DNA of 64,000 bases from Marinilabilia salmonicolor JCM 21150 (GTDB lineage: Bacteria; Bacteroidota; Bacteroidia; Bacteroidales; Marinilabiliaceae), in contig NZ_AJKI01000002.1 of assembly GCF_000259075.1 (NCBI RefSeq), forward strand, positions 186,001 through 250,000, in the 5' to 3' direction. Positions 1 to 64,000 of the stretch are shown here, one piece after another. Position numbers and translations under genes: made by a program. Below the pieces are notes generated by a model that worked only from the letters and a program-made list of their open reading frames with translations, made no database searches and was not told where the DNA came from. The stretch's first letter is position 1; the number at the start of each line of letters is the position of its first letter.

Positions 1-2
1 TG

Positions 3-1280
3 GAGAAATTTGATGAGGCACTGGTACGTCGCATCACCACCGGAGCTGCCATTTCGGTGGACGGAGAGTTGCAGGAGTCACAGGGTGCCGGTCAAAATGT
101 GGAATTGCTTGCCAAAACCATCGAGATTCTGGGAGACAGTGATCCTGACAAATATCCACTTCAGCCCAAAAAGCACTCGCTGGAATTTTTACGAGAAATT
201 GCCCACCTGCGTTTCCGAACCAATACATTCGGAGCAATTACTCGTGTGCGCCATGCCATGATTTTTGCGGTGCATGAATTCTTCAACAAGAAAGGTTTTT
301 ACAATATTCATACCCCCATCATTACTGCTTCGGATGCTGAAGGAGCCGGTGAGATGTTTCAGGTAACCACCCTGGACGTGGACAACCTACCGCGCACAGA
401 AGAGGGGGAGATTGATTACTCCAAAGATTTCTTCGGAAAACCAACCAACCTGACGGTCTCCGGACAGCTGGAAGGAGAACTGGCAGCTTTGGCCATGTCT
501 GAGATATATACTTTCGGCCCTACTTTTCGTGCAGAAAACTCCAACACAACACGTCACCTGTCAGAATTTTGGATGATTGAACCCGAAATGGCTTTCTATG
601 AACTGAGTGACAACATGGATCTGGCTGAAGAGTTTTTGAAGTATCTCATTCAATATGCACTTGATAATTGCATGGATGATCTTCAATTCCTGAGTCAGAG
701 ACTGCAACAGGAAGAAAAAGGGAAGAAGGATACCGAAAAGTCAATGGAGCTGATTGAAAAGCTGAAATTTGTTCTGGAGAATGATTTTATCAGGTTGACT
801 TATGAGGAAGCCATTAACGTATTGGAAAACTCCAAACCCAACAAAAAAGGAAAATTCCAGTATCCGGTAAAGGGTTTTGGCACAGATCTGCAATCGGAGC
901 ACGAGCGTTATCTGGTAGAGAAACACTTCAAAAAACCGGTAATCCTTACCGATTACCCAAAGGAGATTAAGGCATTCTACATGAAGCTGAACGATGATAA
1001 CAAAACCGTTCGTGCCATGGACGTGCTTTTCCCCCAAATTGGAGAAATCATCGGAGGGTCACAACGCGAAGAGAGTTACGAAAAACTCACTGCCCGCATG
1101 GCCGAAATGAACATCCCCGAAGAGGAGATGTGGTGGTTTTTAGATACCCGTCGCTTCGGGTCTGTACCTCACAGTGGATTTGGCCTTGGCTTTGAGCGCC
1201 TGATGCTGTTCGTCACAGGTATGACCAACATCCGCGACGTAATTCCGTTCCCCAGAGCACCTAAAAGTGCCGAGTTTTAA
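3..1280 (+). CDS. asnS: Asparaginyl-tRNA synthetase, 3' part (5' end outside window)
   Basis: This cytoplasmic enzyme charges tRNA-Asn with asparagine. The reading frame is open from the first bases of the window, so about 425 C-terminal residues are present and roughly 40 N-terminal residues, including part of the anticodon-binding OB fold, lie upstream. Class II synthetase motif 2 is visible as [21 protein letters not shown]-like sequence around nt 526-590. Motif 3 is visible as [12 protein letters not shown] followed by [11 protein letters not shown] at the C terminus. The RHLSEFWM signature and the [10 protein letters not shown] ending separate AsnRS from AspRS. The apparent GTG start at nt 57 is internal. 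An intrinsic terminator follows 65 bases after the stop, so the gene ends its transcription unit here. Identification is secure. Confidence 0.95.
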
Positions 1281-1601
1281 AGCATACAGAATTTAGGTAT
1301 AGTACCCGGCATTAGCCGGGCGATCTATATCCATTCCATTATCAACCCCTCGATTCCGATCGAGGGGTTTTTTGTTTAGCATCTTCGACAGAAAGAGTCC
1401 AATAAACAAGATTGCATTCCATCCATCCTGACGATTCCTGAATGACGATATGCCCATTTTGACTTTCTTCCCTATTTAAATTATGACCGGCGACCTGCCA
1501 AAGCCGGGCATCGCTTATCCGGACAATAGGATTTTATGACTGAATCAGCCTTTAAAATCTTTTTATTACCTTTAGGCCTCAACCCCTAAAAACAAAAAAT
1601 C
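1281..1601. other. Intergenic gap between asnS and the PH-domain gene
   Basis: Apart from the terminator at 1346-1374 I see no gene or repeat here. The last 50 bases are AT-rich. TACCTTTA near 1567 is one base from the Bacteroidota -7 box and may belong to the downstream gene's promoter. Confidence 0.4.
1346..1374 (+). terminator. Rho-independent terminator after asnS
   Basis: A perfect 9-bp stem (CCCCTCGAT at 1346-1354 with ATCGAGGGG at 1359-1367) encloses a TCCG tetraloop and is followed directly by a run of six T. It lies 65 bases after the asnS stop codon. Confidence 0.9.
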
Positions 1602-1982
1602 ATGGGCATCTTTTCTTCCCTGATGGGCAATGCCGGCATGGTAGAGCCGGAAAAACTCAGAGCCGAGTACAGCAAACTACTAACCGACAACGAAGAAATT
1701 GAAATCGGCTTCAAACTTTTTCGTGACACGTTCATTTTTACCAGCAAGCGCCTTCTTTTAATTGACAAACAAGGACTCTCGGGACGAAAAACAGAGTATT
1801 TCTCCGTTGTTTATGGCAGCATCTCCCGTTTCAGTATCGAAACAGCCGGAACATTTGACCTGGATGCAGAGTTAAAAATCTGGATATCGGGTGAAAGCAA
1901 TCCGAGTGTTCAGAAGAAATTCAATAAATCTGTGGATGTCTATGAGGTTCAGAAATTGTTGGCTACGCATGTGTTGAAGTAG
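1602..1982 (+). CDS. Small bacterial PH-domain protein (YvbH-like)
   Basis: The product is 126 residues, the usual size for stand-alone bacterial pleckstrin-homology domain proteins of the YvbH type. There is no signal peptide or membrane segment, so it should be cytoplasmic. The pattern is a short N-terminal helix (residues 1-30), then strands with FRDTFIFTSKRLLLID, typical of the family's 'tFv.TnkRlli.D' core. A serine/threonine-rich strand (YGSISRFSIETAG) and DLDAELKIWISG come next, and the C-terminal helix VYEVQKLLATHVL closes the fold. Its function is unknown; related domains form oligomeric rings. It sits alone between asnS and the oligopeptidase gene. I am confident of the family, not of any role. 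Confidence 0.8.
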   Translation: MGIFSSLMGNAGMVEPEKLRAEYSKLLTDNEEIEIGFKLFRDTFIFTSKRLLLIDKQGLSGRKTEYFSVVYGSISRFSIETAGTFDLDAELKIWISGESNPSVQKKFNKSVDVYEVQKLLATHVLK

Positions 1983-2083
1983 CCTTCTTCTTAGCCTTAC
2001 CTGAAAAGATGCCTCCCAACATGTAAAAGATAGCTAGATCAAAAGATTAATTAAAACCAAATTTACCCAACAAACCCGATGTC

Positions 2084-4174
2084 ATGCGCATTTCATTCCT
2101 TTTCCTTATCCTGACCTTTTCCTTACCAACCTTTGCCCAGGAATATACCCCCATCCCTGCCAGACAGGTTCAGGTGGTTGATACATTTTACAATGTACAT
2201 ATCATTGAAGATAACTATCGCTGGCTTGAAAAGACAGAAAGTTCCGAAACGTCAGAATGGATTTCTAAACAAAATGACCTCTCCCAGGATTGGCTCAGGA
2301 AAGCGGAAAGAAGATCCAATTCTTTCAATGAAATAGATAAAAACAAGCATATTCGGTATAATTTCCCCAAAAAGGAAGGCAAATACTTTTTTTCATTTGC
2401 CTATACCGACACACGTGTAGGATCATCCCTCCTGATTAACACGAGTCGTAACAAAAAGACAAGAGAAATCCTCATTGATCCCTACAACGACATTTCCCGA
2501 AAAGATAAGATCAATATTTCTGATTATCAGGTCTCCAAAAACGCTGAATTGCTCGTCTACCAATACATCCGAAACGGAAGTGACTGGCAGGAGATTGGTG
2601 TGGTACAACTGCCTTCCGGCAAGCAACTGAAAGATCACCTTAAAGGGATAAAATTCTCAAACCCGGCATGGTTGGATGATGGATTTTTCTATTCAATCAT
2701 TGATCAGGAAGGCAAGTTTGGCCAGACATCAGGCCAAAAAGTCTATTATCATAAAATAGGCAACACCCAGGAAATGGATGAATTGGTCTTTGAACGACCC
2801 GAAAGGCCCTGGGTTCAATTGGAATTTATGACCACCTCGGATGAACGCTTCTTTATATTAACCGAAAAGGATGAAAGGAACGGCAAGTTAAGCGTTTTCT
2901 ATAAAGACTACTATTCACATCAGCCCTTCCTACGACCTCTGATCACCAATTTCGACAGAGGATTGAAGGTTATTGACAATCGTGGGGGAAAACTAATAGG
3001 CCTCACCGCAGATAATGCAGGAAGCAGCCGAGTAGTACAAATCGACCCCGAAAACTCTTTGCAATGGAAAGAAATCGTTCCACCTTTTTCGGATGGAGTG
3101 CTGCTGGATGTGATGCCCTATGAGGATCGGTTGGTACTTACCTTACAATCGAATAACCATCCGGTACTACTGGTAATGGGGTACGATGGGAAAGTCTTAC
3201 ACAAAGCGAGGTTTCCATTCATTTCTGCCATCCATGGTCTGGAGGGCGAACCCGAGGAAGACATGGTTCGCTTCATACTTACCTCCTGGACTGTTCCCCC
3301 GGTGGTATATGAGTTCAACATTCAAAGCTTTGAGAAAGAAGTAATAGAACGCACTGAGGTTCCCTTTGATTTTGAACAATTTGAATACACCGAATTAGAA
3401 TACAAATCAGAGCAGGGAGTCAAAGTGCCATTGGTACTTGTGCACAAAAAGGGGGTTGAGAAAAATGGAGATAACCCTCTTCTTTTAACAGCATATGGAG
3501 GATTTGGCTCAGTTTCAACGCCTTCCTATCGATCAGAAATAATTCATTTCGTGGAACACGGGGGAATTTTTGCTTTTGCCAACATTCGCGGAGGAGGCGA
3601 CAAAGGTGCCAAATGGGCAAAAGCAGGAAAAGGCAAATTCAAACAAAATTCATTTGACGACTTCATCGCTGCTGCCGAATATCTGGTTGATCAGAAATAT
3701 ACCAATCCCAAAAAGTTGGCAATTACCGGAGGCTCCAATGGAGGCTTAGTAGTTGCCGCTGCAGCGACACAACGTCCGGATCTGTTCAAAGCTGTAGTAC
3801 CGGTGGTTGCACCCACCGATATGATCCGATTTGAAAAATTCACTGTTGGCCACTGGCATATCGATGAGTATGGGACCGTTGCTGACAGTACCAGTTTCTG
3901 CAGACTGAAGAATTATTCTCCCTACCATAACATTACAGATGAGGTCAACTATCCTTCAATGCTTGTGGTCACTTCCGAAAACGATGACCGGGTGCCTCCA
4001 TTCCATAGTTACAAGTTTGTTGCCAAACTTCAGAACCGGAAAGAACAAACCAACCCAATCCTTTTAAAAGTGCAGGAAGATGCCGGTCACTATGGAGGAC
4101 TCACGTATTCTTCCAGGACACAAAACGGAGCAGATGTTTATTCTTTTATCATGCACGAATTAGGCATGGAGTAA
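2084..4174 (+). CDS. Secreted prolyl oligopeptidase family serine peptidase (S9A)
   Basis: The 696-residue product has a signal peptide (MRISFLFLILTFSLPTFAQ) and the prolyl oligopeptidase layout: a seven-bladed propeller (about residues 80-420) followed by an alpha/beta-hydrolase domain. The catalytic serine is Ser551 in GGSNGG. The acid is in SENDDRVPP (Asp634, with the substrate-binding Arg at 636) and the histidine is His669 in EDAGHYGG, so the triad is complete. The oxyanion-side motif LLTAYGGFG and the NIRGGGDKG segment are also present. It would cleave after proline in peptides of up to about 30 residues in the periplasm. The length matches family members. It is a single gene; the nearest downstream gene is a broken barrel protein. 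Confidence 0.92.
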   Translation: MRISFLFLILTFSLPTFAQEYTPIPARQVQVVDTFYNVHIIEDNYRWLEKTESSETSEWISKQNDLSQDWLRKAERRSNSFNEIDKNKHIRYNFPKKEGKYFFSFAYTDTRVGSSLLINTSRNKKTREILIDPYNDISRKDKINISDYQVSKNAELLVYQYIRNGSDWQEIGVVQLPSGKQLKDHLKGIKFSNPAWLDDGFFYSIIDQEGKFGQTSGQKVYYHKIGNTQEMDELVFERPERPWVQLEFMTTSDERFFILTEKDERNGKLSVFYKDYYSHQPFLRPLITNFDRGLKVIDNRGGKLIGLTADNAGSSRVVQIDPENSLQWKEIVPPFSDGVLLDVMPYEDRLVLTLQSNNHPVLLVMGYDGKVLHKARFPFISAIHGLEGEPEEDMVRFILTSWTVPPVVYEFNIQSFEKEVIERTEVPFDFEQFEYTELEYKSEQGVKVPLVLVHKKGVEKNGDNPLLLTAYGGFGSVSTPSYRSEIIHFVEHGGIFAFANIRGGGDKGAKWAKAGKGKFKQNSFDDFIAAAEYLVDQKYTNPKKLAITGGSNGGLVVAAAATQRPDLFKAVVPVVAPTDMIRFEKFTVGHWHIDEYGTVADSTSFCRLKNYSPYHNITDEVNYPSMLVVTSENDDRVPPFHSYKFVAKLQNRKEQTNPILLKVQEDAGHYGGLTYSSRTQNGADVYSFIMHELGME

Positions 4175-4216
4175 CAGAAAAAATCCTTTGATTTAACCAT
4201 TGCCAAGTCTCAGTTT

Positions 4217-4774
4217 ATGCCCAGATTCATCATTGTTCTCTAATGTACATTATTATCTCAAACAATAACATTTGCACAAAGTCCCACAAAATGGACCGTT
4301 GAAGCAGCAACCTCCTACAGAATCAATACTTCGGAAAACCCAAAGGGGTTTGGTGCATTATTATCACGACATTTAAAAGGCAATTTGTGGTTGCAATCAG
4401 GACTAATCTATAAATACAATAAAGATCAGGTTGAAGTCAACATAACGGGCGTAAATGATTCCTTTACGTATGATGCAGAATTGAGGCTTAACTACATAAG
4501 CATTCCGTTAATGCTTATGTACAACAGTAATTTTGTCAACATTGGATTGGGAACTTACTATGAAGAGTTCCTGAATTCAAAAGATCTGTCGGATAATCCA
4601 TATATTGAAACCACCGCTTCTCCCGGAGAAAAAAGCAAATGGTACTTAACGGGTTCTTTAGGATACCCGATTTCAATTGCTAACCAGCTGCAACTTGAAC
4701 CCGGAATATTGTTTAACCTCGCGAACGAAAGAATTTATACAAATCTAAAAATTTCACTCAAATATAAATTCTAA
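4217..4774 (+). pseudogene. Outer-membrane beta-barrel protein (PorT-like), interrupted by one in-frame stop
   Basis: From an ATG at 4217 the frame reads MPRFIIVL, then TAA at 4241-4243, then CTLLLSQTITFAQS and on without interruption to 4774. Ignoring that stop gives one protein of about 185 residues with a normal signal peptide ending TFAQ, alternating hydrophobic strands, and a C-terminal phenylalanine (KYKF) typical of outer-membrane barrels. No ATG, GTG or TTG lies between the stop and the signal cleavage site, so a shortened protein would lose its export signal. An internal TTG at 4385 gives a 129-residue ORF but would be uncapped. It is either a recent nonsense mutation or a sequencing error. 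The family call rests on size and pattern only. Confidence 0.7.
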
Positions 4775-4856
4775 AAATGAGGGAATTTCTTAATCCGAGT
4801 GTTTTGCCTGAATAATTCACAAATCATCTATTACGACAATTCATGAATTAATCAGG

Positions 4857-5747
4857 TTAGACTTTATCTCTCTGCTTGCGTAACTGTGAAATAAACAAAC
4901 CACCGATTACAATGGCAATTCCGGCAAACTTCTTAAGTGTAAGCGCCTCATCCAGCACCATCCAGGCAAAGATGGCAGTAAAAACCGGGATCATATTGGC
5001 AAACACATTGGCACGGGTGACTCCGATTCGGGCAATGCCATAGGCAAAAAAGATAAAGGCAAAAGAGGAAGCAAAGACTGCCAGTAAAAGCAGGGCAACA
5101 AGTGCGTCAACAGTAGGGGGAGTAGCAACAAAATGCTCCCAATCATTGAGGTAGAAAAAGGGAAAGAAAAACCCGATGCCAAACAGATTTTGCCAGGCAG
5201 TAAGATTCACCGGCGAATAGCGGTTCCCCATCCGCTTAATTACAACAGAATAGGCAAGAGCAGCAAAAACGGCAAGAGCCATAAACAACAACCCTTCGAT
5301 GGGCGCTTTCAACTCAAAACCATTTTCAAATAGAATCAGTCCCACCCCGGTAAAGGATATCACAATCCCCAGCAGGTTGAGCCACGAAAAACGCTCATTC
5401 ATAAACAACACTCCGGGAATAGGGGCCAATAGAGGAATGGTACTTACAATGACAGATCCCATAGTGGAGCTGAGATAATTCAGTCCATTACTCTCTCCCA
5501 TAAAATACAGAAAAGGCTGAAAGAATGAGAGCGCCATCAACCACTTAAGATCTTTCTTTCGCAAAGGCTCCAATCGCTTGGTCAATGCCAGATATCCAAA
5601 AATGAAAAGAGAGCTGAGTACTAACCGCATCCAGATTGTAGAGATAGGTGTCCAAACAGTAAAGGCTACCTTGGTCCATACAAACGAAAAGGCCCAAAAG
5701 AGCATGGTGGCAGTGAGGGCAGCAAAGACTTTTATGCGGTGGCTCAT
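4857..5747 (-). CDS. DMT-superfamily EamA transporter
   Basis: The product is 296 residues with about ten hydrophobic segments and two EamA repeats, the standard architecture of drug/metabolite transporters in the inner membrane. The first repeat starts LTATMLFWAFSFVWTK and the second contains FAALAYSVVIKRMG. The first half ends in GVLFMNERFSW and the second in VLDEALTLKK, the glutamate-bearing ends typical of the fold. The substrate cannot be told from sequence. I chose the ATG at 5747: an earlier in-frame TTG at 5777 overlaps a perfect -7 box, so it would be at or before the transcription start. The gene converges with the broken barrel gene on its left. Confidence 0.85.
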   Translation of the reverse strand: MSHRIKVFAALTATMLFWAFSFVWTKVAFTVWTPISTIWMRLVLSSLFIFGYLALTKRLEPLRKKDLKWLMALSFFQPFLYFMGESNGLNYLSSTMGSVIVSTIPLLAPIPGVLFMNERFSWLNLLGIVISFTGVGLILFENGFELKAPIEGLLFMALAVFAALAYSVVIKRMGNRYSPVNLTAWQNLFGIGFFFPFFYLNDWEHFVATPPTVDALVALLLLAVFASSFAFIFFAYGIARIGVTRANVFANMIPVFTAIFAWMVLDEALTLKKFAGIAIVIGGLFISQLRKQRDKV

Positions 5748-5774
5748 GGAACGCTGTGAGTGGTTTCTATGCCA

Positions 5775-5782
5775 CAAAAATA
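5775..5782 (-). promoter_or_regulatory. Putative -7 promoter box for the DMT transporter
   Basis: On the minus strand this reads TATTTTTG, a perfect match to the Bacteroidota TAnnTTTG box, 27 bases before the ATG at 5747. No clear -33 TTTG was found. Confidence 0.4.
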
Positions 5783-5857
5783 CACTTCCGCATGAAATGG
5801 GGATATGATAAATATTAGAAAAGTTGTGAAGTAGTGAGGCAGAAGGAGGAAGTTAAA

Positions 5858-6271
5858 TTAATTTTTTCTCGCCCACTTTTCTTTGACTAACACAGATCTA
5901 TGATTCCCATTTTCCATAGGGATCTTTAATTCTCCTTCAAAAGTTAAGGTGTCATTTTTAATCTCATACGCATAAATAACGGATGTTGAGCGATTCAGGA
6001 TTTCTTTAAAATGATTGTCATCAACAGTTTCAAACTTTCCCTTAAATTCTATATTCTCATTGCCCTGTTCATGATGAGAGATATAAAAGGTTCCATCTGA
6101 ATTAAAAACTTTAGTTCTATCTTCTTCATAATTAAAATTTGGCTTGCCATTGGAGGAGCCTTCAATAAACGACCACATTCCAACTAATGGACTCTCGGCT
6201 TCTTGCATATAATTACAAGAACCTAAAACAAAGAAGAGGAATACATGAAAAAAGGATTTTAAGCTTTTCAT
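5858..6271 (-). CDS. Small lipocalin-like lipoprotein of unknown function
   Basis: The 137-residue product has a lipoprotein signal (SFFHVFLFFVLGSC, lipidated Cys at about residue 19), so it should be anchored in a membrane facing the periplasm. The mature part reads LVGMWSFIEG, then KVFNSDGTFYISH, EFKGKFETVDDNHFKE and YEIKNDTLTFEGEL. This G-x-W start, DGTF strand and 'ndtLtf' strand are the pattern of the lipocalin-like DUF4488/DUF5004-type lipoproteins common in Bacteroidota. It has no recognisable active site. It stands alone, with 230 bases to its left-strand neighbour on the right. The function is unknown; the family call is by pattern only. Confidence 0.65.
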   Translation of the reverse strand: MKSLKSFFHVFLFFVLGSCNYMQEAESPLVGMWSFIEGSSNGKPNFNYEEDRTKVFNSDGTFYISHHEQGNENIEFKGKFETVDDNHFKEILNRSTSVIYAYEIKNDTLTFEGELKIPMENGNHRSVLVKEKWARKN

Positions 6272-6500
6272 TCCGGGTGACGGTTTTTAATGGTTAACAG
6301 GGTTTTATGGGCTATGTTGGAAGGATTATTTTCTGAAAAAATGATCTGAAAGTTCAATTAAACAGGCTGGGTTTTCATCATCCTATTTCTTAAATTTTCT
6401 TACGTTAAATCAGAAGCTTTTTTATTGTCTCGATTGTTCCTTCCCCAGAATAATTCAAGAAAATAAAGCGATTATTATAAAACCTGCAATTAAGCCGGTA

Positions 6501-6704
6501 TTAGTCCCAGGATTTCCGAAATGTTTCTTTTTGCGTTTGATTGATTCGTCTTTTCACCTCCAGAAATATGGCGACCAGGCACAAAAGTAATCCGACTCCC
6601 AAGAAAGAATAAGTAAGATATAGCTCCTCAAACCAGAGTTGACTTAGCACCCCGAGCGTTGTTAGCAACAGTCCAACGACTGATAATACATGTGATTTTT
6701 TCAT
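6501..6704 (-). CDS. Small two-helix membrane protein, unknown
   Basis: From the ATG at 6704 the product has 67 residues: MKKSHVLSVVGLLLTTLGVL, a short polar turn (SQLWFEELYL), then a second hydrophobic helix (FLGVGLLLCLVAIFLEV) and a basic tail KRRINQTQKE. A longer frame reaches 6815, but its extra 37 residues look non-coding and the MKK start with an immediate hydrophobic helix is more natural. I do not recognise a family. It may be a real small inner-membrane protein or a fortuitous ORF; the two clean hydrophobic helices and positive C terminus favour the former. Confidence 0.45.
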   Translation of the reverse strand: MKKSHVLSVVGLLLTTLGVLSQLWFEELYLTYSFLGVGLLLCLVAIFLEVKRRINQTQKETFRKSWD

Positions 6705-6815
6705 AGTTGATCGGCATTTAGGGTAAATACAAGGTTTATCTATCTGATTAATTGTATATGGAAAGGTATGTTTTAAAACAGACTGTCCGTCTGGGAAGTA
6801 AAAAGCAGACAACAA

Positions 6816-7218
6816 AGAAGCAAATTTTCATCATATCGCTGGGTTTTAAGGTTATGTATCATAAACAAAAATACGAAAACTTATAAAAATTCAAAACACA
6901 ATTTGTTATTTCCCTGCTAAATACTAACTTAGTTTCTGCAAACAATTACTTGTTAACCAACCCGAAACCCAGGCAATGAAACATAATTATTCAACACCCC
7001 CTCGCGGTAGCTCCCTTCAATTAACCAGTAATTATCATTCGAAATATTTCTCAACTGCTCAACCTAAAATCACTTTTTGTAATGAATTTTTTCATTGACT
7101 ATCTCCGGACAATTATTCAAAGCAGTAAACCACAACCATTATTTTTTACAGGTATCAAATAGCGCAATAAATAAAAGCACTGCTTTTCCAATAAACTAAT
7201 CACTCTAATTCTTTTATC
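6816..7218. other. Intergenic region upstream of the TlpA-like gene
   Basis: About 400 AT-rich bases without a convincing ORF. The only structure I see is a 15-base palindrome (AAAAGCA at 7173-7179, TGCTTTT at 7181-7187) 31 bases before the start of the downstream gene, which could be a leader hairpin or operator. Confidence 0.35.
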
Positions 7219-9150
7219 ATGAAAAATTTATTTTTAAGTATTCTACTGGCAACCATTCTCTTCAGTTGCGGCCAGAAAAGACCGTCCGTCATCGAAAACC
7301 CTGTTTTTGAAACCTGGAGCGCCGATGTTGCTGAAATCACTAAAATTGAACTCACCGACAGTGCGACCATTTTATCCTTTGATGTAGTTTTTCAGCCTGG
7401 CAGCTGGATTCGCGTCCCTCCGGAATCACACATCAAAGAGCACGAAACCGACAATATTCTGAAGCTTACAAAAGCCGTGGGTATTACTCCGGGAGAACAA
7501 TTTACGATGCCTGATTCAGGAAGAACAGCCTATCAACTATATTTTCCACCATTGGCACCAGAGGTAACCAAAATCGATTTCATCGAATGTGACCACCCTG
7601 ATTGCTGGAAAATCCGTGGAATATCCCTGATGCCGGAGACAAATATAAAAATGGCATCAGCGATCCAGTCCGACTCGAAAAACAAAAAAAATTCGTTACC
7701 CAAACCCGGATTCTACAACCAACCGGCAAAAGTTTCAGGACAATTATTTGGGTTCAATAAGTCCATGATGCCTTATGAAATTACTTTCTATTCTTCTAAT
7801 TTGCTTACTGGTGCTCACCAGGGGACAAAGCTGACTGCTGAAGAAGATGGCTCATTTAGTGGTGAGGTGCCACTTTATCATCCCTCAGTTGTTTATACAG
7901 ATAAATTTGGCGCCTTATTTTTAATTCCCGGAAAGGACCTAAATCTCTCAGTTGACCTAAAGAAAAAGGCACGCTATGAGTCGCGTTACAGAAAAGACAA
8001 GCAACCCGGAGATTCTCTTTTCATGACCACCAGCGGTAGTCCGTTGACAATTTTGGAACTGAAAGAAGTAAACAATGCGGTCAATAGTATTATTCAACAA
8101 GAATCTACCACACAAGAAGTCGCAGGAATGACTCCTGATGAATTCAAAAATTACATGGTTAATAAGTGGCATTCTACAGAAGAAAAAATAAAAGATAAAA
8201 ACCTAACCGAGGCCCAACACAAAGTACTCTCCAGCATAATTCAAAACCAAATTCTGATGTACCTGATGAATTATGAGTCGTTTTTAAAACAAGCCCATTT
8301 TAAGGCCAACAATATTTCTTTTGACCAATGGAGAGAGGTAGATTTTAAAGTAGAAAAACCGGGAAATAATTATTATTCTTTTGTTCCGGAAATCTTTGAA
8401 GACAATCTAACCTATGATATGAACTTTTCAGGATCATTAAAAAGTATCCTGAATCTTCCTCTATTTGGCACTACCGGGAATCTTAACAGAATAGAAAAAG
8501 CCTCAGCCATTGCAAGCATTATGAAGCAAAACCTGAATAAAAACAACAACCTGATTACAGAGGCCGTTAAATCACAGGTTCTGTTTGAAGAGATACAAGA
8601 ACTTCATTACTTTTCTGAAGAGGACAAAAAGCAGCTTAAAACACTCTTCTCTGACGAATTTATCGCCAACTACCTGATAACAGAAAGCGACGATCTTAAA
8701 AAATTAGTGGAAACCAACAAAGCTGCATCAGGAGATGGATTTGTCATTCACGAAATTCCGGCAACTTCCGAAGATAAGGTGTTTGAGGCCATACTTGCTG
8801 AACACAAAGGAAAAACTATCGTTGTGGACTTCTGGGCTACCTGGTGTGGCCCATGCCTGGGTGCCATGGAGCAAATAAAACCGCTCAAAGAAGAGATGAA
8901 AGAGGAGGATGTCGTGTTTGTTTACCTTACAGGAGAAACATCTCCCACCGGTACATGGAATAAAATGGTGCCGGATATTCACGGTCATCATTACAGGGTA
9001 AATAATGTCCAATGGCAATATTGGTACGAAAACCTGAAGATTGAAGGCGTTCCCACCTTTATGATTTTTGATAAAGAAGGGAAGCAGATTGCACGCCATA
9101 CGGGATTCCCGGGGGTTGATGCCATGCGGGAAGCAATCACAAAGGGATAA
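7219..9150 (+). CDS. TlpA-like thioredoxin-fold lipoprotein with a large N-terminal region
   Basis: The product is 643 residues. A lipoprotein signal (NLFLSILLATILFSC, Cys17) anchors it facing the periplasm. Residues about 20-510 form an uncharacterised region in which the first 130 residues are beta-rich and the part after about 260 is helical. The last 130 residues are a TlpA/ResA-type thioredoxin domain with VVDFWATWCGPC (Cys543 and Cys546) and a cis-proline strand GVPTFMIFD near residue 610. It should reduce disulfides in exported proteins or act in envelope redox stress. Such long N-terminal extensions are usual for Bacteroidota TlpA paralogues. It is followed by a hairpin and converges with mutB. 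Domain call is firm; substrate unknown. Confidence 0.85.
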   Translation: MKNLFLSILLATILFSCGQKRPSVIENPVFETWSADVAEITKIELTDSATILSFDVVFQPGSWIRVPPESHIKEHETDNILKLTKAVGITPGEQFTMPDSGRTAYQLYFPPLAPEVTKIDFIECDHPDCWKIRGISLMPETNIKMASAIQSDSKNKKNSLPKPGFYNQPAKVSGQLFGFNKSMMPYEITFYSSNLLTGAHQGTKLTAEEDGSFSGEVPLYHPSVVYTDKFGALFLIPGKDLNLSVDLKKKARYESRYRKDKQPGDSLFMTTSGSPLTILELKEVNNAVNSIIQQESTTQEVAGMTPDEFKNYMVNKWHSTEEKIKDKNLTEAQHKVLSSIIQNQILMYLMNYESFLKQAHFKANNISFDQWREVDFKVEKPGNNYYSFVPEIFEDNLTYDMNFSGSLKSILNLPLFGTTGNLNRIEKASAIASIMKQNLNKNNNLITEAVKSQVLFEEIQELHYFSEEDKKQLKTLFSDEFIANYLITESDDLKKLVETNKAASGDGFVIHEIPATSEDKVFEAILAEHKGKTIVVDFWATWCGPCLGAMEQIKPLKEEMKEEDVVFVYLTGETSPTGTWNKMVPDIHGHHYRVNNVQWQYWYENLKIEGVPTFMIFDKEGKQIARHTGFPGVDAMREAITKG

Positions 9151-9169
9151 AATATATATTAAGATGATT

Positions 9170-9211
9170 AATTGAGGGTTTCACTTAAAGTGAAGCCCTC
9201 AATTGTTTGCT
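9170..9211 (+). terminator. Hairpin terminator after the TlpA-like gene
   Basis: A 15-bp stem (arms 9170-9184 and 9190-9204, one G-T pair) with a 5-base loop lies 20 bases after the stop codon and is followed by TTGTTTG. The T tract is weak. Confidence 0.65.
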
Positions 9212-9241
9212 CACTTTGCATCTCCGCATTTAAAAAGCAAA

Positions 9242-9266
9242 GCCCCCACCGGAAACCGGCAGGGGC
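9242..9266 (-). terminator. Terminator after mutB (minus strand)
   Basis: Arms at 9242-9252 and 9256-9266 pair except for two central bases. On the minus strand the stem is followed by TTTGCTTTTTA. It lies 25 bases beyond the mutB stop codon. Confidence 0.7.
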
Positions 9267-9290
9267 ATAAAATATCACAAATGAAATCCT

Positions 9291-11444
9291 TTACTCTGCG
9301 CTACTTTGCAGCAAAAGATTCATAATATCAATAGCAGCACGCGACACCGATGATCCGGGGCCAAAGATACCCACTACGCCACAATCGTAGAGGTACTGGT
9401 AGTCCTGGTGAGGAATTACACCACCGGCAATCACCATGATGTCTTCACGGCCCAGCTTCTTCAGTTCATCAATCACCTGAGGAACCAAAGTTTTATGACC
9501 AGCAGCCAGAGAAGAGACACCCAACACGTGAACGTCGTTCTCAACAGCCTGACGGGCAGCTTCAGCAGGAGTCTGGAACAATGGTCCCATATCCACGTCG
9601 AAACCGATATCGGCATACCCGGTAGCCACTACTTTAGCACCACGGTCGTGACCATCCTGACCCATTTTGGCAATCATGATACGGGGCTGACGACCTTCTT
9701 TTTCTGCAAACTCACCAGCCAGGGCACGAGCCTTTTCAAACTCACTGTCATTTCCGGCCTCTGCAGAGTACACTCCGTTAATTGATCTAATCACAGCTTT
9801 AAATCTTCCAACAACTTTTTCACATGCATAAGAAATCTCTCCCAAAGAAGCACGCTTCTGGGCAGCATCAACTGCCAGAGCAAGAAGGTTCCCCTCACCG
9901 GTTTCAACAGCTTTAGTCAGAGCAGTCAGTGAAGCTTTTACCTCTTCTTCATTCCGGTCGGCACGCAACTTCGCTAAACGCTCAAGTTGAGACTTCCGAA
10001 CAGCGGTGTTGTCAATTTCTAAAATGTCGATTGGGTCTTCTTTCTCCAGACGGTAACGATTGTTCCCGACAATTACCTGTTTGGCACTATCGATCTTGGC
10101 CTGTGTACGAGCAGCAGCCTCTTCGATACGCATTTTGGGCAATCCGGTTTCGATGGCTTTTGTCATACCACCCATCTCTTCGATCTCTTCAATGTGTGCC
10201 CAGGCTTTTTCAGCCAACTCCTTCGTCAGAGCTTCCACATAGTAAGACCCGGCCCAGGGATCAACGGCTTTGGTAATTTTTGTCTCTTCCTGAATGTAGA
10301 TCTGAGTATTACGGGCAATCCGAGCTGAGAAATCGGTAGGCAGTGCGATGGCCTCATCCAAAGCATTGGTGTGCAAAGACTGGGTATGTCCCAACGCAGC
10401 AGCCATCGCTTCCACGCAGGTACGACCTACGTTATTGAAAGGATCCTGCTCCTGCAGTGACCAACCGGAAGTCTGTGAGTGCGTACGCAACGCCAAAGAC
10501 TTAGGATTCTTAGGATTGAAGCGCTTCACAATTTTTGCCCAAAGCATACGTGCAGCACGCATTTTGGCAATCTCCATGAAGTGGTTCATCCCAATAGCCC
10601 AGAAAAACGACAAACGAGGTGCAAAAGCATCGATGTCCAGTCCTGCATCCACACCGGTTTTCAGATACTCCAAACCGTCGGCAAGGGTATAACCCAGCTC
10701 CAGGTCGGCAGTGGCACCGGCTTCCTGCATGTGATATCCCGAAATGGAGATACTGTTAAATTTAGGCATCTTCTGAGATGTGTACTCAAAGATGTCTGCA
10801 ATGATACGCATAGAAAATTCAGGCGGGTAAATGTAAGTGTTACGCACCATGAACTCTTTCAAAATATCGTTCTGAATGGTACCGCTCAACTCCTCAAGTT
10901 TGGCACCCTGCTCCAGACCTGCTACAATGTAGAAAGCCATTACCGGCAAAACTGCACCGTTCATAGTCATGGAAACCGACATTTTGTCCAACGGAATACC
11001 GTCGAAAAGCACCTTCATATCAAGGATAGAGTCGATGGCCACACCAGCTTTACCGACATCACCAACCACACGCTCGTGGTCAGAGTCATATCCGCGGTGG
11101 GTCGCAAGGTCAAACGCTACAGAAAGACCCTTCTGACCGGCCGCCAGGTTGCGACGGTAAAATGCGTTGGACTCTTCGGCCGTTGAGAAACCTGCATACT
11201 GACGGATGGTCCAGGGACGCATGGCATACATTGCCGAGTAAGGTCCGCGAAGGTAAGGCACCAATCCTGCAGCATAGTTCAGGTGCTCCATGCCCTCCAG
11301 GTCTTCTTTATTGTAAACGGGTTTTACCGGAATCTGCTCAGGTGTCACCCAGTCTTTTTTAATGCCGTTCTTTTTCTCCCAGGTTTTGGGATCAATCGGG
11401 CATTTATCTCCTTTAAATTCTATTTTTGAAAAATCTGGTCTCAT
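9291..11444 (-). CDS. mutB: Methylmalonyl-CoA mutase, large (catalytic) subunit
   Basis: This enzyme interconverts (R)-methylmalonyl-CoA and succinyl-CoA with adenosylcobalamin, in propionate formation or use. The 717-residue length is that of the large subunit. The N-terminal TIM barrel contains the substrate-channel segments [21 protein letters not shown] and [22 protein letters not shown]. The C-terminal cobalamin-binding Rossmann domain has the base-off motif Asp597-Gly-His599-Asp-Arg-Gly in [16 protein letters not shown], followed by the GVSSLAAGH and VIAGGVIP elements. It is transcribed in the same direction as mutA, normally its immediate neighbour, but here the two are 479 bases apart because a GxxExxY cassette lies between them. 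Also called scpA/sbm in other species. Confidence 0.97.
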
Positions 11445-11460
11445 GATTATTTTATTTTAA

Positions 11461-11484
11461 CGCAGAGGCGCTAAGGCGCTGAGA
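11461..11484. repeat. Left boundary array of three 8-bp units flanking the GxxExxY gene
   Basis: Three tandem units CGCAGAGG, CGCTAAGG and CGCTGAGA fit the pattern CGCnnAGr. They are preceded by ATTTTAA. The mirror-image array is at 11892-11915. Confidence 0.75.
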
Positions 11485-11490
11485 TTATTA

Positions 11491-11877
11491 TTAGAGGTTA
11501 TTGACTTTTCGGTAAATACCCTTGTGCAAGACAGGAACATTAAAGTTGATCAGTAATCCAAGCTTTTTATTGGCCAGTTTAAGGTAGGTTACCAACTGCA
11601 CCTCATGAACCGGATGTACTTCTTCAACAGCTTTCAACTCAACAATCACCTCTTTTTCAATTAATAAATCCAGAATAAAATCCTTCTGTAAAGACTCGTT
11701 TTTATAGATCAATGGCAAACGTACCTGCTCCTCTACAAGCAATCCTTTGTTTCTCAACTCATGAGCAAGGCAGGCACCATACACAGATTCAAGCAGTCCG
11801 GGGCCAAGCTCCTTATGAACCTCAATTGCTCCTCCTATTATCTGTGAGGAAATATTATTTAGTACCTCTTTTGTCAT
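11491..11877 (-). CDS. GxxExxY protein (PD-(D/E)xK nuclease fold)
   Basis: The 128-residue product belongs to the GxxExxY family. The naming motif is GLLESVY at residues 27-33, preceded by IGGAIEVHKELGPG. The downstream DLLIEKEVIVELKAV (Asp70, Glu80, Lys82) matches the PD-(D/E)xK nuclease core, so a nuclease fold is likely, although activity has not to my knowledge been shown. The C-terminal strand pattern VTYLKLANKKLGLLINFNV is typical. The gene sits between mutA and mutB in the same direction and is framed by inverted arrays of 8-bp units (11461-11484 and 11892-11915). That layout makes it look like an inserted cassette rather than a functional partner of the mutase. It is intact. Confidence 0.85.
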   Translation of the reverse strand: MTKEVLNNISSQIIGGAIEVHKELGPGLLESVYGACLAHELRNKGLLVEEQVRLPLIYKNESLQKDFILDLLIEKEVIVELKAVEEVHPVHEVQLVTYLKLANKKLGLLINFNVPVLHKGIYRKVNNL

Positions 11878-11891
11878 CTCTCTTAATAAAA

Positions 11892-11915
11892 ACTTTGCGT
11901 CACCGCGTCTTTGCG
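11892..11915. repeat. Right boundary array of three 8-bp units, inverted relative to the left
   Basis: Read on the minus strand the units are CGCAAAGA, CGCGGTGA and CGCAAAGT, again preceded by TTTTAA. Relative to the left array the two form imperfect inverted repeats (about 16 of 25 bases identical) around the GxxExxY gene. Confidence 0.75.
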
Positions 11916-11923
11916 TTTAAAAT

Positions 11924-13786
11924 TTACTGAATATTCAACATTTGGTTAAACCCTTGCAACGTTTCCAGCAAGTTGGTACGCACATTGATAAAATATTCAA
12001 TGCCCTGAGCTTTCAGGTCGTCCGAACAAGCAGGAGCTCCGGCTACCACAAAGATGGCATCGCCATTGAGTGCTTTAAAGGCAGCGGGTGCAGCTTCAGC
12101 ATATTCTTCATCAGAAGAACAAAGCACCACCACATCGGCTCCGGCTTTCTTAGCAGCTTCAACGCCAGCTTCCACAGTATCAAATCCAAGGTTATCAATG
12201 ATTTCATATCCGGCACATCCGAAGAAATTTCCGGAGAACTGCGAACGCGCCAGACGCATGGCCAGGTTTCCGTAGGTCAACATGAAGACTTTAGGACGCT
12301 TGGCAGCTTTTTCTGTAGCCAGTCGCAACGCTTCAAATTCTTCAGCACCACGGTAAAGTTGAATAGGCTCAACGGTATTACCTTCTTCAGAGTCAGTAAA
12401 GGCTTTGTCTTCACTGATTTCTTTGGCAACTGCTTCCAGATTGTTTGGATATTGGTTGGTCCCCAGCAAGGTGTCTTTTCTACGGGCAAGATCTTTCTTA
12501 CGTGTTTCAGAAGCCTCTTTTACCTGAGCCTGAATAAACCCGGCTTTCAGAGCGGCAGTGTAACCACCTTTTTCTTCCACTTCCACAAACAGCTTCCATG
12601 CCTCGTTGGCAATGCTGTCCGTCAGATTTTCTATGTAGTAACTTCCGGCCGAAGGATCCACAATCATGCTGAAGTATGATTCTTCTTTCAGCAACAATTG
12701 CTGGTTACGGGCAACACGCTCACTGAAAACATTAGGCTGACGGAACACCTGATCGAAAGGAGCCACAGTCAGTGAGTCGGTTCCGCCAATAGTGGCACTC
12801 ATCGCCTCAGTCTGCGTACGCAGCATATTTACATATGGATCATAAATGGTCTTGTTCCACTCCGAAGTTTCGCAATGCGTGTGCATTTTCTTCACTTCAA
12901 GACCGGTAGGTTTGTAAGCATCCACAATTTTAGCCCACAACATACGTCCGGCACGCAACTTGGCAATTTCCATAAAGTAATTACCACCAATTCCAAAGTT
13001 GAAACGAATGTTATTAGCTGCTGTGTTGACGGCCTGATTGCGTTCGGTAATCTGAGCCAGGTACTCATTACCCATAGCCAGTCCGAAAGCCAGTTCCTGA
13101 ACGATAGTCGCTCCGGCATTGTTGAAATGCTTGGCGTTTACACTGATGGTCTGAAACAGAGGCAAAGCTTTTCCTTCGCCTGCCAGTTCAGCGGCATCAT
13201 CAAGGAGTTCTTCCACTGGTACACACGATTTCCCGCTTACAGTAAGACTTCCCAGCGGATCAAAGTTCAAAGAACCTTTGATCTCCTCAAGCTTACAATT
13301 ACGTGCAGCAAACTCTTCCACCACCAGCTGGTAGAGCTTCTTGTTGCCATGCAGTGTAGAAAAGTTCAGTTCCACTGCTTCGGGAACAATATTTTTCAGA
13401 AGAGCAGAGATGTTCTCTTTGGTGATGAGTTCTTCTTTCTCGATGAAGAATCCCAGAGAATCGATCCCTTTGTTAAGGATATCCAACGCTTTTTCGTTGG
13501 CTTCCTTCACATCTTTCACCACAATATCCTGACGAACCATCCACTTATTGTGGGCTTTTGTCCCGCGAACGAAAGGATATTCGCCCGGAAGCGTGTCAAG
13601 ATACTCAAGGTTTTTAAGGTCTTCCTCCCTGTAAAAGGGACGAACATTAAAACCTTCATTGGTTCTCCAAACGAGCTTTTTGTCAAAATCAGCTCCTTTG
13701 AGATCCGCTGTTATTTTGTCCATCCACTCCTGTGTCGACACTGGAGCGAATTCGCTAAACAACGGTTGATTTGATTTATCTGCCAT
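11924..13786 (-). CDS. mutA: Methylmalonyl-CoA mutase, small subunit
   Basis: The 620-residue product is the non-catalytic partner of MutB in the heterodimeric mutase. It keeps the barrel-like region (WMVRQDIVVKDVKEANEKA, then MLWAKIVDAYKP and MRTQTEAMSATIGGTDSLTVAPFD) and a C-terminal flavodoxin-like domain (FMLTYGNLAMRLARSQFSGNFF). The DxHxxG cobalamin ligand found in MutB at this place is absent, as expected for the small subunit. It is the promoter-proximal gene of the mutAB unit. A perfect -7 box lies 36-43 bases upstream of its ATG. The only oddity is that mutB no longer follows directly. Confidence 0.95.
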   Translation of the reverse strand: MADKSNQPLFSEFAPVSTQEWMDKITADLKGADFDKKLVWRTNEGFNVRPFYREEDLKNLEYLDTLPGEYPFVRGTKAHNKWMVRQDIVVKDVKEANEKALDILNKGIDSLGFFIEKEELITKENISALLKNIVPEAVELNFSTLHGNKKLYQLVVEEFAARNCKLEEIKGSLNFDPLGSLTVSGKSCVPVEELLDDAAELAGEGKALPLFQTISVNAKHFNNAGATIVQELAFGLAMGNEYLAQITERNQAVNTAANNIRFNFGIGGNYFMEIAKLRAGRMLWAKIVDAYKPTGLEVKKMHTHCETSEWNKTIYDPYVNMLRTQTEAMSATIGGTDSLTVAPFDQVFRQPNVFSERVARNQQLLLKEESYFSMIVDPSAGSYYIENLTDSIANEAWKLFVEVEEKGGYTAALKAGFIQAQVKEASETRKKDLARRKDTLLGTNQYPNNLEAVAKEISEDKAFTDSEEGNTVEPIQLYRGAEEFEALRLATEKAAKRPKVFMLTYGNLAMRLARSQFSGNFFGCAGYEIIDNLGFDTVEAGVEAAKKAGADVVVLCSSDEEYAEAAPAAFKALNGDAIFVVAGAPACSDDLKAQGIEYFINVRTNLLETLQGFNQMLNIQ

Positions 13787-13821
13787 AATGTAACTGTTTA
13801 TTTGTGCGAATTAACAGGGCG

Positions 13822-13856
13822 CAAAATTAACGAAATTATTCTGGAATGGGAACAAA
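13822..13856 (-). promoter_or_regulatory. Putative mutA promoter
   Basis: On the minus strand TAATTTTG (13822-13829) is a perfect TAnnTTTG box, with a TTTG at 13853-13856 as possible -33 element, 23 bases away. It lies 36 bases upstream of the mutA ATG. Confidence 0.45.
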
Positions 13857-14311
13857 ACCAGTTTGTTTATGGCATGTTGTTGAACATATAAAGCTCAAAG
13901 TCAGGAAAGAAAGCTGCCAAAGGTTAGCTCTAAAGTATTTGCTTTTAGCTCATAGGTTACTTGGGTAGTAATTACTTTATTGGTTCCTAACAATGATGCA
14001 TAACTTAAGAGCCTATCACGAAATTTCGAAAAAACATAAAGGACTGTCATAAAAGTAATATTTCGAGATTATTACTTTCAAGCCCTGATAACACAAGCGT
14101 TGTTTTTAGGCATACCTGCCTAGTAGTGCGACAGTTCTCTTAAAATAATGATTTTGGACAGGGTCAAACAATTACTGATATATGCGCCCCCTTTAGTTTC
14201 GATATACTATAGCTTACAAACACCTGTAAATATTAAGAGCCCTTCAGTCCCGGTTTCTTTATATGAATAAAAACCTCATGAAGGTATCGAACACCACTTA
14301 TCAATAACAAC
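13857..14311. other. Long gap between mutA and the LuxR-type regulator
   Basis: No convincing gene. There is a perfect 9-bp hairpin (AAAGTAATA at 14052-14060 with TATTACTTT at 14070-14078) and a smaller one (TAGGCA/TGCCTA near 14108-14123). This could be a decayed repeat. Confidence 0.35.
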
Positions 14312-15070
14312 TCAGACCATCCGATTCGAAATGGCAAAAAAGACCGCTTCGGAAGTATTACTAACACCAAGTTTCCGGAAAATATTCCGCTTATGCTGCT
14401 TGACTGTTGACTCTGAGATATTGAGGCTTTTACTGATGGTTTGATTTCCATCGCCTTTTACACACAATGAAAGCACCTCTTTTTCACGACCGGAAAGCTG
14501 GTTCTGATCACGAAGGTCAAATCGACGTGTAAGTGCATTGAACTGATATTGGAAAGGTTCCAGCAAATTCTGGATAACCGCATTGCCCGGACCTGAAGCA
14601 TGAGATGGGGTAACAAAACAAAGGGTGGAGATGAGACGATTGTCATGGGACAGCTGTAAAGGTACCAGTCGCTGAGAAATCAATATCAGACTTCCATCTT
14701 CCTGACGGATATGAAAATCAACAGACAAATAACAGTGCTCACGGTAATCTTCGGGATGCTTGGTGTTAAAAAACCTGAATCCGTTTTCATTAACATCCAT
14801 TACCACCGGCATATCTTCAGGAGCAATAATCTTTTCATAAAAAGAAAATCCCATTTCTTTTACCTCCTGTGCACTATGTCCACATAAAAACAAAGGATGC
14901 TCAGACACATAAAGAAATTCTCCTCTACTGAAATCCGCTACATAAATGCTTTGATTCAACAATCTGGAAAAGATATCCAGAATCTTCCAGACATCAGGTT
15001 TTTCCAGTGGTTCTTTCCCGGCGGAGGAAGCACTGCCCACAGAATCGATAAGATGTTTTACGAAAGACAT
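14312..15070 (-). CDS. PAS-domain LuxR-family transcriptional regulator
   Basis: The 252-residue product has a PAS-like sensory region (about residues 35-160, with YVADFSRGEFLYVSEHP and a GFSFYEKIIAPEDM segment). A C-terminal LuxR/GerE helix-turn-helix follows: LSGREKEVLSLCVKGDGNQT, then SLNISESTVKQHKRNIFRKLGV. The 'LS.RE.EVL' start and 'S..TVK.H...I..KLGV' recognition helix are standard. There is no receiver domain, so it probably senses a ligand or redox state directly. It stands alone, and long gaps on both sides leave its targets unknown. This PAS-LuxR arrangement is frequent in Bacteroidota. A perfect -7 box (15114-15121, minus strand) precedes it. Confidence 0.85.
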   Translation of the reverse strand: MSFVKHLIDSVGSASSAGKEPLEKPDVWKILDIFSRLLNQSIYVADFSRGEFLYVSEHPLFLCGHSAQEVKEMGFSFYEKIIAPEDMPVVMDVNENGFRFFNTKHPEDYREHCYLSVDFHIRQEDGSLILISQRLVPLQLSHDNRLISTLCFVTPSHASGPGNAVIQNLLEPFQYQFNALTRRFDLRDQNQLSGREKEVLSLCVKGDGNQTISKSLNISESTVKQHKRNIFRKLGVSNTSEAVFFAISNRMV

Positions 15071-15113
15071 AACTTTTTGGCAAAAGATTAAACGTTTTCA
15101 AAGAATAAGTAAG

Positions 15114-15121
15114 CAAAAATA
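15114..15121 (-). promoter_or_regulatory. Putative -7 box for the PAS-LuxR gene
   Basis: Minus-strand TATTTTTG matches TAnnTTTG, 44 bases upstream of the ATG at 15070. No -33 element seen. Confidence 0.35.
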
Positions 15122-15516
15122 TTAAATATTTCACGGTCTCCAGAAAAGAACAAAATATAATAATCTACAAAAAAACAGAGTAATCCAGTAATTTTACAAC
15201 AAAATTTCAATGATACAGGTATGAGTCCAAACCATTATAAACATCAAGAAATGAAATAAACCCTAAACCAATTATTTCTTATTGTTTTCCAAAAAATCCT
15301 ACTTTACAATAATAAAAAACTATACTAAAGTACTATTGATGAGCCTTTTTTCTTGAGTAACATTGTAATCTCAAAATTGAGCTCATTTTAAGTTTAAATT
15401 GTATTAAAACACAATGTTCCGGGACAGGATAAAATTGCCCTGATTAAAGGGGCCCTGCCCGCCTTAATACTTAACAACACCCAACCCAAATACCCAAACA
15501 GGCTTTGGTTTAAAAG
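15122..15516. other. AT-rich gap right of the PAS-LuxR gene
   Basis: No ORF is credible here. The stretch ends in the hairpin at 15517-15559. G/C-rich sequence at 15418-15470 stands out from AT-rich surroundings and could be part of a short plus-strand transcript, but no promoter was identified. Confidence 0.3.
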
Positions 15517-15568
15517 GACACCTGAGACCATTTCATAATTCGTGAAATACTCGGGTGTCTTTGTTTTA
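15517..15568. terminator. Strong hairpin, bidirectional or orphan terminator
   Basis: A 10-bp outer stem (15517-15526 with 15550-15559, one G-T pair) contains an inner ATTTCA/TGAAAT stem. On the plus strand TTTGTTTT follows, yet no plus-strand gene lies upstream. On the minus strand it could serve the endonuclease-family gene ending at 15650, where the T tract (CTTTTAAACC) is weaker. Confidence 0.6.
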
Positions 15569-15649
15569 TCCAATCAACAAGACGCATGAATTCCGGTTGT
15601 TGTAATGAGTTCTCGTCTAACAAACCAATCATCCACAGAGACCTGTCTT

Positions 15650-16729
15650 TTAATCTTCTATCAGGACTAAGCTGGCTTTAACAGCACAATGATCAGACAA
15701 TGACATTGGGCGGAGTTCAACCTCATCAGAACGCTGAATAACATTCATACTCCCGGGAACAAAAGATAGATTAGAAAAAATGTAATCCAGTTTGCGGTTC
15801 CAGAAGCCATTTTTATCGGTGGTATGGGTAAAAAAGGGCAGATTGTTGTCCTGATATCTCTCCAACGGTACAGCAGCATTAAACACCTCATAGAATGGCA
15901 TCATCCATTGTTCTTCACCCGAGTAGTCATCGGCTTCAAAGTCCCCATTCGTACAGGCCGAATCGGGAAACCCCTTAAGCTTTCGGGTACCGGGAGGCAA
16001 CGCATTGAAGTCTCCGGCAAGCAGGAATTTCTGGCTATTGCATCTGAGCGAGTCTGCATATTCAAAAACCTGGTCTATTTGCTTCTTTTTGGTTCCATCA
16101 CTGGAATAAGCCGCCAGATGTGTATTCAAAAGATGAAGGGTGTCACCATTCACCACCGTAGAAACATCCATGAGGCATCGTTTTAAATAAAAATAGCGAA
16201 CCAGGCAATTTTGTTCCTCTATCAGCGAAAGCGAAATGCGTTTGGCTCCCCAAAGCGGCGTCCTGGAAAATATGGCATTTCCCGAGTTCATCTTTCCAAG
16301 CCCCTTGGAAGGGATATAATCAGCTTTCCACTGGGGAGTATAGACTGCATAATTGAATCCGGTGTGTTCCAGAATCCACTGGATCTGATCAGAAAAGGCA
16401 CTTCTTCTGCTGTCCACATCGGCTTCCTGAACAAAGAGAAAATCAGGCTTGTGGTGATTAATAAAAGCGGCAATTCCCTCAAGATGATTGAACACCTCAG
16501 ACGAATCCATAATCACCCTGTTGCCATGGCAATCAAAGAAAAAATTAATTCTCCCTCCTCCAAATTTTATATTCCACGTCATTACGGAAAGGGTATCTGA
16601 AATGTCCTGATGTTCTTTTTTCGCGTGAGAAGCATAATAAGCAATATCATCAGCATCCAGACTCGTTCCGAACGGGTCGCACCCCAAAAGAAAAACGGCG
16701 TAGAAAGCCAGAAGAAATAATTTTTTCAT
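15650..16729 (-). CDS. Exported endonuclease/exonuclease/phosphatase-family lipoprotein
   Basis: From the ATG at 16729 the product has 359 residues and a lipoprotein signal (KKLFLLAFYAVFLLGC, Cys at about 17). The DNase I-like fold is shown in order by VMTWNIKFGGG (metal/phosphate Asn), FVQEADVDSRR (metal Glu), GNAIFSRTPLW, LLNTHLAAYS (catalytic His), LLAGDFNALPPGT (Asp-Phe-Asn) and SDHCAVKASL (final Asp-His). All catalytic positions are present. Members of this exported group act on phosphodiesters such as nucleic acids, phosphoinositides or sphingomyelin; which one cannot be read here. A longer frame to 16786 adds 19 residues before the signal and is less likely. It stands alone. Confidence 0.85.
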   Translation of the reverse strand: MKKLFLLAFYAVFLLGCDPFGTSLDADDIAYYASHAKKEHQDISDTLSVMTWNIKFGGGRINFFFDCHGNRVIMDSSEVFNHLEGIAAFINHHKPDFLFVQEADVDSRRSAFSDQIQWILEHTGFNYAVYTPQWKADYIPSKGLGKMNSGNAIFSRTPLWGAKRISLSLIEEQNCLVRYFYLKRCLMDVSTVVNGDTLHLLNTHLAAYSSDGTKKKQIDQVFEYADSLRCNSQKFLLAGDFNALPPGTRKLKGFPDSACTNGDFEADDYSGEEQWMMPFYEVFNAAVPLERYQDNNLPFFTHTTDKNGFWNRKLDYIFSNLSFVPGSMNVIQRSDEVELRPMSLSDHCAVKASLVLIED

Positions 16730-16879
16730 TCTTATAAAATTAACGTAAGTTATTGGTCTGATGAAACCCGATATTCTTTTACACATACTCTTTTGTGCAG
16801 TTTTGAGAAATCAAAGCTCCATGCTCGTTTCATCCGTTTAAAATTGGCTTAAGTTTATAGTTGCATGTGGATGTTTAAA

Positions 16880-16984
16880 GATTGCTTCGGGCTGAGCCCT
16901 CACAATGACATTTTTTTACTGCCAACTTATTCTCCATCGACCGGGGACTTTGTCCTTGCGAGGGCCTTGCCCGAAGCAATCTCT
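16880..16984. repeat. Inverted-repeat element, about 105 bp
   Basis: Two arms of about 31 bases (16880-16910 and 16951-16984) are inverted copies with about 27 of 32 matches. They share AGATTGCTTCGGGC and GCCCTC followed by CAATGACA-like ends, and surround 40 bases of unique sequence. The wording resembles the 'TCATTGCGAGG ... GAAGCAATCT' intergenic repeats seen in many bacteria (recollection, not checked). Confidence 0.65.
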
Positions 16985-17059
16985 AATTGCAAGAACGTTA
17001 TTTTAAACCATAGCCATTTAAGAAAAAGGTAGTCCAAAATTCACCGCATTTGTTATTCT

Positions 17060-17248
17060 GAGTGCCTACCCCAAACAAATTTTGGGGAATAATGGGAATA
17101 TGACAGATGTGGCTCGTCCCCGCAGGGGGCAAACTTGAATAACCCCGGGTCGAAAACCCGGGGAGAAGCTGACCAAATGAGACCGGGTCCCCGAATGGGG
17201 GCCAATTATCAACATGCTGATATTTTGGTTTTTACATAAATCTGTCAT
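17060..17248. repeat. GC-rich cluster of hairpins bounded by a 9-bp inverted repeat
   Basis: ATGACAGAT at 17100-17108 and ATCTGTCAT at 17240-17248 bound a 149-bp block with an 8-bp stem CCCCGGGT/ACCCGGGG and two CCCC/GGGG hairpins. A further CCCCAAA/TTTGGGG hairpin lies just to the left. The only long frame across it encodes low-complexity sequence, so I treat it as a palindromic intergenic repeat. Confidence 0.6.
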
Positions 17249-17335
17249 TGGTAGATCTCTTAGCCTCTAAAGATCAGCAATAAATAGATTCTTCACCACG
17301 TTACTCTAAAATCGTAACTTTTGGAACACCCTATT

Positions 17336-17779
17336 TCATCGCTGAATCAAAAGAATTCCCAGAATAAGCAATACGATACCGGCCACCCGGCTCAAAGAGA
17401 TGGCATGCACGCTAACGCCAAAAAAACCAAAATGATCAATAACGGCAGCAATGATTAACTGACCTGCTATTGAGGCCGCCAACATGGTGGTCACCCCAAT
17501 CTGCGGAATCAGCAACACCACTGATGTGACAAACATTGCACCTATGACGCCGCCCAGAAACAAATACCAGGGAATTGATTTTAAATCGGAAAAGGAAGGA
17601 ACGGAAGTACGCAAAATAAGATTCAGCAGAATCAAAATAATTGTACCAACCAGAAAATTGGTTAAAGATGCCTGCAATGGGTGCTTCAGAAAGGAAGAAA
17701 GCTGGGCATTAATGCTGCCCTGAATCGACAAAAAACCACCAATCAGCAATGCTGCAATAATGAGAATATATTTAGTCAT
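17336..17779 (-). CDS. YdcZ-type (DUF606) DMT-family inner-membrane protein
   Basis: The 147-residue product, starting at the ATG at 17779, has five hydrophobic helices and no cytoplasmic domain. It begins KYILIIAALLIGGFLSIQGSINAQLS; the glycine-rich first helix followed by 'Q..iNaqL' is the hallmark of the YdcZ/DUF606 half-size DMT proteins. The later GVIGAMFVTSVVLLIPQIG and AGQLIIAAVIDHFGFFG segments also match the family, where the 'iGQl...li.DhfG.fG' motif is conserved. Half-size members probably pair to make a transporter; the substrate is unknown. An upstream TTG at 17785 adds two residues and is not needed. The left flank carries repeats and the right neighbour is a T9SS-type protein. 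Confidence 0.85.
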   Translation of the reverse strand: MTKYILIIAALLIGGFLSIQGSINAQLSSFLKHPLQASLTNFLVGTIILILLNLILRTSVPSFSDLKSIPWYLFLGGVIGAMFVTSVVLLIPQIGVTTMLAASIAGQLIIAAVIDHFGFFGVSVHAISLSRVAGIVLLILGILLIQR

Positions 17780-17830
17780 GCGCAATCATTTTCCGCGCAA
17801 GTTACGGAGGTTCGGGCATTCGAACAAATG

Positions 17831-18610
17831 CTATTGTTTGGTAAATACCGACATTTGATTGTCGAAATTAAGGTAATATTCCCCACGATCAAGTCCCTGA
17901 ACACTTACGGAGTCATCATAGCCTTTAAAAACTATGCGCCCCTGAATATCGTAAATTTCGTACAATGTTGGTTCTGAAAAAACCAGACTGTCTTCAACCT
18001 TCATAGAAGCTAAGGATACGGCGGGTTTATCTTTTTCCAGAACCACTTCAGGCGATAGTTGGCGTTTCTTATTATGATCGGTTTGCCGAACACGGAATCG
18101 GTTCTCTCCGGAATGCATCCTGACAGAGATACTGTATTCATGGGTTCCCGGAACACCTTTCCCGTTAACTGAACCTACCTGAACCCACTTATTCCAGCGA
18201 TATTGTTCCACAATAAACGGAAGAGTCCCTGATTCATGATTGGTTTTCCAGATGAGATTGTCCTGATGAATAGCAATATCAATGGTTTTAAAAGATGCGC
18301 GGGGAGCCAGCACTTCCGGATTTATTACAGCAGGCTCGCAGCCCTCTTTATATTTTATAACAACTTGAACCGGTTCCCCGATAGCAAAACGAAAAACAGA
18401 AAGGTCAACCTCAAACGAACTGGAATTGATTTCATCGGTGGTAGTTTGTCCGTTTACCATTACCTCAAAGACACAAAAACCTACACCTGATTCGGCATAA
18501 GGATTTTGCACATAGAGATTATCTCCCTGGTAAGAGCCATTAATTTCTATCTCCCCGGCAAAAAGGGAAGCAGCAAACATGCTAAACATAAAAATCCAAA
18601 GAAACCTCAT
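17831..18610 (-). CDS. Exported protein with T9SS-like C-terminal sorting domain
   Basis: From the ATG at 18610 the product is 259 residues. A signal peptide (MRFLWIFMFSMFAASLFAG) is followed by beta-rich sequence. The last 45 residues read LYEIYDIQGRIVFKGYDD, then VQGLDRGEYYLNFDNQ and FTKQ. That matches the type A C-terminal domain of type IX secretion cargo ('Y.iyD..Gr.v..G....i.v..L..G.Yyl......F.K'). It would therefore be exported through T9SS and attached to the surface. The middle has an Ig-like 'sGenrFRVRQTD' strand, common in such proteins. Its own function is unknown. The longer frame to 18634 uses TTG and overlaps a palindrome, so I prefer the ATG. Confidence 0.75.
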   Translation of the reverse strand: MRFLWIFMFSMFAASLFAGEIEINGSYQGDNLYVQNPYAESGVGFCVFEVMVNGQTTTDEINSSSFEVDLSVFRFAIGEPVQVVIKYKEGCEPAVINPEVLAPRASFKTIDIAIHQDNLIWKTNHESGTLPFIVEQYRWNKWVQVGSVNGKGVPGTHEYSISVRMHSGENRFRVRQTDHNKKRQLSPEVVLEKDKPAVSLASMKVEDSLVFSEPTLYEIYDIQGRIVFKGYDDSVSVQGLDRGEYYLNFDNQMSVFTKQ

Positions 18611-18635
18611 AGGATTCGGGGATGTGGTTTTCAAC

Positions 18636-18659
18636 CTGCCTTATTCATGAATAAGGCAG
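18636..18659. repeat. Perfect 24-bp palindrome upstream of the T9SS-type gene
   Basis: CTGCCTTATTCA is followed immediately by its exact reverse complement, with no loop. A related imperfect palindrome lies near 26109-26128 beside the symporter gene. It may help end ispG transcription (stop at 18785) or be a small repeat. Confidence 0.6.
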
Positions 18660-18784
18660 ATTAACACCTGTTTACAAAATCAGTAGTGCAATTTAAAAAT
18701 TAAACCCCCGAAGTGCAAAAAATGCCAACTCCCTGAAAGCAACTTTTACGCCTTTGTACGCATTTTTTTGACCAACAGCACATT

Positions 18785-20656
18785 TTAATCAACCGGATCA
18801 TGCCAATCCCCATTATTTTTAATGAGCTGCACTAATTCTTCCACTGCAGCTGATTCGGGAATATTCTTCCTTACCAGCTCCCTGTTTCTAAACAGAGAAA
18901 TATGGCCCGGACCGGCACCTACATATCCGTAATCGGCATCAGCCATCTCCCCGATACCATTAACGATGCATCCCATAACTGCTATTTTCAATCCTTTAAG
19001 ATGTCCTGTTTGTAGCCTTACTTTGGCCGTTGTACTCTGCAAATCAAACAAAGTACGTCCGCAACCGGGACAGGAAATATATTCTGTTTTTGAAAACCGA
19101 ACTCTTGACGCCTGGAGAATGCCGAATCCCGTTGACACCATGATGGGAACCGATTGCAAAAAACCTGTAAGAGCTATTCCGTCACCATATCCATCCAGAA
19201 ACAAAAGACCGCTATCAGCTGCTGATTTCAATTGAAAATCCTCGTCTGTACATTCATCATAGGTCTGTGATACAATGACAGGATGTGTAAGGCCTTCATT
19301 TTGCATCGTCAGAAAAAAGGCACGCCTATCAGCAGTGTTATTTGGATGGTCTGATTCAAGTAAGATGACTACATTCTTTTTCTCTTTCAACAATTCCTTC
19401 ATCCCGGCAGTCAAATCGCTGTTTCTGCACTCTAAAAACAAAGCCCCCTCTTGACTGATCCAGTTTTCATCTACCTCAAAAAGAGGATAGACAACGGAGG
19501 ATGAATCCTCATAACTTTCAGCAGGAACCACTTTTATGACATCGGCCCAGGATTCAGGGAGTCCGGATAATTGATCATGGTCACAAATCACAATTTCAGG
19601 TGTTTCCATTCCTTCAGAAATTATGGGCTTCCCCCTGACATCCACCACAACAGCCGCAGGCATTTCTCCTCCTACATTCACCACCTGATGCGTTGATCTT
19701 TTTTGATATTTAAACGGACTGTAAAAATCTGTTTCTACCGGAGGAACCGGAACATGCCCCGCCCTTTTCCCATAATGCTCCACCAACATAGCAGCCACAG
19801 GGATTTCATTTTCAGGAGGCTCGGTAAGTGAAACCCGGATAGTATCTCCAATACCATCGGACAGCAGCGCTCCAATTCCCACAGCCGATTTCAGGCGACC
19901 ATCTTCACCGCTGCCGGCTTCTGTAACGCCCAGGTGCAGGGGGTATCGCATATCTTCGCGTTTCATGGCAGCCACCAGCAACCGCACCGTATGCACCATC
20001 ACTCTGGTATTACTGGATTTTATGCTAAGTACAATGTTCTTAAAATCTTCCTCCTTACAGATTCTCAGGTATTCCATACAGGACTCAACCATTCCTTCGG
20101 GTGTGTCCCCGAATTTCGACATCATGCGGTCTGACAAACTCCCATGGTTGGTCCCTATACGAATAGCAGTCCCATGTTTTTGGCACAATCGGAGAAATGG
20201 AACAAGCTTTTCCCTGATTTGCCGAAGCCCCTCCTGATCCTTCTCACTGCCTGCCACAACCTCCTTAAACTTTTTCGCCCCTCCGGTAAAGTTTCCCGGA
20301 TTGATGCGTACCTTTTCGATAAGAGTGGCTGCAATTTCTGCAGCAGCGGGATTGAAATGTACATCGGCCACCAGTGGTACAGTACAATTTCTTTCCATCA
20401 GTCCTTTTTTAATAAACTCCAGATTCGTCGCTTCCCGCCGTCCCTGAGTTGTAATTCTGACCAGTTCTCCTCCGGCTTCAGAAATCTTAATGCCTTGTTC
20501 CACTGTCGCCAGGGTATCCAGCGTATTTGTGGTGGTCATCGACTGAATTATCACCGGATTGTCTCCTCCAATGATTACATTACCCACGTTAACAGGATCT
20601 GTTTTCAGTCGGTTGTACTGAAAATAGGAATCACAAAAATTCAGCTGGTCTTTCAT
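18785..20656 (-). CDS. ispG: 4-hydroxy-3-methylbut-2-enyl diphosphate synthase
   Basis: IspG (GcpE) makes HMBPP from MEcPP in the MEP isoprenoid pathway, with a [4Fe-4S] cluster. The 623-residue length is the long form with an inserted domain between TIM barrel and cluster domain, usual in Bacteroidota, Chlamydiae and plants. The N-terminal barrel has IIGGDNPVIIQSMTTTNT and RITTQGRREA. The C-terminal domain has the cluster ligands Cys529, Cys532 and Cys563 (ISCPGCGRTLFD, VMGCIVNGIGE) with the conserved Glu570. I chose the ATG at 20656, which begins KDQLNFCDSYFQYNRLKT. The frame continues to 20920 but would run through the gldA coding region. It is divergent from gldA, with only 55 bases between starts. 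Confidence 0.95.
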   Translation of the reverse strand: MKDQLNFCDSYFQYNRLKTDPVNVGNVIIGGDNPVIIQSMTTTNTLDTLATVEQGIKISEAGGELVRITTQGRREATNLEFIKKGLMERNCTVPLVADVHFNPAAAEIAATLIEKVRINPGNFTGGAKKFKEVVAGSEKDQEGLRQIREKLVPFLRLCQKHGTAIRIGTNHGSLSDRMMSKFGDTPEGMVESCMEYLRICKEEDFKNIVLSIKSSNTRVMVHTVRLLVAAMKREDMRYPLHLGVTEAGSGEDGRLKSAVGIGALLSDGIGDTIRVSLTEPPENEIPVAAMLVEHYGKRAGHVPVPPVETDFYSPFKYQKRSTHQVVNVGGEMPAAVVVDVRGKPIISEGMETPEIVICDHDQLSGLPESWADVIKVVPAESYEDSSSVVYPLFEVDENWISQEGALFLECRNSDLTAGMKELLKEKKNVVILLESDHPNNTADRRAFFLTMQNEGLTHPVIVSQTYDECTDEDFQLKSAADSGLLFLDGYGDGIALTGFLQSVPIMVSTGFGILQASRVRFSKTEYISCPGCGRTLFDLQSTTAKVRLQTGHLKGLKIAVMGCIVNGIGEMADADYGYVGAGPGHISLFRNRELVRKNIPESAAVEELVQLIKNNGDWHDPVD

Positions 20657-20665
20657 AATATCTTT

Positions 20666-20704
20666 TTTGGTGGAACCAAAATTAATAACTTTGAAGCAAA
20701 CAAA
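20666..20704. promoter_or_regulatory. Divergent, interleaved ispG and gldA promoters
   Basis: Plus strand: TTTG (20666-20669), 16 bases, TAACTTTG (20686-20693), facing gldA. Minus strand: TTTG (20701-20704), 16 bases, TAATTTTG (20677-20684), facing ispG. Both -7 boxes match TAnnTTTG perfectly and are one base apart. Confidence 0.6.
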
Positions 20705-20711
20705 GAGAGAA

Positions 20712-21617
20712 ATGTCTATAACGGTATCAGAAGTTTCGAAATTTTTTGGCAAACAGAAGGCGCTCAACAATGTCTCCTTCATCATTCCCACAGGAGAAGT
20801 TGTAGGTTTTCTTGGTCCAAACGGTGCAGGCAAATCCACCATGATGAAAATTCTAACCGGATATCTGCCGGCGTCATCAGGAAGCGTGGATATTTCAGGT
20901 ACACTTATTGACGGCAACAATCTGGAACTTAGAAAAAAAGTCGGCTATCTCCCTGAGCACAATCCTCTGTATCAGGATATGTATATTGAAGAATATCTGA
21001 AATTCGTTGCTGACATTTACAAACTTCCGGACAGTAAAAATCGTATTGCTGAAATCATAGAAACCACAGGACTGACTACTGAAAGGCATAAAAAAATTGG
21101 CGCCTTGTCAAAAGGTTTCCGGCAAAGAGTTGGACTGGCGCAGGCATTGCTCCCTGACCCCGAGGTACTGATTTTGGATGAACCCACCACAGGACTGGAC
21201 CCCAATCAAATAGTGGAAGTCAGAAACCTGATCACTAAACTTGGCGAAGCAAAAACAATTCTTCTTTCCACGCATATTATGCAGGAAGTTCAGGCAATTT
21301 GCGAACGGGTAATCATCATTAACAATGGAGTCATCGTGGCCGATGAAGCAGCCACGGACATGGAGAAAAGCTTTGAAAATAAATTATCCCGGGTCTATGT
21401 GGAATACGATGGCCAAACAGCTCCCGAATTAATAAATGCCATTGAAGGAGTAGAGTCCGTTTCCCGAAAAAACAATGGCTACCTGGTCAATGTCAAATCG
21501 GGTTTCGACGTGCGCCCGTCATTATTTAAGCTGGCAGTGGATAACAATCTGGTGATCATGGCATTATCAGTAGAAAAAGAGTCGCTGGAAGATTTGTTTC
21601 ATTCGTTGACAGCCTGA
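20712..21617 (+). CDS. gldA: Gliding-motility-type ABC transporter ATP-binding subunit GldA
   Basis: The 301-residue product is an ABC ATPase with Walker A GPNGAGKST (residues 35-43), signature LSKGFRQRVGLAQAL, Walker B VLILDEPTTGLDPNQ and the switch His in STHIMQEV. The opening MSITVSEVSKFFGKQKALNN and the ILTGYLPASSGSV segment match GldA of the gliding-motility GldAFG transporter. The C-terminal 70 residues (VESVSRKNNGYLVNVKSG) are the accessory domain of this group. gldF and gldG, the permease partners, are not next to it here; the following gene is convergent pdxH. GldA homologues also occur in non-gliding Bacteroidota, so motility cannot be concluded. The frame extends to 20667 but MSITVS is the natural start. 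Confidence 0.88.
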   Translation: MSITVSEVSKFFGKQKALNNVSFIIPTGEVVGFLGPNGAGKSTMMKILTGYLPASSGSVDISGTLIDGNNLELRKKVGYLPEHNPLYQDMYIEEYLKFVADIYKLPDSKNRIAEIIETTGLTTERHKKIGALSKGFRQRVGLAQALLPDPEVLILDEPTTGLDPNQIVEVRNLITKLGEAKTILLSTHIMQEVQAICERVIIINNGVIVADEAATDMEKSFENKLSRVYVEYDGQTAPELINAIEGVESVSRKNNGYLVNVKSGFDVRPSLFKLAVDNNLVIMALSVEKESLEDLFHSLTA

Positions 21618-21626
21618 CTTCAACGG

Positions 21627-22271
21627 TCAAGGTGCCAACTGCGAAAGGGCCCACTCACCATCAGGCTGAAGAGTGTAAACAAACCGTTGGTGCATCCTGT
21701 TGGGTCGCCCCTGCCAAAATTCCACCTTGTGCGGAACAATCAGATAGCCGCCCCAATGTGAAGGACGGGGTACTTCCTTATCCTTAAATTGCAATTCAAA
21801 TTCTCGAAAGCGTTCCGATAAAAAATTGTCTCCGCTGATGGTCGTGCTTTGCGGCGAAGCCCAGGCTCCAATGCGACTCTCCCTTGGACGTGAAGCAAAA
21901 TAATTGTCTGAAGCCTCCTGGGATAATTTTGTTACCCGCCCTTCCCAGCGCACCTGTCGTTCCAATAAAGGCCAGAAAAAATTTGCCGATACTTTGGGAT
22001 TATGGTCCAGTTGGACTCCCTTGGAACTATGATAATTGGTAAAAAAAGAAATGCCTGCCTCAGATACATTCTTCAGCAAAACTACCCGTTGCGTAGGCTG
22101 CCCTGTGGTGTCAACGGTAGCCAGCGACATGGCAGTAGGCTCCGTATCCTCAGCGGCGATGGCATCTTCCAGCCAGTTCTGGAACTGCAATATCGGAGAC
22201 AGTTCCAGGTCTTCGCCCTTCATCTCCTGTCGTTCATAATTTCTACGGATATCGGAATATTTACTATGCAA
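21627..22271 (-). CDS. pdxH: Pyridoxamine/pyridoxine 5'-phosphate oxidase
   Basis: This FMN enzyme oxidises PNP and PMP to pyridoxal 5'-phosphate. The 214-residue product shows the family pattern throughout. The FMN-contact strand is QRVVLLKNVSEAGISFFTNY, followed by SSKGVQLDHNPKVSANFFW, LERQVRWEGRVTKLS and YFASRPRESRIGAWASPQS. The C-terminal signature is PSHWGGYLIVPHKVEFWQGRPNRMHQRF. The only start in the right place is TTG at 22271: an in-frame stop precedes it, and the next ATG would cut into the conserved IRRNYE region. Non-ATG initiation is therefore likely. It is convergent with gldA, with nine bases between the stop codons. Confidence 0.95.
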   Translation of the reverse strand: MHSKYSDIRRNYERQEMKGEDLELSPILQFQNWLEDAIAAEDTEPTAMSLATVDTTGQPTQRVVLLKNVSEAGISFFTNYHSSKGVQLDHNPKVSANFFWPLLERQVRWEGRVTKLSQEASDNYFASRPRESRIGAWASPQSTTISGDNFLSERFREFELQFKDKEVPRPSHWGGYLIVPHKVEFWQGRPNRMHQRFVYTLQPDGEWALSQLAP

Positions 22272-22311
22272 AATAAAAAATTTTGTGATTCATTGTCTCT
22301 AATCTGGTTTA

Positions 22312-22430
22312 TTCATAATTTTTCGTCATGAGATGTTCAAATGCCAATAAATTAAGGCAACCACAAAGGAAATTGATGACGGGAATAATCAATTATTTTC
22401 AAGTCAATTTTCTTAAGGAGGCCTCTATCT
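22312..22430. repeat. Dispersed intergenic repeat, copy 1
   Basis: This stretch aligns with 25721-25835 in the same orientation. Both begin TTCAT.AATT..TCG followed by ATGAGATGTTC, then share CAACCrCAAA and TTTTTCAA.TC.ATTTT. Overall identity by eye is about 60-65%. A 94-residue frame through copy 1 is not conserved in copy 2, so it is not a gene. Confidence 0.6.
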
Positions 22431-22467
22431 GGTCTGTCCATAAAGTACCATTTGCTTCGTTACGCCA

Positions 22468-22515
22468 TTCCCGAAAAGTACTCATTTACTCAAGTAAACT
22501 CCGCATTTTCGGGAA
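22468..22515. repeat. Nested inverted repeat between pdxH and purE
   Basis: Outer arms TTCCCGAAAA (22468-22477) and TTTTCGGGAA (22506-22515) are perfect. A second perfect stem TTTACT/AGTAAA (22485-22490, 22493-22498) lies inside. Neither neighbour would use it as a clean terminator, as the T tract is poor. Confidence 0.6.
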
Positions 22516-22619
22516 TACCAAGCCTTACAAACGCAACTTTCTGAACCGACACATGACTTTTCACAAACCATCCCGACTTTATAGACAGGATCTATCTAAC
22601 ACCTGTCCATAAATAAAGT

Positions 22620-22710
22620 GTTTTTCACGTGTTTGAGATAGAAAGTTCAAATTCAAGGCGTGTGAAAAATCTAAACCGCAGAATACTTATGTATTTGAGG
22701 ATTTAGATTT
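22620..22710. repeat. Overlapping hairpins upstream of the purE stop
   Basis: TTTTTCAC (22621-22628) can pair with GTGAAAAA (22662-22669). AAATCTAAA (22667-22675) can pair with TTTAGATTT (22702-22710). The two stems share three bases and so compete. With the features to its left this fills the pdxH-purE gap with structured repeat sequence and no gene. Confidence 0.45.
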
Positions 22711-22752
22711 TGAGCAACAACGCATAAGTTGGATTTTATAAACAAACACTAA

Positions 22753-23265
22753 CTAATTGGTTTTAAAATCAAACTTTACTGATGCTAGATCTTCATTGGC
22801 CTTTGCAATCTTCTGCGACAGACTCTCTTTATATTTACTTACAGTTTTATAAACCTCTTGATCGCCAGTTCCAATGATTTGTGCGGCCAGAATTCCGGCA
22901 TTATGAGCACCATCCAGCCCCACTGTGGCCACGGGTATTCCCGGAGGCATCTGCAAAATGGAAAGAATGGAGTCCCAGCCATCAATAGAGATGGAAGCTT
23001 TGATGGGAACACCAATAACCGGAACGGGAGTAAGGGCCGCAATAACTCCCGGCAGGTGAGCGGCTCCGCCTGCTCCGGCAATAATGACCCGAATTCCACG
23101 ATCATATGCTTCCCGGGCAAAAGTCATCACCTGATCCGGCGTGCGATGCGCCGACAGTGCATTGATCTCGAAAGGAATCTTAAAATCGTTGAGAATTTTG
23201 GCCGCTTTTTCCATCACACCCAGATCGGAAGTACTGCCCATGATAATGCTAACCGTTGGCTTCAT
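22753..23265 (-). CDS. purE: 5-(carboxyamino)imidazole ribonucleotide mutase
   Basis: PurE moves the carboxylate of N5-CAIR to form CAIR in de novo purine synthesis. The 170-residue size and sequence are those of class I PurE: IMGSTSDLGVMEKAAKIL with the substrate-phosphate Ser-Asp, INALSAHRTPDQ with the catalytic His, VIIAGAGGAAHLPGVIAALT, PVIGVPIK and SILQMPPGIPVATVGLDGAHNAG. All conserved blocks are intact. The usual partner purK is not adjacent. It is divergent from hpt, another purine gene, with 152 bases between starts. That pairing could allow coordinated control, although I see no operator. Confidence 0.96.
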   Translation of the reverse strand: MKPTVSIIMGSTSDLGVMEKAAKILNDFKIPFEINALSAHRTPDQVMTFAREAYDRGIRVIIAGAGGAAHLPGVIAALTPVPVIGVPIKASISIDGWDSILSILQMPPGIPVATVGLDGAHNAGILAAQIIGTGDQEVYKTVSKYKESLSQKIAKANEDLASVKFDFKTN

Positions 23266-23377
23266 ATCACAAAAGAATTAAACATTCCTGAATTTGAATA
23301 TCATAAAACTACAAACTTTAACCAGTTTTAATCCGTAAAGAGATAACAGAAATCCCCTCAGTCTGTTCATTTTTTTA

Positions 23378-23385
23378 TACTTTTG
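23378..23385 (+). promoter_or_regulatory. Putative -7 box of the hpt operon
   Basis: TACTTTTG is a perfect TAnnTTTG match 32 bases before the hpt ATG, in a T-rich context. A clear -33 box is not seen. Confidence 0.5.
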
Positions 23386-23417
23386 CACTTTAAAAACCGA
23401 TAAAGATATATCCTCCG

Positions 23418-23954
23418 ATGAAGCGCATTCAACTTTTAGACAAGCAATTTGCCCTTTCGATACCTGCCAGTGACATTAAAAAGGCCCTTTGGGAAATGGC
23501 CGAAAAAATGAACAGGGAACTAAAGGACCAGAATCCCCTTATGATTTGTATATTAAACGGATCTTTTATGTTTTCTGCAGATCTTATGAAACTGATTGAT
23601 TTTCCATGTGAAATCAGTTTTGTAAAACTTGCCTCCTATGAAGGAATGGGAAGTACCGGAAAGGTGAAACATCTCATCGGACTGAATGAAGAAATTGAAG
23701 GCAGAACAATTGTGCTGCTTGAAGACATAGTGGATACCGGGGTTACCATTGAGAATCTGATGAAACAATTGGACACTCAAAACCCCAGGGATGTAAAAGT
23801 AGCCACATTGCTATTCAAACCTGAAGCGTGCAAAAAAGATGTTAAACTTGATTATGTAGGACTGGAGATTCCCAATGAATTTATTGTGGGGTATGGCCTT
23901 GATTATGATGGATATGGCAGAAATCTTCCGGATATTTATACCGTAATTGAATAA
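23418..23954 (+). CDS. hpt: Hypoxanthine phosphoribosyltransferase
   Basis: The enzyme salvages hypoxanthine or guanine to IMP or GMP using PRPP. The 178-residue product has the PRPP-binding loop in TIVLLEDIVDTGVTIENL, with the catalytic Asp in DIVDTG. It also has the upstream ICILNGSFMFSADLMKLI flexible-loop region and the C-terminal YVGLEIPNEFIVGYGLDYDGYGRNLPDIY, the purine-binding and Mg-binding end typical of bacterial HPRT. It heads a unit with adk, 11 bases downstream, and probably obgE. A matching -7 promoter box lies just upstream. There is nothing unusual in it. Confidence 0.96.
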   Translation: MKRIQLLDKQFALSIPASDIKKALWEMAEKMNRELKDQNPLMICILNGSFMFSADLMKLIDFPCEISFVKLASYEGMGSTGKVKHLIGLNEEIEGRTIVLLEDIVDTGVTIENLMKQLDTQNPRDVKVATLLFKPEACKKDVKLDYVGLEIPNEFIVGYGLDYDGYGRNLPDIYTVIE

Positions 23955-23965
23955 ACAGAGCCCTT

Positions 23966-24538
23966 ATGCTAAATGTTGTTATTTTTGGCCCCCCGGGTTC
24001 GGGTAAGGGCACCCAAAGTGAAAAAATCATTGAAAAATACGGACTTACCCACATTTCCACAGGCGAGATTCTCCGCAAAGAAATCAATGAAGGCACCGAA
24101 CTTGGGATACGTGCCAAGTCATTAATTGACAACGGGCAACTAATCCCGGACGAAACCATTACAGAAATCCTGAACAAGAAACTGGATTCTCTCACAAACA
24201 CAAAAGGAGTCATTTTTGATGGTTATCCACGTACTGTGGATCAGGCAGTGACGTTGAAAAAAATCCTAAACGATAAAGGTCAGGATGTCAACATCATGCT
24301 TAATCTGGAGGTCGAAAAAGAGGAGTTGATTGAACGCCTGCTGGAAAGGGGGCGCATATCAGGAAGATCTGATGACAACCTGGCAACCATTGAAAAACGA
24401 ATTCTGGTGTACGAAGAACGAACCGCTCCGGTTATTGATTTTTACAAAGCCGAGGGTAGCTATCAACCCATCAAAGGCTCGGGGAAAATTGACGAGATTT
24501 TTAACCGTATTGCTGTGGCGCTGAATAAGATCAGCTGA
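23966..24538 (+). CDS. adk: Adenylate kinase
   Basis: Interconverts ATP + AMP and 2 ADP in the cytoplasm. The 190-residue product starts with the P-loop FGPPGSGKGTQSEK. It continues with the AMP-binding segment HISTGEILRKEIN, then IFDGYPRTVDQA. A short LID with RGRISGRSDDN replaces the zinc-binding long LID, so this is a short-form enzyme, as usual in Bacteroidota. The C terminus ends in a GSGKIDEIF helix. It lies 11 bases after hpt in the same direction and 138 bases before obgE; the three-gene order is familiar in this phylum. Confidence 0.96.
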   Translation: MLNVVIFGPPGSGKGTQSEKIIEKYGLTHISTGEILRKEINEGTELGIRAKSLIDNGQLIPDETITEILNKKLDSLTNTKGVIFDGYPRTVDQAVTLKKILNDKGQDVNIMLNLEVEKEELIERLLERGRISGRSDDNLATIEKRILVYEERTAPVIDFYKAEGSYQPIKGSGKIDEIFNRIAVALNKIS

Positions 24539-24676
24539 AAAACCTCTGGGGCACTGATCGTTTTCAATCACGGAAAATCAAAGAATTCAGCAATACCACT
24601 TCCAGTAGGAGAGGAGTCGGGAACAAGTTAATGCTTGTTGATAACTTTTGCAAAAACACTTTTAATATACCACACC

Positions 24677-25678
24677 ATGTCGGGTACCAACTTCGTTGAT
24701 TATGTAAAGATTTTTTGTCGCTCAGGAAAAGGTGGTCCCGGATCCAGACATCTCCGTCGCGAAAAATTCATCGCCAAAGGTGGACCTGACGGAGGTGACG
24801 GTGGCCGGGGCGGACACATCATTATCCGCGGGAATCGCAATACCTGGACATTACTGCACCTAAAATTTCAACGTCACATTTTTGCTGGCCACGGGGAGTC
24901 CGGGGGCAGGCAAACTTCGACAGGAGCCAACGGTGAGGACAAATACATAGAGGTTCCACTGGGCACCGTTGTAAAAGACGGAGAAACCGGAGAAACCCTT
25001 TTTGAAATCACTGAGCACAACGAAGAACGCATCCTGGTAAAAGGGGGTCGTGGAGGCCAGGGAAACAATCACTTCAAGTCGGCAACCAACCAGACTCCCC
25101 GATACGCCCAGCCCGGAGAACCCGAAACAGAAATGTCGGCCATCCTGGAATTAAAAGTGCTCGCAGATGTTGGACTGGTGGGCTTTCCAAATGCCGGTAA
25201 ATCCACACTTCTTTCTGTGGTAAGTGCCGCCAAACCGGAAATTGCAAACTACCCGTTTACAACACTGGTACCCAATTTGGGAATTGTGGAATACCGCAAT
25301 CACCGCTCATTTGTAATGGCCGATATTCCCGGGATCATCGAAGGTGCCCATGAGGGGAAAGGTCTTGGGCTGAGATTCCTGAGACACATCGAACGGAACT
25401 CCATCCTGCTTTTTATGGTGCCGGCCGACAGTGACAACATACATCAGGAGTACAAGGTGTTGTTCAACGAACTCAAACAATACAATCCCGAATTGTTGGA
25501 CAAACAGCGGTTACTGGCCATCACCAAGGCAGACATGATTGACGATGAATTACAGGCAGAGATTGAAGCAGATTTGCCTGATGTCCCTTGTGTGTTCATT
25601 TCTTCCGTTGCCCAAAAAGGGATTACGGAACTGAAAGACATGATTTGGAAAGAGCTGGAAACTTCAAATAAAGAATAG
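24677..25678 (+). CDS. obgE: Ribosome-assembly GTPase ObgE/CgtA
   Basis: Obg binds the 50S subunit and links ribosome maturation to the stringent response. The 333-residue product has the N-terminal glycine-rich Obg fold (residues 1-158: [43 protein letters not shown]). The G domain follows: G1 GFPNAGKST (169-177), G2 [10 protein letters not shown]3 [17 protein letters not shown]4 TKAD and an SS-containing G5. It ends soon after the G domain, without the variable C-terminal extension. I chose the ATG at 24677 ([12 protein letters not shown]), the usual Obg start. An upstream in-frame ATG at 24635 would add 14 unrelated residues. Confidence 0.96.
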
Positions 25679-25720
25679 AGAGTAATCTCAGCCTGCTTTA
25701 TTAACTTCATCAATCTTCGA

Positions 25721-25835
25721 TTCATGAATTATCGCAATGAGATGTTCCAAATCAAGAAATACAATCAACCGCAAAAATAAACGGTCCAGAAAATAATACA
25801 TTTTTTTCAAATCCATTTTGTTGAGGATGATTGTT
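25721..25835. repeat. Dispersed intergenic repeat, copy 2
   Basis: Same-orientation partner of 22312-22430, sharing ATGAGATGTTC, CAACCrCAAA and TTTTTTCAAATCCATTTT-like blocks. It lies right after obgE, as copy 1 lies right of pdxH. No frame is shared between the two copies. Confidence 0.6.
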
Positions 25836-25945
25836 TGTCGCAGATAGTTGTTTGTCGGAATACATTATTTGTGAATGAAACAGTCCTCCAAAAAGCGAGG
25901 CTTTATCCTTTTAAATGAATACATAATGTTGTTGTGTTTTTAAAA

Positions 25946-26095
25946 GACCGAAGGTCTTTAATCAATAGCCTGAGGCAACGCCCCAGGAAAATTGTAACAA
26001 CTACGCCCCCTCACATTATTGGTCGCGACGCGACCAATAATGTGAGGGGGCGTGGAGGATACCTCAAAACCCAGGGCGTTGCCCTGGGCTAGCCT
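25946..26095. repeat. Nested palindromic element with a perfect 51-bp palindrome at its centre
   Basis: The centre is an exact inverted repeat of 25 bases each side of one base (26003-26027, 26029-26053). Outside it, TAGCCTGAGGCAACGCCCCAGG at about 25968-25989 mirrors CCCAGGGCGTTGCCCTGGGCTA near 26071-26092 (18 of 22). At the left edge is the palindrome AAAGACC-GAA-GGTCTTT. No ORF runs through it. It resembles a REP- or MITE-like intergenic repeat. Confidence 0.75.
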
Positions 26096-26108
26096 GTTTA
26101 CACCTTTC

Positions 26109-26128
26109 CTGTCTTATTTATAAGGCAG
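26109..26128. repeat. Small palindrome beside the symporter gene stop
   Basis: CCTGTCTTAT and ATAAGGCAGG pair around TT, with one G-T pair. It is a relative of the perfect palindrome at 18636-18659 and could form a weak hairpin downstream of the minus-strand symporter gene. Confidence 0.45.
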
Positions 26129-26135
26129 GGTAAAA

Positions 26136-27524
26136 CTACTTCTCTGCTTCCCTTCTCCGCTCAAGTTCCGCTATAATTTCATCCATTTTACTATCGCTCA
26201 GCTTATAGAAAATCATAATTGCACCCGAAATAAGCGCTGCAATTCCAGGGACAAAACTCATCATATATTTGATACCTTCAATAGTTTCGGGAGTTTGAGC
26301 AACATTTGCTTCAAAACCAAAAAACGCCAGTAGCCATAAAGTAATGGAGCCTCCAAGAGTCCATCCAAGCTTTTGGGACATACTTGAGGCAGAAAACACC
26401 AACCCGGTGGCGCGACGACCTGTTTTGTACTGTGAATAATCAGCAGCATCAGCATACATCGACCACATTAACGGGAAAATAATTCCTGCGCAAAAACTAA
26501 TAAGTGCCTGCAAAAAATAGATAAAGAAATAATTTTCGCGATTGCAGAAATAGAAAACAACACTCAGCGCTGCAGCCATAAACATGGCGTACATAAAAGT
26601 TTTTCTCTTCCCGATGCGTGCAGAGACTGGCTTGGCCATAATAACCCCCAGCATATTGGTTGCCTGACCAAGAAAAAGATAAAGCGTACTATAAGCAAAG
26701 GAAGCTGAGAAAATAGAAACCGCCGTTTCGTCCACCACATAATACTTAAAGTAATACATGGCCACGCCGTCCCGCACTGAATTAAAGATCAAGGTCATCA
26801 CTCCGGCCCCCAGAATTACGAACCAGGGGATGTTGCCCAAAAGGTTTTTGAAATCTTCTTTTAAACTGCTTTCCTGATTTTTGGGTGGCTTGATCCGCTC
26901 GCGCGTCCATGAAAAAGTCAACAGGAAAAAGCCAACAGCAATAATCCCAATAACTACCATGGTTAGCTGATAAGAAACCTCCACGCCCACATTCACAATA
27001 TTGTTGAAAAAGTCCACGGTGGGCTGAAAAACAGCCACCACAAGCAGACTACCCCCAAAGGCAAAAACCATCCTGTAGGAAGCAAAGCTGGTTCGTTCGT
27101 CAGATTTTGCGGTCATCACCCCCAGAAGGCTCGCGTAAGGCACATTAATGGCCGTATAAGCCATCATCATCAGGGTGTAAGTAATGTAAGCATATACAAT
27201 TTTGCCATTCATACTCAAATCAGGAGTAGTAAAAAGCAACACTCCAATAATGGCAAATGGGGCTGCAATCCATAAAAGATAGGGACGGAATTTCCCCCAA
27301 CGGGTGTTGGTGCGGTCACCAATAATCCCCATAATGGGATCGTTGGCCGTGTCCCAGATACGTGTCACTAAAAACATTGTTCCGGCAGCAGCAGCCGGAA
27401 TACCAAACACATCAGTATAAAAAATTGCCAGATAAAAAGTAAAAATCTTCCAGTACATGGAGGATGCGGCATCACCAAATCCGTAACCAATTTTTTCTCT
27501 GAGTTTTATTACAGTAGAACTCAT
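26136..27524 (-). CDS. GPH-family sugar:cation symporter of the mannan locus
   Basis: The 462-residue product is a 12-helix major-facilitator protein of the glycoside-pentoside-hexuronide group, acting in the inner membrane. The N-terminal EKIGYGFGDAASSMYWKIF, the loop after helix 2 with TRIWDTANDPIMGIIGDRT, and DERTSFASYRM after helix 4 are the family's diagnostic segments. It is the last gene of the minus-strand unit GH27-GH26-GH130-epimerase-symporter. In characterised mannan loci the matching transporter imports beta-1,4-mannobiose or mannosyl-glucose, and I infer that here. A 118-base gap separates it from the epimerase gene. The repeat block at 25946-26128 lies downstream. Confidence 0.88.
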   Translation of the reverse strand: MSSTVIKLREKIGYGFGDAASSMYWKIFTFYLAIFYTDVFGIPAAAAGTMFLVTRIWDTANDPIMGIIGDRTNTRWGKFRPYLLWIAAPFAIIGVLLFTTPDLSMNGKIVYAYITYTLMMMAYTAINVPYASLLGVMTAKSDERTSFASYRMVFAFGGSLLVVAVFQPTVDFFNNIVNVGVEVSYQLTMVVIGIIAVGFFLLTFSWTRERIKPPKNQESSLKEDFKNLLGNIPWFVILGAGVMTLIFNSVRDGVAMYYFKYYVVDETAVSIFSASFAYSTLYLFLGQATNMLGVIMAKPVSARIGKRKTFMYAMFMAAALSVVFYFCNRENYFFIYFLQALISFCAGIIFPLMWSMYADAADYSQYKTGRRATGLVFSASSMSQKLGWTLGGSITLWLLAFFGFEANVAQTPETIEGIKYMMSFVPGIAALISGAIMIFYKLSDSKMDEIIAELERRREAEK

Positions 27525-27642
27525 CTGTCTATTTGCTTTAGATTAAAATCATGTTGTTTTTCGTTTAACCTGCCAAGGTCGGCTTCAACCAGCACTTTGA
27601 AAATAATTATTTCAGGCATAATTAGCTGATAACTAATTCCTG

Positions 27643-28851
27643 CTAATTGGCTTCAGGGAGCCTTTTGATTCGTTCAATACTTTCAATGAGTGCCCTGGTA
27701 TTGTGATAAGGACATTTCCAGAAACCGACTTTTACCTCATTTGGTAATGGCTTACCATCTTCACCGATTAGTCCAAACCAACCCCCGTTTTCATGATCAA
27801 TCACATGCTCTTTGATGTATTGCCAGATTTTCAGAAACATCTTGTAAAAGTGCTCATTTCCTGAGTGTCCGTAAGCGTCGAGTAATCCAACCATGGCTTC
27901 TCCCTGCACCCACCAGTGACGATCGGTGTGCATTTTCCCCTCGTCAAAATCGTATTCGTAAAGCAACGAGTTGTCATCAGCCATCCCTTCGTTCATGACC
28001 GCTTCCACCATCTTCAGGGTTTTCTGTTGCGATTCTCTCAACAAATCAGAATCACCAACAAGTTCGGCCGCCTCATTGATCAACCAGGCTCCTTCTATGT
28101 CGTGTCCGTAGGAGATCATATTACTCTGCACCATCCAGTCGATATCGAAAAAGAGATGCAAATGACCGGTTTGGTTGTTCAGGATTTTATCCAGAAAAAC
28201 GCGAATCAGAGACTTCATCCGGTCTTTTAATTTATCATTCTTCCAAACTCTGAAAAGATTGGAGTAGGGCTCCAGAATGTGGAGATGCGTATTCATGCTT
28301 TTAGGACTGTTGGCATCCTTGGCACTCAGTCGCATGTCGTCCAAAGATTGCCAGTCGGCAGATAAAGCCTCCAGGTAACCTCCATGAACAGAATCATGAC
28401 TGTGCTGCTCAATAAGATCAAACAGTTTTATCGCGAAATCCAGACTCTCCTGTTTACCGGTGGCTTTGAAATACTCTGCGAGACCATAAATACCAAAGCC
28501 CTGACCATAAATCTGCTTGCGGGAATTGGAAACGGAACCCTTATAATCAACAGCCCACACCAGACCCCCGTTCTCCTTATCCCAAAAGTGAGATGTCAGA
28601 TAATTGTAGGCGCGATGGGCCAACTGCAAATACTCCTCCTTCTTCAAAAAATTATACGCCAAAGAAAAAGACCAAAGAATACGGGCATTTAAAACCAATC
28701 CTTTATCGGCTCCGGGCACTTTTTTTCCCCGGGTATCTACTTCCCCGGCAAAACCTCCAAACTCGTCATCCACAGCATGCGAAGACCAAAAGTCAAGAAT
28801 ACTGGTAAGCTCCTGATGCAGTTCGGTTATTAACTGTTGATTATTTCCCAT
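27643..28851 (-). CDS. AGE-family mannobiose/cellobiose 2-epimerase
   Basis: The 402-residue product is an (alpha/alpha)6-barrel epimerase of the N-acylglucosamine/cellobiose 2-epimerase family. Expected active-site histidines are visible: His189 in NTHLHILEPY, His250 in YGHDIEGAWL and His383 in KCPYHNTRA. The last two correspond in context to the catalytic pair of cellobiose 2-epimerases. RHWWVQGEAMVGLLDAY is another family block. Position next to a GH130 mannosylglucose phosphorylase and GH26 mannanases indicates the substrate beta-1,4-mannobiose, converted to mannosyl-glucose for the phosphorylase. There is no signal peptide, so it is cytoplasmic. Its start lies 13 bases from the upstream GH130 stop, so they are co-transcribed. 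Confidence 0.92.
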   Translation of the reverse strand: MGNNQQLITELHQELTSILDFWSSHAVDDEFGGFAGEVDTRGKKVPGADKGLVLNARILWSFSLAYNFLKKEEYLQLAHRAYNYLTSHFWDKENGGLVWAVDYKGSVSNSRKQIYGQGFGIYGLAEYFKATGKQESLDFAIKLFDLIEQHSHDSVHGGYLEALSADWQSLDDMRLSAKDANSPKSMNTHLHILEPYSNLFRVWKNDKLKDRMKSLIRVFLDKILNNQTGHLHLFFDIDWMVQSNMISYGHDIEGAWLINEAAELVGDSDLLRESQQKTLKMVEAVMNEGMADDNSLLYEYDFDEGKMHTDRHWWVQGEAMVGLLDAYGHSGNEHFYKMFLKIWQYIKEHVIDHENGGWFGLIGEDGKPLPNEVKVGFWKCPYHNTRALIESIERIKRLPEAN

Positions 28852-28864
28852 TATAATCTAATAT

Positions 28865-30043
28865 TTAACCTTTCATAAAGGCCTTATTCCTATCTATCAG
28901 CTCATTAATATTCTCTACCGAGCCCGCACTGTGAAATTTATCCTGCGGTGAATTCACACAATAATCCACCAGTTGATCAATGGTAGAAGTCGCTACATGC
29001 ATACGAGTATCCGACGAAGCATAATAGAGGAAAACTTTTCCGTCATCATCGGCAATCCAACCATTGGCAAACAGCACATTAGAAACATCACCCACACGCT
29101 CCTTTTTAATCGGCCCCATGAAGTGTCCGACAGGTTTATAGGTCACAACCCATGGCTTCTCCAGGTCGGTCATAAACATATAAAGCGTGTAACGCAGACC
29201 TGCAGCAGTATTTCGCACCCCATGTGCCAGTTGCAGCCATCCCTTATCTGTACGAATGGGAGCAGGTCCCAAACCATTTTTTACTTCATATATGGTATGA
29301 TACCGCTTTCCATCAACAATAATCTCTTCTTTCACCTCCGGATGCTCAATATCATCAGCTAAGCCGAAGCCAATACCACCACCTTTTCCCGTATCGATGA
29401 ATCCATCCTGAGGACGTGTATAAAACGCATACTTACCATCAATAAAGTGAGGAAACAAAACCACATTACGTTGTTGCCCGCTGGTAGATTTAAGGTCCGG
29501 CAAACGCTCCCAGTTCATCAGGTCTTTAGTACGGGCAATGCCAGCTGCGGCCACAGCACTACTGGTATCTCCATCAGGTGCATTGGGATCTTTACGCTCG
29601 GTACAAAAAACACCATATACATAACCATCGTCGTGCTTTGTCAGACGCATATCATAGACGTTGGTATCCGGCACATCATTTTGCGGAAGTGTAATGGGGC
29701 GATCCCAGAAACGAAAGTTATCCACCCCATTAGGACTCTCGGCAACGGCAAAGAAAGATTTACGATCATTCCCTTCGGTTCGAACCGCCAAAACATACTT
29801 GCCCTGCCACTTAATAGCTCCCGCATTAAAGGCAGCATTGAACCCGATACGCTCCATAAAGCGGGGATTGGTTTCCGGATTCAAATCAAAGCGCCAATGC
29901 AATGGCACGTGATCACGGGTAAGGATTGGGTGCTTGTACCTGTTAAAAATCCCGTTGGTGCTAAACACCTCCTCATTGGAACGCGAAAGCAATGCCTCAT
30001 GCTCTTTACTTATGCGCTCAAATCTTTCTTCAAACAAACTCAT
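28865..30043 (-). CDS. GH130 beta-1,4-mannosyl-glucose phosphorylase
   Basis: The enzyme would phosphorolyse 4-O-beta-D-mannosyl-D-glucose to mannose 1-phosphate and glucose in the cytoplasm. The 392-residue length matches the GH130_1 enzyme of Bacteroides fragilis. The N-terminal [23 protein letters not shown] and the [18 protein letters not shown] segment are typical of GH130_1. The general acid Asp131 lies in [31 protein letters not shown] lines the phosphate side. There is no signal peptide. The neighbouring epimerase supplies its substrate, and the two genes are 13 bases apart. GH130_2 enzymes acting on longer mannooligosaccharides are the main alternative; the sequence start and the epimerase argue for GH130_1. 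Confidence 0.93.
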
Positions 30044-30076
30044 ACTTCTTCCTGGTAAATATCGTTAAGTGGTCAA

Positions 30077-31183
30077 TTATTTCTTTTTGAACTCATTCCA
30101 ATCCTCAAGGAGCCAAATCTGCTCATTCGAAACAAACGCTTTAAAATCAGCTTCCGAAGGATGCCCCGCATAGCTGCTGAAAAAATGAGTGGTATCTGCA
30201 TTGCGCCACAGCATCACATAGGCAATCTGAGAGGCCACCTCACTTTGCAAAAACGAAGGTCCCAGTTTTTGGGTAAACCATTTATCATCGATTACTTTAT
30301 TCAGCCCTGATTCCGTAAAAGCGGCAACTTTACCGACTTTGTTTGCATAGCTTACAACAATTTCCAGCTTTTTAGTAGCTGCATTCACATTCACAGATCC
30401 TTCTCTGAAATCCCCATAATTATCCATTCCGATGACATCCACAATATCGTCACCCGGATACCATGTCAGGTATTCCTCCTCAGTATTAAACCGATTATCC
30501 GGGGAATAAGCAGTCAGGAAATCCAGTCCTTTTTCATTCTTCAGATACTCCACGGTAAAACGAAACAGCACTTTAAACTCTTCAGAAGAGCACAAAGTGC
30601 TTCCCCACCAGAACCAGCCCCCATCCATTTCGTGCCAGGGACGGAAAATAAAAGGAACTTGTTGCCCGTCTTTTGTTTTCAATGATGTGAAAAACGCAGC
30701 CACAGCATCCAGCTGTTTTTTGAATGCCTCATGGTGACTACCACCCGGTATAATATGTTCCACTACTCTCTGATCTGTATCCCAGGCACTTTTGGTTGTA
30801 TCCACTGCACTGTATGGATGCCAGCTGAAAGTGATAACAGCTCCTTTTTCATGACCTCTGAGTACAAACTGTCGCATTTTGTCAAAAGGTACGCTGTCCA
30901 GATTTACCGAATGTCCAAGTTCTATGCCCCCGAGTTCCCAACCAAATAAGGCCGGATAATCACCTGCTGCTTCTTTGGTATCTGACCGGCCTTCTTCATA
31001 AGCCCAGTTCACGCCATACGCGAGATCATCCTGATGCCCAAATAGAACACCATTGTCACCTAAAGATTTCAACTGTTCAAAGAGCATATTTACCGGAGAC
31101 TCCTGATCCTCTATCAATGGTCTTGAGACGCAGGATGCAAATAATGCCCCTGTAAGAATTAGTGTGAGAAATTTCTTCATCAT
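30077..31183 (-). CDS. GH26 beta-mannanase, lipoprotein
   Basis: The 368-residue product has a lipoprotein signal (KFLTLILTGALFASC, Cys18) and a single GH26 catalytic barrel. The acid/base is Glu185 in FRPWHEMDGGWFWWG and the nucleophile is Glu291 in AAFTESGL. The HQDDLAYGVNW and WHPYSAVD segments belong to the -1/-2 subsites of the family. It would cut beta-1,4-mannan or mannooligosaccharides, probably releasing mannobiose, facing either the periplasm or the cell surface. No EDDD-type surface export signal follows the Cys (VSRPLIED), so a periplasmic face is more likely. It lies between GH27 and GH130 genes in one unit with gaps of about 34 bases. Confidence 0.93.
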   Translation of the reverse strand: MMKKFLTLILTGALFASCVSRPLIEDQESPVNMLFEQLKSLGDNGVLFGHQDDLAYGVNWAYEEGRSDTKEAAGDYPALFGWELGGIELGHSVNLDSVPFDKMRQFVLRGHEKGAVITFSWHPYSAVDTTKSAWDTDQRVVEHIIPGGSHHEAFKKQLDAVAAFFTSLKTKDGQQVPFIFRPWHEMDGGWFWWGSTLCSSEEFKVLFRFTVEYLKNEKGLDFLTAYSPDNRFNTEEEYLTWYPGDDIVDVIGMDNYGDFREGSVNVNAATKKLEIVVSYANKVGKVAAFTESGLNKVIDDKWFTQKLGPSFLQSEVASQIAYVMLWRNADTTHFFSSYAGHPSEADFKAFVSNEQIWLLEDWNEFKKK

Positions 31184-31217
31184 TTTTTAACAATAACATT
31201 ATCAACAAAATATCAGA

Positions 31218-32432
31218 CTACTCTACCGGGATAAGACGCAACATAATCACGTCGTGAGAAGGTACTGTTCCTTTAAATGCCTTTTCAGTTTTACCCTCAC
31301 TTTTCTTCGTCCAAAGATTGCGCATGGCATAAGTAATCTCCTCAAATCTGGCTTCATAACCAAAAATCTCATCCACCACATTCTCCTTTTTCCAGTCAAA
31401 CCTCAATCTGACATCCTCCTGACCACGATTGAAAAAACAAACAGCCCATTCACCATTATCCAGTGGTTTGAACCAGGTTTCCAGACTGTCCTCACTACCA
31501 TACTTAAAGCCCTGTACACCGAGTGAATCCTGATCAACGGCAATGACCTCATCGTTGGTCAGAATCTCTATTGTTTCAGGAGTCATATCGCGCAGGTCAT
31601 TTCCGGAAATCAGAGGGGCGGCAAGCATTGCCCACATAGAAAAGTGAGCGCGATCCTCATTTACCGGCATACCGTTGCCTACTTCAAGCATATCAGGATC
31701 ATTCCAGTGACCCGGACCTGCATATTTTCTCAAACCATCCTGCATATCCAGGATACGGGTTACGCCCCATGAATAATAACCACCATGATCATGTTTGCAA
31801 TCCCAGCAAAGGTAAATGTCACCGGTAGTCCGCCACATATGGCCGACATCCCCGGCCCACTCCCAGGGTTGATTGTCACCCCATTCGCACATACTAAAAA
31901 AAATGGGGCGTCCGGCCTTGTAAAGAGCATCGCGCATGGTAGAATATGCACCAATCGGATTCACATTCTCGGTGTTACACCAGTCGTATTTCAGATAATC
32001 AATGCCCCATTCTGCATATTGAAGTGCATCCTGATACTCATAACCGCGACTGCCCGGGTATCCGGCGCAAGTTTTGGTTCCGGCGTCGGAGTAAATTCCC
32101 AACTTCAGACCTTTGGAATGTACATAGTCGGCCAAAGCCTTCATTCCATTTGGAAATTTGGCAGAATCGGCATAAATAAATCCAAGGCTGTCGCGGCCTC
32201 CATGCCAACAGTCATCAATCACCACATATTCGTATCCGGCATCTTTCATTCCGCTTTCCACCATAGCATCAGCAATGCCACGAATCATCTCTTCATTTAC
32301 ATCACAGGCGAACTTATTCCAGCTGTTCCAGCCCATGGGAGGAGTGTCTGCCAATCCTTCAAATTTTTGGGCCTGTACACCCATTCCAATAAATAAAACG
32401 ACGGCCAAAAGCCAGGAGTTTTTGATTTTCAT
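31218..32432 (-). CDS. GH27 alpha-galactosidase
   Basis: The 404-residue product has a signal peptide (SWLLAVVLFIGMGVQAQ) and the GH27 fold. The start is DTPPMGWNSWNKFACDVNE, followed by YVVIDDCWHGGRDS. The nucleophile is Asp150 in YLKYDWCN and the acid/base Asp205 in WRTTGDIYLCWD. A C-terminal beta-sandwich (about residues 305-404) closes the protein. It would remove alpha-1,6-galactosyl side groups from galactomannan or its oligosaccharides in the periplasm, opening the backbone for GH26. It is the first gene of the unit that continues through GH26, GH130, epimerase and symporter. A terminator for the preceding GH26 gene lies just upstream at 32641-32678. Confidence 0.93.
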   Translation of the reverse strand: MKIKNSWLLAVVLFIGMGVQAQKFEGLADTPPMGWNSWNKFACDVNEEMIRGIADAMVESGMKDAGYEYVVIDDCWHGGRDSLGFIYADSAKFPNGMKALADYVHSKGLKLGIYSDAGTKTCAGYPGSRGYEYQDALQYAEWGIDYLKYDWCNTENVNPIGAYSTMRDALYKAGRPIFFSMCEWGDNQPWEWAGDVGHMWRTTGDIYLCWDCKHDHGGYYSWGVTRILDMQDGLRKYAGPGHWNDPDMLEVGNGMPVNEDRAHFSMWAMLAAPLISGNDLRDMTPETIEILTNDEVIAVDQDSLGVQGFKYGSEDSLETWFKPLDNGEWAVCFFNRGQEDVRLRFDWKKENVVDEIFGYEARFEEITYAMRNLWTKKSEGKTEKAFKGTVPSHDVIMLRLIPVE

Positions 32433-32779
32433 GTCGCAAATAAAATAAAGACAATTACTACTGATAAATTTTCAACAAAATAGCAGATTTAAACACTCAG
32501 GGACAAGTACAATTATTTCAGTTACTTATACAATACAGGCTTTTTAATCGCCAACTGAGTAAGAGATATAAATCAAACACATAAACCCCTCATTTCACCA
32601 ATACATTTTAATCCTTTGTTTTTCAAAACTATCAAAACCCAAAAACCCTGAACCAGCTATAACATATCTGATCCAGGGCTTATTAAAACAACCAATACTA
32701 TTTTAAAACAGATTCATTATTTAGTGTCTATTCATAAGACTACATTTCGACAGTCTCAATGTGGTGGGTTATGCCTGTA
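32433..32779. other. Gap within the mannan locus between GH27 and the second GH26 gene
   Basis: It holds the terminator at 32641-32678 and, on the minus strand, a perfect -7 box TAGTTTTG (32624-32631) that might start the GH27 unit, though it lies 190 bases from the ATG. No gene is seen. Confidence 0.4.
32641..32678 (-). terminator. Terminator after the second GH26 gene
   Basis: On the minus strand an 11-bp stem (32678-32668 with 32656-32646, two G-T pairs) is followed by TTTTTGGGTTTT. It lies about 100 bases beyond the GH26 stop at 32780 and separates it from the GH27 unit. Confidence 0.7.
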
Positions 32780-34165
32780 TTATTTTAGATCGGGCATTTC
32801 ATCACGCGTAATTACAGCATCGTGTGAAAAAGCATCCTCCCACCACTCAACATTGGCATGTCCATGTGTGGGATCATCAAAAGCCACAGATTCAGTATCC
32901 ACGGTTCTATCATAATCGTACCATGGCATGAAGTAAGACCAAAAGGCACCACTATTCCATTGTTCGGAAATTTCAGCCACACTCCCGTTCTCACTCAGCG
33001 CGATCATTTTGGTGGGATAGGTCGTCTGAATTTCTTCAAACTGAGCCGCAATATTTTCGCCAGATCCATTATTATAAATATCACGACCAACAATGTCCAC
33101 ATACTCATCTCCGGGGTAAAAAGCATCATCTTTGGTCTGAGTGGTCCACACCCAGATCAAGTTATTCACCCCCTGCTGTTCGAAATACTCAAACATATAA
33201 ATCCATAGATTCCGATAAGCTTCGGCACCGTCATACCCCCACCAGAACCAGGCAGTGCCATTGTCATACTCGTAAATGTTACCGGCAGCTTCATGCAGTG
33301 GGCGCCAAACAACAGGTATATTCTTGTCTCTAAGTAATTTCAGATATCCTGCCATTTCTTCCAAATCGGCTTTCACAATCTCATTCTCCCAGGTCCCCTC
33401 AACCAAAGCATTGGCCGCACTAAACTCTGTATCCTCCGAATAAGTCGAAAATTGATTGTTATCCGTCACCCCCTCTGATGGGGGAACATTCCAATGCCAG
33501 CAGGCACTTACAATACCGTTATTGGCCCACCAATCTTCTACCACCTGCGTATCATTGTAATCAATCCAGTTGGCAGGCGACCAGTTCAAATGAATATAAT
33601 CGAAAGTATTCATGGCAGGATATTTCCCTGTGTGCTTATAGACCCAGTCGGCTTCGTTGGTATTCCAGCTCACATTGGCCACAGCCCCGGAAATAATCTT
33701 CATGCCATAATTCTCTTTCAGGAAATTATAAACATTTTGAGCCTCCTGCGATGGATTGGCTACCACCAGATCCGCACTAATCTCCACCGGCTGGGACGCT
33801 GCCTCAGTTGTAAAGCTAAATTCCACCGCGCTTTCAGAAGGTACTCCGGAGGTATTTTTTACTGCTCTGGCAGGGACATTTATCGTATATTCCTTCCCTT
33901 TTTCAAGTATCTCTTCAATCATTACTTTGGTCAGATGGGATGAAGCATCTGCCGACTCACCGTTAATGGTAATACCGTGATTTTCAATAAGCGTAATCAC
34001 CTCATCATAGGTCAATGATACCTCAGAGGATACCGTCACCTCTTCTGAACCATCAGCAGGGGTAGAGGACACAAACAAAGGTGGAACTTTTGGGGTTTCT
34101 GAATCACTGGAACAACCGGAAAAAGAAATAAGAATTGCTAAAATCAAAAATAAACTTCTCAGCAT
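32780..34165 (-). CDS. GH26 beta-mannanase with N-terminal Ig-like domain, lipoprotein
   Basis: The 461-residue product has a lipoprotein signal (FLILAILISFSGC, Cys18). A bacterial Ig-like domain follows (Big_5 type, residues 28-120: FVSSTPADGSEEVTVSSEVSL, ending FSFTTE). A GH26 barrel follows from about residue 130, with acid/base Glu292 in VVWRPLHEAAG and nucleophile Glu392 in MIALSENGS. The aromatic segment TAWFWWGYDGAEAYRNLW lies by the active site. The short serine/aspartate run after the Cys (SSDSE) and the Ig spacer suit a surface endo-mannanase. It follows the two surface glycan-binding proteins, separated from them by a hairpin at 34186-34219. It is a different GH26 subtype from the one at 30077. 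Confidence 0.93.
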   Translation of the reverse strand: MLRSLFLILAILISFSGCSSDSETPKVPPLFVSSTPADGSEEVTVSSEVSLTYDEVITLIENHGITINGESADASSHLTKVMIEEILEKGKEYTINVPARAVKNTSGVPSESAVEFSFTTEAASQPVEISADLVVANPSQEAQNVYNFLKENYGMKIISGAVANVSWNTNEADWVYKHTGKYPAMNTFDYIHLNWSPANWIDYNDTQVVEDWWANNGIVSACWHWNVPPSEGVTDNNQFSTYSEDTEFSAANALVEGTWENEIVKADLEEMAGYLKLLRDKNIPVVWRPLHEAAGNIYEYDNGTAWFWWGYDGAEAYRNLWIYMFEYFEQQGVNNLIWVWTTQTKDDAFYPGDEYVDIVGRDIYNNGSGENIAAQFEEIQTTYPTKMIALSENGSVAEISEQWNSGAFWSYFMPWYDYDRTVDTESVAFDDPTHGHANVEWWEDAFSHDAVITRDEMPDLK

Positions 34166-34181
34166 ACCCTAATATATTTTA

Positions 34182-34219
34182 TAAAAGAAGCGGCCACCGC
34201 AGGAAGCAGGGCCGCTTCT
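34182..34219 (-). terminator. Intercistronic hairpin between SGBP and GH26 genes
   Basis: A perfect 10-bp stem (34219-34210 with 34195-34186 on the minus strand) is followed by TTTTAT. It sits in the 73-base gap before the GH26 gene and should attenuate or partly end transcription from the SusC side. Confidence 0.75.
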
Positions 34220-34238
34220 TAACCATCAAATCATTTTT

Positions 34239-36374
34239 TTATTTAGGATCAAACCTCAGATTATCGAAACTAAGGCCTGCCCAATCCATTCCTGCCGGAT
34301 TATTACAAATAATTCCAAAATCGCCACTTGTAGGAGTGGGGCTCGGTAAGCTGGATGCATCCATTGTCACTGTCATCCATGCACCATTCGTATCAATATA
34401 TCCATCTTTTTCAGGCAATGGGATTACGACTGCATTACCACCTATGTAAGCCGCCATTTCATATCCATCATTCACTGCAACCGGAGTTTCAGTTTTTATA
34501 TCAATTTTCAAAACATACTCGGATGGATTTACTGCAGGCCATCCACCATCAGGATCAGGATGGTTACAACCAACAACCCACCACCCCGGATTTGACAACA
34601 GAATTACATATCCCAGAGGCTTACAAATGGCTGCGTCATAAGAGCCGCCCCAGTTATCCCAGTCCAGCCCGTGCCAGTCAGACGATTCTCTGACATTGAA
34701 GTCCATGATCATTTCCGTAAATTCGGTAATAGGATCTCTACCAAAGGCAATCTCAGGTGAGAGAGTGGTTTCTCCATCAACTGTAACAAAAGTCAGTTGA
34801 CCAGGACCCATTGTAACATTTTCCGGAACGTACACTTCCAATAAAGAGGCTGTTTTTGTTCCAAACATAGTGGCTGTTACACCACCAGGGAAAATAACAT
34901 CAGTCAAAAGATCAAGTTTTTCCCCTTCAATTACCAACAAGCTGCCAGGCATGACAGCTGAAGGAACGCTGGTAATCACAGGCACATTGATTGATATAAA
35001 AGTGAAGCCTTGCGTAGTGACGACTTCCTCACTATTCTTTGCAACAACAGTCAAAGGACCACTTTCTGCCCCATTGCGAACAGCCACATATACCGAATCT
35101 TTACTTTCATCATACTCAGCCTCCACATTCACCCCTCCGGAGAAAGTAACACTGGCAACCAAATCAAGGTTCTCTCCTCCAAGACGAATGGTGTCGCCAG
35201 CAGGAGCTGCATCAGGTGCAAGTTCGCTAATTGAAGGCATAATCATCTGAAGCTCCTCAGAAGAAGTCACTTCCTTTTCGGCTTCTGTTGCAAAAGCTAC
35301 AACTCCACCGGGAGCGTCAACAGGCACAGTAAACTCTATTTCAGAATCGGAAATTACCACAATCTCTGTTTGAGAAACCGCTCCAAACAACACTTCCGAA
35401 ACAAGATCCATGTTCTCACCGGTGGCTCTTAACAGAGTTCCCGGTTTTACCGGATTCACATTAAAGCCGGTTATTGTTGGAACCATCAGTTCTATTTCCT
35501 CAACAGAAACAACCTCAAGCCCCGAACCCGGTATGATGGTTATAGTACCATCGTGTACTGCTGCGGGAATAATCACAACAATTTCGCCTTCAGTCTGACT
35601 AACGAAATCATCACTTTCCACTACCTGCTCTCCGGCAAACTCAACTTTTCGCACAACATCAAGGTTTGAACCGGAGATCGTCAGCTCTTCACCTGCTTTA
35701 ACAGGATCGGTGGTAAATGCATTCTCTTCAGCAAAAGAAGGCAATACAACATCCAGGGTTTCTTCCGTATAAATAATAATTGGATCTTCAGCCCCATCAG
35801 AAACGCCGATAATACCGGTTTGTGCTCCATCGGGAACAACCACCTGCAGCTCTTTCCGGCTTTGAGACTCAAAACTAACGGAATCAACAGCAACGACTCT
35901 GTCTGTAAAAATCACCTCTTTCACCAGGTTCAGATAATCTCCCTTGATGGTAAGAATATCACCCGGCTTAATAGATGCCGGAGCGAATTCATCAATAGAG
36001 ATGGGTTCAGAAAATCCGATAGGAGTTTTAGTTGTAATATCTCCTTCAGAGGTTTTAAGCACCACTAACCCCTCCACAGCAGTCTGAGGTACAGTCAGGG
36101 TAATTAAATCAGTAGATCTGCTTGTGAAGTCGGCCGCAGCGATTTCAATACCGTCGGGAATAACGACTGAGGAAACTTTGTCCAGATTATTACCAATAAA
36201 TCTCAGTTCTGCCCCTCTGGCTACCGGCATGGGCCCATAACTCAGAAGTTCCACTTTGCTTCCATTTTCATCATCGTCATCTTCACACGATGTGAAAAGC
36301 ATCCCGGCACCAAGCACAAGCAGCATCAACATACTGAATGAGTACCGGATATATTGCTTATATTTTTTTTGCAT
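34239..36374 (-). CDS. Surface glycan-binding lipoprotein with six IPT/TIG repeats
   Basis: The 711-residue product has a lipoprotein signal (Cys30) followed by EDDDDENG, the acidic run that marks surface export of Bacteroidota lipoproteins. About six IPT/TIG immunoglobulin-like repeats of 80-85 residues follow, from residue 41 to about 545. Each contains 'G..l.i.G.nLd.v..V.F', for example PGDILTIKGDYLNLVKEVIF and PAGDTIRLGGENLDLVASVTF. The last 165 residues form a separate domain rich in Trp (SSDWHGLDWDNWGGSYDAA, NPGWWVVGCNHPD, GMDWAGLSFDNLRF), the probable carbohydrate-binding end. It would bind mannan at the surface next to the SusC/SusD complex. It follows the shorter SGBP gene by 25 bases. 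Confidence 0.85.
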   Translation of the reverse strand: MQKKYKQYIRYSFSMLMLLVLGAGMLFTSCEDDDDENGSKVELLSYGPMPVARGAELRFIGNNLDKVSSVVIPDGIEIAAADFTSRSTDLITLTVPQTAVEGLVVLKTSEGDITTKTPIGFSEPISIDEFAPASIKPGDILTIKGDYLNLVKEVIFTDRVVAVDSVSFESQSRKELQVVVPDGAQTGIIGVSDGAEDPIIIYTEETLDVVLPSFAEENAFTTDPVKAGEELTISGSNLDVVRKVEFAGEQVVESDDFVSQTEGEIVVIIPAAVHDGTITIIPGSGLEVVSVEEIELMVPTITGFNVNPVKPGTLLRATGENMDLVSEVLFGAVSQTEIVVISDSEIEFTVPVDAPGGVVAFATEAEKEVTSSEELQMIMPSISELAPDAAPAGDTIRLGGENLDLVASVTFSGGVNVEAEYDESKDSVYVAVRNGAESGPLTVVAKNSEEVVTTQGFTFISINVPVITSVPSAVMPGSLLVIEGEKLDLLTDVIFPGGVTATMFGTKTASLLEVYVPENVTMGPGQLTFVTVDGETTLSPEIAFGRDPITEFTEMIMDFNVRESSDWHGLDWDNWGGSYDAAICKPLGYVILLSNPGWWVVGCNHPDPDGGWPAVNPSEYVLKIDIKTETPVAVNDGYEMAAYIGGNAVVIPLPEKDGYIDTNGAWMTVTMDASSLPSPTPTSGDFGIICNNPAGMDWAGLSFDNLRFDPK

Positions 36375-36399
36375 AATTGTAAAGTTTACGTTTGATCAA

Positions 36400-37665
36400 C
36401 TATCTGGGAACTACACGCACATTGTCTATGGCGATAAAAAGATCCTGCTCAAGATCGGGATCCATAGCAGGCCCAAAAACAAAAAAGGTAAAGCCACCAA
36501 AGTCTCCCGGATATTCCAGGGAAAGACTGTTTATAGAGGCATCGTGCGAGAACCGGAATTCTTTCATCGGAATGCTCACCGTAATCCAACCATCCGTCTG
36601 GAATTCTTCTCCGGATTCATGCCAGGGACGCCACAAGGCCCGGCCCAACTCCATATCATTATAATACCCATTGTTTAAATCTGTCGGATCCGGAATATCT
36701 TTTGGAGTGAAAATGCACTGCAGGTATCCAACAGCCCATGGGTTTACCACATTAACCTCGAATTTAAGAGTCATATCCTCAAGATTGTTTTCGCCCAACT
36801 CAAAGAGTGGATCTTTTTGTAAAGGATTTGTGATTTGGGACCCCCAAAGGTTCATTGCAAGATTGTCTTCGACCCAGCCCCAGTCGCCAAGAGTTCCTGT
36901 AAGGGCAAGGTAATCTCCTGAAACACCATCAGGGCTTGTTCCCTGAGTATTTCCGGCTCTCCATCCTGCACCGGTTGTCTGATCGAAATCGAGAAAAACA
37001 TTTCTATCATCACGGAAATAAAAAGATGACCTTGTAGATCCGTACATTGATTTTACAGTGATGGGGCCAACACCCACACCTTCGGGAACAATCACTCTAA
37101 TCTCATCCACATCATAGCTTTCCACCTCTGCAGCAACATTACCCGGAAAAATAACTTCCAACGGTTTGTTTTCATCACCCAAAAAGTAGTTTCCCTCTAT
37201 AATGGCTACCCCTCCGGCTGGAACATATTCGCACTTCATTGATCTCAGCAGGGGCTGCGGCACCTGCACCTCAAATCCATAAGTATATTCAGTTCCTCCG
37301 GCAGTCACCAACTTTATTTGATTGGTAACCTCTTCAGGAATAACATTGGGAATCGTTACAATAATGGTCTCGTCGGTAATGTAATTTTTATTCAGTTTGG
37401 CAGACTGGTCATTGAACCATACTTCCACCACATCACCCAGTCCTTCTCCTACCATAGCTATGGTATTCCCCAAAAAAGCACGTACTACCAGGGAATCAGA
37501 GGCCTGAGGATCTGTGACCCTGACGTACTCAATTTTCGGAGAATCGCCCGAAGAATCCGAGTCATCTTCGCAGGAACTCATCACGGATCCTGCAAGAAAT
37601 CCGATTAACAAAAGCAGCATCAAAGAGAAGGATCTGCTTCTTTTTATATATTTTTTCATATTCAT
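36400..37665 (-). CDS. Surface glycan-binding lipoprotein with IPT/TIG domains (SGBP)
   Basis: The 421-residue product has a lipoprotein signal (FLAGSVMSSC, Cys32) followed by EDDSDSSGD, a surface-export signal. Two IPT/TIG-like domains occupy about residues 45-135 and 135-215 (AFLGNTIAMVGEGLGDVVEV, PAGGVAIIEGNYFLG). The C-terminal 200 residues resemble the binding domain of Bacteroidota glycan-binding surface proteins. They start FLDFDQTTGAGWRAG, carry WGWVEDNLAMNLWG and end DLFIAIDNVRVVP. It occupies the SusE-like position directly after SusD. A hairpin at 37703-37720 lies in the gap. Start may be this ATG or one two codons later. Confidence 0.87.
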   Translation of the reverse strand: MNMKKYIKRSRSFSLMLLLLIGFLAGSVMSSCEDDSDSSGDSPKIEYVRVTDPQASDSLVVRAFLGNTIAMVGEGLGDVVEVWFNDQSAKLNKNYITDETIIVTIPNVIPEEVTNQIKLVTAGGTEYTYGFEVQVPQPLLRSMKCEYVPAGGVAIIEGNYFLGDENKPLEVIFPGNVAAEVESYDVDEIRVIVPEGVGVGPITVKSMYGSTRSSFYFRDDRNVFLDFDQTTGAGWRAGNTQGTSPDGVSGDYLALTGTLGDWGWVEDNLAMNLWGSQITNPLQKDPLFELGENNLEDMTLKFEVNVVNPWAVGYLQCIFTPKDIPDPTDLNNGYYNDMELGRALWRPWHESGEEFQTDGWITVSIPMKEFRFSHDASINSLSLEYPGDFGGFTFFVFGPAMDPDLEQDLFIAIDNVRVVPR

Positions 37666-37702
37666 TAGTATAAAATTTAATTATTAAGATCTAATGGAAC
37701 TC

Positions 37703-37720
37703 GTCCCGACCAATCGGGAC
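37703..37720. promoter_or_regulatory. Intercistronic hairpin between susD and SGBP genes
   Basis: GTCCCGA and TCGGGAC form a perfect 7-bp stem around CCAA. No T tract follows on the minus strand, so it looks like a processing or mRNA-stability hairpin rather than a terminator. Confidence 0.55.
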
Positions 37721-37753
37721 TCGTTTCTTCATTCTTAAAAATTACACTACGTG

Positions 37754-39454
37754 TTAATACTCTATGGTCTCGAAGTCAAATGGCACCGCACCTTCACTCA
37801 ACCATGGATTCATTGACATATCAATTTCAGGGAACGGAAGAGTAAAGTCCATTTTAAAGATACTCACCTTGAAAGAATTAACAGACATGTCTGATTCATC
37901 CACTTCTCCTTTGTAATACCCATACAAGTCGCCCTCATAACTTCCACGCTCCTGAGCATTAATCATAGATATTGCTTTGTCGGGATCGTAGTAAGAAAGT
38001 CTGACATAATCGTACCAGTTATCGCCTTCCAGGGCCAGTTCCTTTCTGCGCTCGTTAAAGATCATCTCAAAATCGAGTTCCTCAACAGCAGCAGCCCCGG
38101 GGATTGCGCGCTGACGCACAGCATTGAAATATTTCAACGCTTCGGCATCAGTAGTCTTTTCGCTATTCCCCAGAATTGCTTCAGCATAGATCAGGTAAAC
38201 ATCAGCCAATCTCAGAATATGAGTAGCAAGATCAGTCGCCATACGCTGACCAAGGTTACCATTCTCAGCAGCATGATCGCCCTCATAATGACCTACAATA
38301 TGTTTCACAATATTGGCACCAGTGGGAACTCCAAATGTGGAACCTGCAACATTATTGTCATTGTCCATGGTAACGGTAAAACCACCCTCGTGGCGCCAGA
38401 AATACTCGTAATGATCGCCCCACATCATCATGGTAGCCTTCCGGCGGGTATCGTCATTCTGACGGGTGGCGCTAAGCGCATTCTCTCCAAAAAGGTTCTG
38501 AAGATCAATCGTAACACCTCTCCAGGATCCCCACGTGTCACCGGCTATTCCTGTAAAGTTATTCAGGGCCACATCCGACTGGATAGAATTTTGTGAAGTC
38601 CAGGTGTTGGAAATAGTCCATCTCCATGAAATCAGATTTTCAGGGTTATAATTTCCTGTACTAATGCGAAAAAGGTTGCTGTAAACGGGTTCCAATTGCC
38701 CCGGATAGTTATCAATCACCTGCTTTGCGTATTGTTTGGCAAGATCAAGATATTGCTGATCGCGAGTCCCGGACTGTCCAAGTCCTGAACGAGTAAGGTA
38801 AACCTTTGACAACAATCCCATAGCAGAATATTTGTGAATACGCCCGGCTTTATTCTCCTCAGGAAGTAACTCAATGGCTCTCAGGAGGGTTCGCTGAATA
38901 TATTCATAAACATCTTCCAGCCTGTTTTTTCTAAGCTGATTGGCAGTTCCTGCACCAATAATCTCAGTGTTGCTGTGAATAATCGGAACAGCACCCCAGA
39001 TGCGGGCAAGATAAAAATAAGCAAGAGCTTTCATGGTCATGGCTTCACCGATAACCGTATTTTTCACATCCTTACTCACATCCGACCCTGCTTTACTTCT
39101 AACATTTTCTATCACAGCATTACAATGACCATTTACCAGCCAAAGCGAGTTGGATGCATTCACAAGATCCTCATTAGTTGAATTCAGGTTGAAATTCTGG
39201 TAAACCGTTTCAGTTCCTGTGTAAACATTTCCTGCAAGCTGATCACCAATCCACAGGAATCCACGCTGAAAGTCATACCACGGGGAGTTGTACAAGATGT
39301 TCGCTGCCTGAAAGCATTGATCATCTGTCTGATAAAAATTATCAATGGTAAATGAATCCTCCGTTGGCCTGTCAAGAAAATCTTCACAGGAGGTAGCAGT
39401 AATCAATAATACTGCCAGGATCCATAACACTTTATATTTCATTATTCTTTTCAT
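37754..39454 (-). CDS. SusD-family nutrient-binding lipoprotein of the mannan locus
   Basis: From the ATG at 39454 the product has 566 residues. The lipoprotein signal ends LLITATSCEDF (Cys23), and DRPTEDSFTIDNFYQTDDQC follows, the typical SusD opening. The TPR-rich core shows EAMTMKALAYFYLARIWGAVPII and TLLRAIELLPEENKAGRIHKYSAMGLLSKVYL. The C terminus has the ERRKELALEGDNWYDYVRL block near-universal in SusD proteins. It would sit on the outer face of the adjacent SusC transporter and capture mannooligosaccharides. The frame continues to 39532, but those codons precede a much better start. The gene begins 81 bases after the SusC stop. Confidence 0.93.
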   Translation of the reverse strand: MKRIMKYKVLWILAVLLITATSCEDFLDRPTEDSFTIDNFYQTDDQCFQAANILYNSPWYDFQRGFLWIGDQLAGNVYTGTETVYQNFNLNSTNEDLVNASNSLWLVNGHCNAVIENVRSKAGSDVSKDVKNTVIGEAMTMKALAYFYLARIWGAVPIIHSNTEIIGAGTANQLRKNRLEDVYEYIQRTLLRAIELLPEENKAGRIHKYSAMGLLSKVYLTRSGLGQSGTRDQQYLDLAKQYAKQVIDNYPGQLEPVYSNLFRISTGNYNPENLISWRWTISNTWTSQNSIQSDVALNNFTGIAGDTWGSWRGVTIDLQNLFGENALSATRQNDDTRRKATMMMWGDHYEYFWRHEGGFTVTMDNDNNVAGSTFGVPTGANIVKHIVGHYEGDHAAENGNLGQRMATDLATHILRLADVYLIYAEAILGNSEKTTDAEALKYFNAVRQRAIPGAAAVEELDFEMIFNERRKELALEGDNWYDYVRLSYYDPDKAISMINAQERGSYEGDLYGYYKGEVDESDMSVNSFKVSIFKMDFTLPFPEIDMSMNPWLSEGAVPFDFETIEY

Positions 39455-39535
39455 GTGATACCAATTTTCTAAATTATGCAACATGCAATACCCTTTATAC
39501 CAAAGACTTTGCTTCATAATCAAGTTCATCATTTA

Positions 39536-42500
39536 TTAAAATGAAACATTCAGACCAACGGTGTAAATACGAGGAGCAGGATAGCGCCCGTTGTCAAGTC
39601 CGTAAACATTCTGGCTGGTCTGACTGGCACCAATCTCAGGGTCGAAACCCGAGTATTTGGTAATCGTGTAAAGGTTCTGCACTCCGGCAGAAAGTTTCAG
39701 GTTATCAATACCCCAGCGTGAAGTCAACCGGTTAGGGACATAATAAGCCAGAGAGATGTTCTTAAACCTCAGGTAAGATCCATCCTCGACATAACGATCT
39801 GATATGCGCATGTTATCATTGGGGTCACCGGCAATTGTTCTTGGCATGTTGTCTTTCCCCATCTGAACAATTTGTACGTTATCGATATCATTGTACCAAC
39901 CATCAACATCATTAATCGGTCCTAAAATCGTACGGTCTGTTACCTCCGCCAACTGATTGTCCCACATATTATCCATGCCGGAAAGACTGCGTCCGATATA
40001 ATTCAGGACTTTATTGCCATAATTACCGTTCATAAAAACTGTTAATTCCACATTCTTAAATCTGAATGTATTGTTCCATCCAAATGAAAAAGTAGGCCAT
40101 GGAGATCCCAGAAATGTCTTATCATGCTCATCAATTACTCCATCCGGTTTACCATTGGGGCCTGAAAGATCTTTAAATTTCAGGTCACCCACCCAGGTGG
40201 TGGTAGCCCGGTCCCAGTTCAAATCACCTGTTTCGGGATCAGCATTGGGAAATGCCTCCTGACGGGGACTGTTAATAATGTCATTTTTACTGGTAAATAC
40301 TCTGTCAACTTCATAGCCGTAAAAGCCATAAAGCGATTGACCTAATTCTGTCATAGTTACTACATCGCTCCATTGTCCATACCCTTCAATGTGTGCAGAA
40401 GGAGTTCCGGTAAGACCGAGTAAGGTATTGTCATTCATTGTGAAGGTAATTCCGCTATCCCAGCGGAACATGGGAGTTACAACAGGTCTGGCATTCAAAG
40501 TTATCTCCACTCCTTTGTTCTCTATTTCTCCAAAATTTCCTGAAGGAGGATTGAGTCTTGAAGATTCGTTTCCGCGAGTTCCCATATAGGAAGGTAACTG
40601 CATGGCCATCAACATATCGGAAGATTTCTTTTGATACAGATCCACAATCACATCAATTCGATTATCGAATAAACCCAGATCAATACCTAAGTTGTATTGC
40701 TCCTGCTTCTCCCACTGAATATATGGGTTCGCAATATTGGTCTGACGATAACCATCACCCAGTCCTGTAGGCATTTTGGTAATAGAGGCACCCCATTGAT
40801 AACCCCCAATGCTGGCATTACCGGTTTGTCCCCATCCTGCACGGATTTTTAAACTATTCACAATTCCGCTCAAACCATCCCAGAAAGGCTCATCAGACAC
40901 TCGCCACATTCCGGAGAATGCATGGAAGGGAGCCCAGCGGTTTTCAGGACCAAAATTTGAAGATCCGTCATAACGGAAAGTATAAGTCAGGTAGTATTTA
41001 CTACTGTAATTATAGTTGGCTCTTGAAAAGAAAGAGGCCATTGAGCCACTACCAAACCCCGAGCCAACAATCATGGTATTATTATCCCCCAGACTTGGAG
41101 AATGAATCAGATTACTGGGTAAAGCACTACTGGAACCGTTCAGATATTCCCAGGTAGATTCGGAAACCTCCTGACCAGCCATAAGACTTGCACTATGGTT
41201 TCCAAAATTTCTGGAATAAGTCAGGTAGTTCTTCAACTCCCAAAAACGGTTCTTATTGTACTGCCAACGAGAGCTATTTTGCGTATTGGCTACATTCCCA
41301 TACTGATAAGTAGGAGTAAAAGTATAGGCATTGGTATTACCAACATCCATAGAAGCCTCTGTCCTTAATGTCAACCCCTCAATAAAGGTAATATCACTGT
41401 AAACATTGGCTGTAAAATTTGTTCGTTCAAGTCGGATTTCTTCATCCAACGCTTTTGCAATAGGGTTGATTTTACCGGGTGAACCTTCACGCTCATCCCC
41501 GGACCAGCTGCCATCCACATTGTAAACAGGCACATCCGGCGAAGTCTTCATTGCAACATTGATAATACCATCTTCACTGTTGTTCAATCCCAGTTGATCT
41601 TCACTTTGAGCAAACGTAATGTTGGTACCAATGGTCCACCAGTCCTTCAACTCAGAATCAAGATTCACACGACCGGTAAAACGCTCATAGCCGCTACCAA
41701 CAACGGTACCTTCCTGATCGAAATAACTACCGGAGATGAAATACTTGCTCTTTTCAGTTCCTCCCGAAGCACTAATCTGATGGTTTTGCATGGGAGCTGT
41801 TTGAAACACAGCATCCTGCCAGTCAGTCCCGGTACCAAGCAGAGAAGGATCCAGAAGCTCTTCACGTGATTCACGGCCCTCTGTTTCCGCAGCAATATTG
41901 TTGCTGTATGAGGCATATTGACGCAAGTCCATCACGTCAATTCTTTTAGCCTGCTCCTGAATACCATACTGGAAGTTATAGTTGAATTTTGCTTCACCAC
42001 TCTTTCCTCTTTTTGTGGTAATAAGCACAACACCGTTAGCTCCGCGCGAACCATAAATGGCAGTTGCAGAAGCATCCTTCAGAATCTCCATCGATTCAAT
42101 ATCGGCGGGGTTGATATTTGACAAACCACCACCAAAAGTACTTACAGGGGCATTTCCCAATTTATCACCAAGACCAACACCATGTCCACCCTGGCTTACA
42201 TTCTGAATGGGTACCCCATCAACCACATAAAGCGGCTCAGCCGATCCGGCACTCAAAGTACTCTGACCCCGGATACGAATAGAAACTGATGCACCCGGTT
42301 GACCGGAGGTGGAAATAGCGGTGACCCCCGCTGCACGCCCCTGTAAAGCCTGGTCAAGGTTGGCAGAAACACTTTGTTGCAAATCTTCACCTTTTACCGA
42401 GACACTCGCGGTAGAAACATCGCTTTTCTTCATACTACCATAACCCACTACCACAACCTCATCAATCGAACGGGTTTCAGGAACCATTTGAATATCCACC

Positions 42501-42772
42501 TCCGAGCGATCGCTCACATCAATGATCTGGTTTTCAAATCCAATAAAAGAAAACTGAAGAACGTTTTGTCCTTCCTCTAAAATTACGCTGTAGTTACCAT
42601 CCATGTCAGTTATGGTACCCTGTGTGGTACCCTGGATAACAACGGACACCCCCGGTAAAGGTGCACCCGTTTCATCGGTAACGTTTCCGGTTACTGTTTT
42701 CCCCTGCCCAAAGGCCATTACCTGAAAGGCAAGAAAAAACATTGCTAAAAAAAACCGCAGATTTTTTCTCAT
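39536..42772 (-). CDS. SusC-family TonB-dependent transporter of the mannan locus
   Basis: The 1078-residue product imports oligosaccharides across the outer membrane using TonB energy. Signal peptide RKNLRFFLAMFFLAFQVMAFGQ is followed by a carboxypeptidase-regulatory-like domain (VTGNVTDETGAPLPGVSVVI). A TonB-box/plug region follows: SIDEVVVVGYGSMKKSD and LQGRAAGVTAISTSGQPG, with ASATAIYGSRGANGVVLITTK ending the SusC signature. The 22-strand barrel ends IYTVGLNVSF with C-terminal Phe. The ATG at 42772 is chosen because the 11 codons before it add no signal-like sequence. It is the first gene of the mannan unit and is clearly more diverged from the two SusC proteins to its right than they are from each other. 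Confidence 0.95.
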   Translation of the reverse strand: MRKNLRFFLAMFFLAFQVMAFGQGKTVTGNVTDETGAPLPGVSVVIQGTTQGTITDMDGNYSVILEEGQNVLQFSFIGFENQIIDVSDRSEVDIQMVPETRSIDEVVVVGYGSMKKSDVSTASVSVKGEDLQQSVSANLDQALQGRAAGVTAISTSGQPGASVSIRIRGQSTLSAGSAEPLYVVDGVPIQNVSQGGHGVGLGDKLGNAPVSTFGGGLSNINPADIESMEILKDASATAIYGSRGANGVVLITTKRGKSGEAKFNYNFQYGIQEQAKRIDVMDLRQYASYSNNIAAETEGRESREELLDPSLLGTGTDWQDAVFQTAPMQNHQISASGGTEKSKYFISGSYFDQEGTVVGSGYERFTGRVNLDSELKDWWTIGTNITFAQSEDQLGLNNSEDGIINVAMKTSPDVPVYNVDGSWSGDEREGSPGKINPIAKALDEEIRLERTNFTANVYSDITFIEGLTLRTEASMDVGNTNAYTFTPTYQYGNVANTQNSSRWQYNKNRFWELKNYLTYSRNFGNHSASLMAGQEVSESTWEYLNGSSSALPSNLIHSPSLGDNNTMIVGSGFGSGSMASFFSRANYNYSSKYYLTYTFRYDGSSNFGPENRWAPFHAFSGMWRVSDEPFWDGLSGIVNSLKIRAGWGQTGNASIGGYQWGASITKMPTGLGDGYRQTNIANPYIQWEKQEQYNLGIDLGLFDNRIDVIVDLYQKKSSDMLMAMQLPSYMGTRGNESSRLNPPSGNFGEIENKGVEITLNARPVVTPMFRWDSGITFTMNDNTLLGLTGTPSAHIEGYGQWSDVVTMTELGQSLYGFYGYEVDRVFTSKNDIINSPRQEAFPNADPETGDLNWDRATTTWVGDLKFKDLSGPNGKPDGVIDEHDKTFLGSPWPTFSFGWNNTFRFKNVELTVFMNGNYGNKVLNYIGRSLSGMDNMWDNQLAEVTDRTILGPINDVDGWYNDIDNVQIVQMGKDNMPRTIAGDPNDNMRISDRYVEDGSYLRFKNISLAYYVPNRLTSRWGIDNLKLSAGVQNLYTITKYSGFDPEIGASQTSQNVYGLDNGRYPAPRIYTVGLNVSF

Positions 42773-43290
42773 AAGAAACAAATTAAAATTACACTGTAAA
42801 ACCAATTTATGTCAGAAAGGGTTTTTTACATTTTTTCACATCACAAATGTATTGCTTGCCAAAATGCTTTTCTAATACTTTTTTATCATTTACCGTTAGT
42901 TTTTTTACATATCACAAACCTTTTTAGCATTATAAAACAGAATAATTCCGGTAATCCATCTTATAGCTCAAGTTATTCAACGCGAAAAAATAAAGCCCGT
43001 GTCTTTAACTTACAGGACTTTGACACACTTCTATCTTTTATCTCAGATTCTAAACCAAGAAAGAATATAAAATCACAATACTTCATTTTTATTAAAAATG
43101 TATCACAAAAAACTGATCATTTTTTATCCAAAACGTTCATCATTTCAAAAGACTATTGAATTATTACAGATAGTTTGATTCAAAAACAAACCCAATCTAT
43201 TCTCTCTAAGAGTATTTTTTAACAAATAAAAACAATTCTGCAATTAATAAGAGGGGTGAAATGTATCCAATAAAGGGTGTAATTGTATTA
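42773..43290. promoter_or_regulatory. Control region upstream of the mannan SusC gene
   Basis: About 520 AT-rich bases lie between the SusC start and the GH97 terminator. On the minus strand TACATTTG at 42844-42851 is a perfect -7 box 72 bases before the ATG. No -33 element or operator is obvious. A 116-residue plus-strand frame (42809-43159) has no protein-like features. Confidence 0.45.
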
Positions 43291-43322
43291 TAAAAAGAAA
43301 AGCCGCCTGAAAAACAGACGGC
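43291..43322 (-). terminator. Terminator after the GH97 gene
   Basis: On the minus strand an 8-bp stem (43322-43315 with 43309-43302, one G-T pair) with a TTTTT loop is followed by TTTTCTTTTTATA, 26 bases after the GH97 stop. It isolates the GH97 unit from the mannan SusC unit. Confidence 0.85.
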
Positions 43323-43348
43323 TTCATCCATTATCAAAAAAATCTCTA

Positions 43349-45343
43349 CTATTCAACCGGGGAAAATCGAATGGATTGTCCACCTCCTGCAGCGAGATTG
43401 AGACTCATTTCAGTATCAGCCTCCACTATTTTCTTAGTAATTTTAATAGCGGTAGGATTAGATTCCCAGTGGGCATCAGCCCCATCTGCATAGATTTCGG
43501 CTAAGTATTTTTTGTCCGGATCCAGAAAGGACAGTTTGATTTTAAAGTCGCGTGCTTTTTCATTGGTCAGACTCCCCAGGTACCAATCTTCTGAATTCTT
43601 GTCCTTGCGCACCATAGTGATGTACTCTCCAATCTCTGCATTCAGCACCTTGGTGTCGTACCAGTCAACCGGGACATCAAGGAGAAACTTCAGAGCCGGA
43701 TGTCCTTCATAATTTTCCGGTAAATCAGACATCATCTGAGTAGGTGACAAAACAACGACATAAGCCGCCAACTGCTTCGCAATAGTGGTATGAACCCTGC
43801 GCCCCTCACGATACTTTATCATTATGTCAAAAGTCCCGGGCGTGAAATCCATTGGCCCTGCCAACAAGCGGGTAAAAGGCAAAGTCGCAAGATGAGAAGG
43901 AGGATTTCCATCACTCCACGCATCATATTCCATTCCACGACCTCCTTCACGGGTCATCATATTGGGGTAGGTCCGACGCTCTCCGGTATCCTTAATCGGT
44001 TCATGGAAATTAACAGCCAGTTTATTTTCAGCGGCCTTTTTAAGAATTCTCCGGTAATAATTGACCCCAAACTGACCATGGTGCCACTCTTTCATGTTGA
44101 GTTTAGAGCCTACCTGACCAATTTTAATGTCATGGATTCCGATCTCCCGATAAAGTGCAAACCCATCATCCACCTGATCAAGGTAACTAATAAGATTAGA
44201 TCCTGTTTCATGATACCCGATCAACTTAACGCCTCGTTTGTTGCCATACTCCACCACTTCTTTCAAATCAAAATCATCCACACTTTCTGTAAAGCTAAAC
44301 TGATGCATGCGATTTTCGTACCAGGCAGGTGTCCACCCATTATTCCATCCCTCAATCAGCAAAAGAGGTACATCATGCTCCGAGGCGAAGTTGATATATC
44401 TTTTCGCATTTTCGGTGGTAGCACCAAGATCTTCACTTTCCCAAAACGTATATTTCCCAATATGCATGCCCCACCAGATTCCCATATATTTCGAAGGTTT
44501 TATATAGGAATGATCCTCCAGTTTATTTGGCTCATTAAGATTTAATACTATATAATTGGTTATCAGGTCACCTGGTTCTTCACCAATCTGAATCGTTCGC
44601 CATGGTGTTTTCATGGGAGCACTGGTCTTCACTTTGGTTCCATCAGCCCAGGGCACCAATCCGGTAACCAGTTTGTTCCCGGGCATTGAAACAACGGTAT
44701 AACTGGCATAGTCAACCAGTGCTGCTTCATGCAAAGAAAGATATAATCCATCCGCCGTTTGCATGGTCAAGGGCGTATGCACCGTATCCATCTTACTGAT
44801 GCCCGACCTGGTAAACAAATATTCATAACGATCGGGCTGATAAGCTTTGATCCACCATGCAGTATGATCATCAGTCATAGCAAATTCCGTCACCTCATCC
44901 ATAATGACAAAATCTTCCATACCCTCCTGTTCAGGTATTTCATAACGGAAGCCGACGCCATTGTCAAACACTCTAAAGAAAACAGACATTTGGCGACCAG
45001 CTTCTGCCGTTTCCTGAAGATCAACCCTCAGTTGATTGTAATGATTACGGATAAACTGTTTTTCGCCCCATACCTGTTCCCATGTGTTATCATAAGAAGT
45101 AACTTCACTCCCGGTAATTTCAAAGCCTTCGGTCAGAGGCGCCTGATCCTTTAATATAAACCCCATTGCAGAGTTCAGCACAACCTCCTGCCCCTTGTAG
45201 GACACACTGTATTGAGGCTTGGTTTCATGCAGCCCAAAAGAAACATTAATATTCCCATCGGGTGACTGAACAGTCACTTTTCCCTGAGAACATGATGCCA
45301 GTACAACCACCGACATCAGCACTAAAAACAAATTTCTTATCAT
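43349..45343 (-). CDS. GH97 glycosidase, SusB-like inverting alpha-glucosidase type
   Basis: From the ATG at 45343 the product has 664 residues, with a lipoprotein signal ending VVVLASC. The N-terminal beta-sandwich (VTVQSPDGNINVSF onward) leads into the barrel with LLLIEGWNNGW. Glutamates fit the inverting SusB type in both context and spacing: Glu379 (IGYHETG), Glu448 (VNFHEPIK), Glu466 (TREGG) and Glu472 (GMEYDAW), at +0, +69, +87 and +93, the same intervals as Glu439, Glu508, Glu526 and Glu532 of SusB. An alpha-glucosidase is therefore more likely than the retaining alpha-galactosidase type. It ends the unit that starts at 49933, 114 bases after the chorismatase-like gene. Confidence 0.88.
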   Translation of the reverse strand: MIRNLFLVLMSVVVLASCSQGKVTVQSPDGNINVSFGLHETKPQYSVSYKGQEVVLNSAMGFILKDQAPLTEGFEITGSEVTSYDNTWEQVWGEKQFIRNHYNQLRVDLQETAEAGRQMSVFFRVFDNGVGFRYEIPEQEGMEDFVIMDEVTEFAMTDDHTAWWIKAYQPDRYEYLFTRSGISKMDTVHTPLTMQTADGLYLSLHEAALVDYASYTVVSMPGNKLVTGLVPWADGTKVKTSAPMKTPWRTIQIGEEPGDLITNYIVLNLNEPNKLEDHSYIKPSKYMGIWWGMHIGKYTFWESEDLGATTENAKRYINFASEHDVPLLLIEGWNNGWTPAWYENRMHQFSFTESVDDFDLKEVVEYGNKRGVKLIGYHETGSNLISYLDQVDDGFALYREIGIHDIKIGQVGSKLNMKEWHHGQFGVNYYRRILKKAAENKLAVNFHEPIKDTGERRTYPNMMTREGGRGMEYDAWSDGNPPSHLATLPFTRLLAGPMDFTPGTFDIMIKYREGRRVHTTIAKQLAAYVVVLSPTQMMSDLPENYEGHPALKFLLDVPVDWYDTKVLNAEIGEYITMVRKDKNSEDWYLGSLTNEKARDFKIKLSFLDPDKKYLAEIYADGADAHWESNPTAIKITKKIVEADTEMSLNLAAGGGQSIRFSPVE

Positions 45344-45457
45344 ATTGATTTTATTAATTGTTTGCTGTTGCAAGAAAACAAAAACAAGGAAATTCCAGGG
45401 GATGAAAATGTTTTTCAAACAGGGTTGAAATGTCTTAAAAGACAAAAAACTGCAATC

Positions 45458-46690
45458 TTAATTACATTCTATACACTCACGAAAACAATTATTCGCAACC
45501 ATTTCTCCTTCAATCTCAACGAGCAGGTTGTCTCTGCAAACATCAGCCTGCACAAAAGCAATAGAAACATCCGGGAAATATTCCTTACAAATTTGTTGTA
45601 CAACCGGAAAATCCTCCTCTTTTTTCACATACACCCGCAGCAAAGTATATCTCAAGGCATCCATATTGAGGGTCCCTTCTGCTGATCTGGTTATTTCTTC
45701 AAGATTGCCAATGGTGACGCGTGTTTGCTCCTCCACATCCCCAATTCCCACCGTCTCCTGACCAATAATGGAGGCAGTTCCGGATAAAAATAACGTAGAA
45801 TTCCCGGGCATTTCCAATAATCTGGCTCTTTCGAACTGAGGGGGTTGCTTTGCAGCCGTCTTCATCGGCGCTGAGCCAACCAGCACCTCCTGACCATACA
45901 CATAAGCATTCTGTTGTTTCCGGTTATTTACAGGAGCTGTGGTAACACTACCAACAAATGGCTTCACGGCAAAAAAATCAATGGTTACCCCGGGTATTTT
46001 AACACCAATTCCGGTAGCAGCAGGAAAATCCTTCCGGGTACGGTAATGCTTGTAAAAACGGCCACGCACCTCATTAAAAACCTGATAATTTTGCAAATCC
46101 CGGCCATCGGCAGCATTAATCTTTAGAATCCCTCCCACATAGTTCCATTGCCTGATGACATGATCCATGGTCATGCCTTCTGTGTGCAGGATTTCCAACA
46201 TCTGTCCGAAGGCACGGATGGCATCCTGCTCAATGTCTCCAACAAGCTCAACTCCTCCGGCTCCACTCATCCACAACTCTTTAACCATAGCATCTTCAAT
46301 CAAGACATAGGGAGTATCACAATGCATTTTGTAATGAATCTGCAACTCCTGTCCGGTAACAAAACCCGCCTCCACAGCAAACGAAGAATCAGAAAAAGGC
46401 TTTTGAGAAACGATATTGAAAGCAGGAACCTCATCATAAAAACAATCAAAAACTGCCTTGGAAAAATCAGCTGCTTTGCCTCTATACTCATCTTCATTTT
46501 CGCAACTCACAAAGACAGTTAGCTTAAAAACCTGTCCATTTATTTCTCCCGCATGAGTTTTAACTTCGAGCAGCAATTTCTTTATTCCTTCTATAGAATT
46601 ACTATACTTGTCAAGCTCCAAAAACTGGTATGTTTTTTCAATCCCCATAAAATCATTTTCCGAAAAATACACCTCTAATGAGTCTATCAA
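45458..46690 (-). CDS. RidA/chorismatase-like (FkbO/Hyg5-type) protein
   Basis: The 410-residue product has no signal peptide. It contains features of the FkbO/Hyg5 chorismatase group, which has a RidA-like trimer fold. The middle part reads VIRQWNYVGGIL, then YQVFNEVRGRFY and FPAATGIGVKIPG. The C-terminal RidA-like part reads LFLSGTASIIGQETVGIGDVEEQT and then LRYTLLRVYVKKEEDFPVV. In known chorismatases these blocks line the active site that hydrolyses chorismate; whether this protein does so is not known. Its apparent TTG start overlaps the stop of the upstream propeller gene, so the two are translationally coupled, unless an ATG 14 codons later is used. A cytoplasmic enzyme encoded with two envelope proteins is unexpected. 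Confidence 0.7.
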   Translation of the reverse strand: MIDSLEVYFSENDFMGIEKTYQFLELDKYSNSIEGIKKLLLEVKTHAGEINGQVFKLTVFVSCENEDEYRGKAADFSKAVFDCFYDEVPAFNIVSQKPFSDSSFAVEAGFVTGQELQIHYKMHCDTPYVLIEDAMVKELWMSGAGGVELVGDIEQDAIRAFGQMLEILHTEGMTMDHVIRQWNYVGGILKINAADGRDLQNYQVFNEVRGRFYKHYRTRKDFPAATGIGVKIPGVTIDFFAVKPFVGSVTTAPVNNRKQQNAYVYGQEVLVGSAPMKTAAKQPPQFERARLLEMPGNSTLFLSGTASIIGQETVGIGDVEEQTRVTIGNLEEITRSAEGTLNMDALRYTLLRVYVKKEEDFPVVQQICKEYFPDVSIAFVQADVCRDNLLVEIEGEMVANNCFRECIECN

Positions 46691-48162
46691 TCATTTCTTT
46701 TCTCGAACGACAACTGAACATGTTCATTTTTAACCGCCTCCTCAAGTTGACCCAGGTTCATATTAACAGGTTGATTAATAAACTCGGGCACATTAAATGA
46801 GTAGAAAGTCATATCATAAAAATCAGGGTCTTCCTGAGGCAATAAAAAAGGTTTGCCTGCATTTCCCTGCTCGTCAATATGGGCAATAAATGGCATGGTA
46901 TAAAGTCCGTTAACCCTACGACTGCTAAACACCATCCATCGTGAATTGGACGACCATGAATGGTAACTCTCTGTCTGATCGCTGTTAAGTGTTTCAAGCG
47001 GTTTATTAATTCCTGTTTCCGTGTCATACAACCACAAATCCGCCTCCGGGTGCCAGATTGAAAAATTCCCATAGTTAAACTTTGTATAAACAATGAACCT
47101 GCCATCATAAGAAGGACGGGGAAATGAGACGCTCTGGTCCAATTCGGCAGCATTGAACAGTGTGTCTATTGCAGATCCAAACATTCCGGTTTCCGGATCA
47201 AAGTCAATCCTCATCAAATTATATTTAATATTTTTTATTTGAAGCGGAAGCGTGTCAACCCGGGCTGAACAAAAGAATAAAGACTTCCCATCCGGAGAGA
47301 AAGCAGGAAATGTTTCCATGTGATTCTTGCTTTGCAAATGATCACACGAAAAAAGTGTGTTCTTGTTAACATCGAAGATTACAATATCTGAGGCATGATC
47401 AAAAACTTCAACTCTTTTCTCATTGGCAGCATGAAATGTTTGTTGTGTTTTATTCACCGAATAGGCGATATAATTGCCAGTGGGATGCCAATAAGGATAC
47501 ACACATTTTGAAAGTGTTTCTTTTGTTTTTGTATCCAGCACTTTTAAGTTTCCGTCTTCCAGCAAAACAGTGCCTCCCTGCGGTCCGCGAATATGCAAAC
47601 TCATATTAGCAGCATTCGTTTGTCTGTAAGAATGACAATTCATACAGCTCCCCTGGAAAAGCGTATTTTCTACAATCGCATTTTGATTGAAATTATCCAG
47701 AGACCTTTGATAAATCCCCATTTTACTGTAAATCTCATAACCCGGGGCAATTAACCGATAGGAAAGGCCATAGTCAATGGGGTCGCCGCTGACATAAACA
47801 GGAAAAGGCGAAAAACGATACCATTCTCCATTGCGATTTACATCAAGATGAAACATAAGACTATCCCCTTTCGACGTCTCAAGAAGATGCTTCCATTCAT
47901 CCAAAGGCATCTTCAGTGTTTGTTCTGCTTTCACCCTTAGGATCTTGCCATCACTGTTCTCAATATATAATTCCGAATAACGAACAGAGTCCCATTCAAT
48001 TCGAAAGTTGAGAGGTGCAATTCCCGATGGGATGGTCACCCCAATATAATCGGGGAAAATTTCCGGATATCCCTCCTTTTTCTGAACTTCTGATTTTCCC
48101 CCAACGCAGGAACTAGTTGCCAGCAAAAGAAAACTGACCATTGAAAAAAGCAAACCCTTCAT
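46687..48162 (-). CDS. PD40 beta-propeller lipoprotein with a CxxCH heme motif
   Basis: The 491-residue product has a lipoprotein signal (SMVSFLLLATSSC, Cys19). Residues 40-165 form a beta-rich domain. Cys173-Met-Asn-Cys176-His177 in FQGSCMNCHSYRQ is a c-type heme attachment motif. From about residue 195 to 460 are TolB/PD40-like propeller blades (WHPTGNYIAYSV, AFSPDGKSLFFCSA, RPSYDGRFIVYTKF, SSNSRWMVFSSRR). It should be a membrane-anchored periplasmic or surface protein, possibly carrying heme. Its start is 10 bases from the upstream membrane-protein gene and its stop overlaps the chorismatase-like gene, so the three form a tight operon. No specific function is known to me. Confidence 0.72.
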   Translation of the reverse strand: MKGLLFSMVSFLLLATSSCVGGKSEVQKKEGYPEIFPDYIGVTIPSGIAPLNFRIEWDSVRYSELYIENSDGKILRVKAEQTLKMPLDEWKHLLETSKGDSLMFHLDVNRNGEWYRFSPFPVYVSGDPIDYGLSYRLIAPGYEIYSKMGIYQRSLDNFNQNAIVENTLFQGSCMNCHSYRQTNAANMSLHIRGPQGGTVLLEDGNLKVLDTKTKETLSKCVYPYWHPTGNYIAYSVNKTQQTFHAANEKRVEVFDHASDIVIFDVNKNTLFSCDHLQSKNHMETFPAFSPDGKSLFFCSARVDTLPLQIKNIKYNLMRIDFDPETGMFGSAIDTLFNAAELDQSVSFPRPSYDGRFIVYTKFNYGNFSIWHPEADLWLYDTETGINKPLETLNSDQTESYHSWSSNSRWMVFSSRRVNGLYTMPFIAHIDEQGNAGKPFLLPQEDPDFYDMTFYSFNVPEFINQPVNMNLGQLEEAVKNEHVQLSFEKRND

Positions 48163-48172
48163 GACAAACCTT

Positions 48173-49933
48173 TTAATTCCTAAAATGAAAATAATACCAA
48201 TAAGTTTCGCCGAATTTTTTGTGCAACAGCGGTTGCGGATCGGGCTGAGATGTATAAATTTTCCTGTATCTATTCAAAGAAGATTTGATCTCATCTCTTA
48301 TTGGATACGGTATTTCTTTAATAACCTCACTTTTTGAAACATCCCATGCATAAACCAAAGCCTCCTGAAAATGCCGTGGAATTCTGAAATAAGACAAAGA
48401 CTCACCTAGTGGAAAATACTGCACAAAATGTTGAATATCTTTATTCAATAAACAATAAGCCATCAGATACTCAAAAGCCAGTTTATTTTTCTTTTCGGAA
48501 AGCATAATTCCAAGCATCATATCCTTTTCCTGATCACTAAAGAAGAAATCTCTGTCCAGCTTCATACTCCTTAAGAGCCCGTATTCAGGGTGTTGATTGA
48601 TAAGATCCTCTTTTTGCATGGCTCTTTCAAGATAAGTAGCCCACTTACGGTAATAAAATGTGTTTTGAAGAATTTTCAGATACTTCTTTGAAAGCACATA
48701 GTTTCCGTTAATCAAGCTTGTCTCGGCAAGCCGTTTCATCGTCCTTACACTTTTCTGATAATCAGGCAAAGCCTCCATCGCTTCAAAAGAAAATCGCTGT
48801 GCTGTATTAATAAACCCCAAATGGTAATAGACCTCTCCGGCCACCATCGGAATCGTAAAATCTTTAGTAAAGTCCGGAATCAATCCTTCATCCCCCTTTT
48901 GGATAAATTCGAACATCCTGTCTCCCAGTTGTCCTTTTTTCCCCAAAGCCAGATTCAAACAAGTAACAGAAAGCGGACTTTGAGGTGCCTTTTCTTCAGC
49001 CTTATGGATAATCTCTTCCCATTTTCGCATTCTTACATAAAAATCATATTCCATTATTCCCTCCCGTTCAAAATCAACCGACCGATAGATAAACCAGCTT
49101 CCAAAAAGAAAGAAAATCAGCACCTCAACTAAAAGGATATTCTTCTTTAAACGAAAATTTCCTTTGGAAAGAAATTTGGAAAGAAATGGCAATAATACAA
49201 GCAGAAGTCCGATAATCCCCACGATCACCGGAAAATTTATGGGAAACCGGAAGTAATTAACACCCACAATAAAGGGAACCAGGGGAAACATTCCCAACCT
49301 GTTTTTTAGAAAGAAAGGAATTGCCAAAACAAGTAAAACACCCAATGAATTAAACAAAAGAAGGAATTTCCACGAACGGGTTTTTTCATTCAATTCATAA
49401 ATTAAGAGGAACAAAAAGAAGAAGAGGACACTTCCTCCGGCAATCAAATAAAGTAGCGGGATTCCTAAAAGAATAAACAGTATTTTCACCAGACCCGATC
49501 TGCTGAAAGTATATAGGTAATTGGACAAGCTAATGAAAAGAATGGCAACCAATCCGCCTGTCAGGTAATTCTCATCACATAAAAGTCCCCAATACATCAA
49601 AACCGGGAAAAAGGAAAGCACAAAAAAATCTTTGGCTGCTCCTAGATTTCGGATCGTTCCAAGCAAGCTTCTCTGGAAAAGAATTAGCAAGGTGGCTATA
49701 ATCAGGCTCCCGACCCAGGGATAAAAATAAAACTGCGTAAAAAACGAACCCAGGTAATTACTCAAACCGCCCGGCTGCATTACTCTTTCAAGAAAATAGT
49801 CCGCAGTAAAAAGAAATAACTGGTACTGTTCCTGATAGTGCAGATGGAAAGAATAAAACAATCCAAAAAACAAAAAGATGAGTAACCCCAAAAAAAGGGA
49901 ACTTAAGCCGGAAACAGATATATTTTTCAACAT
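48173..49933 (-). CDS. Multi-pass inner-membrane protein with soluble C-terminal domain (DUF6057-like)
   Basis: The 586-residue product has about nine hydrophobic helices in the first 280 residues (starting SSLFLGLLIFLFFGLFYSF), with conserved-looking loops such as ADYFLERVMQPGGLSNYLGSFFTQFYFYPW. The last 300 residues are soluble and helical with repeat-like pairs (VYYHLGFINTAQRFSFEAMEALP, then TSLINGNYVLSKKYLKILQ), suggesting TPR-type helices. It matches my recollection of the DUF6057 family of Bacteroidota, at moderate confidence; I know of no function. It heads the operon with the CxxCH propeller and the chorismatase-like protein. Gene order and tight spacing suggest a joint role at the envelope. 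Confidence 0.65.
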   Translation of the reverse strand: MLKNISVSGLSSLFLGLLIFLFFGLFYSFHLHYQEQYQLFLFTADYFLERVMQPGGLSNYLGSFFTQFYFYPWVGSLIIATLLILFQRSLLGTIRNLGAAKDFFVLSFFPVLMYWGLLCDENYLTGGLVAILFISLSNYLYTFSRSGLVKILFILLGIPLLYLIAGGSVLFFFLFLLIYELNEKTRSWKFLLLFNSLGVLLVLAIPFFLKNRLGMFPLVPFIVGVNYFRFPINFPVIVGIIGLLLVLLPFLSKFLSKGNFRLKKNILLVEVLIFFLFGSWFIYRSVDFEREGIMEYDFYVRMRKWEEIIHKAEEKAPQSPLSVTCLNLALGKKGQLGDRMFEFIQKGDEGLIPDFTKDFTIPMVAGEVYYHLGFINTAQRFSFEAMEALPDYQKSVRTMKRLAETSLINGNYVLSKKYLKILQNTFYYRKWATYLERAMQKEDLINQHPEYGLLRSMKLDRDFFFSDQEKDMMLGIMLSEKKNKLAFEYLMAYCLLNKDIQHFVQYFPLGESLSYFRIPRHFQEALVYAWDVSKSEVIKEIPYPIRDEIKSSLNRYRKIYTSQPDPQPLLHKKFGETYWYYFHFRN

Positions 49934-50018
49934 AAAAACTAATCAGTCAATAATATATTCACCAGTAACAATTTCAGATTCCGCCCCACCCGAAACCAAT
50001 TGTATTCTATTAAATACA

Positions 50019-50047
50019 TAAGGGCGAGCAGAAATCGCCCGCCCTTA
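50019..50047. terminator. Hairpin after the extra surface-lipoprotein gene
   Basis: TAAGGGCG (50019-50026) pairs with CGCCCTTA (50040-50047); an alternative GGGCGA/TCGCCC pairing is also possible. On the minus strand, where the gene ends at 50069, the T tract is poor. On the plus strand six T follow. Confidence 0.5.
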
Positions 50048-50068
50048 AGCCTTTTTTATAGATAAGTG

Positions 50069-51253
50069 CTAATCATTTACAGCCTCAAATTTATAAAGCC
50101 AGGTCTCACCTGTTCCATTGTCACCACCGAGAATAAGTGTATTCTCTGTTACTGAGACAAGTGCTAATTCTGTAAACACCGCATTTCCACCATTAACATT
50201 CACTCCATAGATGATACTGATTCCATCCAACTTGATGGTTCCCACGGAGTAACCATCAACCTTCGACCCCAGATCCAATTCTACAGATCCGGTATGAACA
50301 CCAACGGGATCAATACTGGTATCACCTCCCTCGTAAACCTCTTTGGTCAAACTCAAATCTGAATATTTGAAAGTCATGATCCCATCCTGTCTTTCAATCA
50401 TATTCTCATAGCTGTTCTGCCACCAGCCGGCACCCGGATCAGTAAATCCATGATAGGGACCATTGGCCCATACCACACCACTACGTGACCATCTCCAGCT
50501 TTTAGACACATTCGGATCGGCAAGGAAATCCCCAAAAAGGTTTTTGTACTCAGCCGGAACGGTGGTCAGTTCTTCCACAGTGACTTCCTGGGTATAAGCA
50601 TCCTCTATAACTGATCCGTCAGCTTTAGCCAAATCCAGAGAGAGAGTAAAAGTACCAAGAGATGTAACAAAGAGCTCCAGCCGGTTTTTATTTCCTTTAG
50701 CATCACCAAAAGTCCAATCACAAAGATAAGGTGCATCACAACTCAACGTCAGTTTATTTCCGGGTGTTCCGTCTTCGGCAACTTCCTGAACCACATTTAT
50801 ATTGTAATCAACATAATTGGCATTTCCCCAGAAATAGGGTTTGGAAGTTTTATCCACTGAACCATCTGCATTGTACTTTATACCTAAACGGGCCTTGACA
50901 TCTGCCGGCAGATTGGTCATCGTATCAATCTGTACGGAAAGGTTATCTTCCACTTTTGACCCGTTTCCATTCAATCCAACAAATTGAACTTCCTTTGTCC
51001 CGACATTATCGAATACAACAGTTGCATAGGAGGACTCAATCTGAGAACGATCAGAGATCCACCTCGAAAGAAGAGGAGAATTATTTTCTACAATAACTTC
51101 ATTCGAGTTCCTGCCATCTACCATTATCGGTTTGGCTGACAGCTGAAGGCTCTCCTTGCTGACAACACCCGATAATGAATCACGATCTTCAATAGGATCG
51201 CAAGCTGCAAAAACAGCAGCAATAAGGGTAACATATAATATTATTCGTTTCAT
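50069..51253 (-). CDS. Surface lipoprotein in SusE/SGBP position, unknown fold
   Basis: The 394-residue product has a lipoprotein signal (IILYVTLIAAVFAAC, Cys18) followed by DPIEDRD, an acidic surface-export type sequence. Residues 30-235 are beta-rich, with PKD-like features (LSCDAPYLCDWTFGDAKGNKN resembles a PKD-type WxFGDG strand, and FVTSLGTFTLSLDLAKADG). The C-terminal part is aromatic-rich (WRWSRSGVVWANGPYHGF, GAGWWQNSYEN) and ends TWLYKFEAVND, which may be the glycan-binding module. It lies 20 bases after a SusD gene, where SusE/F-type surface glycan-binding proteins are encoded. That position is the main basis for its proposed role; the ligand is unknown. Confidence 0.72.
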   Translation of the reverse strand: MKRIILYVTLIAAVFAACDPIEDRDSLSGVVSKESLQLSAKPIMVDGRNSNEVIVENNSPLLSRWISDRSQIESSYATVVFDNVGTKEVQFVGLNGNGSKVEDNLSVQIDTMTNLPADVKARLGIKYNADGSVDKTSKPYFWGNANYVDYNINVVQEVAEDGTPGNKLTLSCDAPYLCDWTFGDAKGNKNRLELFVTSLGTFTLSLDLAKADGSVIEDAYTQEVTVEELTTVPAEYKNLFGDFLADPNVSKSWRWSRSGVVWANGPYHGFTDPGAGWWQNSYENMIERQDGIMTFKYSDLSLTKEVYEGGDTSIDPVGVHTGSVELDLGSKVDGYSVGTIKLDGISIIYGVNVNGGNAVFTELALVSVTENTLILGGDNGTGETWLYKFEAVND

Positions 51254-51273
51254 GAGATTCTGTTTTTAAAGTT

Positions 51274-52992
51274 TTACCAACCCGTATAGTTACTCGAAGC
51301 AGTTCCATAACCCGGAGTTTGCGTCAATACGCCTTCCGACAAGGCAATTTCAGACTCAGGAATAGGGAAAAATCCGCCTGTAGCTTCATATCGAGCTCTA
51401 TATCCCCCACCAAAAGATTTCATAACCGTTGGGGTTCCACTTTCATAAACCTTCACACCCAGCTGTTCTTCAAGCAACTCAGGAGCATCTCCCCAACGCC
51501 GGATGTCGGCATAACGTCTTCCTTCAAATGCAAGCTCGAATCGGCGTTCACGCTTCAAGGCCTCTAATGAATAACTCACAGGATCCAGACCGGCCCGGAC
51601 ACGAACCTCATTCATTTTGTCAGCTGTTTCTGTCAATTCTGAGTGCATTAACAATACATCCGCAAATCGAATCAACATCAGGTCATTAACACCATCCAAC
51701 TGAAAGTTATCGGTTGCATCAAACATTGGGACAGAGAAAGAAGAATAATAGGTTGGATTACCTTCTCCATCCACTTTCCCTGTTTTTGCACTAATGTGAA
51801 CACTTTTCATTTGCCAGTAATCGGTTTCTTCCATCATAGTCCAACCGCCAAATGAGTAATCCGGCAGATCGGCAACAGGCATTATCGATGCTTCTCTCCT
51901 TAAGTCACTGGGTTCTGCATCTTCCCAGGTCTCCCAAAGAGTTGGATTGACAGGTCCTGCACCCCATCCCTGCCCAAGAGGGAAGGTATTGCCGTAAGGC
52001 TGACCGCCACGGATTCCAAAATGGAGTAAATATTGATTTGAGTATCCAATAGTAGTACTCCAATCGGCAAAGTTGGAAAATTTAATGGCAAAAACGGACT
52101 CCTGATTTCCATCACCAGCCCAATTCAGATCACTTCCATCGACACCTGTTTCGCCAGACATTTTTTCAAAATCGGACAGCGTGTATTCATTGGTATAAGC
52201 CCACAGATTTCTGAAATCTCCAACCAGGTCATGTCCACTATTGGCAATACAGTCTTCCAGATAGCTTACAACATCCGTTTTGCTCAGAGAACTTCCATCA
52301 GCCAAAGGCATTGCATCTTTATTGTAATATCCGGTATAGAAGAGATAAACACGGGCCAGCAAAGCTTCTGCAGCCCATTTGCTAGCATGTCCCGCAACAG
52401 TCTCATTGTATGGCACATCCTTCATCAAAGAGATGGCTGATACCAGATCATACCCTATCTGTGCATAAAGAGAATCAGCAGATGCATTAGGCAGGTTTTC
52501 GGCCTCATCCGAATTTAAAGGCATGGGAACCTCTCCATACATTTCGGCGAGCTCATGATAAAAGAAACCACGCAGAAAATGTGCTTCGCCTTTCAATTGG
52601 TTAACCTCTTCTCCCTCTAATCCCATCTTTTCAATAGAGAGAATAACACTATTGGCTCTGAAAATCCCCTGATAACGCGCCTTCCAAAAAGGGCGGGAAG
52701 CATCAGTTCCATGATTCATAATTTTATCCCAGGCCTGCATCAACTTATCGTTATCTCCTCCACCGCCAAAGCGGTCATCAGAGGCAAGTTCGGCAGCATA
52801 AAAATAGGTACACTGAGGATCGGCCACAGCAGTATTGAGGGTATTGTAAATTCCAATTACTGCCTGTTCCACATCTTCCACATTGGCGGGAAAATTAGTG
52901 GTATTTTTCTCGGTGAGATTTTCTGTGTCAAGGAAATCTTCACAACTGGTAAATACCAGAATGGCTATTGCGAAATATATTAATCTTTTCAT
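51274..52992 (-). CDS. SusD-family nutrient-binding lipoprotein (pair 2)
   Basis: The 572-residue product has a lipoprotein signal (FAIAILVFTSC, Cys17), then EDFLDTENLTEKNTTNFPANVEDVEQ. The SusD core appears as LKGEAHFLRGFFYHELAEMYGEVPMP and HASKWAAEALLARVYLFYTGYY. The C-terminal block is ALKRERRFELAFEGRRYADIRRWGDA, and it ends with a GFFPIPESEIALSEG motif. It would act with the SusC protein encoded 13 bases upstream. It is clearly a paralogue of the SusD at 56568, sharing the opening CEDFL.TE.LT.K...NFP, the tyrosine-rich middle and the ending block, so the pair arose by duplication. The substrate is unknown; neighbours allow mannan or an alpha-glucan. Confidence 0.92.
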   Translation of the reverse strand: MKRLIYFAIAILVFTSCEDFLDTENLTEKNTTNFPANVEDVEQAVIGIYNTLNTAVADPQCTYFYAAELASDDRFGGGGDNDKLMQAWDKIMNHGTDASRPFWKARYQGIFRANSVILSIEKMGLEGEEVNQLKGEAHFLRGFFYHELAEMYGEVPMPLNSDEAENLPNASADSLYAQIGYDLVSAISLMKDVPYNETVAGHASKWAAEALLARVYLFYTGYYNKDAMPLADGSSLSKTDVVSYLEDCIANSGHDLVGDFRNLWAYTNEYTLSDFEKMSGETGVDGSDLNWAGDGNQESVFAIKFSNFADWSTTIGYSNQYLLHFGIRGGQPYGNTFPLGQGWGAGPVNPTLWETWEDAEPSDLRREASIMPVADLPDYSFGGWTMMEETDYWQMKSVHISAKTGKVDGEGNPTYYSSFSVPMFDATDNFQLDGVNDLMLIRFADVLLMHSELTETADKMNEVRVRAGLDPVSYSLEALKRERRFELAFEGRRYADIRRWGDAPELLEEQLGVKVYESGTPTVMKSFGGGYRARYEATGGFFPIPESEIALSEGVLTQTPGYGTASSNYTGW

Positions 52993-53005
52993 ATTCTTCT
53001 CCTAA

Positions 53006-56000
53006 TTAAAATTTGAGATTTAATCCAACCAAATAAGTTCTTGGGGCAGGATAGAACCCAAGATCAATGCCGGAAGACCAGTTTCCCTGATTACCGGATC
53101 CACCGTCATATCCATATCCTACCTCCGGATCCATCCCCGAATAATTGGTAAAAGTGTAAAGGTTTTGAGCAGAAACATAAAATCTCACTTGCTGTAAGGG
53201 CAAATTGGTAAAGAGTTTTTTGAAGTCATACCCAAGAGTGACATTGCTGATCTTTACGTAATCCCCATCTTCAATATAGATATCAGAAATATTCTGCCAG
53301 TTGGTATTTGTACCGGGGGTAAGGCGCGGCAATTTATTGGAAGTTCCTTCACCGTACCAACGGCCAAAAATTTCGGTAGTATAATTTTGACGCTCGCTAT
53401 CAGCAAATGACCGGTAAGATTTCGCAATTTGCTGTCCAAAAGCCCCATTGGCTGTCAGACCAAAGTCAAGACCTTTGTACGACAAGCTAAGGTTCAGACC
53501 TGCAGTGAAATCGGGATGAGGATTACCAATTTCGGTTTTATCATTTTCATCAATGACTCCGTTCTTATCTATATCAGCGAAGATAACATCTCCTGGCTGT
53601 GCACCTTCCATCACGCCCAGACCTTCAGTACGTCTTGCTTCGATCTGCGACTGGTTTTGGTAAATTCCTTCGGTTTTGTAACCCCAGAAATACCCAATTG
53701 GCTTACCCTCTTCTGCACGATACATCTCTGTCGTTCCCTGACTTAGCACGTGCGGCTCACCATGAATAATTCCTTCACTATTGGCAATCCGGGTCACTTC
53801 GTTTTTGTTATATGCGCCGTTAAGTGCAACGCTGTAAGACAAATCTCCTACACGATCATTCCAGTTCAAAGCCAATTCAATACCACTATTCTCCACGTCA
53901 CCTCCATTAATGAATGGTGGTTCTGTACCAAAAGAAGCCAATGCGGGAGCAACAACCAACCAGTCCTTTGTGGTTTTTACATACCAGTCAAAAGCTACTC
54001 CAAGTTTAGAATTCAACAATCTGGCATCAAATCCCAGGTCAATCTGTTCTGATGTTTCCCAGGTAATATCCTCATTGGGCAAAATATTTTGATATCCTCC
54101 CTGACTTTGTTCGGTTTTGGTATTACCAAAGGAGTATTTTGCTGTTTCAGGGAATCCTACTGTGGCAATATACTGGAAGTTATCGATGTTACAGTTTCCG
54201 TTTTGTCCCCAGCTACCCCGCAGCTTAAAGAAATTTAAGATACCACTGACTCCGTCCATAAAAGTTTCGTTGGACATTACCCATCCGGCAGAAACCGAAG
54301 GGAAATACCCCCAACGATTGCCTTGTGCAAAATTGGAAGATCCATCAGCACGCATGACCACGGAGGCCATATAGGTTTCATTAAAGTTATAATTGACACG
54401 CCCGAAGAAAGAGGCAATACCCCCCTCTCCCCAGGGCTCTCCTTTAATGCTGGTCACACCTGCGGTATATCCTTTGGTATTGCTCAGCCATGCATGGTCA
54501 AAGTCAGAAAAAATAGAACGGCTATTGGTAACATCTACATTCTCACCAAGACCAAACTTCTCCACCGACTGGCCAACAAGGGCATCAATAAAGTGTCCGT
54601 TGGTGCGGAAAGAATAATTCAAAGTATTTTCCCATTGCCACTGAAATCCAAGATTCATGGATTGCTGTGTCTGATCGTTCTCCGGATTATATCCGTCTCC
54701 TGCGGTACTCAACTCATAAGTTGGGACATAGCGTCTGTAGCTACTAGCTGAAAGTTTATATCCGAAACTGGTTTTAAATTTCAGATCGGCCAGAGGCTGT
54801 AATTCGAAAAATACGTTTCCCTGCAGATTATGATTCTTAGATAAATTGCGCCCGCTTCGATACTCCATCAAAGCAATAGGGTTACTGGTTTGTGAATCGT
54901 AGTTGACCAGACCGGTAGAACTCTTATCATCAGCATCGAAATATTCTCCTTCCTCATTGTAAACGGGCATCAGAGGAGAAGCAACCAACATTGAGTGAAT
55001 ATCGTTGGCATAGATGTTTCCAATCTGAATACCATTGCGTGTACTGTAACTGTAGTTCAGGTTTTCTCCAAAACGAACAACATCCAAATCATTTACACGA
55101 TAAAGAACATGATCGGAATTAACCCGTGCCGTAGTCCTTTCATAACTGGGATTTACCGGTTTACCTAAAATACCATCCTGGGAAGTATGAGAGAACCCAA
55201 ATGAATACGTAGATTTATCGTTACCACCTGCAATGTTAAGTGCATGATTCTGGGTGGGAGCATTCTTCTCCCGAATCTCCTCGAGCCAATTGGTTCCATC
55301 AGATTCGCCAGCCATAATAGCCTCATAATCGGGGACAAAACCAGCCCAGTCATAGCCATCTTTTCCGTCGTTAAAACGGGTTTCGTCCATCATGGTCATA
55401 TACTGCCTGGCATCCAGAAGTGCGGGCATTTTATAAACATTTTGAACGCCATAATAACCATCATAACTTACCTGAACTTTCCCGGCTTTTCCTTTTTTGG
55501 TGGTTACCAAAATCACTCCGTTTGCAGCACGAGACCCATAAATAGCTGCTGATGCAGCATCCTTAAGAACATCAATTGATTCAATATCTGCAGGGTTAAG
55601 CGCATTGATATCCCCACCTGTGACACCATCAATAACATAAAGCGGATTGGAATTACCCACGGTTCCAAGTCCCCGGACGTTTACTTTATATCCTTCACCA
55701 GGCATCCCTGAAGATTGGGTAATGTTCACACCGGGACTCTGGCTCTGCATGGCTTGCAAAGGACTCACTGTATTCATTTTTTGAATATCCTCTCCGGAAA
55801 CATTCAAATTGGCACCCGTAGTAAGCGCCTTCTTTTGAACACCATAACCGACTACGACTACTTCGTCCAGATCGGTATAGACATCACGCATTACCACATT
55901 AATCTGAGTCTGGTTACCCACAGAAACCTGCTGAGTTTCCATTCCCACAAAAGAAAAAACCAGAACAGATTCCGCTCCGGCCACATTCAAATTGTAATTA

Positions 56001-56167
56001 CCCTCCACATCGGTAATCACTCCATTTTGAGTCCCCTGTTCCAAAACAGTAACGCCGGGAACAGGCTCACCTTGTGCATCGGTAACATTGCCACTCACCT
56101 GCGTCTGGGCAAATGTGGCAATGCTGAAACACAAGCCGATCAAAAAAAATAACACTCTTTTTTCCAT
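53006..56167 (-). CDS. SusC-family TonB-dependent transporter (pair 2)
   Basis: The 1053-residue product is an outer-membrane oligosaccharide importer. It has signal peptide VLFFLIGLCFSIATFAQ, an N-terminal carboxypeptidase-regulatory domain (VSGNVTDAQGEPVPGVTVLE) and the TonB-box/plug sequence DLDEVVVVGYGVQKKALTTG. The SusC signature ends AASAAIYGSRAANGVILVTTK, and a barrel ends APRTYLVGLNLKF. It is strongly similar along its length to the SusC at 58392, including the barrel end FYPAPRTYLVGLNLKF against FYPSPRTYLVGLNLKF and an identical stretch of 5' leader. This marks a tandem duplication of the susC-susD pair. Upstream a -7 box lies at 56346-56353. Confidence 0.95.
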   Translation of the reverse strand: MEKRVLFFLIGLCFSIATFAQTQVSGNVTDAQGEPVPGVTVLEQGTQNGVITDVEGNYNLNVAGAESVLVFSFVGMETQQVSVGNQTQINVVMRDVYTDLDEVVVVGYGVQKKALTTGANLNVSGEDIQKMNTVSPLQAMQSQSPGVNITQSSGMPGEGYKVNVRGLGTVGNSNPLYVIDGVTGGDINALNPADIESIDVLKDAASAAIYGSRAANGVILVTTKKGKAGKVQVSYDGYYGVQNVYKMPALLDARQYMTMMDETRFNDGKDGYDWAGFVPDYEAIMAGESDGTNWLEEIREKNAPTQNHALNIAGGNDKSTYSFGFSHTSQDGILGKPVNPSYERTTARVNSDHVLYRVNDLDVVRFGENLNYSYSTRNGIQIGNIYANDIHSMLVASPLMPVYNEEGEYFDADDKSSTGLVNYDSQTSNPIALMEYRSGRNLSKNHNLQGNVFFELQPLADLKFKTSFGYKLSASSYRRYVPTYELSTAGDGYNPENDQTQQSMNLGFQWQWENTLNYSFRTNGHFIDALVGQSVEKFGLGENVDVTNSRSIFSDFDHAWLSNTKGYTAGVTSIKGEPWGEGGIASFFGRVNYNFNETYMASVVMRADGSSNFAQGNRWGYFPSVSAGWVMSNETFMDGVSGILNFFKLRGSWGQNGNCNIDNFQYIATVGFPETAKYSFGNTKTEQSQGGYQNILPNEDITWETSEQIDLGFDARLLNSKLGVAFDWYVKTTKDWLVVAPALASFGTEPPFINGGDVENSGIELALNWNDRVGDLSYSVALNGAYNKNEVTRIANSEGIIHGEPHVLSQGTTEMYRAEEGKPIGYFWGYKTEGIYQNQSQIEARRTEGLGVMEGAQPGDVIFADIDKNGVIDENDKTEIGNPHPDFTAGLNLSLSYKGLDFGLTANGAFGQQIAKSYRSFADSERQNYTTEIFGRWYGEGTSNKLPRLTPGTNTNWQNISDIYIEDGDYVKISNVTLGYDFKKLFTNLPLQQVRFYVSAQNLYTFTNYSGMDPEVGYGYDGGSGNQGNWSSGIDLGFYPAPRTYLVGLNLKF

Positions 56168-56503
56168 AACAATAGAGTTAAAATTAAAACTAAAAAAACG
56201 CGTGTGTTTTACTTTTTTAACAGTCGTTTAAACTAAAACAATACAGCATATTTAATTGTATATCATACACTTTATAGCACAAAAAACACGCACATCGCCT
56301 TGTTTTTAGCACTTCAAAGGATGTGTATGTAAAACATTATGGCCACAAAGTTATATCTACTGACAATCCTCTCCTAATACAATTCACTCACTTTTTTGCT
56401 GTTTTTTTACATTTTTTTGCGTTTTGCTTTTTAGTTTCAACTTTACCCGATCATCATTTATGTTTCTGAAATTGTAGTCAGAAAGTCGTCTTATAACAAA
56501 AAA
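56168..56503. promoter_or_regulatory. Control region upstream of SusC pair 2
   Basis: Minus-strand TAACTTTG at 56346-56353 is a perfect -7 box about 180 bases from the ATG, implying a long leader. The 18 bases at 56172-56189 are identical to 61531-61548 before the other SusC gene. No gene is present. Confidence 0.5.
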
Positions 56504-56528
56504 AGGCCACCCCGAAATGAGGTGGCCT
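56494..56528 (-). terminator. Strong terminator after SusD pair 3
   Basis: On the minus strand AGGCCACC (56528-56521) pairs perfectly with GGTGGCCT (56511-56504) and is followed by seven T. It lies 40 bases after the SusD stop at 56568, so pair 3 and pair 2 are separate transcription units. Confidence 0.92.
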
Positions 56529-56567
56529 GGAAAAAAGAATGTTCTCTTAAAATATACTCAACATCAA

Positions 56568-58370
56568 TTACCAACTAGGAGTATATCGTCCTTCACCATT
56601 TTTATAACCTTCAACCTGCTCGAGTAGGCCTTCTGACATATCAATCTGAGGTTGAGGTATTGGGAAAAATCCTTTAGTGGCCTGATAACGGGATGTATAG
56701 CCATCAGGATGCAAAGCTGTATGAGTAGCAGGTTGTCCAAAATTATATACAGACACACCTTCCTGCATTTCAAGATGCTCGGTAGTATATGCATCTCCCC
56801 AGCGACGCATATCGTTCCACCTCAACATTTCGAAGGCAAATTCATGACGGCGCTCTTTTTGGAGAGCATCAAGTGAGTATCCACCAATATCTGGCAACCC
56901 TGCGCGATTCCTTACTCTGTTAATGTATGATTCATCTTCTTTTAACTCTGCCAACATTAACAGGACATCAGCATAACGAATATATACCAAATCATCTGTA
57001 TGGTTAAGCTGGTTATTTTCAGGAGTACCATACATTATCACACCATAACTATGTCTGCGGACACCGTCACCATCTACTGCAGTAACTCCATTGTACTTTT
57101 TACCCCAGTAATTACTTTCCAGCACGAAATCCCAGACACCCCTATTATATCCAATCTGAGTATATGGATCATCGCTGTCTTCTGGATAATCCAGATTAGG
57201 TACCGAGTCCATCAATTCCTTATTAAGATCAATTACGGAAGCCCAAAGTCTCGGGTCATTTGGTTCATCTTCCAACCACTGGTTAACCATGGATCCAGGA
57301 ACAGAATTTCCCTGTCCCCATCCACCGGCAAAAGGAACGGTTTTATTTATATCCTGCATTCCCCGGAGTCCCCAGAACAATGTCAGAGTATTGGAATAGC
57401 CTCTGTCAATATCCCAGCCGGCATAGTTTGAAAACTGCAGCGCAAAAATAGTTTCAGGATTTCTTGCCCCGCGGTCGCTGGCATAAATAATTTCCTCCTG
57501 ATCTATATTATTTTCGCTAATATACTCCTGAATGTAATCATATTCGCCTATTGTCAAAGAATTTGTATAGGCCCATAACTGATGAAAATGATCAACCATC
57601 CTATGTCCGCTATTGGCTTCAGCATCTTCCAGCCAACCAATTACATCATTCTTTGTAACGCTACCACCATCGGGCAAAGCGATGGCATCTTTCCCATAGA
57701 AACCTGTGTACCAAAGAAAGACTCTTCCCATCAATGCTTCTGCAGCCCACTTTGTAACACGACCTTGTTGAGTCTGGTCATAAGTTTTATTAGGCAACAA
57801 CTCTATTGCATCTTTTAAGTCAGCGGCAATTTGTCCGTTGATCTCATCAGCTGAGGCCGCTCCCATATTAATATTCTCAGTGGTAAGTTTTAAGGGAACC
57901 TCATTAAACACGGTGTTTAAGCGAGAATAAAAGTAGGCTCTTAAAAATTTGGCTTCTCCCAGATATTGGTTCTTCAATTCAGGACTGACAACGTCATCTC
58001 CGAGAAGTCCCATATTCTCAATAGCAAAGTTAGCTCTGTGAATGCCCTGATAGGTAACTTTCCACAAATTCTCTAACATACTATTATTCGCATACTGAAA
58101 AGTCTCATAAGATTGTGCAGAAACATCATTATTCCCACCACCACCGAGCTTATCATCACTGGCAACTTCCATAATCATTTCATAGCTTACATCTCCCAGA
58201 TGTTGAGCATTATTCATGGTGGTATAAATACCTGCCATCATTTGCTCAGCATCATCTGCTGTTTGAGGGAAGTTTGCTGATGTCTTATCAGTAAGAGTTT
58301 CTGTTTCAAGGAAATCCTCACATCCCATCAGCAGTACAGCTCCAATTAATATATATAATATTTTTTTCAT
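56568..58370 (-). CDS. SusD-family nutrient-binding lipoprotein (pair 3)
   Basis: The 600-residue product has a lipoprotein signal (YILIGAVLLMGC, Cys17), then EDFLETETLTDKTSANFPQTADDAEQ. The SusD core shows LGEAKFLRAYFYSRLNTVFNEVPLKL and RVTKWAAEALMGRVFLWYTGFYGKDA. The ending block is ALQKERRHEFAFEMLRWNDMRRWGDA followed by GFFPIPQPQIDMSEG. It is a paralogue of the SusD at 51274. Unlike that copy, no extra lipoprotein gene follows; a strong terminator stands 40 bases after the stop. It would cap the SusC encoded 21 bases upstream. The ligand is unknown. Confidence 0.92.
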   Translation of the reverse strand: MKKILYILIGAVLLMGCEDFLETETLTDKTSANFPQTADDAEQMMAGIYTTMNNAQHLGDVSYEMIMEVASDDKLGGGGNNDVSAQSYETFQYANNSMLENLWKVTYQGIHRANFAIENMGLLGDDVVSPELKNQYLGEAKFLRAYFYSRLNTVFNEVPLKLTTENINMGAASADEINGQIAADLKDAIELLPNKTYDQTQQGRVTKWAAEALMGRVFLWYTGFYGKDAIALPDGGSVTKNDVIGWLEDAEANSGHRMVDHFHQLWAYTNSLTIGEYDYIQEYISENNIDQEEIIYASDRGARNPETIFALQFSNYAGWDIDRGYSNTLTLFWGLRGMQDINKTVPFAGGWGQGNSVPGSMVNQWLEDEPNDPRLWASVIDLNKELMDSVPNLDYPEDSDDPYTQIGYNRGVWDFVLESNYWGKKYNGVTAVDGDGVRRHSYGVIMYGTPENNQLNHTDDLVYIRYADVLLMLAELKEDESYINRVRNRAGLPDIGGYSLDALQKERRHEFAFEMLRWNDMRRWGDAYTTEHLEMQEGVSVYNFGQPATHTALHPDGYTSRYQATKGFFPIPQPQIDMSEGLLEQVEGYKNGEGRYTPSW

Positions 58371-58391
58371 AATGCTTTAAAATTTAAGGTT

Positions 58392-61300
58392 TTAAAATTT
58401 CAGATTAAGTCCTACCAGATAGGTGCGTGGTGAAGGATAAAAACCTAAATCAATACCAGAAACGAATGGCTGTTCATCACCATAGCCAACTTCAGGATCC
58501 ATTCCTGAATAGTCCGTAAATGTAACCAAATTACGACCTGCCACATACAAACGAGCCTGTCCTAAAGGCATATCCGGGAGTAATTTCTTAAAATCATACC
58601 CAATAGTAAGGTTCTGAATTTTTATGAAATCACCATCATGTATGTATATATCCGAAACTGTCATTCTGTTGACACTATTACCGGCAGTTAAGCGCGGAAA
58701 TGAATTGGATGGATTTTCCGGTGTCCAACGCTTCTCAAGAATTTCTGTGGTGTAATTATGAAATTCGTTATCGGCAAACGAACGATATGACTGAAGAATC
58801 TCATGTCCAAAGGCACCTTTTCCGGTAACTGAAAAATCAAATCCTTTATAGGCAAAATTAAGACCAAAACCAATTCTGACATCAGGGTGAGGATTACCAA
58901 TCATTGTTCTATCCTCGTCATTTACAACGCCATCTCCTGTGACATCAACAAATTTAACATCACCTGGCTGAGGATCTCCCTGCAAGTAGCCATTATCAGC
59001 ATAGCTATCAATATCCTGCTGATCCTGGAAAATTCCGTCGGTCTTATATCCATAAAAATACCCTACCGGCATTCCAGTCTCAACACGCCAAACTGGCTCA
59101 GTTTGTTGAGATATTACATTAGAATTACTTTGAATAAAACCTGAGGCATTTCCTAAATAGGTAACTTCATTTTTATTAGTGGAAATATTAAACTGTGCAC
59201 CATAGCTGAAATCCCCCAAATTATCATTCCAGTTTAAAGCTAATTCAATACCGCTATTCTCGATTTCCCCACCGTTATAGTATCCTGCAGGGGCACCAAA
59301 GATATCAGGCAGAGGTTCACGAACCAACCAGTCCTTAGTGGTTTTCACATAGTAATCAAATGCTGTACGAAGACGTCCTCTAAGGAAATGAGCATCAAAA
59401 CCAAGATCCAATTGCTCAGAAGTTTCCCATGAAACATCCTCATTAGGCAGAATTGAAGGGAAAGCTCCCTGCTGCATTTCTCCTCTATTATCACCAAAAC
59501 GATAATTATTATCCTTATCACTTCCAATCAAAGCAAGATACTGAAAAGGAGTAATGGCTTGGTTTCCATTTTGTCCCCAACTGGCTCTCAGTTTCAAGAA
59601 TTCCACAACATCATTGTTCCCCAAAAAGTCCTCTTCTGTCATTACCCAACCGGCAGAAACAGATGGGAAATACCCCCAACGGTTACCTTCTGCAAAATTA
59701 GAGGAAGCATCTGCTCTCATAACCATTGTTAACAGGTAAGTTTCATCATGGTCAAAATTAACCCTTCCAAAGAAAGAAGATAATCGTCCTTGATCATATG
59801 GGGTACCTGCAACCGTTGTGACTCCAGGAGTTATTCCCTGGGTATTATCAAGGTAAGCGTACTTGTAACCTATAAAATTAGGATAACCATTGTTTGCTTC
59901 CATGCTATACCCAATTCCTGTTTTCTCAACAGATTGTCCTACAAGAACATCAAAGGAGTTTAGATTTACATTGAAAGAATAATTCAGCGTATTTTCTAAA
60001 GTCCAGTCATGCCCACTTCCGGCACTTTGAATGATATTACCAGGAGTATGGGTCACATCACCAGCAAGAGAAAACTCTGGCTGATAAGACCGATATCTGT
60101 TGGAATTGGATCGGTAACCAAAGCTGCTTCTAAAAATCAAATCCTCTATGGGTTGAATCTCAACATGAACATCACCATTGACATTGTAGTTATGAGATTC
60201 GTTCATTCCCCTCTCTAAATGCATTTGTGCAATTGGATTGTAAATCCGTGAGGACACATCATCCAAACCACTTTCTTTTATATTATCATAATTAAAATAT
60301 TCTCCTTCGTCATTATACAAAGGAACCAGGGGATTACCCACCAACATATTACGAACATCATTCCAATACATTCCACCAATGGCGATACCCGCTTTTTTGC
60401 TATAACTATAATTAAAAGTTTGCCCAACCTTTATAACATCACGTCCATTATTTTCATACACAACATGATCACTATTAAGTCTGGCGGTAATTCTTTCAAA
60501 ATTGGGTTCAACAGGCTTACCGAAGACACCTTCCTGTGAATAATAAGAAAAACCCATCGAGAAAACAGATTGCTCTGATCCACCGCTGATATTAATAGCA
60601 TGGTTCTGAGTTGGTGCATTTTCATTATAAGCTTCGTCCATCCAGTTTGTTCCGTTCCACTCACCACTCTGAACTTTTTGATATAACTCAGGAATTTTAC
60701 CGGCAAAGTCTTCAGGGGATTTTTCAGAAGTAACTCTCTCTTCATTCAAAATTTCCATAAATTGAGAAGCGTTGAGAGGCGTAGCAATATTTTCAATATC
60801 CTGAACGCCATAATACCCGTCATAGGTAACTTCAATTTTCCCGGCTCTTCCCTGCTTGGTGGTAACCAAAATTACACCGTTGGCAGCGCGTGAACCGTAA
60901 ATAGCTGCAGATGCAGCATCCTTCAGCACATCAATAGATTCGATATCGCTGGGATTTAAGTTGTTGATATTTCCACCAGCAACACCATCAATAACGTAAA
61001 GAGGATCGGGATTACCAATAGTACCCAAACCACGAATATTTACCTTAAACCCTTCACCGGGTTGTCCGGAGCTTTGGGTTATATTCATACCCGGTGCCTG
61101 ACTTTGCATTGCTTCAAGTGCAGAACCAGTGCTCTGCTTTTGCAAATCATCACCCCCAACATTCAGGTTAGCACCGGTAGTCAGTTTTTTCTTCTGAACA
61201 CCGTAACCAACAACCACTACTTCATCGAGATCGGTAAAAGTCTCAGACAAAACAACATCAATGGTTGTCTGACCACCTACCGTTACCTCCTGGGTTTGCA

Positions 61301-61526
61301 TACCCACAAACGAAAATACCAGAACAGACTCCTGTCCGGCAACACTTAAATTGTAATTACCATCAATATCGGTAATCACACCATTTTGCGTACCTTTTTC
61401 CAGCACTGTCACGCCCGGAATAGGTTCGCCCTGCGAGTCGCTAACACTACCACTCACCTGCACCTGTGCAAAGGAGGCAATGCTAAGACATAAGCCAAAG
61501 ATTAAAAACAAAACTCTTTTTTTCAT
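58392..61526 (-). CDS. SusC-family TonB-dependent transporter (pair 3)
   Basis: The product, about 1044 residues from the ATG at 61526, is a paralogue of the SusC at 53006 with the same layout. It has signal VLFLIFGLCLSIASFAQ, the regulatory domain VSGSVSDSQGEPIPGVTVLE, the plug start DLDEVVVVGYGVQKKKLTTG, the signature AASAAIYGSRAANGVILVTTK and the barrel end PRTYLVGLNLKF. An ATG two codons earlier (61532) gives a longer frame. However, alignment of the two leaders puts that ATG opposite a non-start AAT and puts 61526 opposite the ATG of the other copy, so 61526 is preferred. It is the gene next to the divergent AraC-type regulator. Confidence 0.95.
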   Translation of the reverse strand: MKKRVLFLIFGLCLSIASFAQVQVSGSVSDSQGEPIPGVTVLEKGTQNGVITDIDGNYNLSVAGQESVLVFSFVGMQTQEVTVGGQTTIDVVLSETFTDLDEVVVVGYGVQKKKLTTGANLNVGGDDLQKQSTGSALEAMQSQAPGMNITQSSGQPGEGFKVNIRGLGTIGNPDPLYVIDGVAGGNINNLNPSDIESIDVLKDAASAAIYGSRAANGVILVTTKQGRAGKIEVTYDGYYGVQDIENIATPLNASQFMEILNEERVTSEKSPEDFAGKIPELYQKVQSGEWNGTNWMDEAYNENAPTQNHAINISGGSEQSVFSMGFSYYSQEGVFGKPVEPNFERITARLNSDHVVYENNGRDVIKVGQTFNYSYSKKAGIAIGGMYWNDVRNMLVGNPLVPLYNDEGEYFNYDNIKESGLDDVSSRIYNPIAQMHLERGMNESHNYNVNGDVHVEIQPIEDLIFRSSFGYRSNSNRYRSYQPEFSLAGDVTHTPGNIIQSAGSGHDWTLENTLNYSFNVNLNSFDVLVGQSVEKTGIGYSMEANNGYPNFIGYKYAYLDNTQGITPGVTTVAGTPYDQGRLSSFFGRVNFDHDETYLLTMVMRADASSNFAEGNRWGYFPSVSAGWVMTEEDFLGNNDVVEFLKLRASWGQNGNQAITPFQYLALIGSDKDNNYRFGDNRGEMQQGAFPSILPNEDVSWETSEQLDLGFDAHFLRGRLRTAFDYYVKTTKDWLVREPLPDIFGAPAGYYNGGEIENSGIELALNWNDNLGDFSYGAQFNISTNKNEVTYLGNASGFIQSNSNVISQQTEPVWRVETGMPVGYFYGYKTDGIFQDQQDIDSYADNGYLQGDPQPGDVKFVDVTGDGVVNDEDRTMIGNPHPDVRIGFGLNFAYKGFDFSVTGKGAFGHEILQSYRSFADNEFHNYTTEILEKRWTPENPSNSFPRLTAGNSVNRMTVSDIYIHDGDFIKIQNLTIGYDFKKLLPDMPLGQARLYVAGRNLVTFTDYSGMDPEVGYGDEQPFVSGIDLGFYPSPRTYLVGLNLKF

Positions 61527-62058
61527 AGCCATAGAGTTAAAATTAAAAATTACAATTTACTTTTTTTCACATTATTAATACTACTTATTATCAATTAAAT
61601 ACCTGTAAAAAACTCTTTCACATAGTCTAGTTTTCTTTGATTGTTAGGCCTTAATAAGTAAAACCTCTAATAAAATGCCCTCAACTGTTCTGTTCTATGT
61701 GGCTTGACAAATATAAGGTATCGCCGCGAAATAATGAAACCTTTTTTAAGTTTTTTTAATTCTTGATCATGCTTTTCCAACCAACCAACTGACCATCAAG
61801 ACACTCAGGCCTCAAGACAACTTTCGATTCGGCTATTAAACCCACCCTTGCTCATACAATTTCTTCATTTTATTATACTATTTTAAGAAAAAATAAAGCG
61901 AAATAGCGCACTTCACAGACCTGAGAAAAAAACAGACAAACAGACTCCCCTTACTTTCAACAAATAGAAAAATCCTATTTTGAATAAATCCACACAACAC
62001 TATTGTACTATTTTGTCTCTTTCGCTATTTTTGCACAATAAACCTCCAATTAAATACT
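61527..62058. promoter_or_regulatory. Divergent control region between SusC pair 3 and the AraC-type regulator
   Basis: On the minus strand TATATTTG (61708-61715) is a perfect -7 box facing SusC. On the plus strand TATTTTTG (62026-62033), with ATTG 20 bases upstream (62002-62005), faces the regulator. The rest is AT-rich without a gene. Regulator-binding sites probably lie between 61715 and 62000, but I cannot name them. Confidence 0.5.
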
Positions 62059-62937
62059 ATGAGAAATCAGATACACAGAGAAATTACCCCTTTACAGGAA
62101 GATGATTGTTTTCTGGTTTTCGACAGGGAACGTGACCTTTTTACCTTCCCTATCCACTTCCACCCGGAATATGAGATTAACTTCATCGCCAAAGCAAAAG
62201 GAGCCAGAAGGGTTGTAGGCGATCACATAGGGGAAATCACTGACATGGAACTTGTAATGGTCGGACCAAACCTCTATCATGGTTGGGAGAATTATAAAAA
62301 CACCAGTGATCATATGCATCATGAAATTACCATTCAATTCCCGAGAGACTTATTTCAGGAACATCTGTTGCAGAAAAACATTCTTAAACCAATAAGAGAG
62401 ATGATGCACAATGCCAACCGGGGCATCCTCTTCTCAGAGCAAACCACAGAGATGGCTGCAGAAAGACTGATGGAAATTAGCAAAAAAAGAGGTTTCGATT
62501 CTTACATGGAGTTTCAGTCGCTGTTGTACGATCTGGCAATCTCCAGAGATCAGCGGTTGCTCACAAATATCTCATTTCAGAAAACCAGTGACTTCTTCAA
62601 CAGTGACCGAATTGAAAAGATATACAATTTTGTACGTGAGAATTACAACAAAAGGATCATGCTGGAGGATGCAGCCAATCTTCTGAACATGTCAATTGTT
62701 TCCTTCAGTCGCCTGATAAAACAGCGTACGGGAAAGTCTTTTGTAGATTTTGTAAATGAGATTAGGCTCGGTTACGCCACAAGAATGCTCATTGAAACCA
62801 ATAAAAGCGTATCTGAGATTTGCTACGAATGTGGATTCAACAACATTTCAAATTTCAACCGAACCTTTAAGAAAAAACAAAATTGCACCCCATCAGAATT
62901 CAGAACCAATTTCAACGGGGTGAAGAATGTTTTTTAA
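62059..62937 (+). CDS. AraC-family transcriptional regulator with cupin sensor domain
   Basis: The 292-residue product has an N-terminal cupin-like sensor (FTFPIHFHPEYEINFIAKAKG with metal- or sugar-facing His, GDHIGEITDMELVMVGPNLYHGW). A C-terminal AraC double helix-turn-helix follows: ENYNKRIMLEDAANLLNMSIVSFSRLIKQRTG and VSEICYECGFNNISNFNRTFKKKQNCTPSEFR, the second carrying the AraC signature. It is soluble and cytoplasmic, unlike the membrane HTCS regulators of many PULs. Its divergent position next to SusC pair 3 makes it the best candidate to control the right-hand part of the locus, perhaps all of it, in response to an imported sugar. No other regulator gene is present in the locus. Confidence 0.9.
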   Translation: MRNQIHREITPLQEDDCFLVFDRERDLFTFPIHFHPEYEINFIAKAKGARRVVGDHIGEITDMELVMVGPNLYHGWENYKNTSDHMHHEITIQFPRDLFQEHLLQKNILKPIREMMHNANRGILFSEQTTEMAAERLMEISKKRGFDSYMEFQSLLYDLAISRDQRLLTNISFQKTSDFFNSDRIEKIYNFVRENYNKRIMLEDAANLLNMSIVSFSRLIKQRTGKSFVDFVNEIRLGYATRMLIETNKSVSEICYECGFNNISNFNRTFKKKQNCTPSEFRTNFNGVKNVF

Positions 62938-62975
62938 CCCGATTGTTCAGGTTATCTTAATCTCTCATTTTCAAA

Positions 62976-63074
62976 TCAGAATACAATCAGAAAAAGAAGG
63001 CCAAAAACAATGATAGCCTGAGCAAGCAGAATACGCTGGGGCAAATCAAATGAATAACTTTTTTTTGAAGACAT
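62976..63074 (-). CDS. 32-residue single-helix membrane micropeptide (possible gene)
   Basis: A minus-strand frame from ATG at 63074 encodes 32 residues. A polar, basic start (SSKKSYSFDLPQRI) is followed by one hydrophobic helix (LLAQAIIVFGLLFLIVF) ending at the stop. The charge pattern suits an inner-membrane micropeptide. It sits alone between the AraC regulator, which is convergent with it, and the strong terminator at 63169-63202. I know no family. A frame this short can arise by chance, so the only support is its composition and the clean Met-to-stop membrane topology. Confidence 0.4.
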   Translation of the reverse strand: MSSKKSYSFDLPQRILLAQAIIVFGLLFLIVF

Positions 63075-63168
63075 AATGAATGGTTTTTTAATGGGTTTAA
63101 TAACATAGGGTTACCATAACACTATTCACAAGACGAAAAAAAAACAAAAAGGTTGCGTTCTTGTATAA

Positions 63169-63202
63169 AAAAAACACCATCACAATTTTGATGGTGTTTT
63201 TT
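63169..63202. terminator. Very strong bidirectional terminator
   Basis: A perfect 14-bp stem (63169-63182 with 63189-63202) around CAATTT has A and T runs on both sides, so it can stop transcription in both directions. It lies 26 bases after the minus-strand secreted-protein gene and about 230 bases after the AraC gene. Confidence 0.92.
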
Positions 63203-63227
63203 ATATGAAAATGTTTTACTCAATTCA

Positions 63228-63683
63228 TCAGAATCCACCCTCGCCGGCAGCAAACTGTTTCTGCAGAGAGAGAACTGCCCTGGCACATCCTTCATTACCT
63301 TCGGGAAAGGAGAAAACAAGACTGTAAACCTTTGTGGATCGACAAACGAATCCAAATGCACTGTACATTTTACCCTGGGCTTTATTACTTACAAGCAATT
63401 TATCTCCATCGTAAAGCTGCATATGGACCTTTTCTGAATTGCCTCCTCCATTCACAACATTAAATTTATACTGACTCCGACTGTTCAGGATCACAGAATA
63501 CTTAACGGTTCCGCTTTCCCCTGCTTTGTCATTTTTCAAGTCAACAATAAAGTCTTTGATATATTGTCCGTCTCCCATCTGAGCGAGGGCATCTTTCAAA
63601 AGAGCTTCGTGATTGCACTGAGCATTTGCACCGGAAAACCCAACGCCCACCAAAAGAAGAAGTGTAAATATTAATTTTCTCAT
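63228..63683 (-). CDS. Small secreted protein, unknown
   Basis: The 151-residue product has a clear signal peptide (KLIFTLLLLVGVGFSGANAQ). The mature part starts CNHEALLKDALAQMGDGQYIKDFIVDLKND, a short helical pair. A beta-sandwich-like stretch (GTVKYSVILNSRSQYKFNVVNG, KVHMQLYDGDKLLVSN, YSLVFSFPEGNEGCARAVLSL) follows. Three Cys remain in the mature chain (about residues 22, 114 and 133), which could form one disulfide. It resembles many small exported beta-sandwich proteins of Bacteroidota, but I recognise no family. It lies 60 bases after an unidentified gene on the same strand and is followed by a strong terminator, so both probably form one unit. Confidence 0.7.
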   Translation of the reverse strand: MRKLIFTLLLLVGVGFSGANAQCNHEALLKDALAQMGDGQYIKDFIVDLKNDKAGESGTVKYSVILNSRSQYKFNVVNGGGNSEKVHMQLYDGDKLLVSNKAQGKMYSAFGFVCRSTKVYSLVFSFPEGNEGCARAVLSLQKQFAAGEGGF

Positions 63684-63743
63684 CGTTCAAAATTTTAATC
63701 GTACTGTAAAAAAAGAAGTTAAAAACTACTGGTAATCAGACTC

Positions 63744-64000
63744 CTATTTAACAATGTCAGTACGAATTTCCTTAATTTTATCAATTATTGTGCCAAGCGT
63801 TTCAGGTGAAATTTCCACATGACTTACCTCATCCTGAACAATAATAAGCATTCCGTCCTGTTCAATGGTTTTGGGTTCGCCAACTTCTTTGGTTATTTTT
63901 ACCTGCTTATACAGTGTCTTCAGTTCAGACAAATGATCAATCAGCATCTTGAAGCTGCTGTTTTGCTCATAGTTCTGAAGAATGATGTAAAGAATGTCCA
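63744..64000 (-). CDS. Unidentified protein, C-terminal part (start outside window)
   Basis: The frame is open to the window edge, giving at least 85 C-terminal residues: an amphipathic helix (ILYIILQNYEQNSSFKMLIDHLSELKTLYKQV), then KITKEVGEPKTIEQDGMLIIVQDE and a final helix TLGTIIDKIKEIRTDIV. It is charged, with no membrane segment in the visible part. I do not recognise it. It is encoded just upstream of the small secreted protein at 63228 on the same strand, with a 60-base gap. The internal ATG at 63947 is not needed as a start because the frame continues. Confidence 0.6.
   Translation of the reverse strand, partial: DILYIILQNYEQNSSFKMLIDHLSELKTLYKQVKITKEVGEPKTIEQDGMLIIVQDEVSHVEISPETLGTIIDKIKEIRTDIVK

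Follow-up and report, generated by a model that had tools for sequence, protein, structure and literature searches.

What could a membrane protein, a lipoprotein with a c-type heme motif and a chorismatase-like enzyme have in common, such that their genes lie side by side in the genome of Marinilabilia salmonicolor? Known chorismatases serve antibiotic, macrolide/immunosuppressant and pigment pathways; to our knowledge, no chorismatase has been connected with cytochromes of the envelope, and a literature search by title and abstract found none linked to them. The genes lie in the window, i.e., the whole stretch of 64,000 nucleotides that was analysed, and an ORF check confirmed the presence of all three on the minus strand (48173-49933, 46687-48162, and 45458-46690). 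The features are as follows, with the residue numbers C385 and E392 of CHO counted from TTG.

48173..49933, minus strand: DUF6057 protein of 586 aa (PF19529, E 1.7e-170)
46687..48162, minus strand: PRO, a TolB-like propeller of six blades, lipid-anchored and with a single c-type heme motif (PD40 repeats, AlphaFold2, lipobox by eye)
47632..47646, minus strand: predicted heme-c attachment motif CxxCH of PRO, C173-M-N-C176-H177 (C173, C176, and H177 in 62/62 full-length homologues)
45458..46690, minus strand: CHO, an FkbO/Hyg5-like chorismatase by its domains (PF21168 and PF01042 over cut-off)
45515..45538, minus strand: Hyg5-type catalytic stretch of CHO, C385 = Hyg5 Cys327 and E392 = Hyg5 Glu334 (83/83 identical at both positions)

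The first-pass annotation described three minus-strand genes, the first two 10 bases apart and the last two overlapping, as one translational unit. The ORFs and the 10-base gap between DUF6057 and PRO (48163-48172) were found as described, and the coupling of these two genes is tight. The overlap between PRO and CHO, however, is doubtful, as it needs a TTG start codon at 46690. An in-frame ATG (MGIEK) is located at 46648, 42 bases further in, and its use would leave PRO and CHO separated by ~38 bases. Since the CHO ORF of a close homologue (L059, probably on the same contig as L090) begins at the position equivalent to this ATG, ATG 46648 is more likely the start codon than TTG 46690; in two other loci (L057 and L058), the CHO frame reaches upstream, like in the window. 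A translational overlap of all three genes, which hangs on the TTG start, is therefore less likely. In other genomes, the distance between co-directional PRO and CHO genes, measured from the first possible start codon, ranges from an overlap to a gap of 214 bases, and CHO is sometimes located on the strand opposite PRO. Thus, tight coupling is a property of the DUF6057-PRO pair and is not fixed for all three genes.

The reading we favor, albeit tentatively, is that of an envelope redox module of Bacteroidota, in which DUF6057 and the heme-c protein PRO would be combined with a Hyg5-type CHO that supplies an aromatic compound to the heme protein. A check for co-occurrence revealed that the three genes are neighbors well beyond the window genome. 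DUF6057 is found directly upstream of PRO, on the same strand, for 36 of the 38 PRO in 33 DUF6057 regions and for 36 of the 43 PRO in 79 CHO loci. The latter loci were drawn from the best 80 of 294 relatives, ranked by likeness to the window and including some near-duplicates, and they therefore over-represent window-type context. In 32 of the 79, less than 1 kb separates CHO from PRO or DUF6057, and four orientations occur: on the same strand, CHO is downstream in 20 loci and upstream in 2, and it is convergent in 5 and divergent in 5. On a quick CHO tree, in which 36 of the 81 inner branches are unsupported, the state changes between adjacent and not adjacent at least 14 times, with loci labelled truncated or near not counted. 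A separate long-branch CHO clade (L074, L075) likewise lies beside the DUF6057-PRO pair. Cultured species with the trio include M. salmonicolor, Anaerophaga thermohalophila, and Breznakibacter xylanolyticus. The core unit is the DUF6057-PRO pair, and CHO is a looser, frequent partner; the original view of the set as one unit is thus corrected, the stable unit being the pair.

In a survey of 296 Bacteroidota genomes, five contained PRO (E ≤ 1e-20) and the same five contained a full-length CHO, although PRO may have been missed since at most five candidates were scored per genome. The ten other matches to the CHO profile comprised the RidA-like domain only. In genomes G160 and G196, the PRO match was of a weaker PRO-TPR type (E about 1e-35), and in G160, the gene divergent from CHO is a CxxCH-PD40-TPR gene, with no DUF6057 there. 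The recurrence of the set in Bacteroidota in several gene orders points to a redox system not described before. A phage origin was discarded, as no phage match was found for PRO. Plasmid matches exist; those in one strain of Parabacteroides distasonis look like chromosomal pieces.

The same distribution could also arise if two functions merely travel together, with the DUF6057-PRO pair serving as a glycan or envelope accessory, CHO producing 3-hydroxybenzoate for an unrelated product, and common genomic islands accounting for their adjacency. We consider this rather unlikely. It would explain why the pair often occurs without CHO, which was found in only 10 of the 33 DUF6057 regions (a single genus or genome contributing several of these), and why the pair is absent from at least 5 kb on either side in 18 of the 79 CHO loci. 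It also fits with CHO loci containing GH127 and GH31 genes (and, by eye, aldose epimerase, GH51, and sugar kinase genes) and with others containing 3-keto-disaccharide hydrolase genes. It does not, however, account well for the 5/5 co-occurrence among the 296 genomes, nor for adjacency in four orientations with so many state changes on the tree. Moreover, SusC/D-like genes lie within 5 kb in only 13 of the 79 CHO loci, so that a common glycan island does not explain the adjacency. The glycan-locus setting that had been emphasized for the window is not general, such genes being equally near in 15 of 32 regions with DUF6057 and in 12 of 33 loci with PRO. A literature search found nothing linking polysaccharide utilization or SusC, cytochrome c and chorismate.

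CHO matches the Pfam domains FkbO_Hyg5-like_N (PF21168; E 3.4e-13, 50.1 bits) and Ribonuc_L-PSP (PF01042; E 3e-11, 43.8 bits), both over cut-off, in agreement with its description as a RidA/FkbO-like enzyme. Its score against TIGR04444 (E 3.8e-41, 141.4 bits) is below the curated cut-off of 325, and CHO is therefore filed as a divergent relative rather than a member, the product of which could differ from that of Hyg5. It also matches the Hyg5 and FkbO structures (E 3e-27 and 5e-19, respectively), the Hyg5 match being limited to residues 145-396 of the window protein. The comparison of the active site with FkbO and Hyg5, run by sequence, revealed that Gly240, Cys327, and Glu334 of Hyg5 (G304, C385, and E392 in the window protein) are identical in 83/83 CHO, counting sequences of at least 330 aa and thus leaving out fragment L124. 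A further diagnostic Gly, at Hyg5 position 173 when the numbering of PMC7170507 is shifted by 9, is present in 82/83 CHO; FkbO has the same Gly. In total, 32 Hyg5 positions are ≥95% kept among the CHO sequences. The same source presents Glu334 as the catalytic acid and the Gly/Gly/Cys set as the CH-Hyg5 signature (PMC7170507). Thus, these residues predict that CHO is a Hyg5-type (CH-II) chorismatase with 3-hydroxybenzoate as the product. CHO shares both domains and the catalytic Glu with FkbO (CH-I) and Hyg5 (CH-II), and has the Hyg5-type Gly240 and Cys327, but, unlike these enzymes, it adjoins heme-c propeller genes and scores 141 vs. 325 bits against TIGR04444. Literature searches found nothing relevant, by abstract, on 3-hydroxybenzoate and chorismate with cytochrome c in Bacteroidota, and nothing on 3-hydroxybenzoate in Marinilabilia.

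The first-pass annotation proposed that the enzyme either makes or clears an aromatic compound, and the Hyg5-type residues favor synthesis over clearance by imine deamination. An ordinary RidA deaminase was rejected because these residues are fully kept. In a broader form, clearance would mean that a metabolite, e.g., an unsaturated uronate, is removed by CHO acting as an enamine/imine deaminase of the RidA type or as some other enol-ether hydrolase, whilst the heme propeller, working in the same catabolic pathway, oxidizes a sugar or phenolic. The enol ether of an unsaturated uronate can be likened to the enolpyruvyl group of chorismate. The PF01042 match of the RidA-like domain is consistent with such a role, as are the glycan catabolic genes that CHO adjoins in many loci and the catabolic-looking genes in its vicinity, namely DhaK, DhaL, and LsrF on Aureibacter pAT4 and DhaK in P. 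distasonis. Nevertheless, given the invariance of Gly240, Cys327, and Glu334 and the number of other Hyg5 positions retained, we regard clearance as unlikely.

In the favored redox module, the aromatic compound would be used by PRO. This protein starts with a lipoprotein-type signal (LLATSSC, by eye) and contains PD40 repeats (E 6.9e-13), and its AlphaFold2 model (mean pLDDT 91.8) aligns with TolB (Z 26.9) and, over 291 residues, with hydrazine synthase alpha (Z 23.7), the latter likeness being one of the propeller. A search of the PRO profile against solved-structure sequences gave generic propeller matches. Together with the CxxCH motif at 47632-47646, these features bear out the earlier description of a propeller lipoprotein with a c-type heme motif. 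The motif is kept in 62/62 full-length homologues, i.e., those of at least 470 aa with L134 left out, and His190 and His226, candidates for the second axial heme ligand, are each present in 58 of these. Thus, PRO has the six-bladed PD40 propeller of TolB, but differs from it by the CxxCH motif and the two conserved His; membership was rejected, as the TolB model TIGR02800 scored 25.6 bits vs. a cut-off of 343.15. PRO was also rejected as a member of the hydrazine synthase alpha family, since its middle domain (PF18582), which is present in other CHO-linked proteins, was detected in 0/31 PRO at E ≤ 0.01. The window genome contains a single PRO copy at E ≤ 0.001. Literature searches found nothing joining CXXCH, PD40 and Bacteroidota, and nothing on hydrazine synthase alpha propellers in Bacteroidetes.

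Maturation of such a protein would require heme-c assembly, and a check for the genes involved found ResB and Cytochrom_C_asm, both over cut-off, in one 1022-aa ORF of the window genome (G000:C2:585253-588321), which, by its domains, is a predicted heme-c assembly protein of the System II type. Six of 66 distinct PRO end with a flavin-type tail, D-x-x-[ST]-G-A-[ST], described as a flavinylation motif in PMC12052999 and shared with ApbE-flavinylated redox proteins; none of 996 other proteins encoded in these loci had it. Four of the six have one common tail, the window PRO is without it, and no ApbE match was found in two of the six tag-bearing genomes, one of them a 3.5-Mb chromosome record (CP070654.1). 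The tail was therefore rejected as a general feature of PRO.

The DUF6057 protein matches PF19529 over profile positions 5-569 of 569 (569 bits vs. a cut-off of 29.8). Its AlphaFold2 model (mean pLDDT 87.1) shows about 8-9 membrane-length helices in residues 1-285, followed by a helical-repeat tail, much as the nine-helix protein previously described. The tail matches TPR structures (up to Z 9.4 within 287-447 in structural alignments of the model) and is placed in the periplasm on the basis of loop charges judged by eye. Foldseek with the model gave no match at E ≤ 0.001, the DUF6057 profile matched nothing significant among solved-structure sequences, and a literature search found nothing on DUF6057. 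Among 49 sequences of at least 540 aa, no column has His in more than half of the sequences or Cys in more than 40%; hence, DUF6057 is unlikely to carry electrons itself, and a role as heme- or metal-bearing membrane electron carrier was rejected. The membrane half possibly has a GT-C-like helix arrangement, as residues 1-290 of the model align with Pmt1 (Z 10.4, rmsd 5.5, 264 aligned) and, at Z 8.2 over 217 residues, with GPI transamidase chain U, both being GT-C folds, although such Z values are common for helical models. TMTC/PMT proteins are GT-C membrane enzymes with lumenal TPR, and in GT-C enzymes, the first external loop carries a catalytic acidic residue. DUF6057 resembles them in the order of a weakly Pmt1-like membrane half and TPR-like repeats but lacks an invariant acidic residue in this loop, the best-kept one, E35, being Glu in just 34/49. 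That DUF6057 is a GT-C enzyme moving a lipid-linked sugar or hydroxybenzoyl group to an envelope glycan or protein, with PRO as a partner and its heme structural, is very unlikely considering this variable residue, the merely suggestive fold match and the Foldseek result, and an active GT-C transferase was set aside as unsupported.

How, then, would the favored module work? DUF6057 would reside in the inner membrane, with its TPR-like tail extending into the periplasm and holding PRO, which would receive its heme through ResB/CcsA. CHO would convert chorismate into 3-hydroxybenzoate in the cytoplasm, and this compound or a derivative would exit the cytoplasm to act, as the most likely link, as a substrate, electron donor or mediator for the heme protein. 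The cytoplasmic chorismatase probably supplies an aromatic used by the envelope heme protein. The redox or small-molecule system of the first-pass annotation is not refuted by the neighborhoods beyond this genome, the CxxCH conservation or the presence of ResB/CcsA, whilst its function is still a matter of inference. We counted DUF6057-PRO adjacency, the 5/5 co-occurrence, the four orientations, the heme-c neighbors, and the Hyg5 residues for the module, and the PRO-less CHO genomes, the pairs without CHO, and the missed TIGR04444 cut-off against it.

Those heme-c neighbors are found in some loci without PRO, where CHO lies among other heme-c proteins. Among the 44 CHO genomes whose fetched locus lacks the pair, PRO was matched elsewhere in 25 (strongly in 22, weakly in 3); the other 19 of the 79 loci are from genomes without a PRO match, many of them MAGs. 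HZS_alpha is over cut-off in 12 of these 19 genomes (partial in 6 of the 12), with no match in seven; among the 296 phylum genomes used for comparison, 10 were over cut-off and 13 matched at E ≤ 0.001. In P. distasonis, a MauG/cytochrome-D1-like gene is followed by CHO and then by an HZS_alpha/FGE gene and a ResB-CcsA gene, and one strain contains both the DUF6057-PRO pair and this CHO-cytochrome-CcsA cluster. On two Aureibacter plasmids, CHO comes after a gene annotated as c-type cytochrome. A speculative and rather doubtful extension is that the FkbO/Hyg5-like chorismatases of Bacteroidota form the cytoplasmic side of a whole class of redox systems in the envelope. They would then provide a cofactor, mediator or substrate derived from 3-hydroxybenzoate to various c-type-heme propeller proteins, i.e., DUF6057-PRO, PRO-TPR, and a MauG/cytochrome-D1-like and hydrazine-synthase-alpha-like set, with its own ResB-CcsA in P. 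distasonis, and some PRO would carry a C-terminal covalent flavin.

The proposed link between the synthesis of an aromatic acid and heme proteins of the envelope can be tested in the named cultured carriers of the trio or the pair. If true, it would provide a function for DUF6057 and the family of heme-c propeller lipoproteins, as well as for chorismatase-like genes that are currently annotated as hypothetical in Bacteroidota of the gut and of sediments.

The first-pass annotation described an operon of three genes, for a membrane protein, a CxxCH propeller lipoprotein and a chorismatase-like enzyme, inside a glycan locus. The three minus-strand open reading frames (ORFs) are indeed present where it placed them:

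26136-37665, mannan-type utilisation locus, past the GH97/SusC/SusD side
37754-45445, GH97 gene and a second SusC/SusD-like set, downstream flank of the three genes
45458-46690, minus strand, CHO, FkbO/Hyg5-like enzyme, most downstream of the three ORFs
46687-48162, minus strand, PRO, PD40 propeller lipoprotein with one CxxCH, middle ORF
48173-49933, minus strand, DUF6057 protein, most upstream of the three ORFs
50069-56167, SusC/SusD-like set (both assigned by eye) plus a lipoprotein, upstream flank of the three genes

The 10-base spacing that was reported is found between the DUF6057 and PRO genes. The reported overlap of PRO and CHO exists if CHO starts at a TTG and disappears if an in-frame ATG at 46648 is used. 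Among close homologues (L and G numbers denote fetched loci and genomes, respectively), the ORF of L059 begins at the ATG position, and the frames of L057 and L058 extend upstream as in the window; the ATG is tentatively taken as the more likely start. The mannan-type locus contains genes for two GH26 enzymes, a melibiase-type α-galactosidase and GH130, together with an AGE-type epimerase and an MFS_2 transporter. It also encodes one surface glycan-binding protein and perhaps another, which scores slightly below the Pfam cut-off.

DUF6057 is uncommon. It is found above the cut-off in three of 296 phylum-wide genomes and in 13 of 61 genomes drawn from relatives; G321 has 10 matches, two of which are pieces of one gene. 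A profile search of 33 regions, i.e., 32 stretches fetched around DUF6057 matches and the window, revealed 43 DUF6057 ORFs, some of which are pieces of split genes, along with 38 PRO and 10 CHO. DUF6057 is located directly upstream of PRO on the same strand for 36 of these 38 PRO, and for 36 of the 43 in 79 further loci reached via CHO. Both exceptions in the first set are in L065: one PRO frame overlaps DUF6057 beyond the set limit, and upstream of the other no DUF6057 was recognised. The seven in the second include contig ends, PRO for which DUF6057 was likewise not recognised, and L134, whose PRO is of the PRO-TPR form, a CxxCH-PD40-TPR protein. CxxCH is invariant, as is Arg192, across the 62 distinct PRO with 470 or more amino acids (L134 left out), and His190 and His226 are each conserved in 58 of them. 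A DUF4369 gene lies just upstream of the pair in at least five loci. Tandem arrays of two or three pairs each are seen in L060, L061, L063 and L064, and in L064 and L083 some DUF6057 genes are split, the membrane portion being separate from the TPR portion. In L200 (Parabacteroides distasonis), the order is DUF4369, DUF6057, PRO, DUF6057, PRO, two glycosidase genes, MFS and an AGE epimerase gene; thus, in two families the pair may be a recurrent neighbour of mannan loci.

For the structural model of PRO (mean pLDDT 91.8), matches to TolB structures (Z 26.9) are followed by one to the hydrazine synthase alpha subunit (Z 23.7, 291 residues). The window genome contains one ResB-CcsA type ORF. The model of DUF6057 (mean pLDDT 87.1) consists of a membrane half and a TPR-like tail, which, judged by eye from loop charges, is probably periplasmic. 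On a second look, the membrane half matched Pmt1 best (Z 10.4) and GPI transamidase chain U lower (Z 8.2), such Z values being common for helical proteins. An enzymatic role is disfavoured by the first loop, where the best-kept acidic residue is Glu in 34 of 49 sequences, and a role as electron carrier by the lack of any conserved His or Cys in these sequences; we therefore read DUF6057 as a putative scaffold.

Some PRO may carry a flavin. PMC12052999 gives D-x-x-[ST]-G-A-[ST] as the minimal motif targeted by ApbE and states that tagging is most effective at a terminus. Such a motif ends six of 66 distinct PRO (L056, L082, L123, L129, L142 and L163), four of which share one tail, and occurs nowhere in 996 other proteins of the same loci. 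ApbE, sought in all six genomes, was found in four, and not in those of L142 (a 3.5-Mb chromosome record) or L163 (a MAG). The window PRO does not have this tail.

CHO is a genuine partner of the DUF6057-PRO pair, though less tightly linked. A CHO-alignment search of genome contigs yielded 294 relatives, and 79 loci were kept from the 80 most like the window. In 32 of them, CHO has PRO or DUF6057 within 1 kb; three have it farther away, 18 lack it where 5 kb or more is available on both sides, and 26 lack it but have a short flank. The 32 adjacent loci, which include near-duplicates (L091-L093, L098/L100, L150/L151) and one KSB1 MAG (L160), are arranged in four ways: CHO is downstream on the same strand in 20 and upstream on it in 2, convergent in 5 and divergent in 5. 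On a quick CHO tree of 85 rows, in which 36 of the 81 inner branches lack support, there are 14 or more switches between adjacency and non-adjacency. The long-branch CHO of L074 and L075 likewise adjoin the pair. In the 296-genome draw, with at most five PRO candidates scored per genome, PRO (E ≤ 1e-20) and full-length CHO co-occur in the same five genomes: G000 (that of the window), G039, G078, G160 and G196. PF21168 alone recovered three of these, and ten further genomes match the CHO profile through the RidA-like domain alone. G160 has CHO in divergent orientation to the gene of a 702-residue CxxCH-PD40-TPR protein; in G196, CHO and a similar protein are on separate contigs. Counting against the association are the 44 CHO loci without the pair: PRO is matched elsewhere in 25 of their genomes (22 strong, 3 weak matches), and none was matched in 19.

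Other neighbors of CHO were also observed. L134 has a row of CHO, an arylsulfotransferase-like gene and the CxxCH-PD40-TPR gene; arylsulfotransferases use phenols as substrates. In L108, L110, L115 and L120, CHO adjoins a GH127-type gene (scanned in L108, where GH31 is also present), with genes that by eye resemble those for GH51, an aldose epimerase and a sugar kinase, a composition like that of arabinose loci.

A second set recurs in some PRO-less CHO loci: a propeller with at least two CxxCH motifs and a cytochrome-D1-like match, CHO, and a large protein with HZS_alpha (hydrazine synthase alpha middle domain, PF18582) and FGE; in L131, Dak1 and aldolase genes are additionally present. The same pattern is visible in annotated plasmid records of P. 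distasonis (MauG-type match, ResB-CcsA gene three genes past CHO) and Aureibacter (pAT4, with DhaK, DhaL and LsrF genes; pAT2, with a SUMF1-type gene by annotation). L131, L197 and L199 each contain a cluster of CHO, an HZS_alpha/FGE protein and, as heme-c partner, a cytochrome-D1/MauG-like propeller or a c-type cytochrome, some also having DhaK/DhaL, an LsrF-type aldolase, an IclR regulator and ResB-CcsA; L198 looks similar, with a putative counterpart of the large gene. Among the 19 PRO-less CHO genomes, 12 have HZS_alpha above the cut-off (six partial), compared with 10 of the 296 phylum-wide genomes (13 at E ≤ 0.001). This association is only suggestive, since it was sought after first being seen and the two genome sets were not taxonomically matched.

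Among solved structures, CHO matches Hyg5 (E 3.1e-27) and FkbO (E 5.1e-19). In an alignment with both, every one of the 83 CHO sequences retains Hyg5 Gly240, Cys327 and Glu334, whereas FkbO has Ala at the positions of Gly240 and Cys327. PMC7170507 identifies Glu334 as the acid that initiates catalysis, with a combination of Gly, Gly and Cys marking the CH-Hyg5 type. On these residues, the predicted product of CHO is 3-hydroxybenzoate. CHO falls short of the NCBIfam cut-off, so another product is possible.

A literature search found no paper on DUF6057, and none whose title or abstract links a chorismatase with envelope heme modules. The linkage gives good support to two conclusions: that DUF6057-PRO is a conserved module of the envelope bearing a heme-c motif, and that CHO is functionally coupled to such modules. 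As for mechanism, we tentatively prefer one in which the heme protein would use the aromatic compound made by the chorismatase, the chemistry itself being a proposal. More speculatively, and rather improbably, these systems may represent a general class of chorismatase-fed envelope cytochromes.
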